From positions 1 to 48,461 of the forward strand of contig JAJRYY010000031.1 of assembly GCA_024275565.1 (NCBI GenBank): a stretch of 48,461 bases of DNA, read 5' to 3'. The notes beneath the pieces were generated by a model, which did no database searches, was not told the DNA's origin, and saw only the letters and a program-made list of their open reading frames with translations. Below, in pieces: positions 1 through 48,461 of this stretch. The stretch is from Planctomycetota bacterium. GTDB taxonomy: Bacteria; Planctomycetota; Phycisphaerae; UBA1845. Position 1 is the first letter of the stretch. Every line of letters starts with the position of its first letter. The translations under genes were made by a program, and so were the position numbers.

Positions 1-35
1 CAGAAATTCTCTTTGCGGAGTTCATGAAAGATTAG
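1..35 (+). CDS. Possible 3' end of an upstream gene (partial)
   Basis: The frame starting at base 3 reads EILFAEFMKD and then a TAG stop at 33-35. The ribosome-binding sequence of the next gene overlaps this stop, a spacing typical of tightly packed genes. Only ten codons are visible, so no function can be given and the frame may be open by chance. Confidence 0.3.
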   Translation, partial: EILFAEFMKD

Positions 36-47
36 GAGTGAATACAG

Positions 48-1019
48 ATGGATGTGTCTGCTAATCGTCGGTCCCGGTTTATCATGAGATGTGTGTCGTC
101 TGGTTTGGTTTTGTCGCTCTCTAGTGTCTGCGTGTTGGCGCAGGGGCAGTCGGTGGATCAAACGGTTGGAGATGAAGATACTTCGCTGAGTGCGTTGTTC
201 ACACAGTGTCAGTCCTATTCGTCCATTCACTTTTTGGTTGATGTGTCGGTGTCGATTTCCGCAGCGACAGCCCCGTCGTGCTGCATCAATACCATTCCCG
301 GTTCGACGCTCACGGGGCAAATCGAGTATTGGTCCTCGGGGGATCGCTATCGGATTAACAACTATTTCAGTCCGGACGAGTATCCGGGGATGGATATTCA
401 GTTCGCCTATGACGGTAATCAATTTTACCTGTATCGGCCTGGCGCGCGGACGCTCTCGTTTTCAAATCAGGATAATGCACGGTTCATGTCGCTTCCGAAT
501 CCGATGCTCGAGCTTGTGCGTTTTTGTTATCCACTGACCGATGCGAATGCACAGGATCGCCTTCGCTTCAAGGACGTGGCTGCGGACGCTGTTCCGAATG
601 CATTGCAGACGGCTGTATGGGAGAGTGCTTCGCTCGAGGATGGATCCTCTGTTCAGATGTCAACGTTCAAGGGCGGGGTTTATGAAGGTCGCAAATATGT
701 GCATCACTTGTACGCCGCACCGGGTGCGCACAACAGGCCGATGCGTATGGAGCGGGTGTCTGAAGATGGAACGATGACATCGACGGAGTTCTCGGATTAC
801 TTCGAGGTCCGCGCCGCGGATGGGCGTTCGACGCATTGGCCTCGGGTTGTGGTGATGCGGGCGTTTGATGATGCGACCGGTTCAGAGGTTCTGACGATCA
901 AGTATCGGTTGTCGGAGTTTTCGCTTGACGGTGACATTCCCTCCTCGGTGTTCCGGATTGATTCGGATGTTGCGGATCAGGTGTGGGACGACGAGCTCGA
1001 AATGTTTGTGTCACCGTAA
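48..1019 (+). CDS. Exported protein of unknown function, possibly LolA-like fold
   Basis: A 323-residue protein with an N-terminal signal peptide: basic residues (NRRSR), a hydrophobic stretch at about residues 13-30, and a likely cleavage after VLA. AGGAG at 34-38 lies 9 bases before the ATG and supports this start; an inner Met13 is an alternative. The mature part is rich in short beta-type segments such as IEYWSSGDRYRINNYF and YDGNQFYLY. That pattern resembles LolA/DUF2092-type lipoprotein-carrier folds, but this is only an impression. A CC pair near residue 78 may form a disulphide. It is followed at 57 bases by a lipoprotein gene on the same strand. I do not recognise a specific family. 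Confidence 0.75.
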   Translation: MDVSANRRSRFIMRCVSSGLVLSLSSVCVLAQGQSVDQTVGDEDTSLSALFTQCQSYSSIHFLVDVSVSISAATAPSCCINTIPGSTLTGQIEYWSSGDRYRINNYFSPDEYPGMDIQFAYDGNQFYLYRPGARTLSFSNQDNARFMSLPNPMLELVRFCYPLTDANAQDRLRFKDVAADAVPNALQTAVWESASLEDGSSVQMSTFKGGVYEGRKYVHHLYAAPGAHNRPMRMERVSEDGTMTSTEFSDYFEVRAADGRSTHWPRVVVMRAFDDATGSEVLTIKYRLSEFSLDGDIPSSVFRIDSDVADQVWDDELEMFVSP

Positions 1020-1075
1020 AGTAAGCAGGTTCTCGATTGGTTGTTGATAATCATGGATCACAACTGGAGCGTGTT

Positions 1076-1684
1076 ATGGGTATGAGCGATTTACTTCGTG
1101 GGCGTGTTTTGATCGCTGGCGGTATCTGTCTGACGTGTGTTCTGGCGTGTTCGCACGATACGCAGCCAATCGGCTTGGATCAGACTGGGACTGAGAAGCA
1201 GACTGTCGGCAGTGAGTCTGGTGGTACGGAGTCTGGTGAATTCCGGCGTGGCGAGGTCAACGCTGTCCTGGACCGTTGGTCGGCTGGGTATTCTGATGAC
1301 GCGTTCGAGTCGTTTCTGGCTATAGCTGAGGGTGATTCAGCAGGGTCGTCGTTGCGTGTATACGATTTGACGGAGGAAGCGTTTGTCTCTCTCACAGAAG
1401 ATGAGCAGGAACGGTTGGGGGGCGAGATGGTCGCGCGGTTTGTAGTTGTTCGTCGTTTTACGCGAGATGTTGTGAGGTATGCAGGTTTCGCGAAGGGAGC
1501 GGGGGATGTTTCGCGTGCGGATCGACTGCTGCGGGCGACGGAGCGATTTGGGGAAGCGAACACTGGTGTAAAAGTGACGCTGTTGGCGGATTTAGTCGGC
1601 AAGGCCGTGCGTGAGCGCGCCAAAAAGGGGTTGGCTGAACTTCCGAAGGTCGCTGCGGACAGGAGTCTCAGCGCTGCACCGTAG
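1076..1684 (+). CDS. Small lipoprotein of unknown function
   Basis: A 202-residue protein starting at ATG 1076, preceded by GGAG at 1066-1069. An in-frame upstream start (1037) has no such site. Residues 1-25 form a lipoprotein signal ending VLAC, so Cys25 is the likely lipid-modified residue. The mature protein has a Ser/Gly/Glu-rich linker and then a mostly helical, charged domain with no motif I recognise. It follows the exported protein at 48-1019 on the same strand and may be co-transcribed with it. No promoter was identified. Confidence 0.65.
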   Translation: MGMSDLLRGRVLIAGGICLTCVLACSHDTQPIGLDQTGTEKQTVGSESGGTESGEFRRGEVNAVLDRWSAGYSDDAFESFLAIAEGDSAGSSLRVYDLTEEAFVSLTEDEQERLGGEMVARFVVVRRFTRDVVRYAGFAKGAGDVSRADRLLRATERFGEANTGVKVTLLADLVGKAVRERAKKGLAELPKVAADRSLSAAP

Positions 1685-2092
1685 CAGCAGTTGCGCATCG
1701 TGAAGCGTGATATGTAGCCGTCCATTTCTCAGCAGGGTTTCATGCCTGCACTTGTTTCATTCCTGCACTACGGCGGGTTAAGCCCGTGTAGCGGAGTTCC
1801 ATCCTTTTCGGGAATCTTTGAGTCAGAATCACGGTTTCGCCCGCGATGTTGTGTCTCGCAGGCGGCCGTTTTTTGCATGTGCAGAGATCGACCGGGCGCT
1901 TTGTGGGTGATGTTGACTGAGATTTCCACCTGGGCGACGGATTTTGGGTGCTGAAGGCTTGAAAGTGTGGGTTCAAATTGTCACAATGGTGTTGGAGGTT
2001 GCGAGTTGTGATCTTGGCCTGACATGGTTTCGGTCTGGTCATGGATATTATTCAATTCCTGGTGGTTCGTTTTACGGATGGGGAAACGCAAG
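1685..2092. other. Intergenic region, 408 bp, no gene seen
   Basis: No convincing reading frame on either strand. It contains one short GC-rich palindrome (1768-1791). Immediately before 2093 is GGGGAA (2080-2085), which serves as the ribosome-binding site of the next gene. Confidence 0.55.
1768..1791. repeat. Short intergenic palindrome (CTAC...GTAG type)
   Basis: CTAC outer arms, an inner CGGG/CCCG stem and a TTAAG loop form an imperfect hairpin. The motif resembles the other GTAGGG-type palindromes at 12244, 28854 and 48326. No T-run follows, so a dispersed palindromic repeat is more likely than an intrinsic terminator. Confidence 0.5.
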
Positions 2093-3928
2093 ATGAACGG
2101 GCGACGCATGTCGGTCTGGTCGGTTGGTATGGTGAGGGTGTCGGTTTTCAGTTGGATGGTGTTCACATGTGTCTGCAGCGGTGCCGGTGGAGGTGATCGC
2201 CCGACGATGTGTCTGAATCCGCTGCCGAATCCTGACCCCCTGCCCTTGCCGGATGAGTGTTATTCGCTTGGGGATGTGCTTGAGGTGGATGTTGACATGG
2301 GGGTGTCTCCCGTCGGTGTTTGCGGGGGACAGTTTTTCCTTGAATACGATCATGCGAACCTGGATTTCCTGGAGATATTACCTGGCGACCAGGTGGGTGG
2401 TGTGACTTTTACAACGATCCTGTTCAACAGTGTGGATGAGGAACAGGGCACGATTGATTATGCGATCGGGTCAAGCCTGCTGGGTTGTACGCCCACGGTG
2501 GGTCCGGAAATTATGGCGCGTATCCGGTTTCAGATACTTAACGAGTGCGAGACGTATGGTGTTCGGTTTCGTGCCCATAACCCTGCCACGGGGTGGGGAG
2601 ATACGAATGGTAGTTTCCTGATACCGGAGGGTCATGATCCTGTGACGGGTGATCCGGTGGATCCATGTGAAACGGGATCCCTGTCGGTGAACGGTAGTGC
2701 TCCGGTGATCAATTGTCCATTTGAGAATGGCGAAGTGTTTGAGTTGAACAACGACTGCGGTGCGTTGCAGCCGATTGAGTTTGATTTGCTGCAGGCGATG
2801 GACAGTTGCGACGGTCTCTTCGCTCCGGACTGTACTGTGACGGTATTTCCTGCCTGTGAGGATGATGGCGATTGTGGTGCCGGGGGTACATGTGGGGGTG
2901 ACGTAGATGGATTCTGCGATAACGATTTGCCTCTGGATTTCTCGTCGTTGCTGGATGGTGGATCATTTCCGCCCGGTCGAACCTTGATCGACTGCACGAC
3001 GATGAATTCCTGCGAGGTCGAAGCGACGTGTAACTTTGAGATTCGCAAGTTTGCGCTGACGACCTTGATCGTTGATATCGAGTTATCTCCGACGATGGCA
3101 CCGGGGACGGTGTTTGACCCAATCACGCGGTGCATGCATTTTCTGGTGTCGGATTGTGCGGAGTTCGGCGTGCCGCTTGGGCAGGGCGTTTTGGAAGATG
3201 TCATTATCGGGCGACCGGGATTGCAGGGGCATGGGGCTGCCATTGTCAGCATCCCAGTCGGAAACTGGAAATGCCTCGCGGTTCGGGACACACTGCATAC
3301 GCTTGCAACACCCTGTGCGTTGGAGTGTGTCGATGATTATGAGGTCCTGAACGATGAAGGTGAGCTGATTTCGCTGGGCAGTGTCTATACCGCGACATTC
3401 AAGGGCAGTCCTGTTTTTGCGCCGACATGTCACTGGCTCATCAACGGAAATTTGAATGGTTACAGCAACATCGACATCGTTGATTATACGATCTTCATCG
3501 CGCAGAACTTCTCAATCGTTGATCCAAGCACGCCATGCGGAGGCAATCCCAGTCCATTCGATCCTGGTGCAGCCGGTTTCTTCCATGCCGATTTGAATGG
3601 TGACGGGGTTGTCAACATTTTCGATTTCTCGTTCATTGCGATCAATTTTCTGAACGGGGATGCCAATGCTTGCAATGCGGTCTGTGATGTCGGAGCGTCT
3701 GGAGCGAGAGAGACCCCGCGTGTTGCGATTTCGTTGGGAGAATTGAAGCGGATGGGACTTGGTGAAGCTGGCCTGCTGGCAGACCTGAATGGTGATGGTT
3801 GGGTGAATCTGGACGATGTGGCGTTGTATACGGAGGCTGAGTCTGCTCCGGAACTCTATGCGGACCTTGCTGAGAAGGTGCGTGGTATGGGCATATCGGT
3901 CGGAAAATCCAAGGCACGCCAACGGTGA
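2093..3928 (+). CDS. Secreted cohesin-like / HYR-like / dockerin protein
   Basis: A 611-residue exported protein. The start at 2093 is chosen because GGGGAA sits 7 bases upstream; earlier in-frame starts lack this. After a signal peptide (to about residue 30) there is a cohesin-like beta domain (about 45-165; GVCGGQFFLEYD, ILPGDQ). A HYR-like cysteine-rich section follows (APVINCPFENG to SCEVEATCNF). A C-terminal dockerin region carries calcium-loop motifs DLNGDGVVNIFDF and DLNGDGWVNLDD plus a degenerate earlier one. Dockerin and cohesin-like modules normally mediate calcium-dependent protein-protein binding outside the cell. Having both types in one chain is common in planctomycete surface proteins and does not by itself indicate a cellulosome. 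No sorting signal is visible at the C-terminus. Confidence 0.8.
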   Translation: MNGRRMSVWSVGMVRVSVFSWMVFTCVCSGAGGGDRPTMCLNPLPNPDPLPLPDECYSLGDVLEVDVDMGVSPVGVCGGQFFLEYDHANLDFLEILPGDQVGGVTFTTILFNSVDEEQGTIDYAIGSSLLGCTPTVGPEIMARIRFQILNECETYGVRFRAHNPATGWGDTNGSFLIPEGHDPVTGDPVDPCETGSLSVNGSAPVINCPFENGEVFELNNDCGALQPIEFDLLQAMDSCDGLFAPDCTVTVFPACEDDGDCGAGGTCGGDVDGFCDNDLPLDFSSLLDGGSFPPGRTLIDCTTMNSCEVEATCNFEIRKFALTTLIVDIELSPTMAPGTVFDPITRCMHFLVSDCAEFGVPLGQGVLEDVIIGRPGLQGHGAAIVSIPVGNWKCLAVRDTLHTLATPCALECVDDYEVLNDEGELISLGSVYTATFKGSPVFAPTCHWLINGNLNGYSNIDIVDYTIFIAQNFSIVDPSTPCGGNPSPFDPGAAGFFHADLNGDGVVNIFDFSFIAINFLNGDANACNAVCDVGASGARETPRVAISLGELKRMGLGEAGLLADLNGDGWVNLDDVALYTEAESAPELYADLAEKVRGMGISVGKSKARQR

Positions 3929-4227
3929 GGGCATCGGGCCCGGGGTGACGGGGGACAATGAGCCGCAAGGGGTTATCGTAGGGGTATCTGAGTAACAGCA
4001 GGGTCGGAGTGCGTTTTTGGCTTGATTATCGGGGTTGCTGGCGATTTTGGAGCGATGCTCGAGATGACCCGATGGTGAGGGTGTGCGTGCATTCATGTTG
4101 ATGCGTGCGCCTGTGCGGGATATGCTGCATATATCGAATGTGTGGGGTGTGCTGCCGGGGTAAGTGCATTTTTCGACGATTGGATCGTAAGCTGGCGCAT
4201 CGAGAGATGATGCGTTGAGAGATGGCA

Positions 4228-5391
4228 ATGAGCAATGAGTCACATAGCCATTCAGATCGCCGTCGGAATCTGGGTTTGCGCGAGAAACGCGATCGACAGA
4301 ATCGTCCGGCTGAAGTCGATATTTCGATTGTCATTCCGCTTAAAAATGAAGAGGACAATGTCGCTCCGCTGCACGAAGAGATTTGCGAAGCGATGGCGGC
4401 GGATGGGGCATCCTACGAGATCATATACATAGACGACGGGAGTCGCGATCGGACCCTGGAGCGCTTGCAACGGGTGACAGCCGGCGATCCGCACGCGACC
4501 GTGATCGAGCTGACGCGGTGTTTCGGGCAGACGGCTGCGTTGGCGGCCGGGTTTGAGCGAGCGCGGGGGCATGTGATCGTTCCGATGGATGGCGATCTAC
4601 AGAACGATCCTCACGATATTGCACGCGTGGTGGCGAAGCTGGATGAACCGCCGGGGTATGACGTGGTGAGCGGTTGGCGTAAGGAGCGCCAGGACAAGCT
4701 GATGTCGCGACGCATGCCGTCGGTGTTGGCCAATGGGTTGATCCGGTGGGTGACGGGTGTCCAGCTGAACGATCTCGGGTGCAGCCTGAAGGCGTATCGA
4801 CGGGAGGCGCTCGAGGACGTGGAGCTGTATGGCGAGATGCACCGGTTCCTGCCGATCATCACGCGGTGGCGGGGCGCGCGGATCACCGAAGAGGTCGTCA
4901 ACCATCGTCCGCGGATTCACGGAACGACCAAGTATGACCTTCGCAGGACGGTGAAGGTGCTGCTCGATCTCGTCACGGTGAAATTTCTCGGAGATTATCT
5001 GACGAAACCGATCTACTTTTTCGGCAAGGCGGGGTTGTTGAGTATGGCGGGGTCGTTCCTGTCGCTGGGGATCGCGGGGTTTCAGAAATTTGGATATCTG
5101 TCGTCGGCGGGTCCTGTAAATCTGAATCGCAATGTACTCGTGACGTTCTCGGTGATGTTGTTTCTGCTGACGGTGTTGTTCATCATGATGGGCGTGATCT
5201 CTGAGTTGCTCGTTCGGATTTACCACGAAAGTCAGGGGCGTCGGATTTACAAAATCCGCAGCATTCAGGAGGGGACGGGGGCGTCATCGGGGGGGCAGCG
5301 TGATCCGAAGGGTGAAGAGGGTAATTCGGGTTGTACTGATACAATGACAGGCAAAGCGGATTGCTCCTCCGCAGAACGCGAAAAGGTTTGA
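4228..5391 (+). CDS. GT2 family glycosyltransferase, polyprenyl-phosphate sugar transferase type
   Basis: A 387-residue family-2 glycosyltransferase of the DPM1/GtrB kind, which moves a sugar from an activated nucleotide donor to a polyprenyl phosphate at the inner membrane. Visible motifs: the N-terminal SIVIPLKNEEDNV strand, the nucleotide-binding DDGS, the metal-binding DGDLQND, and LGCSLKAYRR. Two C-terminal membrane helices follow (about residues 265-285 and 305-335), as is usual in this family. The start at 4228 is favoured because GAGAG at 4217-4221 is 6 bases away; the ATG at 4222 abuts it. It is the first gene of the long glycan cluster, and its stop overlaps the ATG of the next gene (TGATG). 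Confidence 0.9.
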   Translation: MSNESHSHSDRRRNLGLREKRDRQNRPAEVDISIVIPLKNEEDNVAPLHEEICEAMAADGASYEIIYIDDGSRDRTLERLQRVTAGDPHATVIELTRCFGQTAALAAGFERARGHVIVPMDGDLQNDPHDIARVVAKLDEPPGYDVVSGWRKERQDKLMSRRMPSVLANGLIRWVTGVQLNDLGCSLKAYRREALEDVELYGEMHRFLPIITRWRGARITEEVVNHRPRIHGTTKYDLRRTVKVLLDLVTVKFLGDYLTKPIYFFGKAGLLSMAGSFLSLGIAGFQKFGYLSSAGPVNLNRNVLVTFSVMLFLLTVLFIMMGVISELLVRIYHESQGRRIYKIRSIQEGTGASSGGQRDPKGEEGNSGCTDTMTGKADCSSAEREKV

Positions 5392-6644
5392 TGAAGTCCA
5401 AACGCATTCTCATGATCTCACCCCAGCCAATCTTCGAACCCCGGGGTACGCCGTTCAGCGTGGTGTATCGCTGCCGGGCGTTGTGTCGGATGGGGCATCG
5501 GGTGGATCTCTTGACCTATCCCTATGGTCGCGACGTGCAGATCGACGGTTTGCGGATCGTGCGTGTTCCGAAGCTCCCTGGCGTTGAGGGCGTTCCGATT
5601 GGCCCGTCCATCCCGAAGATATTTCTGGACGTGATGCTCGTTGGCTGGATGATCGTGATGATGTTTCGTCGTCGGTACGATTTGATCTGGTCGCACGAGG
5701 AGGCTGGTACGTTTGGGGGTGTTGCCTCGCGACTGACCGGAATCCCACACATATATGATATGCACTCGGACCTGTCGCAGCAGATCGAAAATTATGATCG
5801 ATTTTCCGGCAAGGCAGCCATCTGGATATTTTCAGCCATCACGCGCGTGATGATTCATTTCAGCGATGTGGTGCTGACGATTTGCGATGATCTGGTGGAG
5901 GCTGTACACGCCATCGCTCCGCGTAAACGCGTCATGCTCGTGGAGAATTATTGCACAGAGGTCGATTTTCTGGACGACAAGGCGCCGAGCGTCTCTGAAC
6001 TCCGCAAGCACCACAATGTGAACGGGGATCCCGTAGCGCTGTACATCGGGTCGCTGGAACCCTACCAGGGGATCGACATTCTTATCGGAGCTGCGGACTA
6101 TCTGAAAGAGCAAAATGTGCCCTGTCGTCTGCTGATTGTCGGCGGACGCTCGGAGCAGATCGAAGCATTGAAGGCCGAGGTGAAACGTCGATCGCTTGGG
6201 CAATTCATAGACATCGTCGGTGCTGTCTCGCCGGTGGTTGTGGAATCGTATGTGGACATGTGCGATATGCTGCTGACCGCCAGGTCCAAGGGTACGAATA
6301 CGCCGCTGAAGATCTACAGTTATATGAAGAGTGGCAAACCGATCGTTGCGACGAATATTTACAGTCACACGCAGATTCTCAACGATGCCAACGCCATGCT
6401 CGTCAATCCGGAGGGTGTGGCGTTTGGGAAGGGTATTGAGCGGATGGTGGTCGATCGCCCGTATGCTTCCGCACTTGCAGATCAAGCCCAGGAGGAAGCC
6501 GGCGCGTTTTCCAACGAGATATTCGAAGCCAACATCGCCGAAGCGGTTGCCCTGGCGATGTCAGGTGGTTCGCGAGAGTCAGGTGGTTCGCGAGAGTCAG
6601 GCGGTTCGCGAGATGAGGCGGGCTCCGAATGTGCGGCATTGTAG
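5391..6644 (+). CDS. GT4-type glycosyltransferase
   Basis: A 417-residue GT-B fold glycosyltransferase. The N-terminal acceptor domain begins KRILMISPQPIFEPRGTPFS, and the C-terminal donor domain has VALYIGSLEPYQGIDILI and KIYSYMKSGKPIVATN, typical of the glycosyl transferases group 1 domain. The ATG at 5391 overlaps the previous stop by one base, with AAAAGG just upstream, implying translational coupling; a longer in-frame start at 5361 would overlap the GT2 gene. The last residues are an in-frame triple repeat (GGSRES unit) absent from the family, so the tail is probably disordered. It overlaps the next gene by 16 bases. Confidence 0.9.
   Translation: MKSKRILMISPQPIFEPRGTPFSVVYRCRALCRMGHRVDLLTYPYGRDVQIDGLRIVRVPKLPGVEGVPIGPSIPKIFLDVMLVGWMIVMMFRRRYDLIWSHEEAGTFGGVASRLTGIPHIYDMHSDLSQQIENYDRFSGKAAIWIFSAITRVMIHFSDVVLTICDDLVEAVHAIAPRKRVMLVENYCTEVDFLDDKAPSVSELRKHHNVNGDPVALYIGSLEPYQGIDILIGAADYLKEQNVPCRLLIVGGRSEQIEALKAEVKRRSLGQFIDIVGAVSPVVVESYVDMCDMLLTARSKGTNTPLKIYSYMKSGKPIVATNIYSHTQILNDANAMLVNPEGVAFGKGIERMVVDRPYASALADQAQEEAGAFSNEIFEANIAEAVALAMSGGSRESGGSRESGGSRDEAGSECAAL
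6561..6614 (+). repeat. Three 18-bp tandem units in the GT4 3' end
   Basis: Three consecutive copies of TCAGGTGGTTCGCGAGAG, the third with two changes. They keep frame and encode the SGGSRE tail of the glycosyltransferase. Confidence 0.9.
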
Positions 6645-8560
6645 GTCAGATTTCCCGCAATGGGTCGCGGTTGGACCCGGACCGCACACGTCGAGCGGTC
6701 TGTGCGATGCATCATCGCGGTCCGGACGAATCCGGATTCTGGAGCGGACCGGGTGTTGAACTGGGCATGTGTCGTCTCGCAATCATCGCGCCGGAAGGCA
6801 ACCATCAACCCGCCCGCGACGAAGACGGTGACGTCCGCGTGGTTTTCAACGGTCAGATCTACAACCATCCTGAATTGCGCCGCGAGCTGGAATCGCTGGG
6901 GTACCGCTTCAGAACAGACGGCGATTCCGAGGTCATTGTCCACGCATACAGGGAGTGGGGGACCGATGCGTTCGCGCGGATGAATGGTATGTTCGCGATC
7001 GCCATTTACGACGCTCGTGACGGTGGATCGCTGATCCTCGTGCGTGATCGTATGGGCATCAAACCGCTCTACTATCAGCTTACGGGCGACCGGCTCACCT
7101 TCGCGTCTGAGGTCAAATCGCTCCGTGCCATGATCGACGAAACGCCTGGCGTCAATGCGGAGGGCGTGTTGTCGCTCCTGACGTTTGAGTACATCTATGC
7201 ACCACACACACTGTTTCATGGAGTTCTGAAACTCGAACCGGGCATGTTTCTCCGCGTATCTGATCGTGATGTGACGCAGGAATCGTACTGGACGATGCCG
7301 ACAACCTTACGCCAGATCACCGAAGCAGAAGCGTGCTCCGAGTTGCGTCAACTTATGTCCGATGCGGTTCGGGGGCGCATGATCAGCGACGTTCCACTTG
7401 GAGCATTTCTATCTGGCGGAATCGATTCGAGCATCATCGTCGCCCTCATGACCGAACACACCGACCGCCCCGTGAAAACATTTTCGGTCGCCTTTGAGGA
7501 TGCGTCCTACAATGAAAGTCACTTCGCACGCATGGTGGCAGACAGGTATAAAACCGAGCACCATGAAATCAAGCTCCAGGTTGACATGAGCGAGATGATG
7601 AAACCGATCGACCTCATTCTCGACGATCCGATCGGTGATTTTTCCGTGTTCTCGACCTATCTTGTGAGTCGCGCTGCCCGCGAGCACGTCACGGTCGTCC
7701 TCTCCGGCGACGGCGGCGACGAGCTGTTCGGCGGTTACGATGCATACCTGGCCGACAAGCTGAGTCGTACATATGCACTACTGGGCCCCGCCATCACGCA
7801 GCACCTGGCGCCCGCCATTCTCGATCGAATCCGTCCTTCACGAGCGAAAAAGGGTCTTGTCAATCGTCTGAAAGTGTTCGCACGCGGTGCAGCTCGACCA
7901 GCTGACCTTGGCCATGCCCGCTGGATGATCTTCATGGATGACGCGACACGTGGGGCGATCTTGACGGACGACTTCGCTGCCAGCACATCTGCCGTCGATC
8001 CCACAAATCATATTCGACGACTGACGGGTGACTGCCACGCCCTGGACACCATGTCGAAAGATATGTATGTCGATTCACGGTTCTATCTCCCGGACAATAT
8101 CTTACACAAGGTCGACCGCACCAGCATGGCGGTTTCGCTGGAAACCCGCGTCCCGTTTCTGGATCACCGCGTCGTGGAGTTGGCCTTGACGATGCCCATA
8201 TCCTATCGCATTCGAGGGGTCCAACGTAAAGCCATCCTCAAAAACGCCTTCCGCGACCTCCTCCCCGAGACCATCATCAAGCGTGGCAAGCAGGGTTTCA
8301 GCACGCCCATGAAGCATTGGCTCCGCAGCGATCTCAAGGAACTGATGCTCGACACGCTTGCGGAATCGCGCCTGAAGCGAGATGGTTTTTTCCGCCCGTC
8401 AGCCGTGCAAAGACTCATCACCCAGCACCTCGACGAACGCGCAGACCATGCCCATCTGCTCTGGTCGATGGTCCTCTTCGGTCTATGGCATGACCGGTAT
8501 CAGGGCGGTAAATCTGGCGTATCCCATACAGGTTCAGTGCAGGAGGTTGTCGCATCATGA
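6629..8560 (+). CDS. asnB: Asparagine synthase (glutamine-hydrolysing) family amidotransferase
   Basis: A 643-residue class II glutamine amidotransferase fused to an asparagine-synthase ATP-pyrophosphatase domain. Cys2 of MCGIVGQ is the glutaminase nucleophile, MHHRGPDESG is the conserved glutaminase loop, and SGGIDSS (residues 262-268) is the PPi loop binding ATP. Such enzymes make asparagine, but within glycan clusters they often amidate a sugar acid or other cluster-specific acid. The location between glycosyltransferases and a methyltransferase favours the second role. A family of exosortase-associated amidotransferases is known, and an exosortase lies 22 kb away. The start overlaps the GT4 gene, and the stop overlaps the methyltransferase start (ATGA). 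Confidence 0.9.
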   Translation: MCGIVGQISRNGSRLDPDRTRRAVCAMHHRGPDESGFWSGPGVELGMCRLAIIAPEGNHQPARDEDGDVRVVFNGQIYNHPELRRELESLGYRFRTDGDSEVIVHAYREWGTDAFARMNGMFAIAIYDARDGGSLILVRDRMGIKPLYYQLTGDRLTFASEVKSLRAMIDETPGVNAEGVLSLLTFEYIYAPHTLFHGVLKLEPGMFLRVSDRDVTQESYWTMPTTLRQITEAEACSELRQLMSDAVRGRMISDVPLGAFLSGGIDSSIIVALMTEHTDRPVKTFSVAFEDASYNESHFARMVADRYKTEHHEIKLQVDMSEMMKPIDLILDDPIGDFSVFSTYLVSRAAREHVTVVLSGDGGDELFGGYDAYLADKLSRTYALLGPAITQHLAPAILDRIRPSRAKKGLVNRLKVFARGAARPADLGHARWMIFMDDATRGAILTDDFAASTSAVDPTNHIRRLTGDCHALDTMSKDMYVDSRFYLPDNILHKVDRTSMAVSLETRVPFLDHRVVELALTMPISYRIRGVQRKAILKNAFRDLLPETIIKRGKQGFSTPMKHWLRSDLKELMLDTLAESRLKRDGFFRPSAVQRLITQHLDERADHAHLLWSMVLFGLWHDRYQGGKSGVSHTGSVQEVVAS

Positions 8561-9393
8561 TCGAAACACACACTGAAACTTTGCGAGATGACGCGAATTC
8601 CGAGGACTGTACTGCATTCGGTGAGTCCATCGACGGAATCGCGAAGTATTGGAACGAGCACATCCACGACCTCGCCATCGCCACCCACCCGGTCGGTTCG
8701 CTCGGATTTTTCGACGAGTTGGATGCCTATCGCTTCGACAAACTCCGCTACCTTCCCAATCTGGTAGATTTTTCCGGATTCGCCGAAAAGCGACTACTGG
8801 AAGTTGGCTGCGGCGCTGCGATCGACCTCGTTCGGTTCGCGAAGGGAGGCGCGGTCGTCACTGGCATCGACCTGGCAGCCACCTCCATCGAGCTTGCAGA
8901 AAAAAACCTCGCACTGCGAAACCTGGAAGGAGATTTCCAGGTCATGAACGGCGAAAATATGGACTTTCCGGACGCATCGTTCGACGTCGTATACGCCCAC
9001 GGCGTCCTGCAATACACCTCAAACCCCGCGAAAATGATGCAGGAAATCCACCGCGTCCTCAAACCGGGCGGCCAGGTAATCTCGATGGTCTACAACACGC
9101 GATCATGGTTGAAACTCATGTCGATCGCAATGGGCGTCGCCCTGGAACACGAAGATGCACCCTTCATCCGTACCTTCACACACCACCAGTTCGCCGAACT
9201 CTTCGCACCATTCGGAAATCACCGAATCGTCCCCGAGCGTTTCCCAGTCCCCACAAAACTCCACACAGGACTCAAAGCAATTCTCTACAACAACGTCTTC
9301 GTCGGCGCCTTCAACATCCTCCCACGATTCATGACACGCTGGTCGGGATGGCACCTGATGGGGTTCGCAACAAAACGGGAGACAGGGCGATAA
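8557..9393 (+). CDS. SAM-dependent class I methyltransferase
   Basis: A 278-residue methyltransferase of the type-11/UbiE-like group. Motif I is LLEVGCGAAIDL (about residue 86), followed by the acidic ribose-binding GIDLA, then DASFDVVYAHGVLQY and LKPGGQVISMVYN. It would methylate an intermediate of the glycan or lipid product. It shares an ATGA overlap with the upstream amidotransferase, which implies coupled translation. The C-terminal 80 residues may hold the substrate-specific part. Third-position C dominates its codons, unlike the glycosyltransferases upstream. Confidence 0.88.
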   Translation: MIETHTETLRDDANSEDCTAFGESIDGIAKYWNEHIHDLAIATHPVGSLGFFDELDAYRFDKLRYLPNLVDFSGFAEKRLLEVGCGAAIDLVRFAKGGAVVTGIDLAATSIELAEKNLALRNLEGDFQVMNGENMDFPDASFDVVYAHGVLQYTSNPAKMMQEIHRVLKPGGQVISMVYNTRSWLKLMSIAMGVALEHEDAPFIRTFTHHQFAELFAPFGNHRIVPERFPVPTKLHTGLKAILYNNVFVGAFNILPRFMTRWSGWHLMGFATKRETGR

Positions 9394-9409
9394 TGCTCGC
9401 TTCGACCCA

Positions 9410-11224
9410 ATGACGCGCGATCTCTCAAAACTCTCAGACCGTGAATTCGACATACTCATCGTCGGCGCGGGCATCAACGGCGCATGTGTCGCAAGAGACG
9501 CTGCACGGCGCGGATTGTCCGTAGCAATCATCGATCGCGCTGACATCGGTTCGACCACATCATTCAACAGCCTGCGCACCGTCCACGGCGGTCTGCGATA
9601 CCTCCAGCATCTCGATTTCAAACGGATGCGCGAATCCATCCGCGAACGAACAAACTGGTTACGCATCGCCCCACACCTAGTTCACCCACTCCCTTTTATG
9701 GCAGCCACAACGCAAAAAATATCGCGCACCAAAACCGCATTTCGCGTCGCTTTCGCCATCAACGACAGCATCGGGTTCGACCGAAATCGCGATCTGGACA
9801 TCGCACACCGCATCCCCGGCGGGCGAATTCTAAGCAGTATTGAAGCACGAAAACACTATCCCGGTTCAGACGCAAAGGATATCACCGGCGGAGCAGTCTG
9901 GTACGACGCACAGATGTACGACTCCGAGCGACTCGTCCTCGCGGTGTTGAACGACGCTGTGGCAAGCGGCGCAACCATCGCCAACTACACCTCGGTCGAT
10001 CACCTGATCGTCTCCGAAAATCGCGTGATCGGTGCGGTTGCGACAGACACCATCGACGGCGGCGAATATAATATCAAAGCAAAGCTCACCATCATCACAG
10101 CCGGTCCATTGGTAGACAAACTCCTGAACACCACCATCCAGCGCACCCGCAAAAGCAAACCCCTCCGCCTGTCCAAAGCGATGAATATCCTCACCAGACG
10201 CATCGCCGGAAACCACGCCGTCGGCGTCCCAAGTCAATACCACGACCCCAATGCAGCCATGGACCACGGAACCCGACTCCTCTTCATCACCCCCTGGCGA
10301 GACCTCTCCCTCATCGGCACCACGCACGTCCCCTTCGACGGAAAACCCCAAGACTTCCGCATCACAACCAGCGACGTTCAGCAGTTCGTCAACGAAATCA
10401 ACGCAGCATGCCCAGAAGCAAACCTCACGCTCGACGATGTAAAATTCGTCTTCGCCGGTTTGCTGCCAGCGGGCGATCCCAGACCCGGTGATACAGAAAC
10501 CCGCCTCCTCCAGCACCACCGCATCGTCGACCACGAATCCGAGGACAACTTAAAGGGAATCATCAGCCTCACCGGCGTCAAATATACCACGGCGCGGCTG
10601 GCGGCGGAGCAGGTCACCGATCTCGCATGCACGCGCCTCGGAATCGCACATCGAAAATGCGACACCGCCATCGAACCCCTCTCACGCGGAGACATCGGGA
10701 GCACAGAACGCATCACAAGAAGCATAACCGAACGCTGGGGAGATCGTCTTCCAGAGGAAACGATCTTGAGAATGGTCCGATTGTACGGTGGCGAAACCGA
10801 GCGAATGCTCGAAGGCATCGGCGCGGACGCTGACGAAAAGGATGGCGTCGTCAACAAGGAAGATCTCCTCAAGGCACAAATCCGCTTCGCCATCAAGGAG
10901 GAATACGCTGTCAGGCTGAGCGATATCGTGTATCGCCGAGCAGACCTGGCAGCACGAGGAACCCCGGACGATGACATCCTGGAATTGGCTGCTAAACTCA
11001 TGGGCAGTGAACTGGGCTGGAACGTAGAACGTAGAATCGCCGAAATCGACGACGTCCGAAAAACCGCATCCGCATGGCGATCACCCGAGGGGATGTCACC
11101 ACTCAGACAGGAAAAAATCGTCCGCCCCGAGTGTCAGAAAGACCCACTGCAAGGTCCGAAAAACACCAGTCTCAAGCCAAACACCTGCAACGCCGAGTTA
11201 TCCACCAGACAGGAACCAATCTAA
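9410..11224 (+). CDS. glpD: FAD-dependent glycerol-3-phosphate dehydrogenase family protein
   Basis: A 604-residue flavoprotein of the GlpD/GlpO family. The FAD-binding ILIVGAGINGACVARDAARR glycine motif comes near the N-terminus, followed by the family sequence RTVHGGLRYLQ and a C-terminal alpha-helical DAO_C domain (about 400-550). Family members oxidise sn-glycerol-3-phosphate to dihydroxyacetone phosphate at the membrane. No glycerol kinase or facilitator is nearby. Its place inside a glycan/acyl cluster suggests either a supply role or oxidation of a glycerol-like substituent; that is inference. The last 45 residues are polar and not typical of the family. The stop TAA at 11222-11224 abuts the next ATG with no gap. 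Confidence 0.85.
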   Translation: MTRDLSKLSDREFDILIVGAGINGACVARDAARRGLSVAIIDRADIGSTTSFNSLRTVHGGLRYLQHLDFKRMRESIRERTNWLRIAPHLVHPLPFMAATTQKISRTKTAFRVAFAINDSIGFDRNRDLDIAHRIPGGRILSSIEARKHYPGSDAKDITGGAVWYDAQMYDSERLVLAVLNDAVASGATIANYTSVDHLIVSENRVIGAVATDTIDGGEYNIKAKLTIITAGPLVDKLLNTTIQRTRKSKPLRLSKAMNILTRRIAGNHAVGVPSQYHDPNAAMDHGTRLLFITPWRDLSLIGTTHVPFDGKPQDFRITTSDVQQFVNEINAACPEANLTLDDVKFVFAGLLPAGDPRPGDTETRLLQHHRIVDHESEDNLKGIISLTGVKYTTARLAAEQVTDLACTRLGIAHRKCDTAIEPLSRGDIGSTERITRSITERWGDRLPEETILRMVRLYGGETERMLEGIGADADEKDGVVNKEDLLKAQIRFAIKEEYAVRLSDIVYRRADLAARGTPDDDILELAAKLMGSELGWNVERRIAEIDDVRKTASAWRSPEGMSPLRQEKIVRPECQKDPLQGPKNTSLKPNTCNAELSTRQEPI

Positions 11225-12214
11225 ATGAAACCAACATCACTGGTAACCGGCGCGAATGGCTATACGGGCATGATGCTAAGCCAATACCTCGCAAAGAAGG
11301 GCATCCCGACGCGGGGCATGTACTACGCGCCCGATGGTGCGCCCGATTTCTCCCACGAAAACCTCGAACTCGTCCCGGGCGATGTCCGCGATCGCAAAAG
11401 CGTCGAGCAGGCGATGGAGGGCATCACGACAGTCTATCATCTCGCCGCTCTATACCGACCGGTCAATGTCCGCAGACACGACTATCGCGACGTCAACATC
11501 ACTGGCACGAAGAATGTTCTGGAAATCGCAGCCGCCGCAAAAGTAGAACGCTTCGTCCATTGCAGCACGATCGGCGTCCACGGACACGTCGAAAACCCGC
11601 CAGCCGGCGAAGACGCACCCATCAAACCAGACGATTACTATCAGGAAACGAAATACGAGGGCGAAATCCTCGCGCGAGAATATGGCCCGGAGCTGGGACT
11701 CAAGGTCTCAGTCATAAGACCAGCCGCCATCTACGGTCCCGGTGAAAAGCGCTTCCTCAAGCTCGCACAACTGATCCAGCAGAGGCGTTTCTGGATGTTC
11801 GGAAGCGGAGACATCCTCTACCACTTCATCAACATCGACGACCTCTGCGATGCGTTTGTGCTGTGTGCGACGAAGGAGGAAGCAATCGGAAACGTCTACA
11901 TCATCGCCGACGACCATGCCATCAAACTGAACGACATTCTTCGCATATTTGGCGACGCCGTCGGAACGCCACCACCGAAAATGCGCTGGCCACTGAGCTT
12001 GTTGATGGGCGTGTCAACGGTGGTCGAGTTTGCGTGCAAACCCTTCAAAATTCCGCCACCACTGCATCGTCGGCGCGCGGAATGGTTCTGGTCGATACGC
12101 TCCTTCGACATATCCGCAGCACGCCGCGATATCGGGTACGATCCGAAAATGGCGATCGAGGACGGACTTACGAAAATGATTCAGTCCTACCGGGAGGCAG
12201 GCTGGATCAAATAA
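11225..12214 (+). CDS. NAD-dependent epimerase/dehydratase (extended SDR)
   Basis: A 329-residue extended short-chain dehydrogenase. The Rossmann motif is TGANGYTG at residues 7-14, followed by the acidic GDVRD strand. The catalytic set is Ser in HCSTIGVHG and YxxxK in YYQETKYEGE, followed by RPAAIYGPGE as in nucleotide-sugar epimerases and dehydratases. It probably alters a nucleotide-sugar or a sugar-like lipid headgroup; the exact substrate cannot be read from sequence. It starts immediately after the glpD stop, so both are surely in one transcript. A palindromic repeat separates it from the next gene. Confidence 0.88.
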   Translation: MKPTSLVTGANGYTGMMLSQYLAKKGIPTRGMYYAPDGAPDFSHENLELVPGDVRDRKSVEQAMEGITTVYHLAALYRPVNVRRHDYRDVNITGTKNVLEIAAAAKVERFVHCSTIGVHGHVENPPAGEDAPIKPDDYYQETKYEGEILAREYGPELGLKVSVIRPAAIYGPGEKRFLKLAQLIQQRRFWMFGSGDILYHFINIDDLCDAFVLCATKEEAIGNVYIIADDHAIKLNDILRIFGDAVGTPPPKMRWPLSLLMGVSTVVEFACKPFKIPPPLHRRRAEWFWSIRSFDISAARRDIGYDPKMAIEDGLTKMIQSYREAGWIK

Positions 12215-12219
12215 CGACC

Positions 12220-12264
12220 CCCGCTGATGGGCAGCGGGACTCTGTAGGGCGGGTTTCACCCACC
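12220..12264. repeat. Two short palindromes between epimerase and second asnB
   Basis: A perfect 7-bp hairpin (CCCGCTG/CAGCGGG, 12220-12238) is followed by a GTAGGGCGGGT...ACCCACC palindrome (12244-12264). No T-run follows either, so they need not stop transcription of the cluster. Confidence 0.55.
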
Positions 12265-12280
12265 GCAATGGACATGCAAC

Positions 12281-14293
12281 ATGTGCGGCATATGCGGAAA
12301 AATCGGAACGCAAAAAGCAGACATCGACCAGGTGCGTCGGATGGGCAGTGTCCTGCACCATCGCGGTCCCGACGATGAAGGTTATTACGCAAAGGGACCA
12401 GCCGCCCTCGGGCATCGTCGCCTGAGCATCATCGATCTGGACGCCGGACGCCAGCCGATCGCCAATGAGGACGAAACGGTCTGGATCGTATTCAACGGTG
12501 AAATATACAACTTCCAGGTGTTGCGATCTGACCTGATTTCCAGGGGGCATCGCTTTCGCACACACACCGACACCGAGGTCATTGTCCACCTCTACGAAGA
12601 ATACGGCGAAAAATGCGTCGATCGACTCTCCGGCATGTTCGCTTTCGCCATCTGGGACGAAACGAAAAAACGCCTCTTCATCGCCCGTGACCGCTGCGGC
12701 CAGAAACCCCTGTTCTACTACCACAAGGGTGGCGATTTTCTGTTCGCCTCGGAATTGAAAGGCCTGATCGCATCAGGCGACGTTCAGCGCGACATCGATT
12801 TTGAATCCGTCCATCACTACCTCTCGCTCCGATTCATCCCCTCGCCCCACACGATGCTCAAAGGTGTCCGAAAGCTGCAACCGGGACATTGGCTCTCCTT
12901 TGAACATGGCAAAGTGACAATTCAAAAATATTGGGGCATCACATTCCGCAACCAGCTCCAGCTCGGCGAGGATGAATATATTGATCGTTTGCGAGACAGC
13001 ATGACACGGGCAGTCACCTCGCATCTCATGAGCGATGTACCCGTGGGCGCTTTCCTCAGCGGCGGCATGGATTCGAGCATGATCGTCGCATTGATGGCTG
13101 GCACTCAATCCGATCCCTTCAAAACCTTCTGCGTCGGAGTCGAGCAAAACGATTTCAACGAGCAACCCTACGCCCGGGAAGTCGCCGAATACCACAAAAC
13201 CGATCACGTCGAGGAGATGGTTCGCCCCGACCTGATCGCGCTGCTACCCAAAATGATCTACCACCTCGACGAACCGTCCGATCCGATCGCTGCCTGCATG
13301 TTCCATTCCTCACGACTGGCCTCACGACATGTCAAAGTCGTGCTCGGCGGCGACGGCGGCGATGAACTCTTCGCCGGATTCGATCGTTACCGTGGTGTCG
13401 GGCTGATCGATTACTACGCCATCATCCCGACCCTCATCCGCCGGGCTGTGCTCGGTCCGATCATCGACATCATCCCCGACAGTTTCACTTACAAAAGCGT
13501 CGCGCAAAAAATGCGCTGGGTGCACCAACTCTCAGCCCTCCCCACCAAAGCAGAACGATACGCCGAAGCCACCGCCTTCTTCCGCTTCAACCACGCCGGA
13601 AAACAGCAGATTTTCGGCGACGACATCTGGCGCAATATCTGCGCGTTGCAATCCTCGGATATTATTACAAAACCTTACAACGAAGCCGAGGCAGACAACC
13701 CCATCGACCGAATGCTCTACGCCGATTTCCAGACCCGCCTCCCCGAGCACACCCTCATGCTCACAGACCGCATGAGCATGGCCCACAGCCTCGAAGCACG
13801 ATCGCCATTCCTGGACCACGAACTCGTCGAACTCCTCGCCGCTTTTCCGAGTCGGGTCAAAATTCGTGGGAAACAGCTCAAATACATCCTCCGCAAGCTG
13901 GCTGAGGGGTATTTACCCCCATCCATCACGCGCCGCGACAAGCAGGGCTTCATGTTTCCCGTCGCGTACTGGTTTCGTAACGAATTGTATGAATTTCTGA
14001 AAAAATTCCTCAGTGAGTCGAAAATTGTCACGGATGGCATGTTCAAGCGGGAGGCAGTCCTGGGGTTGATCGAGGAGCATCGCCGGAACAAAATCGACAA
14101 TCACGTCCGAATATGGATGCTGCTCAATCTGGAAATCTGGCGACGGATGTATGTCGATGGCAACGACCTGGATACCATGGCAGAGGATATCGACCGCTGC
14201 CGACGCGACAGCATGGGAAGCGCTGGTGGTTCTGGAAGCTCCGGGAGCTCTGTTCACAGCGTGAAGCCGGAACCCGTACTCGACGCTTGTTAA
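12281..14293 (+). CDS. asnB: Second asparagine synthase family amidotransferase
   Basis: A 670-residue protein with the same layout as the first: MCGICGKIG with catalytic Cys2, LHHRGPDDEG in the glutaminase domain, and SGGMDSS (260-266) as the ATP PPi loop. LGGDGGDELFAGFDRY and the C-terminal SITRRDKQGFMFPV region are typical of asparagine synthases. The two copies differ throughout, so this is not a recent duplication and they may act on different acids. The last 45 residues are Gly/Ser-rich (GSAGGSGSSGSS) and look like a linker. It ends 15 bases before the acyltransferase gene. Confidence 0.9.
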   Translation: MCGICGKIGTQKADIDQVRRMGSVLHHRGPDDEGYYAKGPAALGHRRLSIIDLDAGRQPIANEDETVWIVFNGEIYNFQVLRSDLISRGHRFRTHTDTEVIVHLYEEYGEKCVDRLSGMFAFAIWDETKKRLFIARDRCGQKPLFYYHKGGDFLFASELKGLIASGDVQRDIDFESVHHYLSLRFIPSPHTMLKGVRKLQPGHWLSFEHGKVTIQKYWGITFRNQLQLGEDEYIDRLRDSMTRAVTSHLMSDVPVGAFLSGGMDSSMIVALMAGTQSDPFKTFCVGVEQNDFNEQPYAREVAEYHKTDHVEEMVRPDLIALLPKMIYHLDEPSDPIAACMFHSSRLASRHVKVVLGGDGGDELFAGFDRYRGVGLIDYYAIIPTLIRRAVLGPIIDIIPDSFTYKSVAQKMRWVHQLSALPTKAERYAEATAFFRFNHAGKQQIFGDDIWRNICALQSSDIITKPYNEAEADNPIDRMLYADFQTRLPEHTLMLTDRMSMAHSLEARSPFLDHELVELLAAFPSRVKIRGKQLKYILRKLAEGYLPPSITRRDKQGFMFPVAYWFRNELYEFLKKFLSESKIVTDGMFKREAVLGLIEEHRRNKIDNHVRIWMLLNLEIWRRMYVDGNDLDTMAEDIDRCRRDSMGSAGGSGSSGSSVHSVKPEPVLDAC

Positions 14294-14308
14294 GGAAGAC
14301 GATCGCCA

Positions 14309-15082
14309 ATGGCACGCAAGGAAGTTCACGCCAATATCACCGATGAATCTACCTCTGCCCTGAAGCGGTATCAGCAGGTGGTGGTTGGGTCCGATAGCCT
14401 CTGGTTTACGATCAAATTCGAGCTTCTCACTACGTTTCTAGGGATTTTACCCGGCGCTGTTGGGCTGGTCCTGCGGAAGAAATTCTATCGCAAGCTGTTC
14501 AAACGCGTGGGCCGGGGGGTCATCTTCGGGACGAATGTCGTGATTCGTCATCCGCAGAAGATCGAGATCGACGACGGTGCGGTGATCTCCGATGGGTGCG
14601 TGCTGGATGCTGGGGGTGGGCAGGCGAGGGATCACGATTTATTGATCGGGAAGGGGGTTATTCTCGGTCAGAATACGATGCTCCGGTGCAAGGGGGGATC
14701 GATTCATATTGGCGAGAATGTTGGGTTTGGGGCGAATTGTGCTGTGTATGCTGGTGAGGGGAATACGATCGACATCGGCGTGAATGGGCTGATTGCGCCG
14801 TATGTCTACATTGGGAGCGGTCGGTATCATTTCGATCGCACGGACATCCCCATCGTCGAGCAGGGGCCTGCTCCGCTGGGGGGGTGTCGGATTGGGGATG
14901 GGGTGTGGCTGGGTTTGCGGGCGACGGTGATCGACGGGGCGGATATTGGGCGGGATGCGATCGTGTCGGCTGGTTCGGTTGTGACCGAGACGTTGCCGCC
15001 GTTTTGCATAGCAGCTGGCTCCCCATCGCGGGTCATTCGCTATCGTGAGGATACAGCCACGGACGCTCCAGTATTTGCTTAG
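14309..15082 (+). CDS. Left-handed beta-helix (hexapeptide repeat) acyltransferase
   Basis: A 257-residue protein with an N-terminal membrane-associating stretch (about 30-60) and many hexapeptide turns (GVILGQ, SIHIGE, GFGANC, TIDIGV, GLIAPYVYIGS, IGDGVWLG, IGRDAIVSAGSVV). These build a left-handed parallel beta-helix. The family transfers acetyl or longer acyl groups from CoA or ACP to sugars. YHFDR may supply the catalytic His, as in CysE/WbbJ-like enzymes. AGGAAG upstream of the ATG is a usable ribosome-binding site. Codon use becomes G/T-rich partway through, unlike the C-rich gene before it. Confidence 0.88.
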   Translation: MARKEVHANITDESTSALKRYQQVVVGSDSLWFTIKFELLTTFLGILPGAVGLVLRKKFYRKLFKRVGRGVIFGTNVVIRHPQKIEIDDGAVISDGCVLDAGGGQARDHDLLIGKGVILGQNTMLRCKGGSIHIGENVGFGANCAVYAGEGNTIDIGVNGLIAPYVYIGSGRYHFDRTDIPIVEQGPAPLGGCRIGDGVWLGLRATVIDGADIGRDAIVSAGSVVTETLPPFCIAAGSPSRVIRYREDTATDAPVFA

Positions 15083-15094
15083 TGTCCCTTTTAG

Positions 15095-15156
15095 CAGGTG
15101 GTGCGTCCGAGACGCACCCTACGCTGGCAGGTGGTGCGTCTGAGACGCACCTACAG
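15095..15156. repeat. Two palindromic units with GGTGCGTC/GACGCACC arms
   Basis: Each unit has a perfect 8-bp stem with a 3-base loop (15100-15118 and 15133-15151), and the units are 33 bp apart. The sequence between LbH stop and E1 start is almost entirely these repeats. A longer E1 reading frame through them (from GTG 15082) would add a repetitive ASETH peptide that is probably not native. Confidence 0.85.
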
Positions 15157-15177
15157 GACTTCAGATTGGTGTTGTTG

Positions 15178-17174
15178 ATGAGCGGGACGGTTAAGAACGA
15201 TATTTCGATTGATCTCTGGACGCAGGCGATGCTGATTCGCTCTGTGGAGCAGAGGCTGCTTGATCTGTTCGCTGAGGGGAAGCTGTTCGGGACTGTTCAC
15301 ACCTGCATCGGTCAGGAGTGGGTTGGCGTTGCCATCTCCGAGTTTCTGGAAGATGGCGATCTGGTGTTCAGCAATCATCGGTGTCATGGTCATTTTCTCG
15401 CGCGGACGGGGAATGTTGCGGGTCTTGTGGCGGAGATTATGGGGAAGGAGACGGGGATTTGTGGGGGTCGGGGGGCAGTCAGCATATCTGCTCGGAGGGT
15501 TTTTTCAGCAACGGGATTCAGGGGAGCATCGTGCCGGTGTCTGCCGGGATGGCGATGGGGCAGAAACTTGATGGGCAGGTGAGTGATGGTGGGCTGGGGC
15601 GGATCACGGTGGTGTATGTGGGGGATGGGACGCTGGGTGAGGGTGCTTTGTATGAGGCGTTGAATATTGCGTCGAAGTGGGAATTGCCGCTGCTCGTCGT
15701 TGTGGAGAACAATGGGTACGCCCAGAGCACGTCGCAGGATCAGACGCTGGCGGGTGATATTTGTAAGCGTGCGGAAGCTTTTGGGATCGAGACGGATCAG
15801 AGCGACACCTGGCGTCCGGAGCATTTATTGGATGCTGCTTCGCGGGCGGTTCGATATGTGCGTGAGACGTGTAAGCCATATTTTCTCAGGGTCGATACGT
15901 TTCGGTTGATGGCGCATTCCAAGGGTGATGACGATCGTGATCTGGAGATGGTGAAGGGGTACTGGGACCGCGATCCGATTGAGTTGTTTCGCAGTGAGCG
16001 ATCGGAGGAGGCTGAGCGTATTCTGGCGGGGGTGACTCGGACGATTGCTGATGCGGTTGCGCTTGCTGATGGGGCTGCTTATACGCAGGCTGTGTCGGTG
16101 GATGATGATGTACCTGACTATCGCCCGATGCAGTGGTCTGCGACGGAGATCGAGACAAACGATCGTGTTGCGAATCGGATTCATGGTGCCTTGCGGGGGA
16201 TTTTGGAGCGGGACGATCGCGTTCTATTGATGGGGGAGGATATCGAGGGTCCGTATGGTGGGGCGTTCAAGATTACGAAGAATCTTCAGGCTGAGTTTCC
16301 TGGTCGTGTTCGGAATACGCCGATCAGCGAATCTGCCATAGTAGGGATTGGTACGGGTCTTGCGTTGACGGGTAAGCGTCCGATTTGTGAGATTATGTTT
16401 GGCGATTTTCTGGCGCTGGCTGCGGATCAGTTGCTGAACTCTGCCTCGAAATTTCGCTATATGTACAACGATCAGGTTTCGGTACCGCTGGTGATTCGCA
16501 CGCCCATGGGCGGAAAACGTGGGTATGGTCCGACGCACAGTCAGTCGATTGAGAAGCATTTTCTGGGTATTCCGGGTACGCGGATGCTGGCGATTCATCA
16601 TCGCTATGATCCTGCGCTTGTGTACGATCACCTGCTTGACAGCGTGGATCGGCCTACGATTGTGATCGAAAACAAATTGTTGTATGCGATGCGTGTTTCG
16701 TCGCAGACGCCGGATGGGTTTTGCCTGGAACATAGCGACGAGCCGTTTCCGACGACGCGAATTCGCCCTGAGGGACGACCCGATGTGACTGTTTTGTGCT
16801 ATGGGGGAATGTTGGCGGATGTTGAGCGTGCGGTTGAAACACTGTTTGAATCGCATGATATGATCTGCGAGATTGTCTGCCCGATGCAGTTGTATCCGCT
16901 GAACCCCTGGCCTGTCATTGAATCTGTGCGGAAGTGTGGGCGGTTGCTGGTGGTTGAGGAGGGTGTCGGGTTTGCTGCCTTTGGGGCTGAGGTGGTTGCG
17001 CAGATGCTTGAGAGTGACCCGGGCGTGTTGAGAATGCTGCGTCGGGTTGGATCGCCAAGGCATCCGATTCCGAGTTGCGGGCCGCTGGAAAAGGCGTTAC
17101 TGCCAGGGGCAGCGCATGTGATAGAAGCTGCTGTAGATATGCTGGACGGTGAGGATGGAGTCGGGGAATCATGA
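15178..17174 (+). CDS. 2-oxoacid dehydrogenase E1, alpha-beta fusion, with apparent frameshift
   Basis: Thiamine-diphosphate-dependent E1 that decarboxylates a 2-oxo acid and acylates the lipoyl group of E2. The alpha part starts at about ATG 15178 (LWTQAMLIRSVEQRLLDLF). It carries GDG...ENN for ThDP-Mg binding (GDGTLGEG to VVENN). The beta part follows in one chain (RVLLMGEDIEGPYGG, SESAIVGIGTGLAL). The reading frame breaks at a run of six G (15470-15475). One more G would restore the canonical RGGSQH and give about 665 residues. Without it the product ends at 15582. This may be a homopolymer sequencing error, a real mutation or recoding. The 3' end overlaps the E2 start by four bases. Confidence 0.85.
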
Positions 17175-18493
17175 GCAACGTGATGCCGGTGTTGATACCG
17201 CGTGAGAATGTCAACGACGAGTCCGTGACGCTTGTGTCGTGGTTGGTGAAGGATGGCGATCAGGTTTCAAGTGGTCAGGATCTGGCTGAGGTTGAGGGGA
17301 GTAAATCCGTTTTTGAGATCGCCGCGCCGCAGGATGGGTATGTGCGGGTTTCGCGGAGGGTCGGGGATGAGATTGATGTCGGGACAGTGCTGTGCCATAT
17401 CTGTGACACTGCTGATGCTGAGATTTCGGATACGGTCGCAGATGATTCGGTTGCTGGCGATCCGGTGGTTGGGAATGGTGCATCCGGAGCTGCTCGGTTC
17501 AGCAGGAAAGCTCTGCAACTCCTTTCAGAACATGGACTTAGCGAGAAAGTGTTTGAGGGGCGTGGGCTTGTGCGTTCGGGTGATATTCTCGAACATATCG
17601 GTCAATCTCCGCCTCAGTCAATCGCGTCACCAGCTTCATCTTCCGCAGTGACGGCGCATGTTTCGCCGGTTGTTCCTGCGTTGGACGTGCCCTTCAAAAC
17701 CGAGCGTCTCTCCCGTCAGAAACGTACGGAGGCGAGGTACATTGCTTCTGCCTACCACAACACGCTGCAGAGTGCGGTGACGGTTGCGATCCCGACGAGC
17801 GGATTGCGGGCTGCGGCTGATTTGCATCCGTACCTTCAGGGAAATACGACGGCTGTCATTGTTTATGAGGCTGCTCGACTGCTCCGGAAGTATCCCGCGT
17901 TCAATGCGTTTCATTCTGATGGGACTGTGAATACATACGAGCATGTCAACATTGGCGTTGCGATCGATGCTGGTCAGAGCTTGAAAGTGCCCGTGATTCG
18001 TGGTGCTGACACGAAGTCGATATCGGAAATCGCTGACGAACTCCGTGAATCGCTCGTCGCCTACCTCAACGATGAGATGTCTCCCGAATCGCTGGCGGGC
18101 GGGACATTTACGATTTCGGACCTCTCGGCTGAGGGTGTTTATACGTTTCATCCGCTGATCAATCAGGGGCAGTCTGGCATACTCGGGATTGGTGCGGAAT
18201 TCTTCCCGCCGGGGAGTGGAGAAGGTACATTTCAACTCGTACTTACATTCGATCACCAGGTGGCTGAGGGTCGGCTGGCTGCTCAGTTTCTGGGTGATCT
18301 GCGAGGTCGGCTTGAGGCGTATGAATCTGCGATTGGTCAATCGGTCGGTGCGGTGCAAGACGAAGAACCCTATTGCTCGCGATGTCTCACGCCGATCGGT
18401 CGTCTCCGCGATATGAACCAGTATCTTGTGCAGGTCGTGAAACCGGATGGTTCGCCCGGGCATCTCTGCACGGTATGTTTGCAGGGATGGTAG
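17171..18493 (+). CDS. 2-oxoacid dehydrogenase E2-like acyltransferase with C-terminal zinc ribbon
   Basis: A 440-residue protein with three familiar E2 parts. The lipoyl domain (about 1-80) has Lys45 in EVEGSKSVFEIAAP as the lipoylation site. A peripheral-subunit-binding segment (ARFSRKALQLLSEHG) follows at about 110-150, then the catalytic domain (from about 175) ending LTFDHQVAEG. The usual HxxxDG active-site motif here reads H362-QVA-E366-G, with Asp replaced by Glu. GTFTISDLSAEG is conserved. The extra C-terminal 40 residues have CxxC pairs (402/405 and 433/436), a likely zinc ribbon that ordinary E2 proteins lack. ATGA overlap with E1. No E3 gene is in the window. Confidence 0.85.
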   Translation: MSNVMPVLIPRENVNDESVTLVSWLVKDGDQVSSGQDLAEVEGSKSVFEIAAPQDGYVRVSRRVGDEIDVGTVLCHICDTADAEISDTVADDSVAGDPVVGNGASGAARFSRKALQLLSEHGLSEKVFEGRGLVRSGDILEHIGQSPPQSIASPASSSAVTAHVSPVVPALDVPFKTERLSRQKRTEARYIASAYHNTLQSAVTVAIPTSGLRAAADLHPYLQGNTTAVIVYEAARLLRKYPAFNAFHSDGTVNTYEHVNIGVAIDAGQSLKVPVIRGADTKSISEIADELRESLVAYLNDEMSPESLAGGTFTISDLSAEGVYTFHPLINQGQSGILGIGAEFFPPGSGEGTFQLVLTFDHQVAEGRLAAQFLGDLRGRLEAYESAIGQSVGAVQDEEPYCSRCLTPIGRLRDMNQYLVQVVKPDGSPGHLCTVCLQGW

Positions 18494-18544
18494 TGCATGG
18501 TGATGCTCACGATTAGGTATTACAGACTACAGGAATAGCCCCAA

Positions 18545-19402
18545 ATGGATCAACAGACATTGCTGCGAAACACCGTGGCAGAATTTTTTGAGACCGATCC
18601 GAGTGCGATGACGCCGGATTTTCCGCTGGGTGGCAAGAGATTGTCTGGATCGCTGGCGCGTGCGACGCTGGATGCTGCCATCCGCCGTCGTCTTGGTGTG
18701 AAGTCGTCGGCGGTTTATTCTGCGAAATATTTTGGTGAGCTTGAATCCGCCATTCTGGGTACACCGATGTCGGATGGGTCGAATGGGCATTCTGCATCGG
18801 CACCTGTTTCGCCGTCATCGTTGCCACGGCTGAATATGCAGACTGGGGGTGGATCGTGTGGCGTTGATATTGAATGCGTCGACAATCTCCCGTCCGCGAA
18901 CGACCCTTGGGAGGATCCGTTTTACAAGCAAACTTTTGCCCCGGCTGAGATTGCGTATTGCATCACTCAGGACAATCCCAACCAACATTTCGCTGCGCGA
19001 TGGGCTGCCAAGGAGGCGCTTAAAAAGTGCGACGCTGCCTTTCTCACCGAGGAAATGTCCGATATTGAAGTGGTGGTTGACGCATCCGGCGCACCGTCTC
19101 TGCATATACATCGCGGTGATGATTCCATGAAATTACCACATGCAGTGAGTATGTCGCACACGCCTGACATGGCAGTTGCGGTCGTTGTACACAACAGCAT
19201 GACTGTCTCGACAACGCAAACCGATGCACCTGTGGAACGTGTCAAAGCGCCTGTGGAACGTGTCAAAAGTGTTTCCCGGGAGATCAAACATTCGGAGATG
19301 AGTAGGGAAGCGGGAGGAGCGTCCGGAACGAGATTTGTCCCGATGGTCATAGCCATTGTTGCCCTGGTGCTGGCCACCTGGTCGCTGGTGAGATCATTCT
19401 AG
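18545..19402 (+). CDS. Acyl carrier protein - phosphopantetheinyl transferase fusion with membrane anchor
   Basis: A 285-residue three-part protein. Residues 1-72 resemble an acyl carrier protein; Ser36 in LSGSLARATL is the likely phosphopantetheine site, with Gly replacing the usual Asp before it. Residues about 104-215 are an AcpS-type 4'-phosphopantetheinyl transferase: GVDIE (Asp108, Mg binding) and FAARWAAKEALKK (about 149-161). A linker carrying a 7-residue duplication (PVERVKA) leads to a C-terminal membrane helix (264-285). The layout suggests a carrier that is primed in cis and held at the membrane to present an acyl group. The neighbours E1, E2 and the LbH acyltransferase fit as donors and users. 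One base separates it from the flippase gene. Confidence 0.82.
   Translation: MDQQTLLRNTVAEFFETDPSAMTPDFPLGGKRLSGSLARATLDAAIRRRLGVKSSAVYSAKYFGELESAILGTPMSDGSNGHSASAPVSPSSLPRLNMQTGGGSCGVDIECVDNLPSANDPWEDPFYKQTFAPAEIAYCITQDNPNQHFAARWAAKEALKKCDAAFLTEEMSDIEVVVDASGAPSLHIHRGDDSMKLPHAVSMSHTPDMAVAVVVHNSMTVSTTQTDAPVERVKAPVERVKSVSREIKHSEMSREAGGASGTRFVPMVIAIVALVLATWSLVRSF
19226..19267 (+). repeat. Two 21-bp tandem units inside the ACP-PPTase linker
   Basis: Two copies, identical except for one base in the third position, encode PVERVKA in frame. They sit between the transferase domain and the membrane helix. Confidence 0.88.
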
Positions 19403-19403
19403 T

Positions 19404-20411
19404 ATGTCACATTCGGGGAGCGAAACCAGTGCGACAGAGACTCCGGACGCCACAACACTCCGACGGTCGAACAAGCACTATATGCTCATCGCCATCAAGG
19501 TAGTCGCATCGTTTGGGCTGATATTTTACCTGCTTCGCGACACCGATCTCAAGGTTATCTTTGCATCGATCACGAGCTGTCACCTCCTCCTGGTGGTGAT
19601 TGCGCTAGCGCAGAATTTTCTGGGTTTCATCGTCAGCGCCGCGCGATGGAAAATCCTGTTGAAGACGCAGGGCGTCGTAGTACCCTACATATATCTTGTA
19701 AAATCATGTATGGTCGCCCTGTTTTTCAATAATTTTCTACCCTCCACCATCGGCGGCGATGCAGTGCGTGCGTACGATTCCTGGCGATTTGGTAAAAGTA
19801 AATCAGGAGCGGTTGCCACCATCTTCGTCGATCGCTTTCTGGGGTTGTTCGCATTGCTGACCTTTGCAACGATCTCGATCCTCGCGCAGGATCAATCTGT
19901 CTCACTTGATATTCCGTTCCTTCGCGTCTGGATGGTGCTTGGTTTTTTCGGGATGATCTCGATCCTATGGCTGATTTTTCTACCACCTGCGTGGGTGGTG
20001 GGTCTCATCGAAAATCTGCACGTTCCCTTCTCCGGGAAGCTGCAATCCATCGTGCAGCGGATCGTCGGCGCGTTCATGGCGTTCAAAGGAAAAAAAGGGG
20101 CGATGCTCAGCGCGCTGTTTCTCTCATTCCTGCTCCAGACGAATGTCGTCATCCACTACTTCGTCATCGCAAAATCCATGGACCTCCCCGTCCCCTTCGC
20201 GGGCCTGTTTCTCGTAGTTCCGCTCGCGATATTCCTCATGATGATCCCCGCGTCGATCAATGGGATAGGGATCCGGGAGGCTGTCTGGGTCTATTTTCTG
20301 AGTCTTTATGGCGTTGGCAAAGAAGACGCGATTGCCTTCGTCTGGATCGCGTTTGGACTTGTATTGATACAGGGCGTGATCGGTGGCATCGTGTACGCAT
20401 TACGCAAATGA
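19404..20411 (+). CDS. YbhN/LPG-synthase-TM family membrane protein (flippase-like)
   Basis: A 335-residue polytopic membrane protein with about eight helices. The signature segments are AARWKILLKTQG, FFNNFLPSTIGGDAVRAYD, VATIFVDRFLGL and SINGIGIREAVWVYFL. This is the UPF0104/AglD-like transmembrane domain also found at the front of lysyl-phosphatidylglycerol synthase, where it is linked to moving lipids across the membrane. No synthase domain is fused. It begins one base after the ACP-PPTase stop. In this cluster it could flip a finished lipid-linked product; that is inference. Confidence 0.87.
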   Translation: MSHSGSETSATETPDATTLRRSNKHYMLIAIKVVASFGLIFYLLRDTDLKVIFASITSCHLLLVVIALAQNFLGFIVSAARWKILLKTQGVVVPYIYLVKSCMVALFFNNFLPSTIGGDAVRAYDSWRFGKSKSGAVATIFVDRFLGLFALLTFATISILAQDQSVSLDIPFLRVWMVLGFFGMISILWLIFLPPAWVVGLIENLHVPFSGKLQSIVQRIVGAFMAFKGKKGAMLSALFLSFLLQTNVVIHYFVIAKSMDLPVPFAGLFLVVPLAIFLMMIPASINGIGIREAVWVYFLSLYGVGKEDAIAFVWIAFGLVLIQGVIGGIVYALRK

Positions 20412-20465
20412 GTGCCAGTTAATGACATGTGAACACGGTAGCCATGGTGCAATGGATATGAAGAA

Positions 20466-21752
20466 ATGACAGGAATCCTGGCCATCAGCTTCCTGGCTGT
20501 TGCGGTTCGCATAGCGGGATCACCGATCAGATCGAGCGACCGCCCCTTCCTCCTTCGCGCGATCGGGTGGATGTTATGCACGGTCGGAATTTGGCTTGCA
20601 TTGGCCGCTGCCGATGCGCTCTCCCCACTTTGGCCTGCATTGGCGATCGGACTCATCGCATCGATCGCGGATACAAAACCCAAAGAGCGAACGCTTAAAA
20701 TCCTGGCTGACATCACTGTTCTGACAGTCACTGCTGCACTCTCGATTCCTGTGCTGCCCTGGAATTTTGCAGGCCTTGTCATCATCCTGCTAGCCACTGG
20801 TGCTGCTCTGATCGATTCGGTGGTGAAACGAATGCCGTCACGATTTCATGTGCCATTGATCATCGCACCGTTCATCGGTGGTTTGTTGCTGCTTGCAGTC
20901 CGATTCCAGCAGTGTCGGGATATTATCACCATTCTGAATACCCACCTCCCGCAGATCGCCGTTGCAACCATTGTATCCGGGCAACCTGTCACGCTTGAAA
21001 CGAAGGCCATCGCGTACATCGAACGACCGCACACCCCCACCCCACGCCCCGGAGCAATTTTCTTCCATGGCGCCAACCCCGACGGCGTGCGTCAACCGGC
21101 AGCTGCCATCGTTCGACGCGCTCTCCTGATGGCTGGCTACGTTGTCGTTTCCGTCGAGCATCCCGGCTACGGTCAGATTCCCCATCCATCGATCGATGCC
21201 CCCGTGGAAGCATGGGACCCACTTCCCACCGGGCTTGCTGCTCTAAGCCTGTTGCGTGATGAGAACATTACCTCTGTGACTGCCATTGGTCATTCGCTTG
21301 GTTGCATGGACGTTCTTCGACTTGTGACGGCTGACGCAGCCACCGACAGCGTGATAGATCGAGCGGTTCTGATGGGTGCGGGCATGAGCGATGGTGACGA
21401 CCGCGATGAATACTGGTATCGCCGATTCCACAAAGATCGACGCATGAAAGACCGCCTCCCGATGGACACCTACCGGGCAATCATCGAACGCTTTTATACG
21501 CGACAGACCGCAGCACTCGCATTACCAGACGACCACGCACCGATCGATTATCTCGTATTTGAACACGACCACGCAGACCTCGCGCGCACCCGCACCGCAC
21601 TCTTCGATCTGATCTCGCCACCCAGACGATGGTTGCAACTCGACGACTCGGGACACTACTTCAATGCGTTCGATTTCGGTCCCATTCTCATTGCAGACAC
21701 ACGCATCGCCCGGAATCTATCCCATCTCTTCAAACGCATGATTCCCGAATAA
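20466..21752 (+). CDS. Membrane-anchored alpha/beta hydrolase
   Basis: A 428-residue protein. The first 150 residues hold about five hydrophobic helices, and the rest is a serine hydrolase domain. FFHGANPDGVRQP supplies the oxyanion region, GHSLG the nucleophile elbow, FEHDHADL the probable acid, and DDSGHYFNAF the catalytic His region. Exosortase-linked glycan loci of other bacteria are known to carry hydrolases, but I cannot say this is one of those families. It could release or trim an acyl or ester group of the cluster product. It closes the co-directional cluster; a repeat-bearing spacer and an opposite-strand gene follow. Confidence 0.82.
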   Translation: MTGILAISFLAVAVRIAGSPIRSSDRPFLLRAIGWMLCTVGIWLALAAADALSPLWPALAIGLIASIADTKPKERTLKILADITVLTVTAALSIPVLPWNFAGLVIILLATGAALIDSVVKRMPSRFHVPLIIAPFIGGLLLLAVRFQQCRDIITILNTHLPQIAVATIVSGQPVTLETKAIAYIERPHTPTPRPGAIFFHGANPDGVRQPAAAIVRRALLMAGYVVVSVEHPGYGQIPHPSIDAPVEAWDPLPTGLAALSLLRDENITSVTAIGHSLGCMDVLRLVTADAATDSVIDRAVLMGAGMSDGDDRDEYWYRRFHKDRRMKDRLPMDTYRAIIERFYTRQTAALALPDDHAPIDYLVFEHDHADLARTRTALFDLISPPRRWLQLDDSGHYFNAFDFGPILIADTRIARNLSHLFKRMIPE

Positions 21753-21807
21753 ACAATCCAGGGTGCGAGAAATCACACCCGGAAGACCACCCACAGCATC
21801 AACGAAC

Positions 21808-21875
21808 CCCCAGTATCACCGAATCCCCAGTATCACCGAACCGCAAGCAACAACAAAACCCCAGCATCACTGAAC
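21808..21875. repeat. 17-bp tandem/near-tandem units at the 3' end of nadA
   Basis: CCCCAGTATCACCGAAT at 21808, repeated at 21825 with one change, and again after 17 bases at 21859 with a few changes. The last copy runs into the nadA stop region. Confidence 0.8.
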
Positions 21876-22937
21876 CGCCAGCATCCGATCGATGCTCCGT
21901 CTCGCCCGCAGAAGGATGTCCTCTGGTACAGTCACTTCATACCGACCCTGTTCGAGCGAAGCAAGCGTGTCTTCGAGGGTGATCTGGTTCATGTGCGGGC
22001 ATCGGACGCTGCACAGTCGCAGCATATCCTTCTCCGGATTCTCTGCGGCGATATTGTCACCCATGCAGCACTCCGTCAGAAGGAGATATTGTTCGGCGTC
22101 GCTTTCACGAACCCGACGGATCAGGGCTGACGTACTCCCAGAGAAGTCAGATACCCCCACGACTTCAGGGCTGCACTCCGGATGAGCCAAGACAAGAACT
22201 TCCGGGAACTGCTTGCGAACGTTCTGCACATCCTCAACCGTGAACCGCTCATGTACCTCGCACTTGCCATGCCACCCGATAATTGTCTGATCGTGCGCGT
22301 CAGCCTGACCCAGCCGACCGTTCTCACCATGTCCGGATTTGCACTGCTCAGGAAACAGGATCCGCTTACCGGTTTCCTTCGCGACATTGGATGCGAGATA
22401 TTCATCGGGCAGAAAGATCACCGAATCGGCATCAAATGATTCAACCACCGCAGCCGCATTGCTCGACGTGCAACATGCATCACACTCAGCCTTCACATCC
22501 GCGTATGTGTTGATATAGCAAATAATCGGAACACCAGGAAACGCATCTCGAAGCGAGCGAACGTCACTGGCTGTAATCGACTCCGCCAGCGAGCAACCAG
22601 CCTCATCCGAGGGGATGAGTACCGTTTTCTCCGGGTTGAGAATCTTCGCTGTCTCAGCCATAAACTGTACGCCGCAGAACACGATCGTGTCAGCCGTCGT
22701 CCTCGTGGCAACGCGACACAGCTCCAGCGAATCGCCGACATGGTCAGGAACCGTATGAAACAGAGCGGGTTCCATGTAGTTGTGACCGAGAATGACGGCG
22801 TTGCGCTCAGCCTTCACGCGATTGATCTTCTGCACGAGGTCAGCCTTGATCCGAAGCTCAAAATTCGGAACCACGCCGCGGAGCTTCTCAAGCATCTTCT
22901 CATAAGTAGCATCAACCGTCTGTTCCAGAATCGCCAT
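21867..22937 (-). CDS. nadA: Quinolinate synthase NadA
   Basis: A 356-residue enzyme condensing iminoaspartate with dihydroxyacetone phosphate to quinolinate, the first committed steps of de novo NAD synthesis. The three expected [4Fe-4S] ligands are visible: Cys115 (EAGCSLA), Cys255 (AHPECSPEV) and Cys313 (RCPHMN). ILGHNYMEPALF near residue 50 and GWHGKCEVHERF are family signatures. The start Met is at 22937. The downstream side carries tandem 17-bp units. The gene upstream in the same direction is an FAD oxidoreductase only 3 bases away, while nadB and nadC are absent from the window. Confidence 0.95.
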   Translation of the reverse strand: MAILEQTVDATYEKMLEKLRGVVPNFELRIKADLVQKINRVKAERNAVILGHNYMEPALFHTVPDHVGDSLELCRVATRTTADTIVFCGVQFMAETAKILNPEKTVLIPSDEAGCSLAESITASDVRSLRDAFPGVPIICYINTYADVKAECDACCTSSNAAAVVESFDADSVIFLPDEYLASNVAKETGKRILFPEQCKSGHGENGRLGQADAHDQTIIGWHGKCEVHERFTVEDVQNVRKQFPEVLVLAHPECSPEVVGVSDFSGSTSALIRRVRESDAEQYLLLTECCMGDNIAAENPEKDMLRLCSVRCPHMNQITLEDTLASLEQGRYEVTVPEDILLRARRSIDRMLAVQ

Positions 22938-22940
22938 GGT

Positions 22941-24032
22941 TCAAGCTCCAATATCCGCTGCAGCGGGTGAAATTCGCTCGTCACTCTGCGTATCATCTAC
23001 GTTTGAGCTTTCTGATGCGTTCGCGTTGATAACATCAGCCGGGTCGAAAACACCGGGCGAGGCCGATGGACCTCTCAAGAGCTCTTCGGCAGCGTAACGC
23101 CCGAAAGCATAGGACCCCGTCACCCCATGCCCCCCAAGACCCGCAACGTGATACACATGCTTATTCCTGGGATCGAACCCGATCATCGGTCGACGCGTCG
23201 GTGCGAAAGTACGCTGCCCAACCCACATCGTCTTAATCGAAATTTCCCCCAGCCCCGGCTGCATCGACGATACCTTCTCGTGCAACTCTTCCAACATCGC
23301 AGGATCCTCCCGATAGTCGCCAGGTGCAGCAGGAACCTCCTCGCAACAGCAAAACATCAACCCACCCGACTCGGGCCTGAAATACAACCCCTTGGGCCCG
23401 TTCCAGACCGTAGGCCAATGAGGGTCCACCCAGTCCAGGGGTGGCGTAACGAACAGATGGCGATTCATAGGTGTCATAGGTATGTCACCTACCACGCCCG
23501 CCCATGGACCAGCAGCGTTGACTATGACCCGGCAAGTGATCTCGCCCTGCGTCGTCCGAACGCTCAGCTTCCCGTCAACCGATTCCCACGACAACACACG
23601 CGTATCATAAGAAACATCAACACCCGATAGATAGGTCTGCAACAGACCCGCCGCGTCGATGATCCCATCATCAGGACACCACTCCCCAACACCCGTCGCA
23701 CGATCAAAGTATCGCTCCACCGGATCGTCGCCGAAATCCACCAGAAACACGCCATTGCGATCAAATTGTGCGAGCTTCCCCAGCTTCCCGGGCGCCCCCA
23801 TCCGTTCCGATCGCAACGCGTCTGCCCCTTCGATCAGGCACTCCTGAACGCACGGATCATCGGCGTGCGTCCGAACGATCGCGGCATTGCGACCCGACGA
23901 ATGAACGCCAGGCGTCGATTCCTGCTCGACGATGAGCAAATCCGCACATCCGCTCCGGAGAAGGTGATAGGCTGTCGCTGCTCCGGCAAACCCGGACCCA
24001 ACAATCAAAATGTCAGTGTTGTTTTTCATCAA
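22941..24032 (-). CDS. DAO-family FAD-dependent oxidoreductase
   Basis: A 363-residue flavoprotein of the glycine/D-amino-acid oxidase group. The N-terminal DILIVGSGFAGAATAYHLL is the FAD-binding motif, SSGRNAAIVRTH contacts flavin, and HVYHVAGLGGHGVTGSYAFGR near the C-terminus is the family FAD motif. It oxidises a C-N bond of an amino acid or amine. It lies directly before nadA with a 3-base gap, so the two are co-translated. A role in making iminoaspartate from aspartate would fit but cannot be read from sequence. The start region has two adjacent ATG codons. Confidence 0.88.
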   Translation of the reverse strand: MMKNNTDILIVGSGFAGAATAYHLLRSGCADLLIVEQESTPGVHSSGRNAAIVRTHADDPCVQECLIEGADALRSERMGAPGKLGKLAQFDRNGVFLVDFGDDPVERYFDRATGVGEWCPDDGIIDAAGLLQTYLSGVDVSYDTRVLSWESVDGKLSVRTTQGEITCRVIVNAAGPWAGVVGDIPMTPMNRHLFVTPPLDWVDPHWPTVWNGPKGLYFRPESGGLMFCCCEEVPAAPGDYREDPAMLEELHEKVSSMQPGLGEISIKTMWVGQRTFAPTRRPMIGFDPRNKHVYHVAGLGGHGVTGSYAFGRYAAEELLRGPSASPGVFDPADVINANASESSNVDDTQSDERISPAAADIGA

Positions 24033-24206
24033 TCAGTGTTGCTTTTCATTAAATAGAACACCCACCGGACGGCAGGGAGGATGGCATCGACCCGGGACGT
24101 CCACGATTCCAAAGCGAAGAATCAAACCGGATTCTCCGAAATTCAGCATCACCCTTCAACGACGTCGGCCCGAGGGCTTTATAAACCCAACAAGACCACG
24201 CGGCAA

Positions 24207-24254
24207 GTATCCAGCACCCAGCGGAATGTATCCAGCATCCAGTGGAATGTATCC
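24207..24254. repeat. 21-bp tandem units downstream of the Fur-family gene
   Basis: Units at 24207-24227 and 24228-24248 (GTATCCAGC...GGAAT) differ at two positions; a partial third unit follows. They lie in the spacer between the fur-like gene and the oxidoreductase gene. Confidence 0.85.
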
Positions 24255-24279
24255 TGAGGCGACCACTACCCCTGCGATA

Positions 24280-24762
24280 CTACGACTGAGGCAACTGATC
24301 ACATTCCCAGCAAAGACCCGTAATCTGAAAGCGATGCTCAATCGCCTGAAAGCGGTGCTTCCTGGCGAGTCGATCACGCAGGGCAGACACTTCCTTGCTG
24401 CTGAACTCCACAATCCGACCACACTCCCGGCAGACCATATGGTCGCGAACCTCCTCCCCAAAACACACCCGATAATGCGCCTGCTTCACGTCAAAACGAA
24501 TCTGCTTCAGAATCCCGCATTCCACCAGCAGCGGTAGCGTCCGATAAATCGTCGCCTTCGCAACACGATCACCATGCTGACGAAGTGCAAACAGCACCTG
24601 CTCAGCCTCAAAGTGTTCCCGCATATCGAGCACAACATCCAGTATCCGCCGACGTGGCGACGTAAACTTGATACCCCGTGCCCGCAGGAATGCCTGAAAC
24701 GCAGCCAACGCTTCAGCCTTGTCGAGATGCCCCACGCTGGATTTTGCCTGACCCGCACTCAA
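24280..24762 (-). CDS. Fur-family transcriptional regulator
   Basis: A 160-residue repressor of the Fur/PerR/Zur superfamily. The winged helix is at about 20-95 (RGIKFTSPRRRILDVV, KATIYRTLPLLVECG, with YRT in the recognition helix). The metal-binding C-terminal domain has RDHMVCRECGRIVEF and a second Cys pair in GLCWECD, giving the 2+2 structural zinc site. Which metal or stress it senses cannot be decided; the usual HHDH sensor cluster is reduced to RDH, so it may differ from classic Fur. Its neighbours (a DAO oxidoreductase and the Fe-S enzyme NadA) would fit iron or oxidative-stress control. Confidence 0.9.
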   Translation of the reverse strand: MSAGQAKSSVGHLDKAEALAAFQAFLRARGIKFTSPRRRILDVVLDMREHFEAEQVLFALRQHGDRVAKATIYRTLPLLVECGILKQIRFDVKQAHYRVCFGEEVRDHMVCRECGRIVEFSSKEVSALRDRLARKHRFQAIEHRFQITGLCWECDQLPQS

Positions 24763-24789
24763 ACGATTCGCCTCTGATCACCCCGCGAC

Positions 24790-25605
24790 TCAAACACCGA
24801 TCCCACCATTCACGCACATCTTGAAGAACTCCGAAAATCGTCGCTGCCCGTCAACCTCACGCATCGAATCAGCATGAAGACCATCTTCGATCACACACAA
24901 CTCTTTCGGACCACCAGCCGCATCATGCAGATCCACCGTCTGCTGATGATCCACCACAGTATCCTTCGTCCCGCACACAAACAGCATCGGCCGAGGAGAT
25001 ATCCTGTTCACCCAGTCGATCGGATCATAACCTTCCGAAATCGCCATCCGCGACAACCACCCGGATATAGGACTCAGAACCGCATTCTGCCGGGTCACAA
25101 AATCAGCCTCACGCTGATACCCGCTAAATGCCCCTTCAACCGCCAACCCCCGCACATCCGGACACAACGCCGCCGCAACGATCCCAACCGCGCCGCCCAG
25201 CGACTGACCCAGGATCACGATCTTCCCGCCATCCACGTCAGCCATATTCCGAACATGATACACAGCAGCCTGAACATCTTCGATCGTCCCCAACCGCGTA
25301 GGCCTGCCCTCAGACCGACCATACCCACGATAATCGAAGCAAAACACATTCCAACCCTGCTCAGGCAACCAGCGAACCAGCTCAAAATGACCCGATATAT
25401 TCCCACTGTTCCCATGGCAATGAACCACAGTGCCCTTCGCCTCACGGATGGCGTTCATTCCCCCAGAGGCAGAGAGGAACCACCCATGCAGACGCGTCCC
25501 GTCCATGCTCTCGAAGAACTCGGACGAATACGTCATCCCATACGTCTCAGGCCGCCCATAAACGCTCCGCGTGGGATAGTAAAATAAACTGTCACCAATC
25601 GACAT
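24790..25605 (-). CDS. Alpha/beta hydrolase, BEM46/FrsA-like
   Basis: A 271-residue serine hydrolase. VVHCHGNSGNISGH gives the oxyanion motif, FDYRGYGRSEG the strand-4 motif, GQSLGGAVG the nucleophile elbow, CGTKDTVVDHQQT the acid and DGLHADS the His. There is no signal peptide; the N-terminal FYYPTR resembles the membrane-proximal start of BEM46-type proteins. The substrate is unknown. The gene diverges from cstA, with 123 bases between their starts. Confidence 0.88.
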   Translation of the reverse strand: MSIGDSLFYYPTRSVYGRPETYGMTYSSEFFESMDGTRLHGWFLSASGGMNAIREAKGTVVHCHGNSGNISGHFELVRWLPEQGWNVFCFDYRGYGRSEGRPTRLGTIEDVQAAVYHVRNMADVDGGKIVILGQSLGGAVGIVAAALCPDVRGLAVEGAFSGYQREADFVTRQNAVLSPISGWLSRMAISEGYDPIDWVNRISPRPMLFVCGTKDTVVDHQQTVDLHDAAGGPKELCVIEDGLHADSMREVDGQRRFSEFFKMCVNGGIGV

Positions 25606-25728
25606 ATCTCATGAATCCCCGATAAAGGTCAACGCTTGTTCTCTTCGCCAGACGATCGCGCGTCAAGTATCACACCCTCGCACGCCGCCACGCTGGCATC
25701 ACAGGGCAATCCGCCTACAATCCCAGCC

Positions 25729-27462
25729 ATGTCCCCGATCATCGCCGTCTGCATCTCCCTCGCCCTATACGCCATCGGCTACACCCTCTACGCACGATTC
25801 CTCGCAAACCGCATCTTCAAACTCGACAACAACCGACAGACCCCCGCACACACCCTCACCGACGGCGTAGACTACGTCCCGACAAACCGCTTCGTCCTAT
25901 TCGGCCACCACTACGCATCCATCACAGGTCTCGCACCCATGCTCGGACCAGCAGTCGCGGTCATCTGGGGATGGATCCCTGCCATGTTATGGGTCGTCCT
26001 CGGAGCCATCCTCGTCGGCTGCGTACACGACTTCGGCGCACTCGTCGTTTCCATGCGCGCCCGAGGCATGTCCATTGGAAAGGTCGCAGAAGGCGTCATC
26101 AGCCATCGCGCAAAATTCCTCTTTCTCGCCATAATCTTTTTCGGCGTATCACTCGCCATGGGCGTCTTCGTCTTCATCATCGCACGACTATTCTCCATCG
26201 GATCCGATTTCAACCCCACCGACCTCTCAGCCTCCACCACATCATTCCCATCCGCAGTCCTACCATCCGCATCCCTAATGATTATGGCCATGCTCATGGG
26301 TTTCCTGCTCTACAAAAAAAACTTACCCCTCCTCCCGACCACCCTCGTCGGATTCACACTCATGCTCATCTCCGTCTGGTATGGCACCAAATACCCCACA
26401 CTTGGCCTCAGCATCGAAAGCTGGCCAACCCCCGTCGGATGGACCTGGATCCTCCTCGCCTACGCATTTCTCGCCTCCGTACTCCCCGTCTGGAGTCTCC
26501 TCCAGGCCAGAGATTTCCTCAACTCACTGATCCTATACCTCGGCCTCGCAGCAGCCTACATCGGCTTCTTCATCCTCGACCCAGTCTTCCAGGCACCCCC
26601 CATCAATGCGAATCCCGAAGGCGCACCATCCCTCTTCCCATTCGTATTCATCATCATCGCCTGCGGAGCAGCCTCAGGTTTCCACGGCCTCGTATCATCA
26701 GGAACAACCGCCAAGCAACTCAACCGCGAAACAGACGCCCGATTCATCGCATACGGCGGAATGCTCGGCGAATCGCTGCTAGGCCTGCTCGCAGTCATCG
26801 CATGCACCGCCGGATTCAAAAACATGACCGCCTGGAACGCTGCCTACAAAGATTGGGCAACCATCCAGCAAGGACTCGCCGGAAAACTCGGCGCATTCAT
26901 CGCCGGCTGCACAAATTTCATCACCGCCCTCGGCGTCGATCGCAACCTCGCAGCCGCATTCATCGCCGTCATCGTCGTCTCATTTGCCCTCACAACCCTC
27001 GACTCCGCAACACGCCTCCTCCGATTCTACGTCTCCGAAATCGGCCAATCCATAGGCCTGCGATTCCTCAACAACCGCTACCTCGCAACCACCATCGCCG
27101 TCCTCGCCATCTGCTTCTTCGCCTTCTACAAAATCGACGGAAAACCCGCAGGCCTCGCACTCTGGACACTCTTCGGAATCACCAACCAGCTCCTCGCAGG
27201 CCTCACACTCCTCGTCGTCACCCTCTACCTCCACCAGCGAAAGCGCAACCCATGGTTCACGGGCATCCCAGCCATCTTCATGCTCCTCAGCACAGGATTC
27301 GCCATCACAGAAAAACTCATAGGCTTCTGGCGAAATGACCAGATCCTCCTCCTGACGGTAGGCTCAGCCATCCTGCTCATCGGCATCACCATCACCATAG
27401 AAACCCTCAACGCCTTCCGCCGCCAAGACCACCACAAAACAGACGACATCCCATGTGGGTGA
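25729..27462 (+). CDS. cstA: Carbon starvation protein CstA family transporter
   Basis: A 577-residue membrane protein with about 15 helices. CstA/BtsT proteins import peptides or pyruvate when carbon is short. Family segments include TDGVDYVPTNRFVLFGHHYASITG, the following LGPAVAVIWGW, VHDFGALVVSMRARGMSIGK, SGFHGLVSSGTTAKQLNRETD and FALTTLDSATRL. I chose ATG 25729, where the family N-terminus (MSPIIAVCISLALYAIGY) begins; a TTG-started extension from 25636 would add 31 unrelated residues. Codons almost always end in C or A, so the plus strand is strikingly C-rich here. Confidence 0.93.
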   Translation: MSPIIAVCISLALYAIGYTLYARFLANRIFKLDNNRQTPAHTLTDGVDYVPTNRFVLFGHHYASITGLAPMLGPAVAVIWGWIPAMLWVVLGAILVGCVHDFGALVVSMRARGMSIGKVAEGVISHRAKFLFLAIIFFGVSLAMGVFVFIIARLFSIGSDFNPTDLSASTTSFPSAVLPSASLMIMAMLMGFLLYKKNLPLLPTTLVGFTLMLISVWYGTKYPTLGLSIESWPTPVGWTWILLAYAFLASVLPVWSLLQARDFLNSLILYLGLAAAYIGFFILDPVFQAPPINANPEGAPSLFPFVFIIIACGAASGFHGLVSSGTTAKQLNRETDARFIAYGGMLGESLLGLLAVIACTAGFKNMTAWNAAYKDWATIQQGLAGKLGAFIAGCTNFITALGVDRNLAAAFIAVIVVSFALTTLDSATRLLRFYVSEIGQSIGLRFLNNRYLATTIAVLAICFFAFYKIDGKPAGLALWTLFGITNQLLAGLTLLVVTLYLHQRKRNPWFTGIPAIFMLLSTGFAITEKLIGFWRNDQILLLTVGSAILLIGITITIETLNAFRRQDHHKTDDIPCG

Positions 27463-27614
27463 CAGTGTCGGAGCGCGTCGTACAATAGAATTCAAAGTGA
27501 CAATACAAATACACGTCCCATAGCCCAACAACCACACCCCCGACTTGACCGCCCGCCACCGAATCGCTAACCATGAAGCATACAGGCATGAAACATGCGA
27601 CGGAGATCTGCACT

Positions 27615-27863
27615 ATGAACCAGCGTCCAGCAGCAAACGTACTCGAAAACGACTTCCTCACAATACGACACGCCATTCTCAACGTGGCTGCCGGCCTCGA
27701 CCGCATCGACGAAGGGTCCGATAACGCAACAGCCAAAGACGACCACCGCATCCAGCAGATCAAAAACGCACTCGCCATTCTCGCAGAACCAGACCTCGGC
27801 CGGGCAGAACGCGTACAACTCGCCTTCTCCAGACCCTACGAACCCGGCTGGAACAAAAAATGA
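27615..27863 (+). CDS. Small protein of unknown function (82 aa)
   Basis: Starts at ATG 27615 with GGAGA 8 bases upstream; two earlier in-frame ATGs (27573, 27591) lack a good site. The protein is soluble, with a helical middle (RIQQIKNALAILAEPDLGRAERVQLAF) and a C-terminal RPYEPGW. I do not recognise the family. It is followed 71 bases later by the TatD-type hydrolase on the same strand and may be co-expressed with it. Confidence 0.6.
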   Translation: MNQRPAANVLENDFLTIRHAILNVAAGLDRIDEGSDNATAKDDHRIQQIKNALAILAEPDLGRAERVQLAFSRPYEPGWNKK

Positions 27864-27934
27864 ACGCGCCAGATCTCAACCCGAGCATGACATCCAGTGA
27901 CAACCAACTGACACCCTGAGCGGAGCACCCCACA

Positions 27935-28747
27935 GTGGACTACATCGACCCGCACATACACATGGTCTCAAGAATCACAGACGACTACGAACGACTCGCC
28001 AGATCAGGTTGCGTCGCCATCTCAGAACCAGCATTCTGGGCTGGCTTCGATCGAGGGTCAGCCGAGGCATTCCGAGACTACTTCAGCCAGCTCATCGACT
28101 TCGAACGATCCCGCGCCGCACAATACGGCATCCAGCATTTCTGCTGGCTGTGCATCAACGCGAAGGAAGCGGAAAACGTAACCCTTTCCCGCGAGGTGAT
28201 CTCCCTCATCCCCGAATTCCTCGATCGCCCCGGCGTCCTCGGCATCGGCGAAATCGGACTCAACAAAAACACGCCCAACGAGACCACCATCTTCACCGAG
28301 CAGGTCGACTTCGCAGCCTCCCGCGACGAACTCATCCTCATCCACACCCCGCACCTCGAAGACAAATACCTCGGCACGCGCATGATCCTCGACGTCCTCA
28401 CCTCCGATTCACGCGTCAAACCAGAACGCGTCCTCATCGACCACGTCGAGGAACACACCGTAAAACGCGTCCTCGACGCCGGATACTGGTGTGGAATGAC
28501 CCTCTACCCCATCACGAAATGCACCCCCGCCAGAGCAGCCGACATCATCGAACGCCACGGCACGGAACGCATCATGGCAAACTCCGCCGGAGACTGGGGC
28601 CCCTCAGACCCGACAGCCGTCCCCAAATTCATCTTCGAACTACGCCGCCGAGGACACTCCGAAGCAACCATCAGAAAAATCGTCTACGACAACCCCATAC
28701 AATTCTTCTCGCAATCAAAACGCTTCGATTTCACCCCAAGAACCTGA
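27935..28747 (+). CDS. TatD-family metal-dependent hydrolase, EboB-like
   Basis: A 270-residue TIM-barrel hydrolase. DPHIH (His7, His9) starts the metal site, followed by GIGEIGL (Glu), ILIHTPH (His), LIDHVEEHT (His) and SAGDWG (Asp), the TatD order of ligands. The opening MDYIDPHIHMVSR and the ending PTAVPKFIFELRRRG resemble, from memory, the TatD protein of ebo metabolite-trafficking clusters. No other ebo gene (UbiA prenyltransferase, dehydroquinate-synthase-like, sugar isomerase) is within the window. It could instead be a general TatD-like hydrolase. The start is ATG? no: the track start codon at 27935 is GTG, placed just before the conserved DYIDPH. Confidence 0.82.
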   Translation: MDYIDPHIHMVSRITDDYERLARSGCVAISEPAFWAGFDRGSAEAFRDYFSQLIDFERSRAAQYGIQHFCWLCINAKEAENVTLSREVISLIPEFLDRPGVLGIGEIGLNKNTPNETTIFTEQVDFAASRDELILIHTPHLEDKYLGTRMILDVLTSDSRVKPERVLIDHVEEHTVKRVLDAGYWCGMTLYPITKCTPARAADIIERHGTERIMANSAGDWGPSDPTAVPKFIFELRRRGHSEATIRKIVYDNPIQFFSQSKRFDFTPRT

Positions 28748-28809
28748 CAGGTGTCACTGCAAGGTGGCGCACCTCCAATAATATGGGTGACTCACCTCCA
28801 GCAATATGT

Positions 28810-28900
28810 GTGGCCCACCTCCTATGGAGGTGGGGAAGCCGAAGATCAGAGATGTAGGGCAGGTCGTTCTTTCGCCTCAAGGCGAAAGGTTGACCTGCCT
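28810..28900. repeat. Palindromic repeats, CCCACCTCC type and GTAGGGCAGG type
   Basis: A perfect 9-bp stem (CCCACCTCC/GGAGGTGGG, 28814-28834, 3-base loop) is followed by AAGCCGAAGATCA. Next comes a longer imperfect hairpin at 28854-28900 starting GTAGGGCAGGTC and ending GACCTGCC, with an inner TTTCGCC/GGCGAAA stem. Confidence 0.85.
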
Positions 28901-29015
28901 CCACCATCCGTGATCACACGGCAGAAAATCCGCAACCTCATAAACAGACCATGATCCACTACACACCAAGTTGCTACAGGGTCTGCTGGCAGGCTCCCCC
29001 ACCTCCTCCGGGCAG

Positions 29016-29056
29016 GGTCGCCCACCTCCTATGGAGGTGGGGGAGCCGAAGATCGA
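29016..29056. repeat. Second copy of the CCCACCTCC palindrome with flank
   Basis: The same 9-bp stem and TAT loop (29021-29041), followed by GAGCCGAAGATCG, matching the flank of the copy at 28814. The shared flank shows the element is longer than the hairpin alone. Confidence 0.85.
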
Positions 29057-29284
29057 TTCATAACCGGATCCCAACAGAAGGAAACCTGAGAAGGCGAGGT
29101 ATCCACCCCCGATCTCAAGAGTGTATCCGGACGTCACCAGCAGTGGCAGGACAATACACCCCATTTTGCTACATTTTCGGACCTCGTTATGGTCTGCATC
29201 CACGAAATAGTCGATCTAAGAACGGCAGAGATTACCACGCGCTTGTGTAAAATTGTAGCCCGGAATTCACCCGCCATCATGGAG

Positions 29285-29391
29285 AAAACGCAGGCCATGC
29301 GCCAAAAATCGACATCTCAACGGTGGCCAAACAAATTACGAAAATTTACACCATTTTCATTGGAATTTGTGTTGAAAATGGTGTATACTGT
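29285..29391 (+). promoter_or_regulatory. Conserved promoter-like block upstream of EpsI/exosortase (copy A)
   Basis: TTGGAA (29360-29365), an 18-base spacer and TATACT (29384-29389) form a plausible sigma-70 type promoter. Upstream are GGCCAT (29293), AAAATCGACAT (29305) and GTGGCCAAACAAATT (29323). The same boxes recur at 48131-48227 with identical spacing up to the -35 region, so the block is conserved beyond chance. A perfect 13-bp inverted repeat (29347-29359 and 29373-29385) brackets the -35 and spacer in this copy only. The predicted transcript would begin near 29396 and run into the EpsI gene. Confidence 0.65.
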
Positions 29392-29472
29392 GAGTGGACC
29401 AGGGGGTGCAAGGATCGCCCCATCCTGAGCTGTCTGGACGTTTCGCCGATTGGGGGGATAATCGGGCATCCA

Positions 29473-29536
29473 GGGGTCGCAGCAAACCGGGGTCGCAGCA
29501 AACCGGGGTCGCAGCAAACCGGGGTCGTAACAAACC
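29473..29536. repeat. Four 16-bp tandem units upstream of EpsI
   Basis: GGGGTCGCAGCAAACC three times perfectly and a fourth with two changes. They lie in the predicted 5' untranslated leader of the EpsI/exosortase transcript. Confidence 0.93.
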
Positions 29537-29581
29537 GGGCTCTGGCATTCAGGGGTTGTAGCACTGAGAGAGGAGAATCCC

Positions 29582-30346
29582 ATTTTTTCCGAACTACGAA
29601 AAGGCGGCATAGTAGCCATCATCGTCCTGCTCATCAGCGGCGGCGGTTATCGGATGCTCGCGGAGCAATACTCCAGACCCACCGAGAGCGTCAAGCTGCC
29701 CGCAGGGACTCTGGGACGCCTCCCCATGGATTTCGGTCCCTGGGTCGGGCGCGACGTCGCGCTGGACGAGAGCATCATCCGCATCACCGATACCGACGAC
29801 CATGTGAACCGCGTCTACAAACGCCAGGGTTCTTCAGAGCTGGTATCCCTGTGCATCGGGTACGGTATCCGCTTCCGCGACCTCGTCCCCCATCGACCGG
29901 AAGTCTGTTATCCGGACAATGGCTGGACCATGGAGGATTCCACAACCATCGAAGTCGAAACCACTCGGGGAACACTGGTGAAGTGTCAATTGCACCAGTT
30001 CCAGCGCGGCGGTGCACTGTCCAGCGAACGCGTCTCCGTCTTAAACTACTACTTTGTCGATGGCCAATACTGTCCGGATGTGTCGCTCCTGCGATCCAAA
30101 GCCTTCAGGAATGAAGCAGGTCCGCATTTCGCAGTCCAGGTCCTCATAACCTCCAGCGGTGCTCGTGGGTGGGATTCCTCCGACCAGGCCGTCAAGGCGT
30201 TCGTCGCCGAGGTCGGCCCGAGAATCGAGTCGATATTACTGGACGCGATCAACTCAGTGACCAATGCCGCCCAAGATCCTGTTGTTTCCTCTCAGAATCC
30301 TGCCGTGGATTCAACTGTGACTTCCCCTCCGACTTCGGGTGCTTGA
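29582..30346 (+). CDS. EpsI-family exosortase-associated protein, apparent AUU start
   Basis: A periplasmic, membrane-anchored DUF3485/EpsI-type protein that accompanies exosortases. MDFGPWVGRDVALDE, RVYKRQGSSELVSLCIGYG and HRPEVCYPDNGWT (with the family Cys-Tyr-Pro) are typical. The first ATG is 29654, which would leave no anchor. The frame is open upstream to a stop at 29528 and encodes a membrane helix (IVAIIVLLISG). GAGGAG at 29570-29575 sits about 6 bases before ATT 29582, and no ATG, GTG or TTG lies between. I therefore place the start at ATT 29582 (254 residues). If this is wrong, the gene begins at 29654 (230 residues). Confidence 0.8.
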   Translation: MFSELRKGGIVAIIVLLISGGGYRMLAEQYSRPTESVKLPAGTLGRLPMDFGPWVGRDVALDESIIRITDTDDHVNRVYKRQGSSELVSLCIGYGIRFRDLVPHRPEVCYPDNGWTMEDSTTIEVETTRGTLVKCQLHQFQRGGALSSERVSVLNYYFVDGQYCPDVSLLRSKAFRNEAGPHFAVQVLITSSGARGWDSSDQAVKAFVAEVGPRIESILLDAINSVTNAAQDPVVSSQNPAVDSTVTSPPTSGA

Positions 30347-30373
30347 CCTTAGCTTCAAACGGGTTCTACGAAT

Positions 30374-31273
30374 ATGACGAACGGTATGACAACAACGCCC
30401 ACGAGCATCGGCACCGAATGTCGATCACCCTCTGATCGACTAAAGTCCGGCGTGATCTGTATCGCCGTCCTGGTGACCATACTCTGGGCATACTGGTCAA
30501 CCCTGGTCGGGCTTCGATACGAGTGGCAGACGGACGACAATTATTCCGTCGGGCAGCTCGTACCGCTCGCAGCCATGTACATGTTGTGGTGCGATCGACG
30601 CCGGTTGGCGAAGTGTACGCCGAGGGTCTGCTGGTGGGGAATCGGTGTCATACTCCTGGCACAGGTCGCTCGGGCGGCGGGTCTTCTGCTGATTTTTGAG
30701 TCGGCAGAGCGCTACGCGCTGGTCCTTACGATCTGGGGTGTGGTTCTGCTGGTCGGCGGGATGGATGTCTTCCGGCGTGTCTTCTGGGTGCTCGTATTCC
30801 TGTTCCTCATGGCGCCACTGCCCGGAAAAATCCACAACACCATTTCCGGACCTCTTCAGGAGTTCGCCACAAACGGGGCGGTTTTCGCCCTCGAACTGGC
30901 GGGCGTGGAGGTAGATCAGACCGGAAACGTCATCACGCTCAACGACAATGTCCCCCTCGCCGTTGCAGAAGCGTGCAGTGGGTTGCGGATGCTGACTGCC
31001 TTCGTGGTGGTCTCCGCCGTGCTTGCCTACATTATCAGACGTCCGACCTGGCAGAAGGCTGTCCTGGTCATATCAAGTGTCCCTGTCGCCATCGCCTGTA
31101 ACGTGATTCGCCTGATGGTGACTGCCGTCCTGTTCATGGTCGTCTCCAGCGATACGGGCGAGAAATTCTTTCACGATTTCGCCGGGTTGACGATGATGCC
31201 GATCGCCATTTTGATGCTGATGGGTGAGATGTGGATCATGTCGCAACTTGTCGTTTCTGATGAGGAGCGCTAG
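30374..31273 (+). CDS. Exosortase (transpeptidase-like integral membrane protein)
   Basis: A 299-residue membrane protein with about eight helices. The exosortase/archaeosortase catalytic set is present: Cys201 in AEACSGLRML, Arg246 in CNVIRL and His267 in FFHDFAG. Exosortases recognise C-terminal PEP-CTERM-type or related signals, cut them and pass the protein on to the surface, and normally occur with polysaccharide loci. It lies 27 bases after EpsI and is clearly co-transcribed. A candidate substrate with an IPTL-CTERM tail is encoded at 38452-40485. I cannot assign the exosortase subclass by eye. Confidence 0.93.
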   Translation: MTNGMTTTPTSIGTECRSPSDRLKSGVICIAVLVTILWAYWSTLVGLRYEWQTDDNYSVGQLVPLAAMYMLWCDRRRLAKCTPRVCWWGIGVILLAQVARAAGLLLIFESAERYALVLTIWGVVLLVGGMDVFRRVFWVLVFLFLMAPLPGKIHNTISGPLQEFATNGAVFALELAGVEVDQTGNVITLNDNVPLAVAEACSGLRMLTAFVVVSAVLAYIIRRPTWQKAVLVISSVPVAIACNVIRLMVTAVLFMVVSSDTGEKFFHDFAGLTMMPIAILMLMGEMWIMSQLVVSDEER

Positions 31274-31313
31274 CCATCCATCACCACGGCCGGAGATATG
31301 TTCGTCGCCTGTC

Positions 31314-31388
31314 TCCGTGAATACGATGTCCGTGAAAGCGATGACCGTGAATACGATGTCCGTGAATACGACGTCTTTGAATGCGATG
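31314..31388. repeat. Five 15-bp degenerate tandem units
   Basis: Units of TCCGTGAATACGATG with 1-3 changes each, between the exosortase stop and the next gene. Confidence 0.88.
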
Positions 31389-31410
31389 TTGTCATGAGTG
31401 CGATTGATAC

Positions 31411-31899
31411 ATGAACACCGAGAGACCTCCCTGTGACCTGTGCGGTCAGCCCGCAAACGTGCATATCTCCGACATTCTCGCCGGTGAGCAGGTGACGCGG
31501 CGTTTTTGTCCGGATTGTGCGGATCTCATCCCCGATAAGGACAGCGCACAACCCGTTCGACGATCCGCACAGGCTGCGGTTCTTCTCGTGGTGGGCGGGC
31601 TGATCCTGTTTATATCGCTCCTGGCTGACGTGCTGCAGTTCGGTGGATCGCAAGGATTCGGGATTCAGCAACAGGTGGGTGTGTTGCTAGGGGCGATTAT
31701 GCTACTGCTCGGAGCCGTGACGCGTACGCCGACGCTGCTCGTTATCGGCGTCATCAGTGCGGGACTGGCGTTTCTGGCGGATTGGCTTGCGTTTGGGAGT
31801 TCCGGAGGATTTGGCTGGCAGCAGGCCGGCGGAAGTGTTACGGGCGCGGCGCTCATGGCATTCGGTATGTACCTAGTCCGGCCCGCCGCCCCAACCTGA
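31411..31899 (+). CDS. Small membrane protein with N-terminal zinc ribbon
   Basis: A 162-residue protein. Cys8/Cys11 (CDLC) and Cys33/Cys36 (CPDC) form a four-cysteine zinc-binding motif like that of UvrB-linked McsA-type or rubredoxin-like N-termini. Four hydrophobic segments follow (about 52-70, 82-100, 103-120, 128-148). Each GGSQGFG/GSSGGFG turn is alike, suggesting an internal duplication of a two-helix unit. The function is unknown. It follows exosortase by 137 bases on the same strand and may belong to that transcript. Confidence 0.75.
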   Translation: MNTERPPCDLCGQPANVHISDILAGEQVTRRFCPDCADLIPDKDSAQPVRRSAQAAVLLVVGGLILFISLLADVLQFGGSQGFGIQQQVGVLLGAIMLLLGAVTRTPTLLVIGVISAGLAFLADWLAFGSSGGFGWQQAGGSVTGAALMAFGMYLVRPAAPT

Positions 31900-31913
31900 T
31901 CGTATCGCCCATG

Positions 31914-31953
31914 GCCAGCGGTTGCGATTGCCAGCGGTTGCGATTGCCAGTGG
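31914..31953. repeat. 16-bp tandem units
   Basis: GCCAGCGGTTGCGATT twice perfectly (31914, 31930), then a partial third copy. It lies between the zinc-ribbon gene and the convergent lipoprotein gene. Confidence 0.9.
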
Positions 31954-32020
31954 TGCGCGATGACCACAGGGAGGCCTGAGAGATCGTGGAAGGGACTCCT
32001 GATCGCTTTGCAGACTCCCT

Positions 32021-32848
32021 TCAACTATTTCCGCGAGGACCGATCAGCGGCGGTGTCTTGCCTGTTGTTGTGGTGCTGATTCTATCGGATGTTGTTTTCG
32101 CCTCGCGCGTTGTTGATCCGGTTAGGATATGTCGTGAGATCACTTCGCGGACGAATATTTTGTTTGTGCAGTCCGTATGCGAGCCTGTCCAACCATAGCG
32201 TTGATACTTGCGACTCCACGGGATGTTCACGATCCGGTCTGCCATTCCGCGTGGTTTCCGCATTCCTACCAGTCCAGCCGAGTCCACGCCACTCTTGCCG
32301 TCGATTGTCACGAACATGCGTACACCCGCCAGGATAGCATCTTCCGAAGAGTGATAGACAAACACGCGCCCGGTCATATTCTTCAATGCACGGGTCATGT
32401 CGTAATCGTGGGATAGCGAAGAACCCAGTAGCACCAGGTTATGGATTTTGACGTCTGGACCAATATCTTCGACCGCCCAGGTCGCCACGCCCGTACCGGC
32501 GGAGAGCGAGATAATATTCAACTGGTTGAGGGGGTACATTTTCGCGTATTTCTTGATGCGGTCAGCCAATGCCCGCGCCCGGAGTCGTGCGGCTGGCTGG
32601 TTGAGCTGGTCGATGAATGGGGAGAATGATGTGGTCCAGATATAAATTTCGACGTCACCGGTGTAGCCGGCTTCCTTCAACCCGCTTGGAACCTCGGCTG
32701 CACCGAAGCCCCAGTTTCCTGCACCATCGAGATAAAATGTCTTGCCAAATTTTTCAGCCTCTGCGTTACGCGGCGTCTGGCATCCTGCGACAAATGATGC
32801 ACTGCACGCCAAAACGGATAGCAACAGGCATGGAAGGGCCCGTACCAT
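32021..32848 (-). CDS. Lipoprotein, alpha/beta-hydrolase-like
   Basis: A 275-residue lipoprotein. The start at 32848 has GGGGA shortly upstream; an in-frame start at 32881 is possible. The signal peptide ends FVAGC, so Cys is lipid-modified. The body resembles an alpha/beta hydrolase without a strict nucleophile elbow: NIISLSAGTGVATWA stands where GxSxG is expected, and HNLVLLGSSLSHDYD and VFVYHSSEDAIL match later strands, with GSHTDC near the end. It may be an esterase or a lipase-fold binding protein. Confidence 0.75.
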   Translation of the reverse strand: MVRALPCLLLSVLACSASFVAGCQTPRNAEAEKFGKTFYLDGAGNWGFGAAEVPSGLKEAGYTGDVEIYIWTTSFSPFIDQLNQPAARLRARALADRIKKYAKMYPLNQLNIISLSAGTGVATWAVEDIGPDVKIHNLVLLGSSLSHDYDMTRALKNMTGRVFVYHSSEDAILAGVRMFVTIDGKSGVDSAGLVGMRKPRGMADRIVNIPWSRKYQRYGWTGSHTDCTNKIFVREVISRHILTGSTTREAKTTSDRISTTTTGKTPPLIGPRGNS

Positions 32849-32969
32849 AGGAAATCCCCATCGAGTGTTCGTTCCGCCCATACCGGTCCATACCCATGGA
32901 TCGATCTTTTCAGTCTAAGTCCCCATCGGTCCCCGTCAAGGACGACTTTACCCCCATCCCCAAAGTCAC

Positions 32970-33095
32970 GACGAGGCCTGCCAGCCTCGTCAGAAGCCTC
33001 GCTCAGCTTCGTCAGATGCTTCACTGCAGGGAATGACACAGCAGGATGCGGGTGGTTAGAATCCTTATATTCGGGTGGTTGGAACCCTTATGTTG
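32970..33095. repeat. Hairpin and 23-bp tandem units after the FG-GAP gene
   Basis: A perfect 8-bp stem GACGAGGC/GCCTCGTC with a 6-base loop (32970-32991) could help end the minus-strand FG-GAP transcript, though no T-run follows. Two 23-bp units starting GGGTGGTT (33050-33072 and 33073-33095) sit between it and the stop codon. Confidence 0.7.
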
Positions 33096-33098
33096 TGG

Positions 33099-34622
33099 TT
33101 ATAAACCGTTGTTGCGATACCAGATGACGGCATCGTTGGTCAGTCCGGATTGTCCCTGTCGGTCGAGCGTTCCAATGAGGTCCAGGCGTCCGTCGTCGTT
33201 CAAATCCACCAGATCCAACCCATGTATGATTGTGCTGCTGGGTATGATTTCATCGATGTTCACGTTCGGGTCCGTGACGGCTGGTGGTGTCAGAATGTCA
33301 TCTTCGATCAGATTCTCCGCCCACTGGTCCGTGATACCTGTGGCTGAGAAGGGTTCAAACCAGAGGATTCCAGAGTCGACGGTGGTGATGAGCTCGAGTT
33401 GTCCATCGCTGTCGAGATCGCCGAGTGCGATGGAGCGTGGTGTGCGTTCGGTGAATTCAGCCAGTGTGAAGACCTGCCATGGGAGATTTCGCACTGGATC
33501 AGTTGTGGCGTTTTCCGGACCCTTGAACCACAGGATGACCGCGCCATTTTTTGAGCGTACCACCACATCGGTGATCCCGTCGTTGTCGATGTCGCCTGCG
33601 GTGACGACGTCTGCACCGGTGGAGACCTGTCCGATGGCACCGCGTCGCCATGTCTGGTCACTGATGTGGAATGCGTCCGGGATGTCGATGAGTGGATTTC
33701 GCCGCCATCGCACGTTGAGTGTTGCGGCGTCCGGGTAGGTTGAGATGATATCCAGATCACCATCTCCGTCTACGTCGAACACAGCCACTGAATTGACTGG
33801 TGGTAAATCCAGTTCAATTGGGATTGATGCCCATGCATTTTCCTGCCTTGCGGTTCCGGGACCTGGGTTCGCAAAATAATCGACCCTGTTGCCAGCACCC
33901 TCACACTCGTCCGGGTTCCACGCAACGACGATGTCCATTCCGTTCACACCGTCGATGTCTCCCAGCGACATGGCAGTGTATCCGCCATCCTCCGGAGATG
34001 TCTGATCCAGCGGTCCCGCGCCAGCGACCTCTGCCTGCGACAGCGATACTTCTACCCAGAGCAGCGAATTCAGCGCCTCTGCGGCAGTTCCGGGGTTGTA
34101 ATAAATCAAGACCATTCCGGCCAGTGCACCATCGACGAGTTCGCCCGTTGTGCGGCAGCGTGCGGAGGCGGTTCCGCTGTGCTTTACGAGTACCACGATA
34201 TCGTTTGCACCGTCGCCATCCATGTCGGCGATCTCCAGCCCGGCGATGACGTCGATCGGCATGTCGCCTACGAGTGTGATCGTTTCAAATGCAATCGTGG
34301 TATCGGTGCGCCTCTGGAAGTGCAACTGGAGTGGGTTTGACTGATTCCATGCCGAAGCGACGTCAATCAGCCCGTCGCCGTCGATATCTCCGGAGGCGAT
34401 CAGCGCTGGACCCGAGGAGTCCTCGCTGGGTGGATCGATTTGTACTGGTGTAAACTGAGCACGGGCGGCCGATCGTTCATCTTCAAACAATCGCCTGATG
34501 TCATTGGGTGCCAGCAACGCCACCGCGTCACACCCCACGAGCAAAGCAGGTATCGAAAGGATGACCGGCGTCACCAGCAGAACCGGTATGAATACACAAC
34601 AGGTGCGAAGCAACTTCTTCAT
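33099..34622 (-). CDS. FG-GAP/VCBS repeat lipoprotein
   Basis: A 507-residue lipoprotein starting at ATG 34622 (MKKLLRTCC), with GGAG 9 bases upstream. LLVGC marks the lipidation site. The body is a run of FG-GAP/VCBS repeats with calcium-loop motifs (DIDGDGLIDVASAWN, DMDGDGANDIVVLV, DVDGDGDLDIISTYP, DIDNDGITDVVVRS, DLDSDGQLELITT, DLNDDGRLDLIGT), which predicts a beta-propeller on the cell surface. It is a clear paralogue of the next gene upstream. The ligand or partner is unknown. Confidence 0.88.
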   Translation of the reverse strand: MKKLLRTCCVFIPVLLVTPVILSIPALLVGCDAVALLAPNDIRRLFEDERSAARAQFTPVQIDPPSEDSSGPALIASGDIDGDGLIDVASAWNQSNPLQLHFQRRTDTTIAFETITLVGDMPIDVIAGLEIADMDGDGANDIVVLVKHSGTASARCRTTGELVDGALAGMVLIYYNPGTAAEALNSLLWVEVSLSQAEVAGAGPLDQTSPEDGGYTAMSLGDIDGVNGMDIVVAWNPDECEGAGNRVDYFANPGPGTARQENAWASIPIELDLPPVNSVAVFDVDGDGDLDIISTYPDAATLNVRWRRNPLIDIPDAFHISDQTWRRGAIGQVSTGADVVTAGDIDNDGITDVVVRSKNGAVILWFKGPENATTDPVRNLPWQVFTLAEFTERTPRSIALGDLDSDGQLELITTVDSGILWFEPFSATGITDQWAENLIEDDILTPPAVTDPNVNIDEIIPSSTIIHGLDLVDLNDDGRLDLIGTLDRQGQSGLTNDAVIWYRNNGL

Positions 34623-34703
34623 CGCATTCCACTCCATCATCGTAATCGCATTTCAGCCATCATCGTATGCACAATGATGGTACATAAGTACTCTCGTCTG
34701 CTG

Positions 34704-36365
34704 TTATGGGCATCCCGGTACGAGGGGCGTGTCCAGCCCGACATCTTCCGGAAGCAACACATTGCGGAACCACACCACGACGTCGTTGCTCAGCCCGCTC
34801 AGCGAGCGCCGGTCAATCGTTGCAACGATGTCATTTGCACCATCGCAGTCCAGATCCAGCACGAGCAATTCGTTGATAAACGCAGGACCCTCAGCCTCAA
34901 ACAGGGAATCATCCGCCTGGGCATCGTCTACAATCAGATTCGCAGTCCACGGGTCGAACACTGTGGCTGCCGTGCTGGAATCCAGCCAGAAAACGGACCC
35001 CTCAGATCCGAGCAATATCTCGACCTGACCATCAAAATTGATATCCCCCAGCGTAATGCCGAGCGGTTGCCGACTCACAAAATCGATCAGCACAAAGACG
35101 GACCATGGAAGGTTCAATCTTGTCGGTGTGACATTGGTCACATTCAGGGGGTCATCCGGACCGGGATGCTTGAACCACTCCACCAGCGATCCGCCATTGG
35201 AGCGCACAATCACATCGTCGAATCCGTCCCGGTCCACATCGCCGATGGTGACAAGATCGGCACCGCCATCAATCTGACCAATGGGCCTGTTCGTCCAAGC
35301 GGCTGTCCCCTGTCGGACGGCTGCGATTCCGCCATCGGTCAGCGGATTTGACCGCCACGCGAGGTTCTGGCTTGCTGCGGTGGGGCGTGTGAAAATGATG
35401 TCCAGATCGCCATCGCCATCGACGTCCGATATCACCACGTCCTTCAATTCAGGAACGTCGCGATCAATTGTGACCTGCTCCCAGACGGTCCCATCCCTCG
35501 CCTGACCGGCTCCGGGATTGATGTACAGCTCCACATCGCTTTCGCTGAAATCGCAGGGTGGAGGAAGACGATTGCTGGTGATCACGATGTCCGGCAGACC
35601 GTCGCCGGTGATGTCGCCCACGTCCAGAGCGGTTTTTCCGCCATTTTCGGGGATGTCTTTTGCACTGTCCGAAGGCGTTCCGGGTGGTATCGACCCGTCC
35701 GCATTCAATTCCAGGGACGCGAGAATCTCCGTCTCAGCCCAGTTTGCTCCGTTCTCAAGACCAACGCCCGGCGAGTAGAGAATCAGGACGACGCCCGTAA
35801 ACCCAGCCTCGTTCGGCATGCCATTGCCAGGACAGACCGACAGGAAGGACTGATGCTTCACCAGAACCACGATGTCCAGATTCCCGTCATTGTCCATATC
35901 TGCAAGCTTGATGCCCGCGATAATCGCGATCGGTGTTGTTCCGGCGATCTGGACACTTTCGAACGTGATGTTGTCATCTGCATCGCGACGCTGGAGATGG
36001 ACCTGGACAACCTGCGACTGATTCCACGCCGTCGCAAGGTCCGGTAACCCGTCATTGTCGATGTCACCCGTCACGACGAATTTTGGACCCGCCGAGTCTT
36101 CACTTGCAGGATCGATCGCACGAGCGCGGAAAAAACTCTCTGTCTCAGTCTCTTCGATCGCATCAGGGATCAACGGCGGGAGGGCAGGAATATCTGCACC
36201 GGGGTCATCGTTGAAAAAACCCCCTCCATCCACGAAACCGCGATCCGAAGGCGTCTGTGTGGTTCCGGTCCGATCGCATCCCCAGACCACGACGACGACT
36301 GCGACCGCGAAACCGACAAGTCCGCGCATCCCCAAACCCTTCGCGAAGTTCCCGATACGGATCAT
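34704..36365 (-). CDS. FG-GAP/VCBS repeat lipoprotein (paralogue)
   Basis: A 553-residue surface protein. The signal peptide ends VVVWGC and is followed by a Thr/Ser/Pro linker. The repeats match those of the downstream paralogue (DIDNDGLPDLATAWNQS, DMDNDGNLDIVVLVKH, DVDGDGDLDIIFTRP, DVDRDGFDDVIVRS, DLDCDGANDIVAT), so a beta-propeller is expected. GGAGG lies about 10 bases before ATG 36365. The two genes lie 82 bases apart and probably arose by tandem duplication, then diverged. Confidence 0.88.
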   Translation of the reverse strand: MIRIGNFAKGLGMRGLVGFAVAVVVVVWGCDRTGTTQTPSDRGFVDGGGFFNDDPGADIPALPPLIPDAIEETETESFFRARAIDPASEDSAGPKFVVTGDIDNDGLPDLATAWNQSQVVQVHLQRRDADDNITFESVQIAGTTPIAIIAGIKLADMDNDGNLDIVVLVKHQSFLSVCPGNGMPNEAGFTGVVLILYSPGVGLENGANWAETEILASLELNADGSIPPGTPSDSAKDIPENGGKTALDVGDITGDGLPDIVITSNRLPPPCDFSESDVELYINPGAGQARDGTVWEQVTIDRDVPELKDVVISDVDGDGDLDIIFTRPTAASQNLAWRSNPLTDGGIAAVRQGTAAWTNRPIGQIDGGADLVTIGDVDRDGFDDVIVRSNGGSLVEWFKHPGPDDPLNVTNVTPTRLNLPWSVFVLIDFVSRQPLGITLGDINFDGQVEILLGSEGSVFWLDSSTAATVFDPWTANLIVDDAQADDSLFEAEGPAFINELLVLDLDCDGANDIVATIDRRSLSGLSNDVVVWFRNVLLPEDVGLDTPLVPGCP

Positions 36366-37089
36366 AAGCTCACGACCTCCATGGTACTGTTGGTATATGC
36401 AGTTATTCTATTCTGTATTCAGGTTCATCGTATTCTCGGAACGCACCCCGATGTTGTCGTGCAACGTCGTCCGTCCGAAACCACACAGGCTTTTCAGAAG
36501 CCCGTAACCCCATATCGGAAGGTAATAGAACGCGCCGCAGGAAATATCGCCCCATTCCAAGTATGCGCACAGGTATCCGGGATGGGACGGTAGATCCTGC
36601 CGCCCAACTGGCGCATTCAACCTACAATGCACAGACCGGAGTAGCCAAACAGATTGACCCACCCCACCCAAACATGGTTTCAGTAACGCTGTTGTGTCCT
36701 CAGGGTCGCTGTAACGTCGCTAACCCGATAGAACATGTAAACCCACCAGGCAGAGGACTACCGCCTATGGTGCTGTGGCAACGAGCACATCCAGAAGTGA
36801 AAAAATTGTGACAATGACTGCGAGAGTAACCAGAAAAAGAGGGTTCGAAAACATTATTGGTCCTTCCCAAATCCATTCAGGCGAAAACCCATCCAGGCGA
36901 CGACGCCGCCTGCGATTGATGCACAAGCCACCGAAGCGTCCTGCTCCAATGATGCTCGATGCATGCGATATTTCGCGATCGACCTAGAGCATCGTACCGA
37001 TCAGTCGCGTAGCATAAGGGGAAGATTACGATTTGACGATTACAATCTCAAATTTGCAGATTTTCACCCTGTTATGTCGGGCTATCAAA
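36366..37089. other. Intergenic region, 724 bp, between divergent genes
   Basis: Holds upstream sequences of the minus-strand FG-GAP gene and the plus-strand GGQ protein. An 87-codon minus-strand frame at 36408-36671 has no family features and I do not call it. A 29-codon frame with a membrane-like sequence is listed separately at low confidence. Confidence 0.55.
36765..36854 (-). CDS. Possible 29-residue single-helix membrane peptide
   Basis: The minus-strand ATG at 36854 is preceded by GGGAAGGA at 6 bases. The frame reads a nearly continuous hydrophobic helix (LFLVTLAVIVTIFSLLDV) and stops at TAG 36765-36767. Length and composition fit a small membrane protein, but such frames also arise by chance. 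Confidence 0.3.
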   Translation of the reverse strand: MFSNPLFLVTLAVIVTIFSLLDVLVATAP

Positions 37090-37629
37090 ATGAACGAATC
37101 GCTCAGTATCGACATCGCTACCCGAGACGCATGGTTGGCCCTCGACGACAAGGCCCTCCTGAACCAGTGCGAGGTCGATACCTATCGATCCTCCGGTCCT
37201 GGTGGTCAGAAGCGTAACAAAACGGATTCAGCCGTCAGATTGCGACATTTACCGACCGGTCTTATTGTTATCGCCCCGGAGAGTCGCTCCCAGCATGAGA
37301 ATCGCGCCAGGGCAGTCCGTCGCATGAGGATTGCATTCGCGCTGTTCGTGCGCGTGCAGATTGAGGCGGATTCCTTCACGCCGGGACCGATATTGGCTGA
37401 GTGCATCCGCAAGGGCAAGCTCCGTGTCGGCAAGCGGGATTTGCGGTATGGTCCTGTGGTGGCTGAAGTACTCGATCTTATCGCCGCCTGTGAGGTACAG
37501 GTCTCGACGGCTGCTGCACGACTTGGTATCACCACGGCAGGTCTGGTCTCATTCATCCAGAACGATCCAAAGCTGGCTGACCGTGTCAACCAGATGCGAA
37601 CGCAGAAAGGTCTGAAACGACTGCGCTGA
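37090..37629 (+). CDS. RF-1 domain (GGQ) peptidyl-tRNA hydrolysis protein
   Basis: A 179-residue protein with the release-factor signature [18 protein letters not shown] (GGQ at 38-40), which triggers peptidyl-tRNA hydrolysis in the ribosome. It lacks the stop-codon-recognition domains of RF1/RF2, so it belongs with the short peptide-chain-release-factor-like group (compare ArfB and PrfH). The C-terminal half ([17 protein letters not shown] to LKRLR) is helical and basic, and could bind RNA. ATG 37090 is preferred; a TTG-started extension from 37033 adds unrelated residues. Confidence 0.85.
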
Positions 37630-37657
37630 CAAAAGGTCTGAAACGACTACGCTGACA
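37606..37657 (+). repeat. 26-bp tandem duplication across the GGQ gene stop
   Basis: Two adjacent 26-bp copies differing at one base. The first contains the last codons and stop of the GGQ protein; the second lies in the spacer before the MoaB-like gene. Confidence 0.92.
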
Positions 37658-37680
37658 ACCCAGTTGCCCGGGACTACGCC

Positions 37681-38256
37681 ATGCCCGCAGAAGCTCACAC
37701 ATCAGACATCATTTTACACGTCCCTTGTGCGGTCCTCACCATCAGCGATACGCGGACAGTTGAAACGGACAAGAGTGGCCAATATATCCGCGCATCGCTC
37801 ACGGCTGCAGGTCATTCGATCGAACACTACGCCATCCTCAAAGACGACCCAGCCAGCATCCGCGAAACCCTGATATCGCTCATCGCCGACCCCGGAGTGT
37901 CAGCCATTCTGCTCACCGGGGGGACGGGTCTTTCCGCTCGTGATACCACCTATGAGGTCGTAGATGCTCTGCTCGAAAAACGTCTTGACGGATTCGGCGA
38001 ACTGTTCCGTTCTCTGAGCTATGCTGAGATTGGATCAGGTGCCATGCTCTCTCGCGCCGTGGCAGGGATCGTGGAACACAGATATGGTGAGCACAGGTCA
38101 GGGGAGCATGGATCTGGGGAGCATGGATCTGGGGAGCATGGATCAGATGCAACGGTCCTGTTCTCCATGCCCGGTTCGACCGGTGCGGTCACCCTGGCTT
38201 TGCAAAAGCTGATCCTCCCGGAACTCCCGCACATCGTCCACCTCATATCTCCTTGA
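37681..38256 (+). CDS. moaB: MoaB/Mog-type molybdopterin biosynthesis protein
   Basis: A 191-residue member of the MoaB/MogA family, which adenylates molybdopterin before metal insertion. VLTISDTRTVETDKSG opens the fold, LLTGGTGLSARDTTYE (GGTG at 80-83) is the MPT-binding signature, and LFSMPGSTGAVTLALQKLI closes it. Between AVAG and TVLFSMPGS the protein has an extra loop of about 24 residues made of GEHGS-like repeats, absent from typical MoaB. The loop might be tolerated because it replaces a surface turn. No other molybdenum gene is nearby. Confidence 0.9.
   Translation: MPAEAHTSDIILHVPCAVLTISDTRTVETDKSGQYIRASLTAAGHSIEHYAILKDDPASIRETLISLIADPGVSAILLTGGTGLSARDTTYEVVDALLEKRLDGFGELFRSLSYAEIGSGAMLSRAVAGIVEHRYGEHRSGEHGSGEHGSGEHGSDATVLFSMPGSTGAVTLALQKLILPELPHIVHLISP
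38071..38145 (+). repeat. Five 15-bp degenerate tandem units inside moaB
   Basis: Three nearly perfect units of GGGGAGCATGGATCT (38101-38145) are preceded by two degenerate ones (38071-38100). All stay in frame and encode a Gly-Glu-His-Gly-Ser loop. Confidence 0.92.
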
Positions 38257-38330
38257 GCAGGGAGCGTTCAGCTCCAGTCGGAACATCGCAGTTGTGATCC
38301 GGGTAACAGTTATGCTCCGGGTAAAATGAA

Positions 38331-38366
38331 ACACCGGACGCATCCGCCATTGAATGCGTCCGGTGT
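38331..38366. terminator. Bidirectional hairpin terminator between convergent genes
   Basis: A perfect 13-bp stem (ACACCGGACGCAT/ATGCGTCCGGTGT) with a 10-base loop, lying between the plus-strand moaB and the minus-strand VCBS gene. T-rich sequence follows on the minus strand (TTTCATTTTAC), and a weaker T-rich stretch follows on the plus strand. Confidence 0.8.
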
Positions 38367-38451
38367 CAGGTTTGTATGATTTTGTCGGACAGGCTGGATC
38401 ATTGCCCAGCATCGTCCGGCTGGTCGATAGGCTACGCTGCTGGTCGAAAGA

Positions 38452-40485
38452 CTACGCTGCGATCGGGCGCCGTCTCCGATACACGATCGTCCCTGCGCTC
38501 AGGAACAGCAGCGTCATGATCGCCAGACCCCATTCGCTGACCGTCGGAATACCATCGGCAGCGATGCATGTACAATTGCCGTCGCACACGCCTGGTAGTC
38601 CTCCGAAGTCGCACGTCGTGAGCGTTGCCGCACACACATCTGCGGGACAGGTCGGATTGATCCCATCACAGATTTCAGCCGTATCGCAATCGTTGGCGGC
38701 AGCCCGGCAGGTCGATCCGGTTGGCGTCACAACATCCTGCTCACAGACTCCGGTACCCAGGTTGCATACCCCGATGGCGCACGCGTCATCGAGGGCAACG
38801 CAGTCGATATCACCAGTGCAGCCACCGGCGACACAGGCTTCGACCAGCGTCACGCGAATGCTGATCGTACCACTTGGGGTGGTCACCTGCAGTGCCTCCT
38901 CGATACCCAGCCCGCCTCGATCGGAAGTTGCGATTGGTGTCGCTCCATCCAGAACTTCCAGCGAAAAGTCGCTGCAACCGTTCAGCACAACAGACAGAAT
39001 CGCAGCCGTCGGAACACCGGGAACCGAATAGGTATCCTGACCTGCACCGGCCGCAACGACCCTGCCACCGGGTGGGCCGGGTGTAGCTCCTGGACTCCGT
39101 GCCAAGACCTCAAGCACATAATCGCTTCCGTCAATGCTGCCGGAAACCACGACCGGATCGGTGTTGTGGATGCTCGGAAGAACACCGCCGATGTCAACCT
39201 CGTTCACCTCGTTGGAATCCACATTCTGGAAGAGGCGATCGTTGACCCAGGCACCGATGAAGAGGTCGGGGTAATTGTCGCTTGTGTCCGCGTTGAAGGC
39301 GGCTGCATGCCACCCCGCGTGCGATGTCCCGCTCGGAAATACGTCCCCCGGCGTCCAGTCTACGAATGAAGTGTTTCCATTGACCGACGTGTTTCGCAGC
39401 ACCACCGGGCGACCACTCTCCACCATCACGAACAGGTCGGGACGACCATCCAGGTTCAGGTCTTCGACCGTTGCCTTACGCGTCGTCGATGTATTACTCA
39501 GGTAGTCGCTCGGGGTGATCGTGCTGAAATTCGCCTGACCACCAGTGTTGCCGGTGTTGATATAAATCTTGTCACCACCAGGTGCATTGGCCCAGTAGAA
39601 GTCCATCATCCCGTCGCCGTTGAAATCTCCCGACTCCATGGAGTTTTCATTCGCACCGGACGATCCGAGACTGTCCGCACTGCCCGAATACCTGTAATCG
39701 CCAGGTCCGGATCCGCCTCCGTTGTTGTTGTAATAGATGTAATTCGTACCCCAGTTCGCAACGAGGATGTCTACTTTCCCATCGCCGTTCATGTCACCAG
39801 ACGCTACGTCCACGGTGTAATCCCCGTCTGCGGGGACTTGTGTGGACGTCACATCGGTAAAGAACCCGGATCCGCTGTTCGTATACATGGTGTCCTGGGA
39901 CGGGCCGGGGTAATTGCCAACATAAAGGTCAAAGTCCCCGTCGTTGTCGATATCCACCGATACGCCACTGCACGCCGCACCCCCGGTTCCTGGGCCCAGA
40001 CGAGCATTACCATCCTCCAGGAAGCTGCTGAACACGCCGCCGGGATGCTGGTTCATGAAAACCTTCGTCCGACCAGCATCGCCACCCGTGTTGTCGTCAT
40101 TGACAATGATGAAGTCCAGCCAGGTATCCCCATCGTAGTCCTGGAAGAACCCGTTTCGAGAAACATCCGTATTGACGAAATCCGTGACGATGGAGCTTCC
40201 GCTCACCTCGTTGAATACGCCTGCGTCGTTGCGGTACAGTTTGTTGCGACGCTGCCCGAAATCCGAATATCCGTTGGCAACCAGAACATCCAGGTCGCCG
40301 TCCTTGTCAAAGTCGCCGAAATCGACTTCTTTCTCGTTGCTCGCCGTTTCCGCCACAGTCTGGTTGATGCGGCTGCCCGTGAGATTCTGAAAATTCAGCG
40401 TCCCCGGAAGCCGCCCCAGCGCGACGCTGGAAACAACCCCAATCAGGGTCACCATGCACATGAATGTACGCTTACTCCTTACCAT
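38452..40485 (-). CDS. Secreted VCBS/FG-GAP protein with IPTL-CTERM sorting signal
   Basis: A 677-residue exported protein. The start at 40485 is chosen because GGAGG lies 6 bases upstream. After a signal peptide come VCBS/FG-GAP repeats (DFDKDGDLDVLVANG, DIDNDGDFDLYVGN, DMNGDGKVDILVANWG, DLNLDGRPDLFVM), a beta-sandwich, and a cysteine-rich segment (GDIDCVALDDACAIGVCN onward). The tail IPTVSEWGLAIMTLLFL, a hydrophobic helix and RRRRPIAA match the IPTL-CTERM tripartite signal. This makes it the one clear candidate in the window for processing by the exosortase at 30374-31273. Confidence 0.92.
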   Translation of the reverse strand: MVRSKRTFMCMVTLIGVVSSVALGRLPGTLNFQNLTGSRINQTVAETASNEKEVDFGDFDKDGDLDVLVANGYSDFGQRRNKLYRNDAGVFNEVSGSSIVTDFVNTDVSRNGFFQDYDGDTWLDFIIVNDDNTGGDAGRTKVFMNQHPGGVFSSFLEDGNARLGPGTGGAACSGVSVDIDNDGDFDLYVGNYPGPSQDTMYTNSGSGFFTDVTSTQVPADGDYTVDVASGDMNGDGKVDILVANWGTNYIYYNNNGGGSGPGDYRYSGSADSLGSSGANENSMESGDFNGDGMMDFYWANAPGGDKIYINTGNTGGQANFSTITPSDYLSNTSTTRKATVEDLNLDGRPDLFVMVESGRPVVLRNTSVNGNTSFVDWTPGDVFPSGTSHAGWHAAAFNADTSDNYPDLFIGAWVNDRLFQNVDSNEVNEVDIGGVLPSIHNTDPVVVSGSIDGSDYVLEVLARSPGATPGPPGGRVVAAGAGQDTYSVPGVPTAAILSVVLNGCSDFSLEVLDGATPIATSDRGGLGIEEALQVTTPSGTISIRVTLVEACVAGGCTGDIDCVALDDACAIGVCNLGTGVCEQDVVTPTGSTCRAAANDCDTAEICDGINPTCPADVCAATLTTCDFGGLPGVCDGNCTCIAADGIPTVSEWGLAIMTLLFLSAGTIVYRRRRPIAA

Positions 40486-40848
40486 CTTCATCCTCCGTAA
40501 ATCGTGTGAATTCCGCTCTGGAAACAGAGCGTATCAACCAAACTGCACTCGAATATCGATACTCAGATTATGTGTTTAAGACCCCAGCCGCGAACCTGTA
40601 CATAGACCTTGGATGTGGTCCTGGATCGCAAGCAGGATTCCAGCCCCGAACTGCGAGACACGCATGGTATCAGAATCCCAGGCCCATTGCACGATATTTT
40701 CGGACGATGTGAGCGTGACGCACGCGAAGACCTTCCACGACCCAGGGCATCGCCCCGCCTGAAACCACAGAATCGGATTGCAAATCAGCGCAGTTTCGGG
40801 TGGAATACGCCCATGTGGCGTTCGCCCATAAACAGTGCGGACGACAGC
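40486..40848. other. Intergenic region, 363 bp, upstream of the VCBS gene
   Basis: Contains the ribosome-binding site of the minus-strand VCBS gene at the left and the tRNA at the right edge. A short GCTCTG...CAGAGC inverted repeat near 40515-40530 is the only structure I see; no reading frame is convincing. Confidence 0.5.
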
Positions 40849-40921
40849 GGGCTTGTAGCTCAGCGGTTAGAGCAGTCGACTCATAATCGATTGGTCGTAG
40901 GTTCGAATCCTACCGGGCCCA
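40849..40921 (+). tRNA. tRNA with CAU anticodon (Ile2 or elongator Met)
   Basis: A 73-nt cloverleaf. The acceptor arms are GGGCTTG/CGGGCCC with two G-U pairs, the D-arm is GCTC...GAGC, the anticodon loop is CTCATAA, the T-arm is GTAGG/CCTAC with TTCGAAT, and the discriminator is A. CCA is not encoded. The CAU anticodon is shared by methionine tRNA and by isoleucine tRNA-Ile2, whose C34 is changed to lysidine. The overall sequence resembles Ile2 forms I know, but this is not decisive. Confidence 0.93.
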
Positions 40922-41003
40922 ATAGCGAAGCAGAATCCTGACGTACAAACCCACGACTTGCCAAATCCTGGTCCCGATCGCCATCGTCTCGCACCATTCC
41001 CCC

Positions 41004-41084
41004 CCCCGAGTGGTCCACGATTTCCCCCCGAGTGGTCGACGATTCCCCTCCCGTGGTCGACGATTCCCCTCCATTGGCCACGAT
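41004..41084. repeat. Degenerate 21-22 bp tandem units, about four copies
   Basis: Units of the form CCCCGAGTGGTCGACGATTCC, with changes and a partial fourth copy, just downstream of the tRNA. Confidence 0.85.
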
Positions 41085-41227
41085 ACGCATCCGCAGTGTT
41101 TCATTTTCCGGGGTCGAGAATTTCCACTCTGGGCACAAAATGTTCACCCCTGGTTTACCGGATTTTTTTCGGTGCGTGAGATCGCACTTTAGGGCCTGAA
41201 AACGCGGCCCGATAAAAATCTTAGATA

Positions 41228-41256
41228 TTGCAAATGCATACGCACAGCATTATGAT
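41228..41256 (+). promoter_or_regulatory. Sigma-70 type promoter for the polyferredoxin operon
   Basis: TTGCAA (41228-41233), a 17-base spacer and TATGAT (41251-41256): close to consensus with optimal spacing. It points at the gene at 41473, leaving a leader of about 205 bases. Confidence 0.6.
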
Positions 41257-41472
41257 ACCACTTGTCTGGGAGTTATGTTGATTTGGCCATAACAATATCT
41301 TAATGTGGACGTTCGGCGCGGTAAATGTTGATTTTTATAGCGCAGGGGCGTTGTAATGTGCATATGAGAGTTTGTAGACTGGGGGGATCGCGGAATCCCT
41401 CGGGGAAAGCTCAGCAACAGAACCGCCATTAATCTGGAGTCTGGTATCAACAGCAGGTCATCGCGATCTCAT

Positions 41473-43401
41473 GTGACGGAACGTTCGCCGAATCCAGCGG
41501 TCAATCGGTACGCGCGGTGGCGGGCTGTGACATTGATCAGCGTCTATGTCCTCATGGCCGTTCACATCACGCATTGGCTCGTGAACGGACGAACGCTCGC
41601 CCCGCTTGAGCTGAATGAGGTGATGTATACGTTCGAGCTGGGTATTGTGACGGCTGGCTTCATTTTCATGGGCGTGACCGTTGTTGCCACGGCGATTTTT
41701 GGTCGATTTTTCTGCTCGTGGGGGTGTCATATTCTGGCGCTTCAGGATCTGTGTGCGTGGATCCTTGAGAAGCTGAGCATCAAACCCAGGGGCGTACGCA
41801 GTCGTCTTCTCCTGTGGATACCGCTGCTTGTGGCTGGCTATATGTTCGTCTGGCCTCAGGTGCTTCGTATCTGGAACGATCAGCCGCTTCCGATTCTGCA
41901 CCTGGCTGCGGATTCGGACGGCTGGGCGTCTTTTACGACGGAACATTTCTGGCGAAACCTTCCCTCCGTGGGCGTTGCATTGTCGACGTTCCTTGTGTGC
42001 GGATTCCTGATTGTCTATGTGCTGGGTACGCGTGCGTTTTGTCAGTACGGGTGTCCCTATGGGGCGGTTTTCTCTGCAGTGGACCGCATCGCGCCCGGGC
42101 GTATCCGTGTGGGTTCCGATTGTGAGCAGTGTGGGGCATGCACGGCAGCTTGTACCTCGCACATTCGCGTGCATGAGGAGGTCAATCGATACGGCATGGT
42201 CGTGAACCCTGCCTGCATGAAGGACATGGATTGTGTCAGTGTCTGTCCTCAGAAGACACTCTCCTTCAAATTTGGGAAACCGTCGCTGTTCGCGGGAAAA
42301 ATTGGCGATACCGTCGTTCGCAATCGTTACGACTTCTCACTCGGAGAGGACCTGGCGATGGCGGTTCTGTTTCTGGGTGTACTTGTTTCGTTGCGCGGGC
42401 TTTACGGCGTCATACCTTTTTTCATGTCGATCGCGTTTGGTGTGATGTTTGCATACGGTTTCGTCGTGGTGTGGCGACTGGCGCGTCGTGAATCGGTGAA
42501 GTTCAATCGGTGGCAGTTGAAGTCGAATGGACGCCTGCGTTGGACTGGGAAGCTATATCTGGGGATTGCGAGCTTTGTGGTTCTTTTCATCGCCGATAGC
42601 GCCATCGTTCGATACCACACCTACTTTGGTGAACTGGCCCACGCGGGCATGACACGATCCAGCCAACATGCCCATGCAGGCATGGCTGGGGCATTTACCA
42701 GTTCATCTGAATCGACCGACGTCGCGAAGCTGGCGGATTCGGTTGTTTCGCATCTCAGCACCGCCGACCAGTGGGGGTTGCTGACGACGCGACACATGCG
42801 ATCAATGCTGGCGGATGCATACATGAGTTTGAACCAGTGGGAGAACGCCCGGCAGCAGCTTGAACGTGTGATTCGCATCGCACCCTATGACGGGGCGTCT
42901 CTCCTGAAACTGGCCACCATCTACACAGAGATGGACGCTTTTAAGCAGGCTGCCCATCATTGCTCCAATGCCCTGATCGTCAATCCGGACAATGCAGTTG
43001 CCCATTATCAGTATGCGGGCATACTGTTTTCAGCCGGAGACCAGGTGCGGGCGACCCATCATTTGCGTGAGGCTATCCGGTTGCATCCGAACCATGCAGC
43101 AGCCCAGTATGACCTTGGTGCGCTGCTGGTTAAGTCGGGCGACATCCCATCGGGAATTCAGCATTTGCGGTTGGCTGTGACGCTGGATAACGATTTTGCG
43201 GATGCTCGATACAACCTGGCTGTTGCGCTGATGATGTCTGGAAAGCTGGATGAGTCGATCGCCGAGGTTGATCGGGCCATCGCGTTAAAACCGTCAGACG
43301 CCCAGATGACTGCATTTCGGCGTTATGTGTCAGGGCTTCGCGATGGTGCATCGGTGGTACCGGAGCGATCGGTCGATCCGGACCGATCCAGGGGGAAATG
43401 A
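41473..43401 (+). CDS. NapH/CcoG-like polyferredoxin membrane protein with TPR domain
   Basis: A 642-residue protein starting at GTG. The N-terminal half has five or more helices and paired cysteine motifs CSWGC (81-85) and CQYGCP (190-195). Two ferredoxin clusters follow: Cys217/220/223/227 plus Cys258, and Cys248/254/258 in ACMKDMDCVSVCP. This resembles NapH, NosR and RdxA/CcoG proteins, which carry electrons across the membrane. The C-terminal part (about 440-625) is a run of TPR units (NARQQLERVIRIAPYDGASLLKLA, AVAHYQYAGILFSAGD and others), so it also binds proteins. It is first in a three-gene operon and overlaps the next start by four bases (ATGA). Confidence 0.9.
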   Translation: MTERSPNPAVNRYARWRAVTLISVYVLMAVHITHWLVNGRTLAPLELNEVMYTFELGIVTAGFIFMGVTVVATAIFGRFFCSWGCHILALQDLCAWILEKLSIKPRGVRSRLLLWIPLLVAGYMFVWPQVLRIWNDQPLPILHLAADSDGWASFTTEHFWRNLPSVGVALSTFLVCGFLIVYVLGTRAFCQYGCPYGAVFSAVDRIAPGRIRVGSDCEQCGACTAACTSHIRVHEEVNRYGMVVNPACMKDMDCVSVCPQKTLSFKFGKPSLFAGKIGDTVVRNRYDFSLGEDLAMAVLFLGVLVSLRGLYGVIPFFMSIAFGVMFAYGFVVVWRLARRESVKFNRWQLKSNGRLRWTGKLYLGIASFVVLFIADSAIVRYHTYFGELAHAGMTRSSQHAHAGMAGAFTSSSESTDVAKLADSVVSHLSTADQWGLLTTRHMRSMLADAYMSLNQWENARQQLERVIRIAPYDGASLLKLATIYTEMDAFKQAAHHCSNALIVNPDNAVAHYQYAGILFSAGDQVRATHHLREAIRLHPNHAAAQYDLGALLVKSGDIPSGIQHLRLAVTLDNDFADARYNLAVALMMSGKLDESIAEVDRAIALKPSDAQMTAFRRYVSGLRDGASVVPERSVDPDRSRGK

Positions 43402-45602
43402 TGTTGGTATTGCGAAACGGCATCTTGATGTTGGGTGTTCTTATGAGCGTCGTGCGAGCGGGTTCGCTGGAGACCCCGCATGCGCACCCCGTGCGAGAGA
43501 ACCCCGTGCGAGAGAACCCCGTGCGAGAGGCGCGCCCGACGATCGAAGCCGAGGTGCTTGCCAACGTCCTCGGCCAGGTGATGGGCAGTGAAACGGTTGC
43601 ATCGCTCGATTTACCGGATGCGTTCTTGTATCGCGTGGTCGACCGTGTCATCCGTGACTCCTATCGTCAGAATCGCCATATCGTATTGTTCGATCGGACG
43701 AATGCTCCGCGGAATCGGACGTCTGGGCATGCTGCGGATGTGGAGGAAGGCGTCAGGCCGACACTTCGTGGATTCCGTCATCCGTCAAATGTCATCGACG
43801 CACCGGTCGATCCGAATCAGCATCGTGCGTACATCGTGATCAATCAAAGCTTAGCGCGTGATGGATTGTTGGCAACTCTGGTACTGGCGATCGATGCGGC
43901 GGGTGCTGACATTTTCCCCAGCGATCGCGACGCACAGATGGCCTGGCTGTACGCAGCAGGACTACCCGTCGATTTACTCGAGTCCTTCACGACCCAGGAC
44001 GGTCTGCGTGGGATGCAGATCGTGGAGGCAGTGAAGCGACGACTCATGGCGGGCGAATCGACTGATTCTGTTCGCGAAACGATGCAGCATGCTGCGTTCG
44101 CGTGGAAAAAAGAGCATCCGTTCCGGGTCGCACCGGAAAATGGAGACCGACCGCTCGGCGCGATGCGATTTCAACTGACGCGAGGGACCTATTGGAATGG
44201 TTCTGGTGCAGGCGGATGCCTCGACGTGGCACGGCAGATGGTCGGGCACAATCGAGGGCTGGACCTGCTGATCGGAATCCAGCGGCGACATTTACCAGCC
44301 ATGCAGAGACTTGCACGCATGTGGTCTCTTGACCTCGAATCGGATGCCACAACCGTGACATCACCGACAGCGCTCGCGCAATGGGCGCAGGACAACGGGA
44401 AGGCAGGTTGGATCACCGATGGTGAAAACGCTGCACAGCACACCGCTTTGGCAACGCTGACGCCCCGTTATGCCAGTCGTCGCGAAGACGGTTCGATGTA
44501 CATTGCAACCGAATCAGCCGTCATGGATCGCTTCGCAGAAGCAGGCCACACGGTGACGCGATCCCGCCTCCTTTTTCAGGGTGGAAATATGCTGGCGATC
44601 ACCGATCCGAAAACCGGGCGGCGCATGCTTCTGATTGGAGAGGCTGAGGTCTATCGCAACACAGCCCTCGGTTTGACGCAGGATCAGGCGGTGGATGCGA
44701 TTGCGTCCGAGTTCGATGTCGACGAAGTCCTGGTACTACCGGCAGCCTCCTTCCACCTCGATTATGCAATGACCGTTCGGACCATCGACGGCAAGCTTGT
44801 GGCGTTCGTGAACGATGAAATCGCCGCGGCCAAAATGATAGTGGCCACTGCCGCAAAACCGCTGCTCGATATGGGCGTCATCGATACAAATCAATACAAC
44901 CATGTCGTCGAATGGTTGAAGACGGGGCATGTCGGTGAGGCAATCGACCTGTTGGATGGCGAGCTCGCAAGCAGGTTTTCCAGTGAGCGGAGAATCTCTG
45001 AGGCTGCGACCCATGCTTTCTCGGCAACGCCAACCGATTCCGGCGTTGGCAACATCCAGTTATTCTTCGTCGCCATGGACGTTCTCCGGGCAGATACAAT
45101 CCGGACAGATTCAGCGCGGGCAGATTCAGAACAGTCCAATACAACGCGGGAAACGCGCAAGGACGATCGATTTACAGCGGCATACCTTCGTGCGATGCAC
45201 CGGTCGCGGGTCGATACGACAGCCCTGCACAACCGGCTCATGTCCGCCGGTTTCACGATCGTTCGCATCCCGAGCATGTCGCAGGGCGATCGCGGTATGA
45301 ACTATCTGAATGGTATCCATGACGCACAACGATATTTCATGCCCGCACGTGGCGGTTTGTTCGGAGATCTCGATGTCGAGGCCCGCGACGCATTCCAGAA
45401 GGCGTGTGGAACAAATGTCAGCATCCTCCCCATATTGTCCGCTGAAAGCCAACGACGCGGAGGAGCGATCCACTGCTCCGTCTCCGCTTTTCCAAGGTAC
45501 ACAACCACCACAAAAGGTGGTGATCCCAAGAGTCAGTTACGTCAAAAATTAACACAGGCCGTCACGGGTTGGCAGCCTACAACATCAGGTCAGGAGCATT
45601 GA
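43398..45602 (+). CDS. Secreted pentein-fold (arginine/agmatine deiminase-like) enzyme
   Basis: A 734-residue exported protein. The signal peptide (to about residue 22, VVRAG) leads to an in-frame PVREN repeat. The C-terminal half has the guanidino-modifying (pentein) signature: FQGGN (395-397), FHLDYAM (His453, Asp455) and GGAIHCSVS (Cys693 as nucleophile). This pattern fits agmatine deiminase and bacterial peptidyl-arginine deiminase types, which turn arginine or agmatine groups into citrulline-like products. Secretion would favour a protein or extracellular substrate. A second degenerate repeat (564-580) lies in a loop before the catalytic Cys. It overlaps the polyferredoxin gene by 4 bases and ends 2 bases before the dockerin gene. 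Confidence 0.82.
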   Translation: MMLVLRNGILMLGVLMSVVRAGSLETPHAHPVRENPVRENPVREARPTIEAEVLANVLGQVMGSETVASLDLPDAFLYRVVDRVIRDSYRQNRHIVLFDRTNAPRNRTSGHAADVEEGVRPTLRGFRHPSNVIDAPVDPNQHRAYIVINQSLARDGLLATLVLAIDAAGADIFPSDRDAQMAWLYAAGLPVDLLESFTTQDGLRGMQIVEAVKRRLMAGESTDSVRETMQHAAFAWKKEHPFRVAPENGDRPLGAMRFQLTRGTYWNGSGAGGCLDVARQMVGHNRGLDLLIGIQRRHLPAMQRLARMWSLDLESDATTVTSPTALAQWAQDNGKAGWITDGENAAQHTALATLTPRYASRREDGSMYIATESAVMDRFAEAGHTVTRSRLLFQGGNMLAITDPKTGRRMLLIGEAEVYRNTALGLTQDQAVDAIASEFDVDEVLVLPAASFHLDYAMTVRTIDGKLVAFVNDEIAAAKMIVATAAKPLLDMGVIDTNQYNHVVEWLKTGHVGEAIDLLDGELASRFSSERRISEAATHAFSATPTDSGVGNIQLFFVAMDVLRADTIRTDSARADSEQSNTTRETRKDDRFTAAYLRAMHRSRVDTTALHNRLMSAGFTIVRIPSMSQGDRGMNYLNGIHDAQRYFMPARGGLFGDLDVEARDAFQKACGTNVSILPILSAESQRRGGAIHCSVSAFPRYTTTTKGGDPKSQLRQKLTQAVTGWQPTTSGQEH
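43487..43531 (+). repeat. Three 15-bp tandem units near the pentein N-terminus
   Basis: CCCCGTGCGAGAGAA twice perfectly and a third with two changes, in frame, encoding PVREN just after the signal peptide. Confidence 0.93.
45089..45133 (+). repeat. Three degenerate 15-bp units in the pentein gene
   Basis: Units of GGGCAGATTCAGAAC type with several changes, in frame, encoding the RADTI/RTDSA/RADSE loop. Confidence 0.8.
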
Positions 45603-45604
45603 AT

Positions 45605-47956
45605 ATGTACAGGTGTATTCTTTCAACATTTATGGTCATGGCGTGCGCCACTGCCGCGTTCGCTGAAACACAGACAGGCGAGACGTCAGACAACGTCTAC
45701 GTCACCTACCGCACGGTTGAGCAGGGGAACATCGATTTCGTGTTCGACCAGACCGCGTTCTCAGGTCAGGGCTGGGGTATCATCAAAGATACCATCTCCA
45801 TGCCCATGAACCTGGACTCGGAAAACATGATCGAGGTCGTAACACACAACGGAAATCTGCTCAGGCTGAATGGTACACCACGCGCCATCGGTGTGATCGA
45901 GCTGCAGGGACCGGAAAATGTCACGAAGAATGTGGCAGGGTTCACCCTGGACTTCTCCGGTCACAACGACGTGACGTTCGTCGATGGGACGCATCCGATC
46001 TTCGAAATCATCGGTGATACACTCGTCATCGAGATCACACCGACCGAACTCACCATCACGGGCGACATCCGTTTCCACGACGCAGCCGCTGACATGGACA
46101 TCGACACAAGCGTTGGAACAATCGGTTACTTCCAGCTTACCGCAACGACCGACGTCACAGACGTGGACGCCGCAATCTCACCAGAGCGTCTTCCCAACAA
46201 TTCTGGCGATCCAGGCGTCCTCGAACTGCCCGGTGCAGATGTCATCGTCGGTTCGCTCCCGAGCATCTGGCATTGGACCAGCGGAGGAGCAGTAAACGGT
46301 ATGCGGGCATACTCGGTCGCAACAACATCCTGCAACATCGGAACCCAGCCACTGGACTGGTTCGTAGGACCGAACGTCCGCCATCCCGTCATCGGCCAGA
46401 ACATGTACCGCCTCAAAGATGGTCGTTTTCAGCAGATCGGGCAAAGCTGGCTGAAGCATGGATTCTGTGCACTTCAGCAGAACATCTGCAGCCCCCCGAA
46501 TTGCAGCCCTGTTTGCGGTGGTTGCTGCGCACAGTTGGGCGTCGGTTGCTCTGACCCATACAGCGCAAATCGCAACGGACAGTTCAGCAATTTGGGTCCC
46601 AAGTCCGAAATCAACGCCCACCTGGGGACAAATCTCGGAAACCACGCCTTCGCAGCAGGTCACCCGACCTTGCGTGGACGCATCATTGTCCCGCAGGACG
46701 AACTTGATCCAGCCCAGAACCCAGGCGCAGTCTACTTCGTCGAAGGGCATTACATCGCACAGGATGACGCTCAGTTCGGCGACCTCTCAAACGACAACAA
46801 CAATGCCTCATACCGAAAGGTCAACATTAACCCGACCTCATACTTCATCACAGGGTCAGGAGCGACAATCCGCGAAAGATCGGCAATCCATGCATGGAAG
46901 GCAGAGGATCCAAACGTCGAAATCACGGAGTTCGACATCCCCGGTGAAGGACACTTGCTCCTCGCTTGTCGCGTGACAGACAATGGCGATGGAACCTGGC
47001 GGTACGAGTATGCAATGCAGAACCTCAACTCCGATCGCTCAGCGCGGGCGTTCTCCATCCCAATCTCCCCGGCAAGCATCATCACAAACCAGGGCTTCAG
47101 CGATGTGGACTACCACAGCGGCGAACCCTATGACCTCACCGACTGGGTCGGGACCGAAGGTGGCGGAAGCGTCACATGGGAAACCGAAACCTTCGCAGCA
47201 AATCCCAATGCAAACGCACTTCGCTGGTCAACCATGTACAACTTCTGGTTCACCGCAAACTCTGCACCAGTATCAGGGCAGGCGGAAATCGGCGTCTACA
47301 AAACCGGTGGACCCATGTCCGTGTCCGCAGCAGCGTTCGTACCATCAGAACCACTCTGCCCGGCACCTGAACTCCTGGACGGCGAAGCCGGTACATCGTT
47401 CGCAGACCGTGCATTTGATGGATTCATCGATGCACGCATGGAGAGCGATAACGGTAAATCCGCCAACCTCGGCATGACCAGTTTCACAGTCCACTTCAAT
47501 ACACCCATGGAAAATAATGACGGCTCATCATTGTCAGCCGCATCATTCACCGTGACCGACTCATCCGGTGCATCGCCGAACGTTGCATCAATTTCGACCG
47601 AGGACAGCCGCATCGTCACAGTCAATCTCTCGGAAGGAATACATGTCGGCGAGTGGACAACCCTGGCAATCTCCGCACGAAGTCGGTGTGCCCAGGATGC
47701 ACTCAGCACACAGATCCAGGTCGGATTCCTGCCCGCCGACGTCGACAACAGCGGCGCCTCACAACCACTCGACCTGCTTCGCATGAGGCAGGCACTGAAT
47801 GGTGTTGTGGCAAGTCCGGACGAAGGTGTGCTCGCAGACTACTACGACATCGACCGCAACGGAACGATTCAGGCACTCGACCTGCTTCGCTGGCGTCAGC
47901 TCTGGTTCGGCCAGGCAAACGCCACACAGGCATGGGAAGGTGCGGCACTTCCGTAG
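45605..47956 (+). CDS. Secreted protein with C-terminal dockerin domain
   Basis: A 783-residue exported protein. ATG 45605 is preferred because AGGAG lies 8 bases upstream and a signal peptide (MYRCILSTFMVMACATAAFA) starts there. It lies 2 bases after the pentein stop. The N-terminal half is beta-rich. A cysteine cluster (CNSC-like segment CSPPNCSPVCGGCC, about 295-315) is followed by a long beta-sandwich. The C-terminus is a dockerin pair: DVDNSGASQPLDLLRMRQ and DIDRNGTIQALDLLRWRQ, two calcium loops with following helices. It is probably a cell-surface or matrix component exported with the deiminase. No catalytic site is recognised. Confidence 0.85.
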   Translation: MYRCILSTFMVMACATAAFAETQTGETSDNVYVTYRTVEQGNIDFVFDQTAFSGQGWGIIKDTISMPMNLDSENMIEVVTHNGNLLRLNGTPRAIGVIELQGPENVTKNVAGFTLDFSGHNDVTFVDGTHPIFEIIGDTLVIEITPTELTITGDIRFHDAAADMDIDTSVGTIGYFQLTATTDVTDVDAAISPERLPNNSGDPGVLELPGADVIVGSLPSIWHWTSGGAVNGMRAYSVATTSCNIGTQPLDWFVGPNVRHPVIGQNMYRLKDGRFQQIGQSWLKHGFCALQQNICSPPNCSPVCGGCCAQLGVGCSDPYSANRNGQFSNLGPKSEINAHLGTNLGNHAFAAGHPTLRGRIIVPQDELDPAQNPGAVYFVEGHYIAQDDAQFGDLSNDNNNASYRKVNINPTSYFITGSGATIRERSAIHAWKAEDPNVEITEFDIPGEGHLLLACRVTDNGDGTWRYEYAMQNLNSDRSARAFSIPISPASIITNQGFSDVDYHSGEPYDLTDWVGTEGGGSVTWETETFAANPNANALRWSTMYNFWFTANSAPVSGQAEIGVYKTGGPMSVSAAAFVPSEPLCPAPELLDGEAGTSFADRAFDGFIDARMESDNGKSANLGMTSFTVHFNTPMENNDGSSLSAASFTVTDSSGASPNVASISTEDSRIVTVNLSEGIHVGEWTTLAISARSRCAQDALSTQIQVGFLPADVDNSGASQPLDLLRMRQALNGVVASPDEGVLADYYDIDRNGTIQALDLLRWRQLWFGQANATQAWEGAALP

Positions 47957-47997
47957 CAAGCGGCTCTTTGTCATCAAGGAACCATTGCAACGTATCG

Positions 47998-48038
47998 CGC
48001 CGCCCGGGACAGAAAGCTCATCCCGGGCGGCGTTTTTT
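47998..48038 (+). terminator. Rho-independent terminator of the polyferredoxin operon
   Basis: A perfect 12-bp GC-rich stem (CGCCGCCCGGGA/TCCCGGGCGGCG), an 11-base loop and a run of six T (48033-48038), 42 bases after the stop of the dockerin gene. Confidence 0.95.
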
Positions 48039-48122
48039 GGGGTCCCCAGTTGTCTGTTCTTGTCGGCAAAGCACTTTCAGACCACACGGACGCGCAGAAA
48101 ATGCCGAAAAAATATACAACGA

Positions 48123-48229
48123 AAAACACCGGCCATTCACCTAAAATCGACATTTTGCCCGTGGCCAAACAAATTCCGTAAAAAAGGCAACTTTTCATTG
48201 GACAGGAGCAGGCCATGGTGTACACTGTA
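48123..48229 (+). promoter_or_regulatory. Conserved promoter-like block, copy B
   Basis: Shares GGCCAT (48131), AAAATCGACAT (48143), GTGGCCAAACAAATT (48161) and TTTTCATTGGA (48192) with copy A at 29285-29391, at identical spacing up to the -35 box. TTGGAC (48198-48203), a 17-base spacer and TACACT (48221-48226) look like the -35 and -10. The 13-bp inverted repeat of copy A is not kept here. Confidence 0.6.
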
Positions 48230-48329
48230 GAATGACTGCGGGGGCAATATCATCTCGCAGAAAAGGGGCGTCGGAAAAGGAGCATTGACGGGGCAATACA
48301 GCCATCTCGACAAGGATATGCACCCGTAG

Positions 48330-48347
48330 GGCAGGCTATTGCCTGCC
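48330..48347. repeat. GTAGGG-type palindrome
   Basis: A perfect 7-bp stem GGCAGGC/GCCTGCC with a 4-base loop, preceded by GTA at 48326. Same kind as the palindromes at 12244 and 28854. Confidence 0.75.
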
Positions 48348-48461
48348 GCAAATCTACGCCGTGGCTTTTCACACGCAAAGGAAGGCTGACATAACACACA
48401 GGGTATCAGGGCACAACATGCGGGGTTCCGGCTGACGACAAAATCAAACAGGTAGCATCAA

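Follow-up and report, generated by a model that had tools for sequence, protein, structure and literature searches.

A candidate carrier-protein acyl-loading cassette, possibly of the glycolyl type, within a planctomycete glycan gene cluster

Introduction

E1/E2 sets that prime a carrier protein with a glycolyl unit are exemplified by QncN/L/M, SclQ1-4, and the NapB/D homologues DinU/DinS (PMC6335953, PMC7570522). A five-part set of PPTase, ACP, E1 and lipoyl-acyltransferase, a composition shared with the window, makes glycolyl-ACP in the quinocarcin pathway and has been proposed to do so for scleric acid (PMC6335953, PMC7570522), where SclP is the parallel PPTase (PMC6335953). In sets of the NapB/C/D, QncN/L/M, and SclQ1-4 plus SclP type, the glycolyl group is drawn from a ketose phosphate and delivered to the ACP. 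Moreover, it has been proposed that carriers in pepteridine and BCKDH-type systems are primed from alpha-keto acids, and that the E1/E2 priming in pepteridine relies on an E3 supplied in trans (PMC5384830).

The window analyzed here, a whole stretch of 48,461 nucleotides from a planctomycete, carries such components inside a glycan cluster. An earlier note on this DNA, which likened the E2 to those of tetronate biosynthesis, suspected an undescribed pathway for handing an acyl group to ACP. This was not borne out, as glycolyl-ACP sets have already been described (PMC6335953, PMC7570522) and the pepteridine system proposed (PMC5384830). By the E1 tree and a plasmid search, the glycolyl-ACP cassettes and the RenH/RenI pair are closer kin than tetronate; a tetronate-type E2 acting on glyceryl-derived substrates was dropped, since sets of E1, ACP and PPTase fit the glycolyl cassettes better.

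Genomic setting

The conserved members of the cluster, all on the forward strand, are a GT2 glycosyltransferase with a C-terminal membrane part (4222-5391; 72-75% identity in relatives), and, by profile match, a GT4 glycosyltransferase (5361-6644; 61-63%), an AsnB-type amidotransferase (6629-8560; 62-65%) and a SAM methyltransferase (8557-9393; 64%), followed by a GlpD-like FAD oxidoreductase (9410-11224; Pfam, 52-53%) and an NAD-dependent epimerase/dehydratase (11225-12214; Pfam, 66-72%). A second AsnB-type amidotransferase (12281-14293; profile searches) is peculiar to the cluster as it stands in the window. Downstream of it, and in the same direction, lie an LbH (hexapeptide) acyltransferase resembling WcaF/WbbJ (14309-15082; 41.6 bits for Pfam Hexapep and a sub-threshold 69.8 bits for the NCBIfam WcaF family), a ThDP-dependent E1 alpha-beta protein (15178-17174; Pfam E1_dh, Transket_pyr and Transketolase_C), an E2-like protein with lipoyl domain and 2-oxoacid_dh core (17171-18493), a protein joining an ACP domain, an AcpS-type PPTase and a C-terminal membrane helix (18545-19402), and a YbhN-like, flippase-like membrane protein (19404-20411; LPG_synthase_TM, Pfam 137.8 bits; TIGR00374 69.8 bits). 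Apart from the split E1 frame described below, the arrangement between amidotransferase and flippase-like protein is as the earlier note had read it. The genes are tightly packed: E2 starts within the last 4 bp of E1 (ATGA, 17171-17174), and the gaps are 95 bp between LbH and the E1 ATG at 15178, 51 bp between E2 and ACP, and 1 bp between ACP and YbhN. An XrtA/PEP-CTERM exopolysaccharide cluster was considered and rejected, the amidotransferases scoring 593 and 572 bits against the TIGR03108 cut-off of 817. Among the scanned neighbours, Pfam and NCBIfam revealed no NRPS domain as acceptor; LbH, glycosyltransferases and AsnB stand there instead.

The order LbH-E1-E2-ACP/PPTase-YbhN, together with the flanking glycosyltransferase, AsnB, methyltransferase, GlpD and epimerase genes, is kept in G033 and G003, two MAGs from a different genus of Phycisphaerae, where the LbH orthologues in the same place share 61% identity and the YbhN-like homologues are weak (28-30%). 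The core of E1, E2 with two CxxC, and ACP/PPTase is also found in five more genomes, one of them in a Polynucleobacter O-antigen-like locus, which brings the cassette to 8 loci. LbH adjoins it in the three Phycisphaerae, a broken LbH ORF lies directly downstream in SZAS-5, and the Polynucleobacter locus has two LbH genes; the surroundings in G530 and G578 are devoid of an obvious glycan cluster. In four further genomes (Eisenbacteria, G720, G708 and G682), a single-chain fusion of lipoyl domain and LbH directly follows an E1 of the same clade, the one in G682 sitting in a nonulosonate-type locus, and such fusions also occur near another E1 clade (L119, L120). Related ACP-E2 operons (family f5; L029, L031, L032 and L033) have their E1 elsewhere in the genome.

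Components of the cassette

In this contig the E1 is split into two frames, 15082-15582 and 15318-17174, as indicated by sequence inspection and frame comparison. They meet in a homopolymer of six G (15470-15475); a seventh would be needed to read through GGRG|GSQH and give a protein of 665 aa. In three relatives the E1 is intact as a single ORF of about 650-680 aa, with no long G-run at that place; intact ORFs in relatives stand at 65-67% identity. The shift is probably a homopolymer error of the assembly, less likely a real mutation. The alpha-beta fusion claimed earlier is not a single open frame in this contig, the frameshift having been overlooked.

In a tree of 36 E1 taxa (UFB, bootstrap support), the window E1 clusters with RenH and with the ACP-E1-E2 cassettes of Streptomyces, Nonomuraea and S. 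cattleya (UFB 99), whereas ordinary PDH/BCKDH-type E1s fall on the opposite side (UFB 100). In the plasmid search, made with the SZAS-5 E1, RenH was the best match (48% identity over 94%), while degradative and PDH-type E1s reached 32-40%. Two TPP-contact positions set the clade apart: at the sites equivalent to V138 and M200 of human PDHA1, 25/25 members have Gln (Q115 and Q183 in the window), while 23 other E1s have Thr/Val/Ile and, in most cases, Met, Glu or Ile; T152/G154 are likewise common to all 25/25. By the tree and these residues, the E1 is a member of a biosynthetic clade and not of the PDH/BCKDH type. Kinship to a proven glycolyl-forming E1 would run via RenH, which we take to be a glycolyl-type E1, and via the SclQ1-4-like order and size of the actinobacterial cassettes, the comparison with NapB, QncN and SclQ covering organization and protein sizes. 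The clade could also have changed its substrate, which counts against a glycolyl assignment.

The E2 combines a lipoyl domain bearing Lys45, an acyltransferase core with HQVAEG, and a C-terminal CxxC...CxxC...QGW part, as the alignment reveals. Its core has the fold of an E2 and retains the catalytic His, and in a Foldseek search the AlphaFold2 model matched E2 cores, one of them experimentally solved, at E values as low as 5e-20 for the latter. In the structure model, the linker (112-142) forms three short helices resembling a peripheral-subunit-binding stub, while E3_binding (PF02817) gave no Pfam match in these E2s. The description of this E2 as altered proved partly right: the two C-terminal CxxC are real and conserved in 8/8 E1-E2-PPTase cassettes, but the HxxxD change is not general, the Asp being retained in the SZAS-5, G530 and G578 cassettes and replaced by N or T in biosynthetic E2s. 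The change from HxxxD to Glu was dropped as a signature of ACP use because these three cassettes keep Asp and the PDB title of 1dpc names Asn at residue 614 of the Azotobacter E2. The E2 by itself was also dropped as a marker, many ordinary E2s standing at 28-32% identity. Three E2 orthologues were found in 114 genomes of the order, and in the plasmid search with E2, RenI was the best-covered match, none of the other matches listed spanning the CxxC part plus the rest.

The fusion of a carrier protein to its own activating enzyme was confirmed by Pfam (ACPS, 49.7 bits) and modelling. The ACP domain occupies residues 1-72, the PPTase 104-217, and the membrane helix about 264-284 (hydropathy 2.5 at 264-282); Foldseek matched the model to the PPT domain of fungal FAS (2wat, E 8e-9). 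The Pfam scan gave no match for the ACP domain, and a profile comparison matched it weakly (E 0.004, probability 8.5). The domain has a degenerate DSL motif, and in the Polynucleobacter protein the ACP part is not recognizable. The model has helices at 3-14, 36-50, 55-58 and 63-71, with Ser36 opening helix 2, and this serine is invariant across the compared ACP domains. By the model, the invariant serine and the weak profile match, the cassette has a dedicated ACP with Ser36 as the predicted 4'-phosphopantetheine site.

No E3 was detected in the window by tblastn, as previously noted, and across the 519 kb of the loci belonging to this E1 clade E3 is encoded in 0/27, versus 8/8 ordinary loci. 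The only true E3 of the genome adjoins its normal PDH. The genome encodes just one further Pyr_redox_dim protein, a candidate second E3 on C173; it was rejected for its SthA-like N-terminal motif and want of a CxxxxC pair. The gene order being conserved and E3 occurring in 0/27 loci, neither finding that the earlier note had named as contrary to its proposal (an order not conserved in relatives, or a dedicated E3 of matching phylogeny with an E2 that makes acyl-CoA) was made.

Proposed mechanism and alternatives

We favour, at about even chances, a cassette that loads an acyl group, most likely glycolyl, onto a carrier protein inside a glycan or glycolipid cluster, for fixation to a sugar. Xylulose 5-phosphate or another central ketose phosphate, or, less likely, hydroxypyruvate, would supply the ThDP-dependent E1 with a C2 unit for reductive acylation of the lipoyl lysine on E2, with glycolyl-dihydrolipoyl as the most likely product. 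The E2 core would then load this acyl group onto the ACP, at a 4'-phosphopantetheine that the fused PPTase presumably attaches to Ser36, while the C-terminal helix would hold the ACP at the membrane. From there LbH may move the group onto a sugar under assembly by the cluster glycosyltransferases, at a hydroxyl or an amino position, and the dihydrolipoyl would be reoxidized in trans by the housekeeping pyruvate dehydrogenase E3. The earlier proposal that the acyl group goes from E1 through E2 to ACP instead of CoA gains support from the E1 clade kinship and the ACP/PPTase cassette in 8 loci, and that of LbH acyl transfer from the LbH beside the cassette and the lipoyl-LbH fusions. LbH scores best with acetyl-CoA-using families of the WcaF/WbbJ kind but stays far under the cut-off of each, a point against the favoured reading. 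Also to be set against it are the ACP domain with neither a Pfam match nor an intact DSL motif, the unrecognizable ACP part in Polynucleobacter, the undetected E3_binding, the surroundings in G530 and G578, and the E1 frameshift of this contig.

The proposed 2-oxo acid substrate fared less well, the kinship pointing rather to ketose phosphate and glycolyl, with hydroxypyruvate or another 2-oxo acid as a less likely source. A somewhat unlikely alternative keeps the cassette and the ACP handover but has E1 decarboxylate pyruvate, hydroxypyruvate, 2-oxobutyrate or a sugar-derived 2-oxo acid, so that acetyl-, hydroxyacyl- or other acyl-ACP would serve glycan acylation. It is in keeping with the 2-oxo-acid type of E1 architecture and catalytic histidines and with the priming from alpha-keto acids proposed for pepteridine and BCKDH-type carriers (PMC5384830); it is at odds with the clade and the two glutamines that separate this E1 from the 23 ordinary ones, and a dedicated acetyl system would presumably be costly with acetyl-CoA already at hand.

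That the lipoyl domain is itself the donor, with LbH taking the acyl group straight from dihydrolipoyl and the window's E2 core and ACP being a variant or side branch, is improbable. The lipoyl-LbH fusions directly after this E1 in four genomes, and those near the other E1 clade, speak for it, yet the E2 core and ACP/PPTase kept by the window and seven other loci would be left without a role. More improbable still is a conventional dehydrogenase complex that produces acyl-CoA and borrows its E3 from PDH: the catalytic His and fold of the E2 core and a usable E3 in the genome would allow it, but the dedicated ACP/PPTase of the operon and of eight loci, the E1 clade placement and the clade loci lacking E3 argue against it. 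A decaying module, out of use in this strain through a real E1 frameshift, is hardly credible: a shift is present in the window, but it sits in a G-run missing from relatives, typical of sequencing error, and the E1 frame beyond it, like E2 and ACP, is uninterrupted and conserved across another genus.

Returning to the favoured carrier-loading cassette, the lipoyl-LbH fusions behind the same E1 suggest that sugars receive the acyl group, and that lipoyl may even be its immediate donor. We advance tentatively, and expect it to fail more readily than to hold, the joint reading that a glycolyl-type E1/E2/ACP cassette decorates glycans from ketose phosphates while the E1 of relatives feeds a lipoyl-LbH fusion, in which S-acyl-dihydrolipoyl would be the direct sugar donor with neither CoA nor ACP. 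To our knowledge, no described glycan acyltransferase uses an S-acyl-dihydrolipoyl protein as donor. If true, a third acyl-donor route to sugars would exist besides acyl-CoA and fatty acyl-ACP, ketose phosphates of central carbon metabolism would be tied directly to surface-glycan acylation, and a common ancestor of antibiotic glycolyl cassettes and glycan cassettes would be suggested. Such glycans could be sought in Planctomycetota, Polynucleobacter and others by E1 Q115/Q183, the two CxxC in E2, and lipoyl-LbH fusions.

Comparison with known systems

The locus resembles PDH and BCKDH complexes in fold, in the lipoyl lysine, and in the residues that E1 and the E2 core use for catalysis; unlike them, it is devoid of E3, its E1 places Gln at two sites of TPP contact, and it includes ACP and PPTase. 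Closer is pepteridine, whose E1 and E2-T-C proteins (plu2792-2799) are proposed to prime a carrier protein rather than CoA, with E3 from elsewhere (PMC5384830), but there the donors are alpha-keto acids, the carrier is fused to E2, and NRPS condensation leads to a pterin. In the renieramycin pathway of Ca. Endohaliclona renieramycinifaciens, RenH is a fused E1 alpha-beta and RenI a lipoyl-E2 core protein, as in the window; however, the pathway is NRPS-based, RenI is without CxxC and has HRVLTG for HQVAEG, and no ACP-PPTase fusion was seen.

The closest organization is that of QncN/QncL/QncM, SclQ1-4 with SclP, NapB/NapC/NapD and DinU/DinT/DinS (quinocarcin, scleric acid, naphthyridinomycin and dnacin), in which ThDP E1, lipoyl-acyltransferase, ACP and PPTase likewise form a set, and the window E1 is kin by clade to actinobacterial cassettes that match SclQ1-4 in order and sizes, organization and protein sizes being what was compared. 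Unlike these cassettes, the window has glycan genes and no NRPS acceptor, fused E1 alpha and beta, an ACP fused to PPTase and membrane helix, and an E2 with two C-terminal CxxC. A search of the open-access literature for glycan-associated glycolyl-ACP sets or lipoyl-LbH fusions yielded nothing relevant. PDH-like E1/E2 loading of a carrier is known so far only from antibiotic pathways, and the novelty lies in the glycan surroundings, in the joining of ACP, PPTase and membrane helix in one protein, and in the succession of E1 and lipoyl-LbH fusion in four relatives.

Organization of the gene cluster and its conservation

The window is a single contig of a 4.4 Mb assembly that is 95% complete and has Phycisphaerae MAGs as its near relatives. 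All genes of the cluster run in the same direction: GT2 (start 4222), GT4 (5361), AsnB1 (6629), a methyltransferase (8557), a GlpD-like gene (9410), an epimerase (11225), AsnB2 (12281), the hexapeptide acyltransferase LbH (14309), the ThDP-dependent alpha-beta fusion E1 (15178), the lipoyl-acyltransferase E2 (17171), the ACP-PPTase protein (18545) and a YbhN-like membrane protein (19404). With window proteins as queries, this order, apart from AsnB2, which occurs in the window copy only, was recovered in two MAGs from a different genus, Phycisphaerae OFTM371 (G033) and IP29b_bin.25 (G003). The non-conservation that the earlier note named as counting against its proposal was therefore not what was found. 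Most cluster proteins share 47-75% identity with these counterparts, and YbhN 28-30%. Among 114 genomes of the order, E2 is confined to the window genome and these two, with scores of 837-968 bits versus at most 150 elsewhere.

The window E1 is broken by one absent G within a six-G run (15470-15475). Read across the shift, from GGRG in one frame to GSQH in the next, it comprises 665 aa and is 58-67% identical to the single intact ORFs of three relatives; because these lack a long G-run at the matching site, the frameshift would most simply be an assembly or sequencing error. Between LbH and E1 lies a near-identical palindrome pair, GGTGCGTCYGAGACGCACC, at 15100-15118 and 15133-15151, 33 bp apart, for which the chance expectation is none and which is absent from the rest of the window. 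EpsI-like and exosortase-like genes, as read from sequence, lie ~9 kb downstream (29654-31273), and short in-frame amino acid repeats (RESGGS, EHGSG, PVREN) occur within otherwise ordinary proteins at ~6590-6640, 38170-38210 and 43450-43500.

Kinship of E1 and distribution of the cassette

A tree of 36 E1s groups the window E1 with actinobacterial ACP-E1alpha-E1beta-E2 cassettes and with the renieramycin-pathway protein RenH (UFB 99), and the remaining E1s stand together on the opposite side (UFB 100). All 25 clade members carry Gln at window positions Q115 and Q183, aligned with the TPP-contacting V138 and M200 of human PDHA1; the 23 non-clade E1s have Thr, Val or Ile at the former site and mostly Met, Glu or Ile at the latter. 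We infer that the two Gln make the substrate pocket more polar, fitting a hydroxylated donor. The E1 of G682 has a poorly supported tree position, yet it bears the signature residues.

A collection scan recovered the E1/E2/ACP-PPTase set at two further loci, whose genes are named from sequence reading. In Planctomycetota SZAS-5 (58/42/45% identity), glycosyltransferase and sugar-nucleotide genes adjoin it; in Polynucleobacter UK-Gri1-W3 (42/30/32%), the surrounding locus is O-antigen-like and includes CDP-glucose-type genes, two LbH genes and a Wzx-like flippase. Three more carriers, G530, G555 and G578 of family f110, came from a class search. In all eight cassette E2s the C-terminal end carries two CxxC pairs, with GW, GY or GH after them.

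In family f5, this E1 occurs in eight genomes, standing alone in all six inspected; E2 lies on a separate contig in each of four genomes inspected for it, an ACP gene adjoining in three. These ACP-E2 loci (L029, L031, L032 and L033, the last with no ACP gene called) have an acyltransferase-like gene nearby in two cases, and the same genomes hold an E1 of the same clade alone on another contig. A small NRPS-like assembly in G284 (L109, 8233-13467) has the same E1/E2 type, followed by a carrier-sulfotransferase-thioesterase-like protein.

The carrier protein, E2 and E3

Pfam gave no match in the first 72 residues of the window ACP-PPTase. Modelling predicts helices at 3-14, 36-50, 55-58 and 63-71, the second opened, as in ACPs, by an invariant Ser36, which a weak profile match (E 0.004, probability 8.5) aligns with the phosphopantetheine serine. 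For the PPTase part, the match is to the PPT domain of fungal FAS (E 8e-9). The proteins of the window, G033 and Polynucleobacter are each predicted to carry a membrane helix at the C-terminus; the prediction is borderline for G003, and SZAS-5 lacks the helix. The modelled E2 structure matches those of E2 cores, and the Asp-to-Glu change of this protein varies within the cassette group.

With the PDH E3 of the window genome, the dihydrolipoyl-reoxidising subunit, as tblastn query, E3 was found in none of 27 clade loci (519 kb) and in all eight ordinary E1/E2 loci. The window genome has a single true E3, adjoining PDH E2. On the simplest reading, lipoyl would be reoxidised by E3 in trans.

LbH enzymes and a probable link to sugars

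The conserved LbH neighbour of the cassette is one tie to sugars, and fusion proteins are another. In four genomes, Eisenbacteria (L073), G720 (L144), G708 (L147) and G682 (L152), this E1 is followed directly by one ORF in which a lipoyl domain and an LbH acyltransferase, PglD/NeuD-like in G682, are fused, and no E2 core is present. Such fusions suggest that LbH enzymes use the E1 product on sugars, and lipoyl itself may be the acyl donor. Around the G682 pair (L152, 733-12442), NeuB-, SpsF- and PseG-like genes, by sequence reading, form a nonulosonate-type locus, which hints at a nonulosonic acid bearing a special acyl group, either N- or O-linked. Further lipoyl-LbH fusions, near another E1 clade, occur in G222 (L119, 8485-9906) and G476 (L120, 2282-4006); they share a C-terminal HPRTWxYxGGWL motif, and one also has an E3-binding domain.

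Comparison with described and proposed carrier-loading systems

Transfer from E1 through E2 to ACP and then to LbH, with no E3 of its own, is the best reading, as the earlier note had proposed; the handover, however, is already known chemistry from antibiotic pathways. The new elements are its occurrence in glycan loci, the fusion of ACP, PPTase and membrane helix, and the lipoyl-LbH fusions. According to the scleric acid paper, QncN, QncL and QncM direct how a C2-glycolicacyl unit is made and attached; the authors propose the same role for SclQ1 (ACP), SclQ2/Q3 (E1) and SclQ4 (lipoyl-acyltransferase), with SclP as PPTase and a ketose phosphate, for example xylulose 5-phosphate, as source of the unit (PMC6335953). 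NapB/NapD homologues were given this glycolyl task in the dnacin paper (PMC7570522), and the proposal for pepteridine is that a carrier is primed directly rather than CoA, E3 being supplied from another source (PMC5384830). If the cassette loads an ACP, kinship gives even to slightly better than even chances that the acyl group is glycolyl, the most likely candidate. The window cassette is made up of the same components as these sets, and the clade's Streptomyces NBC_01136 cassette agrees with SclQ1-4 in gene order and protein sizes, the two features compared.
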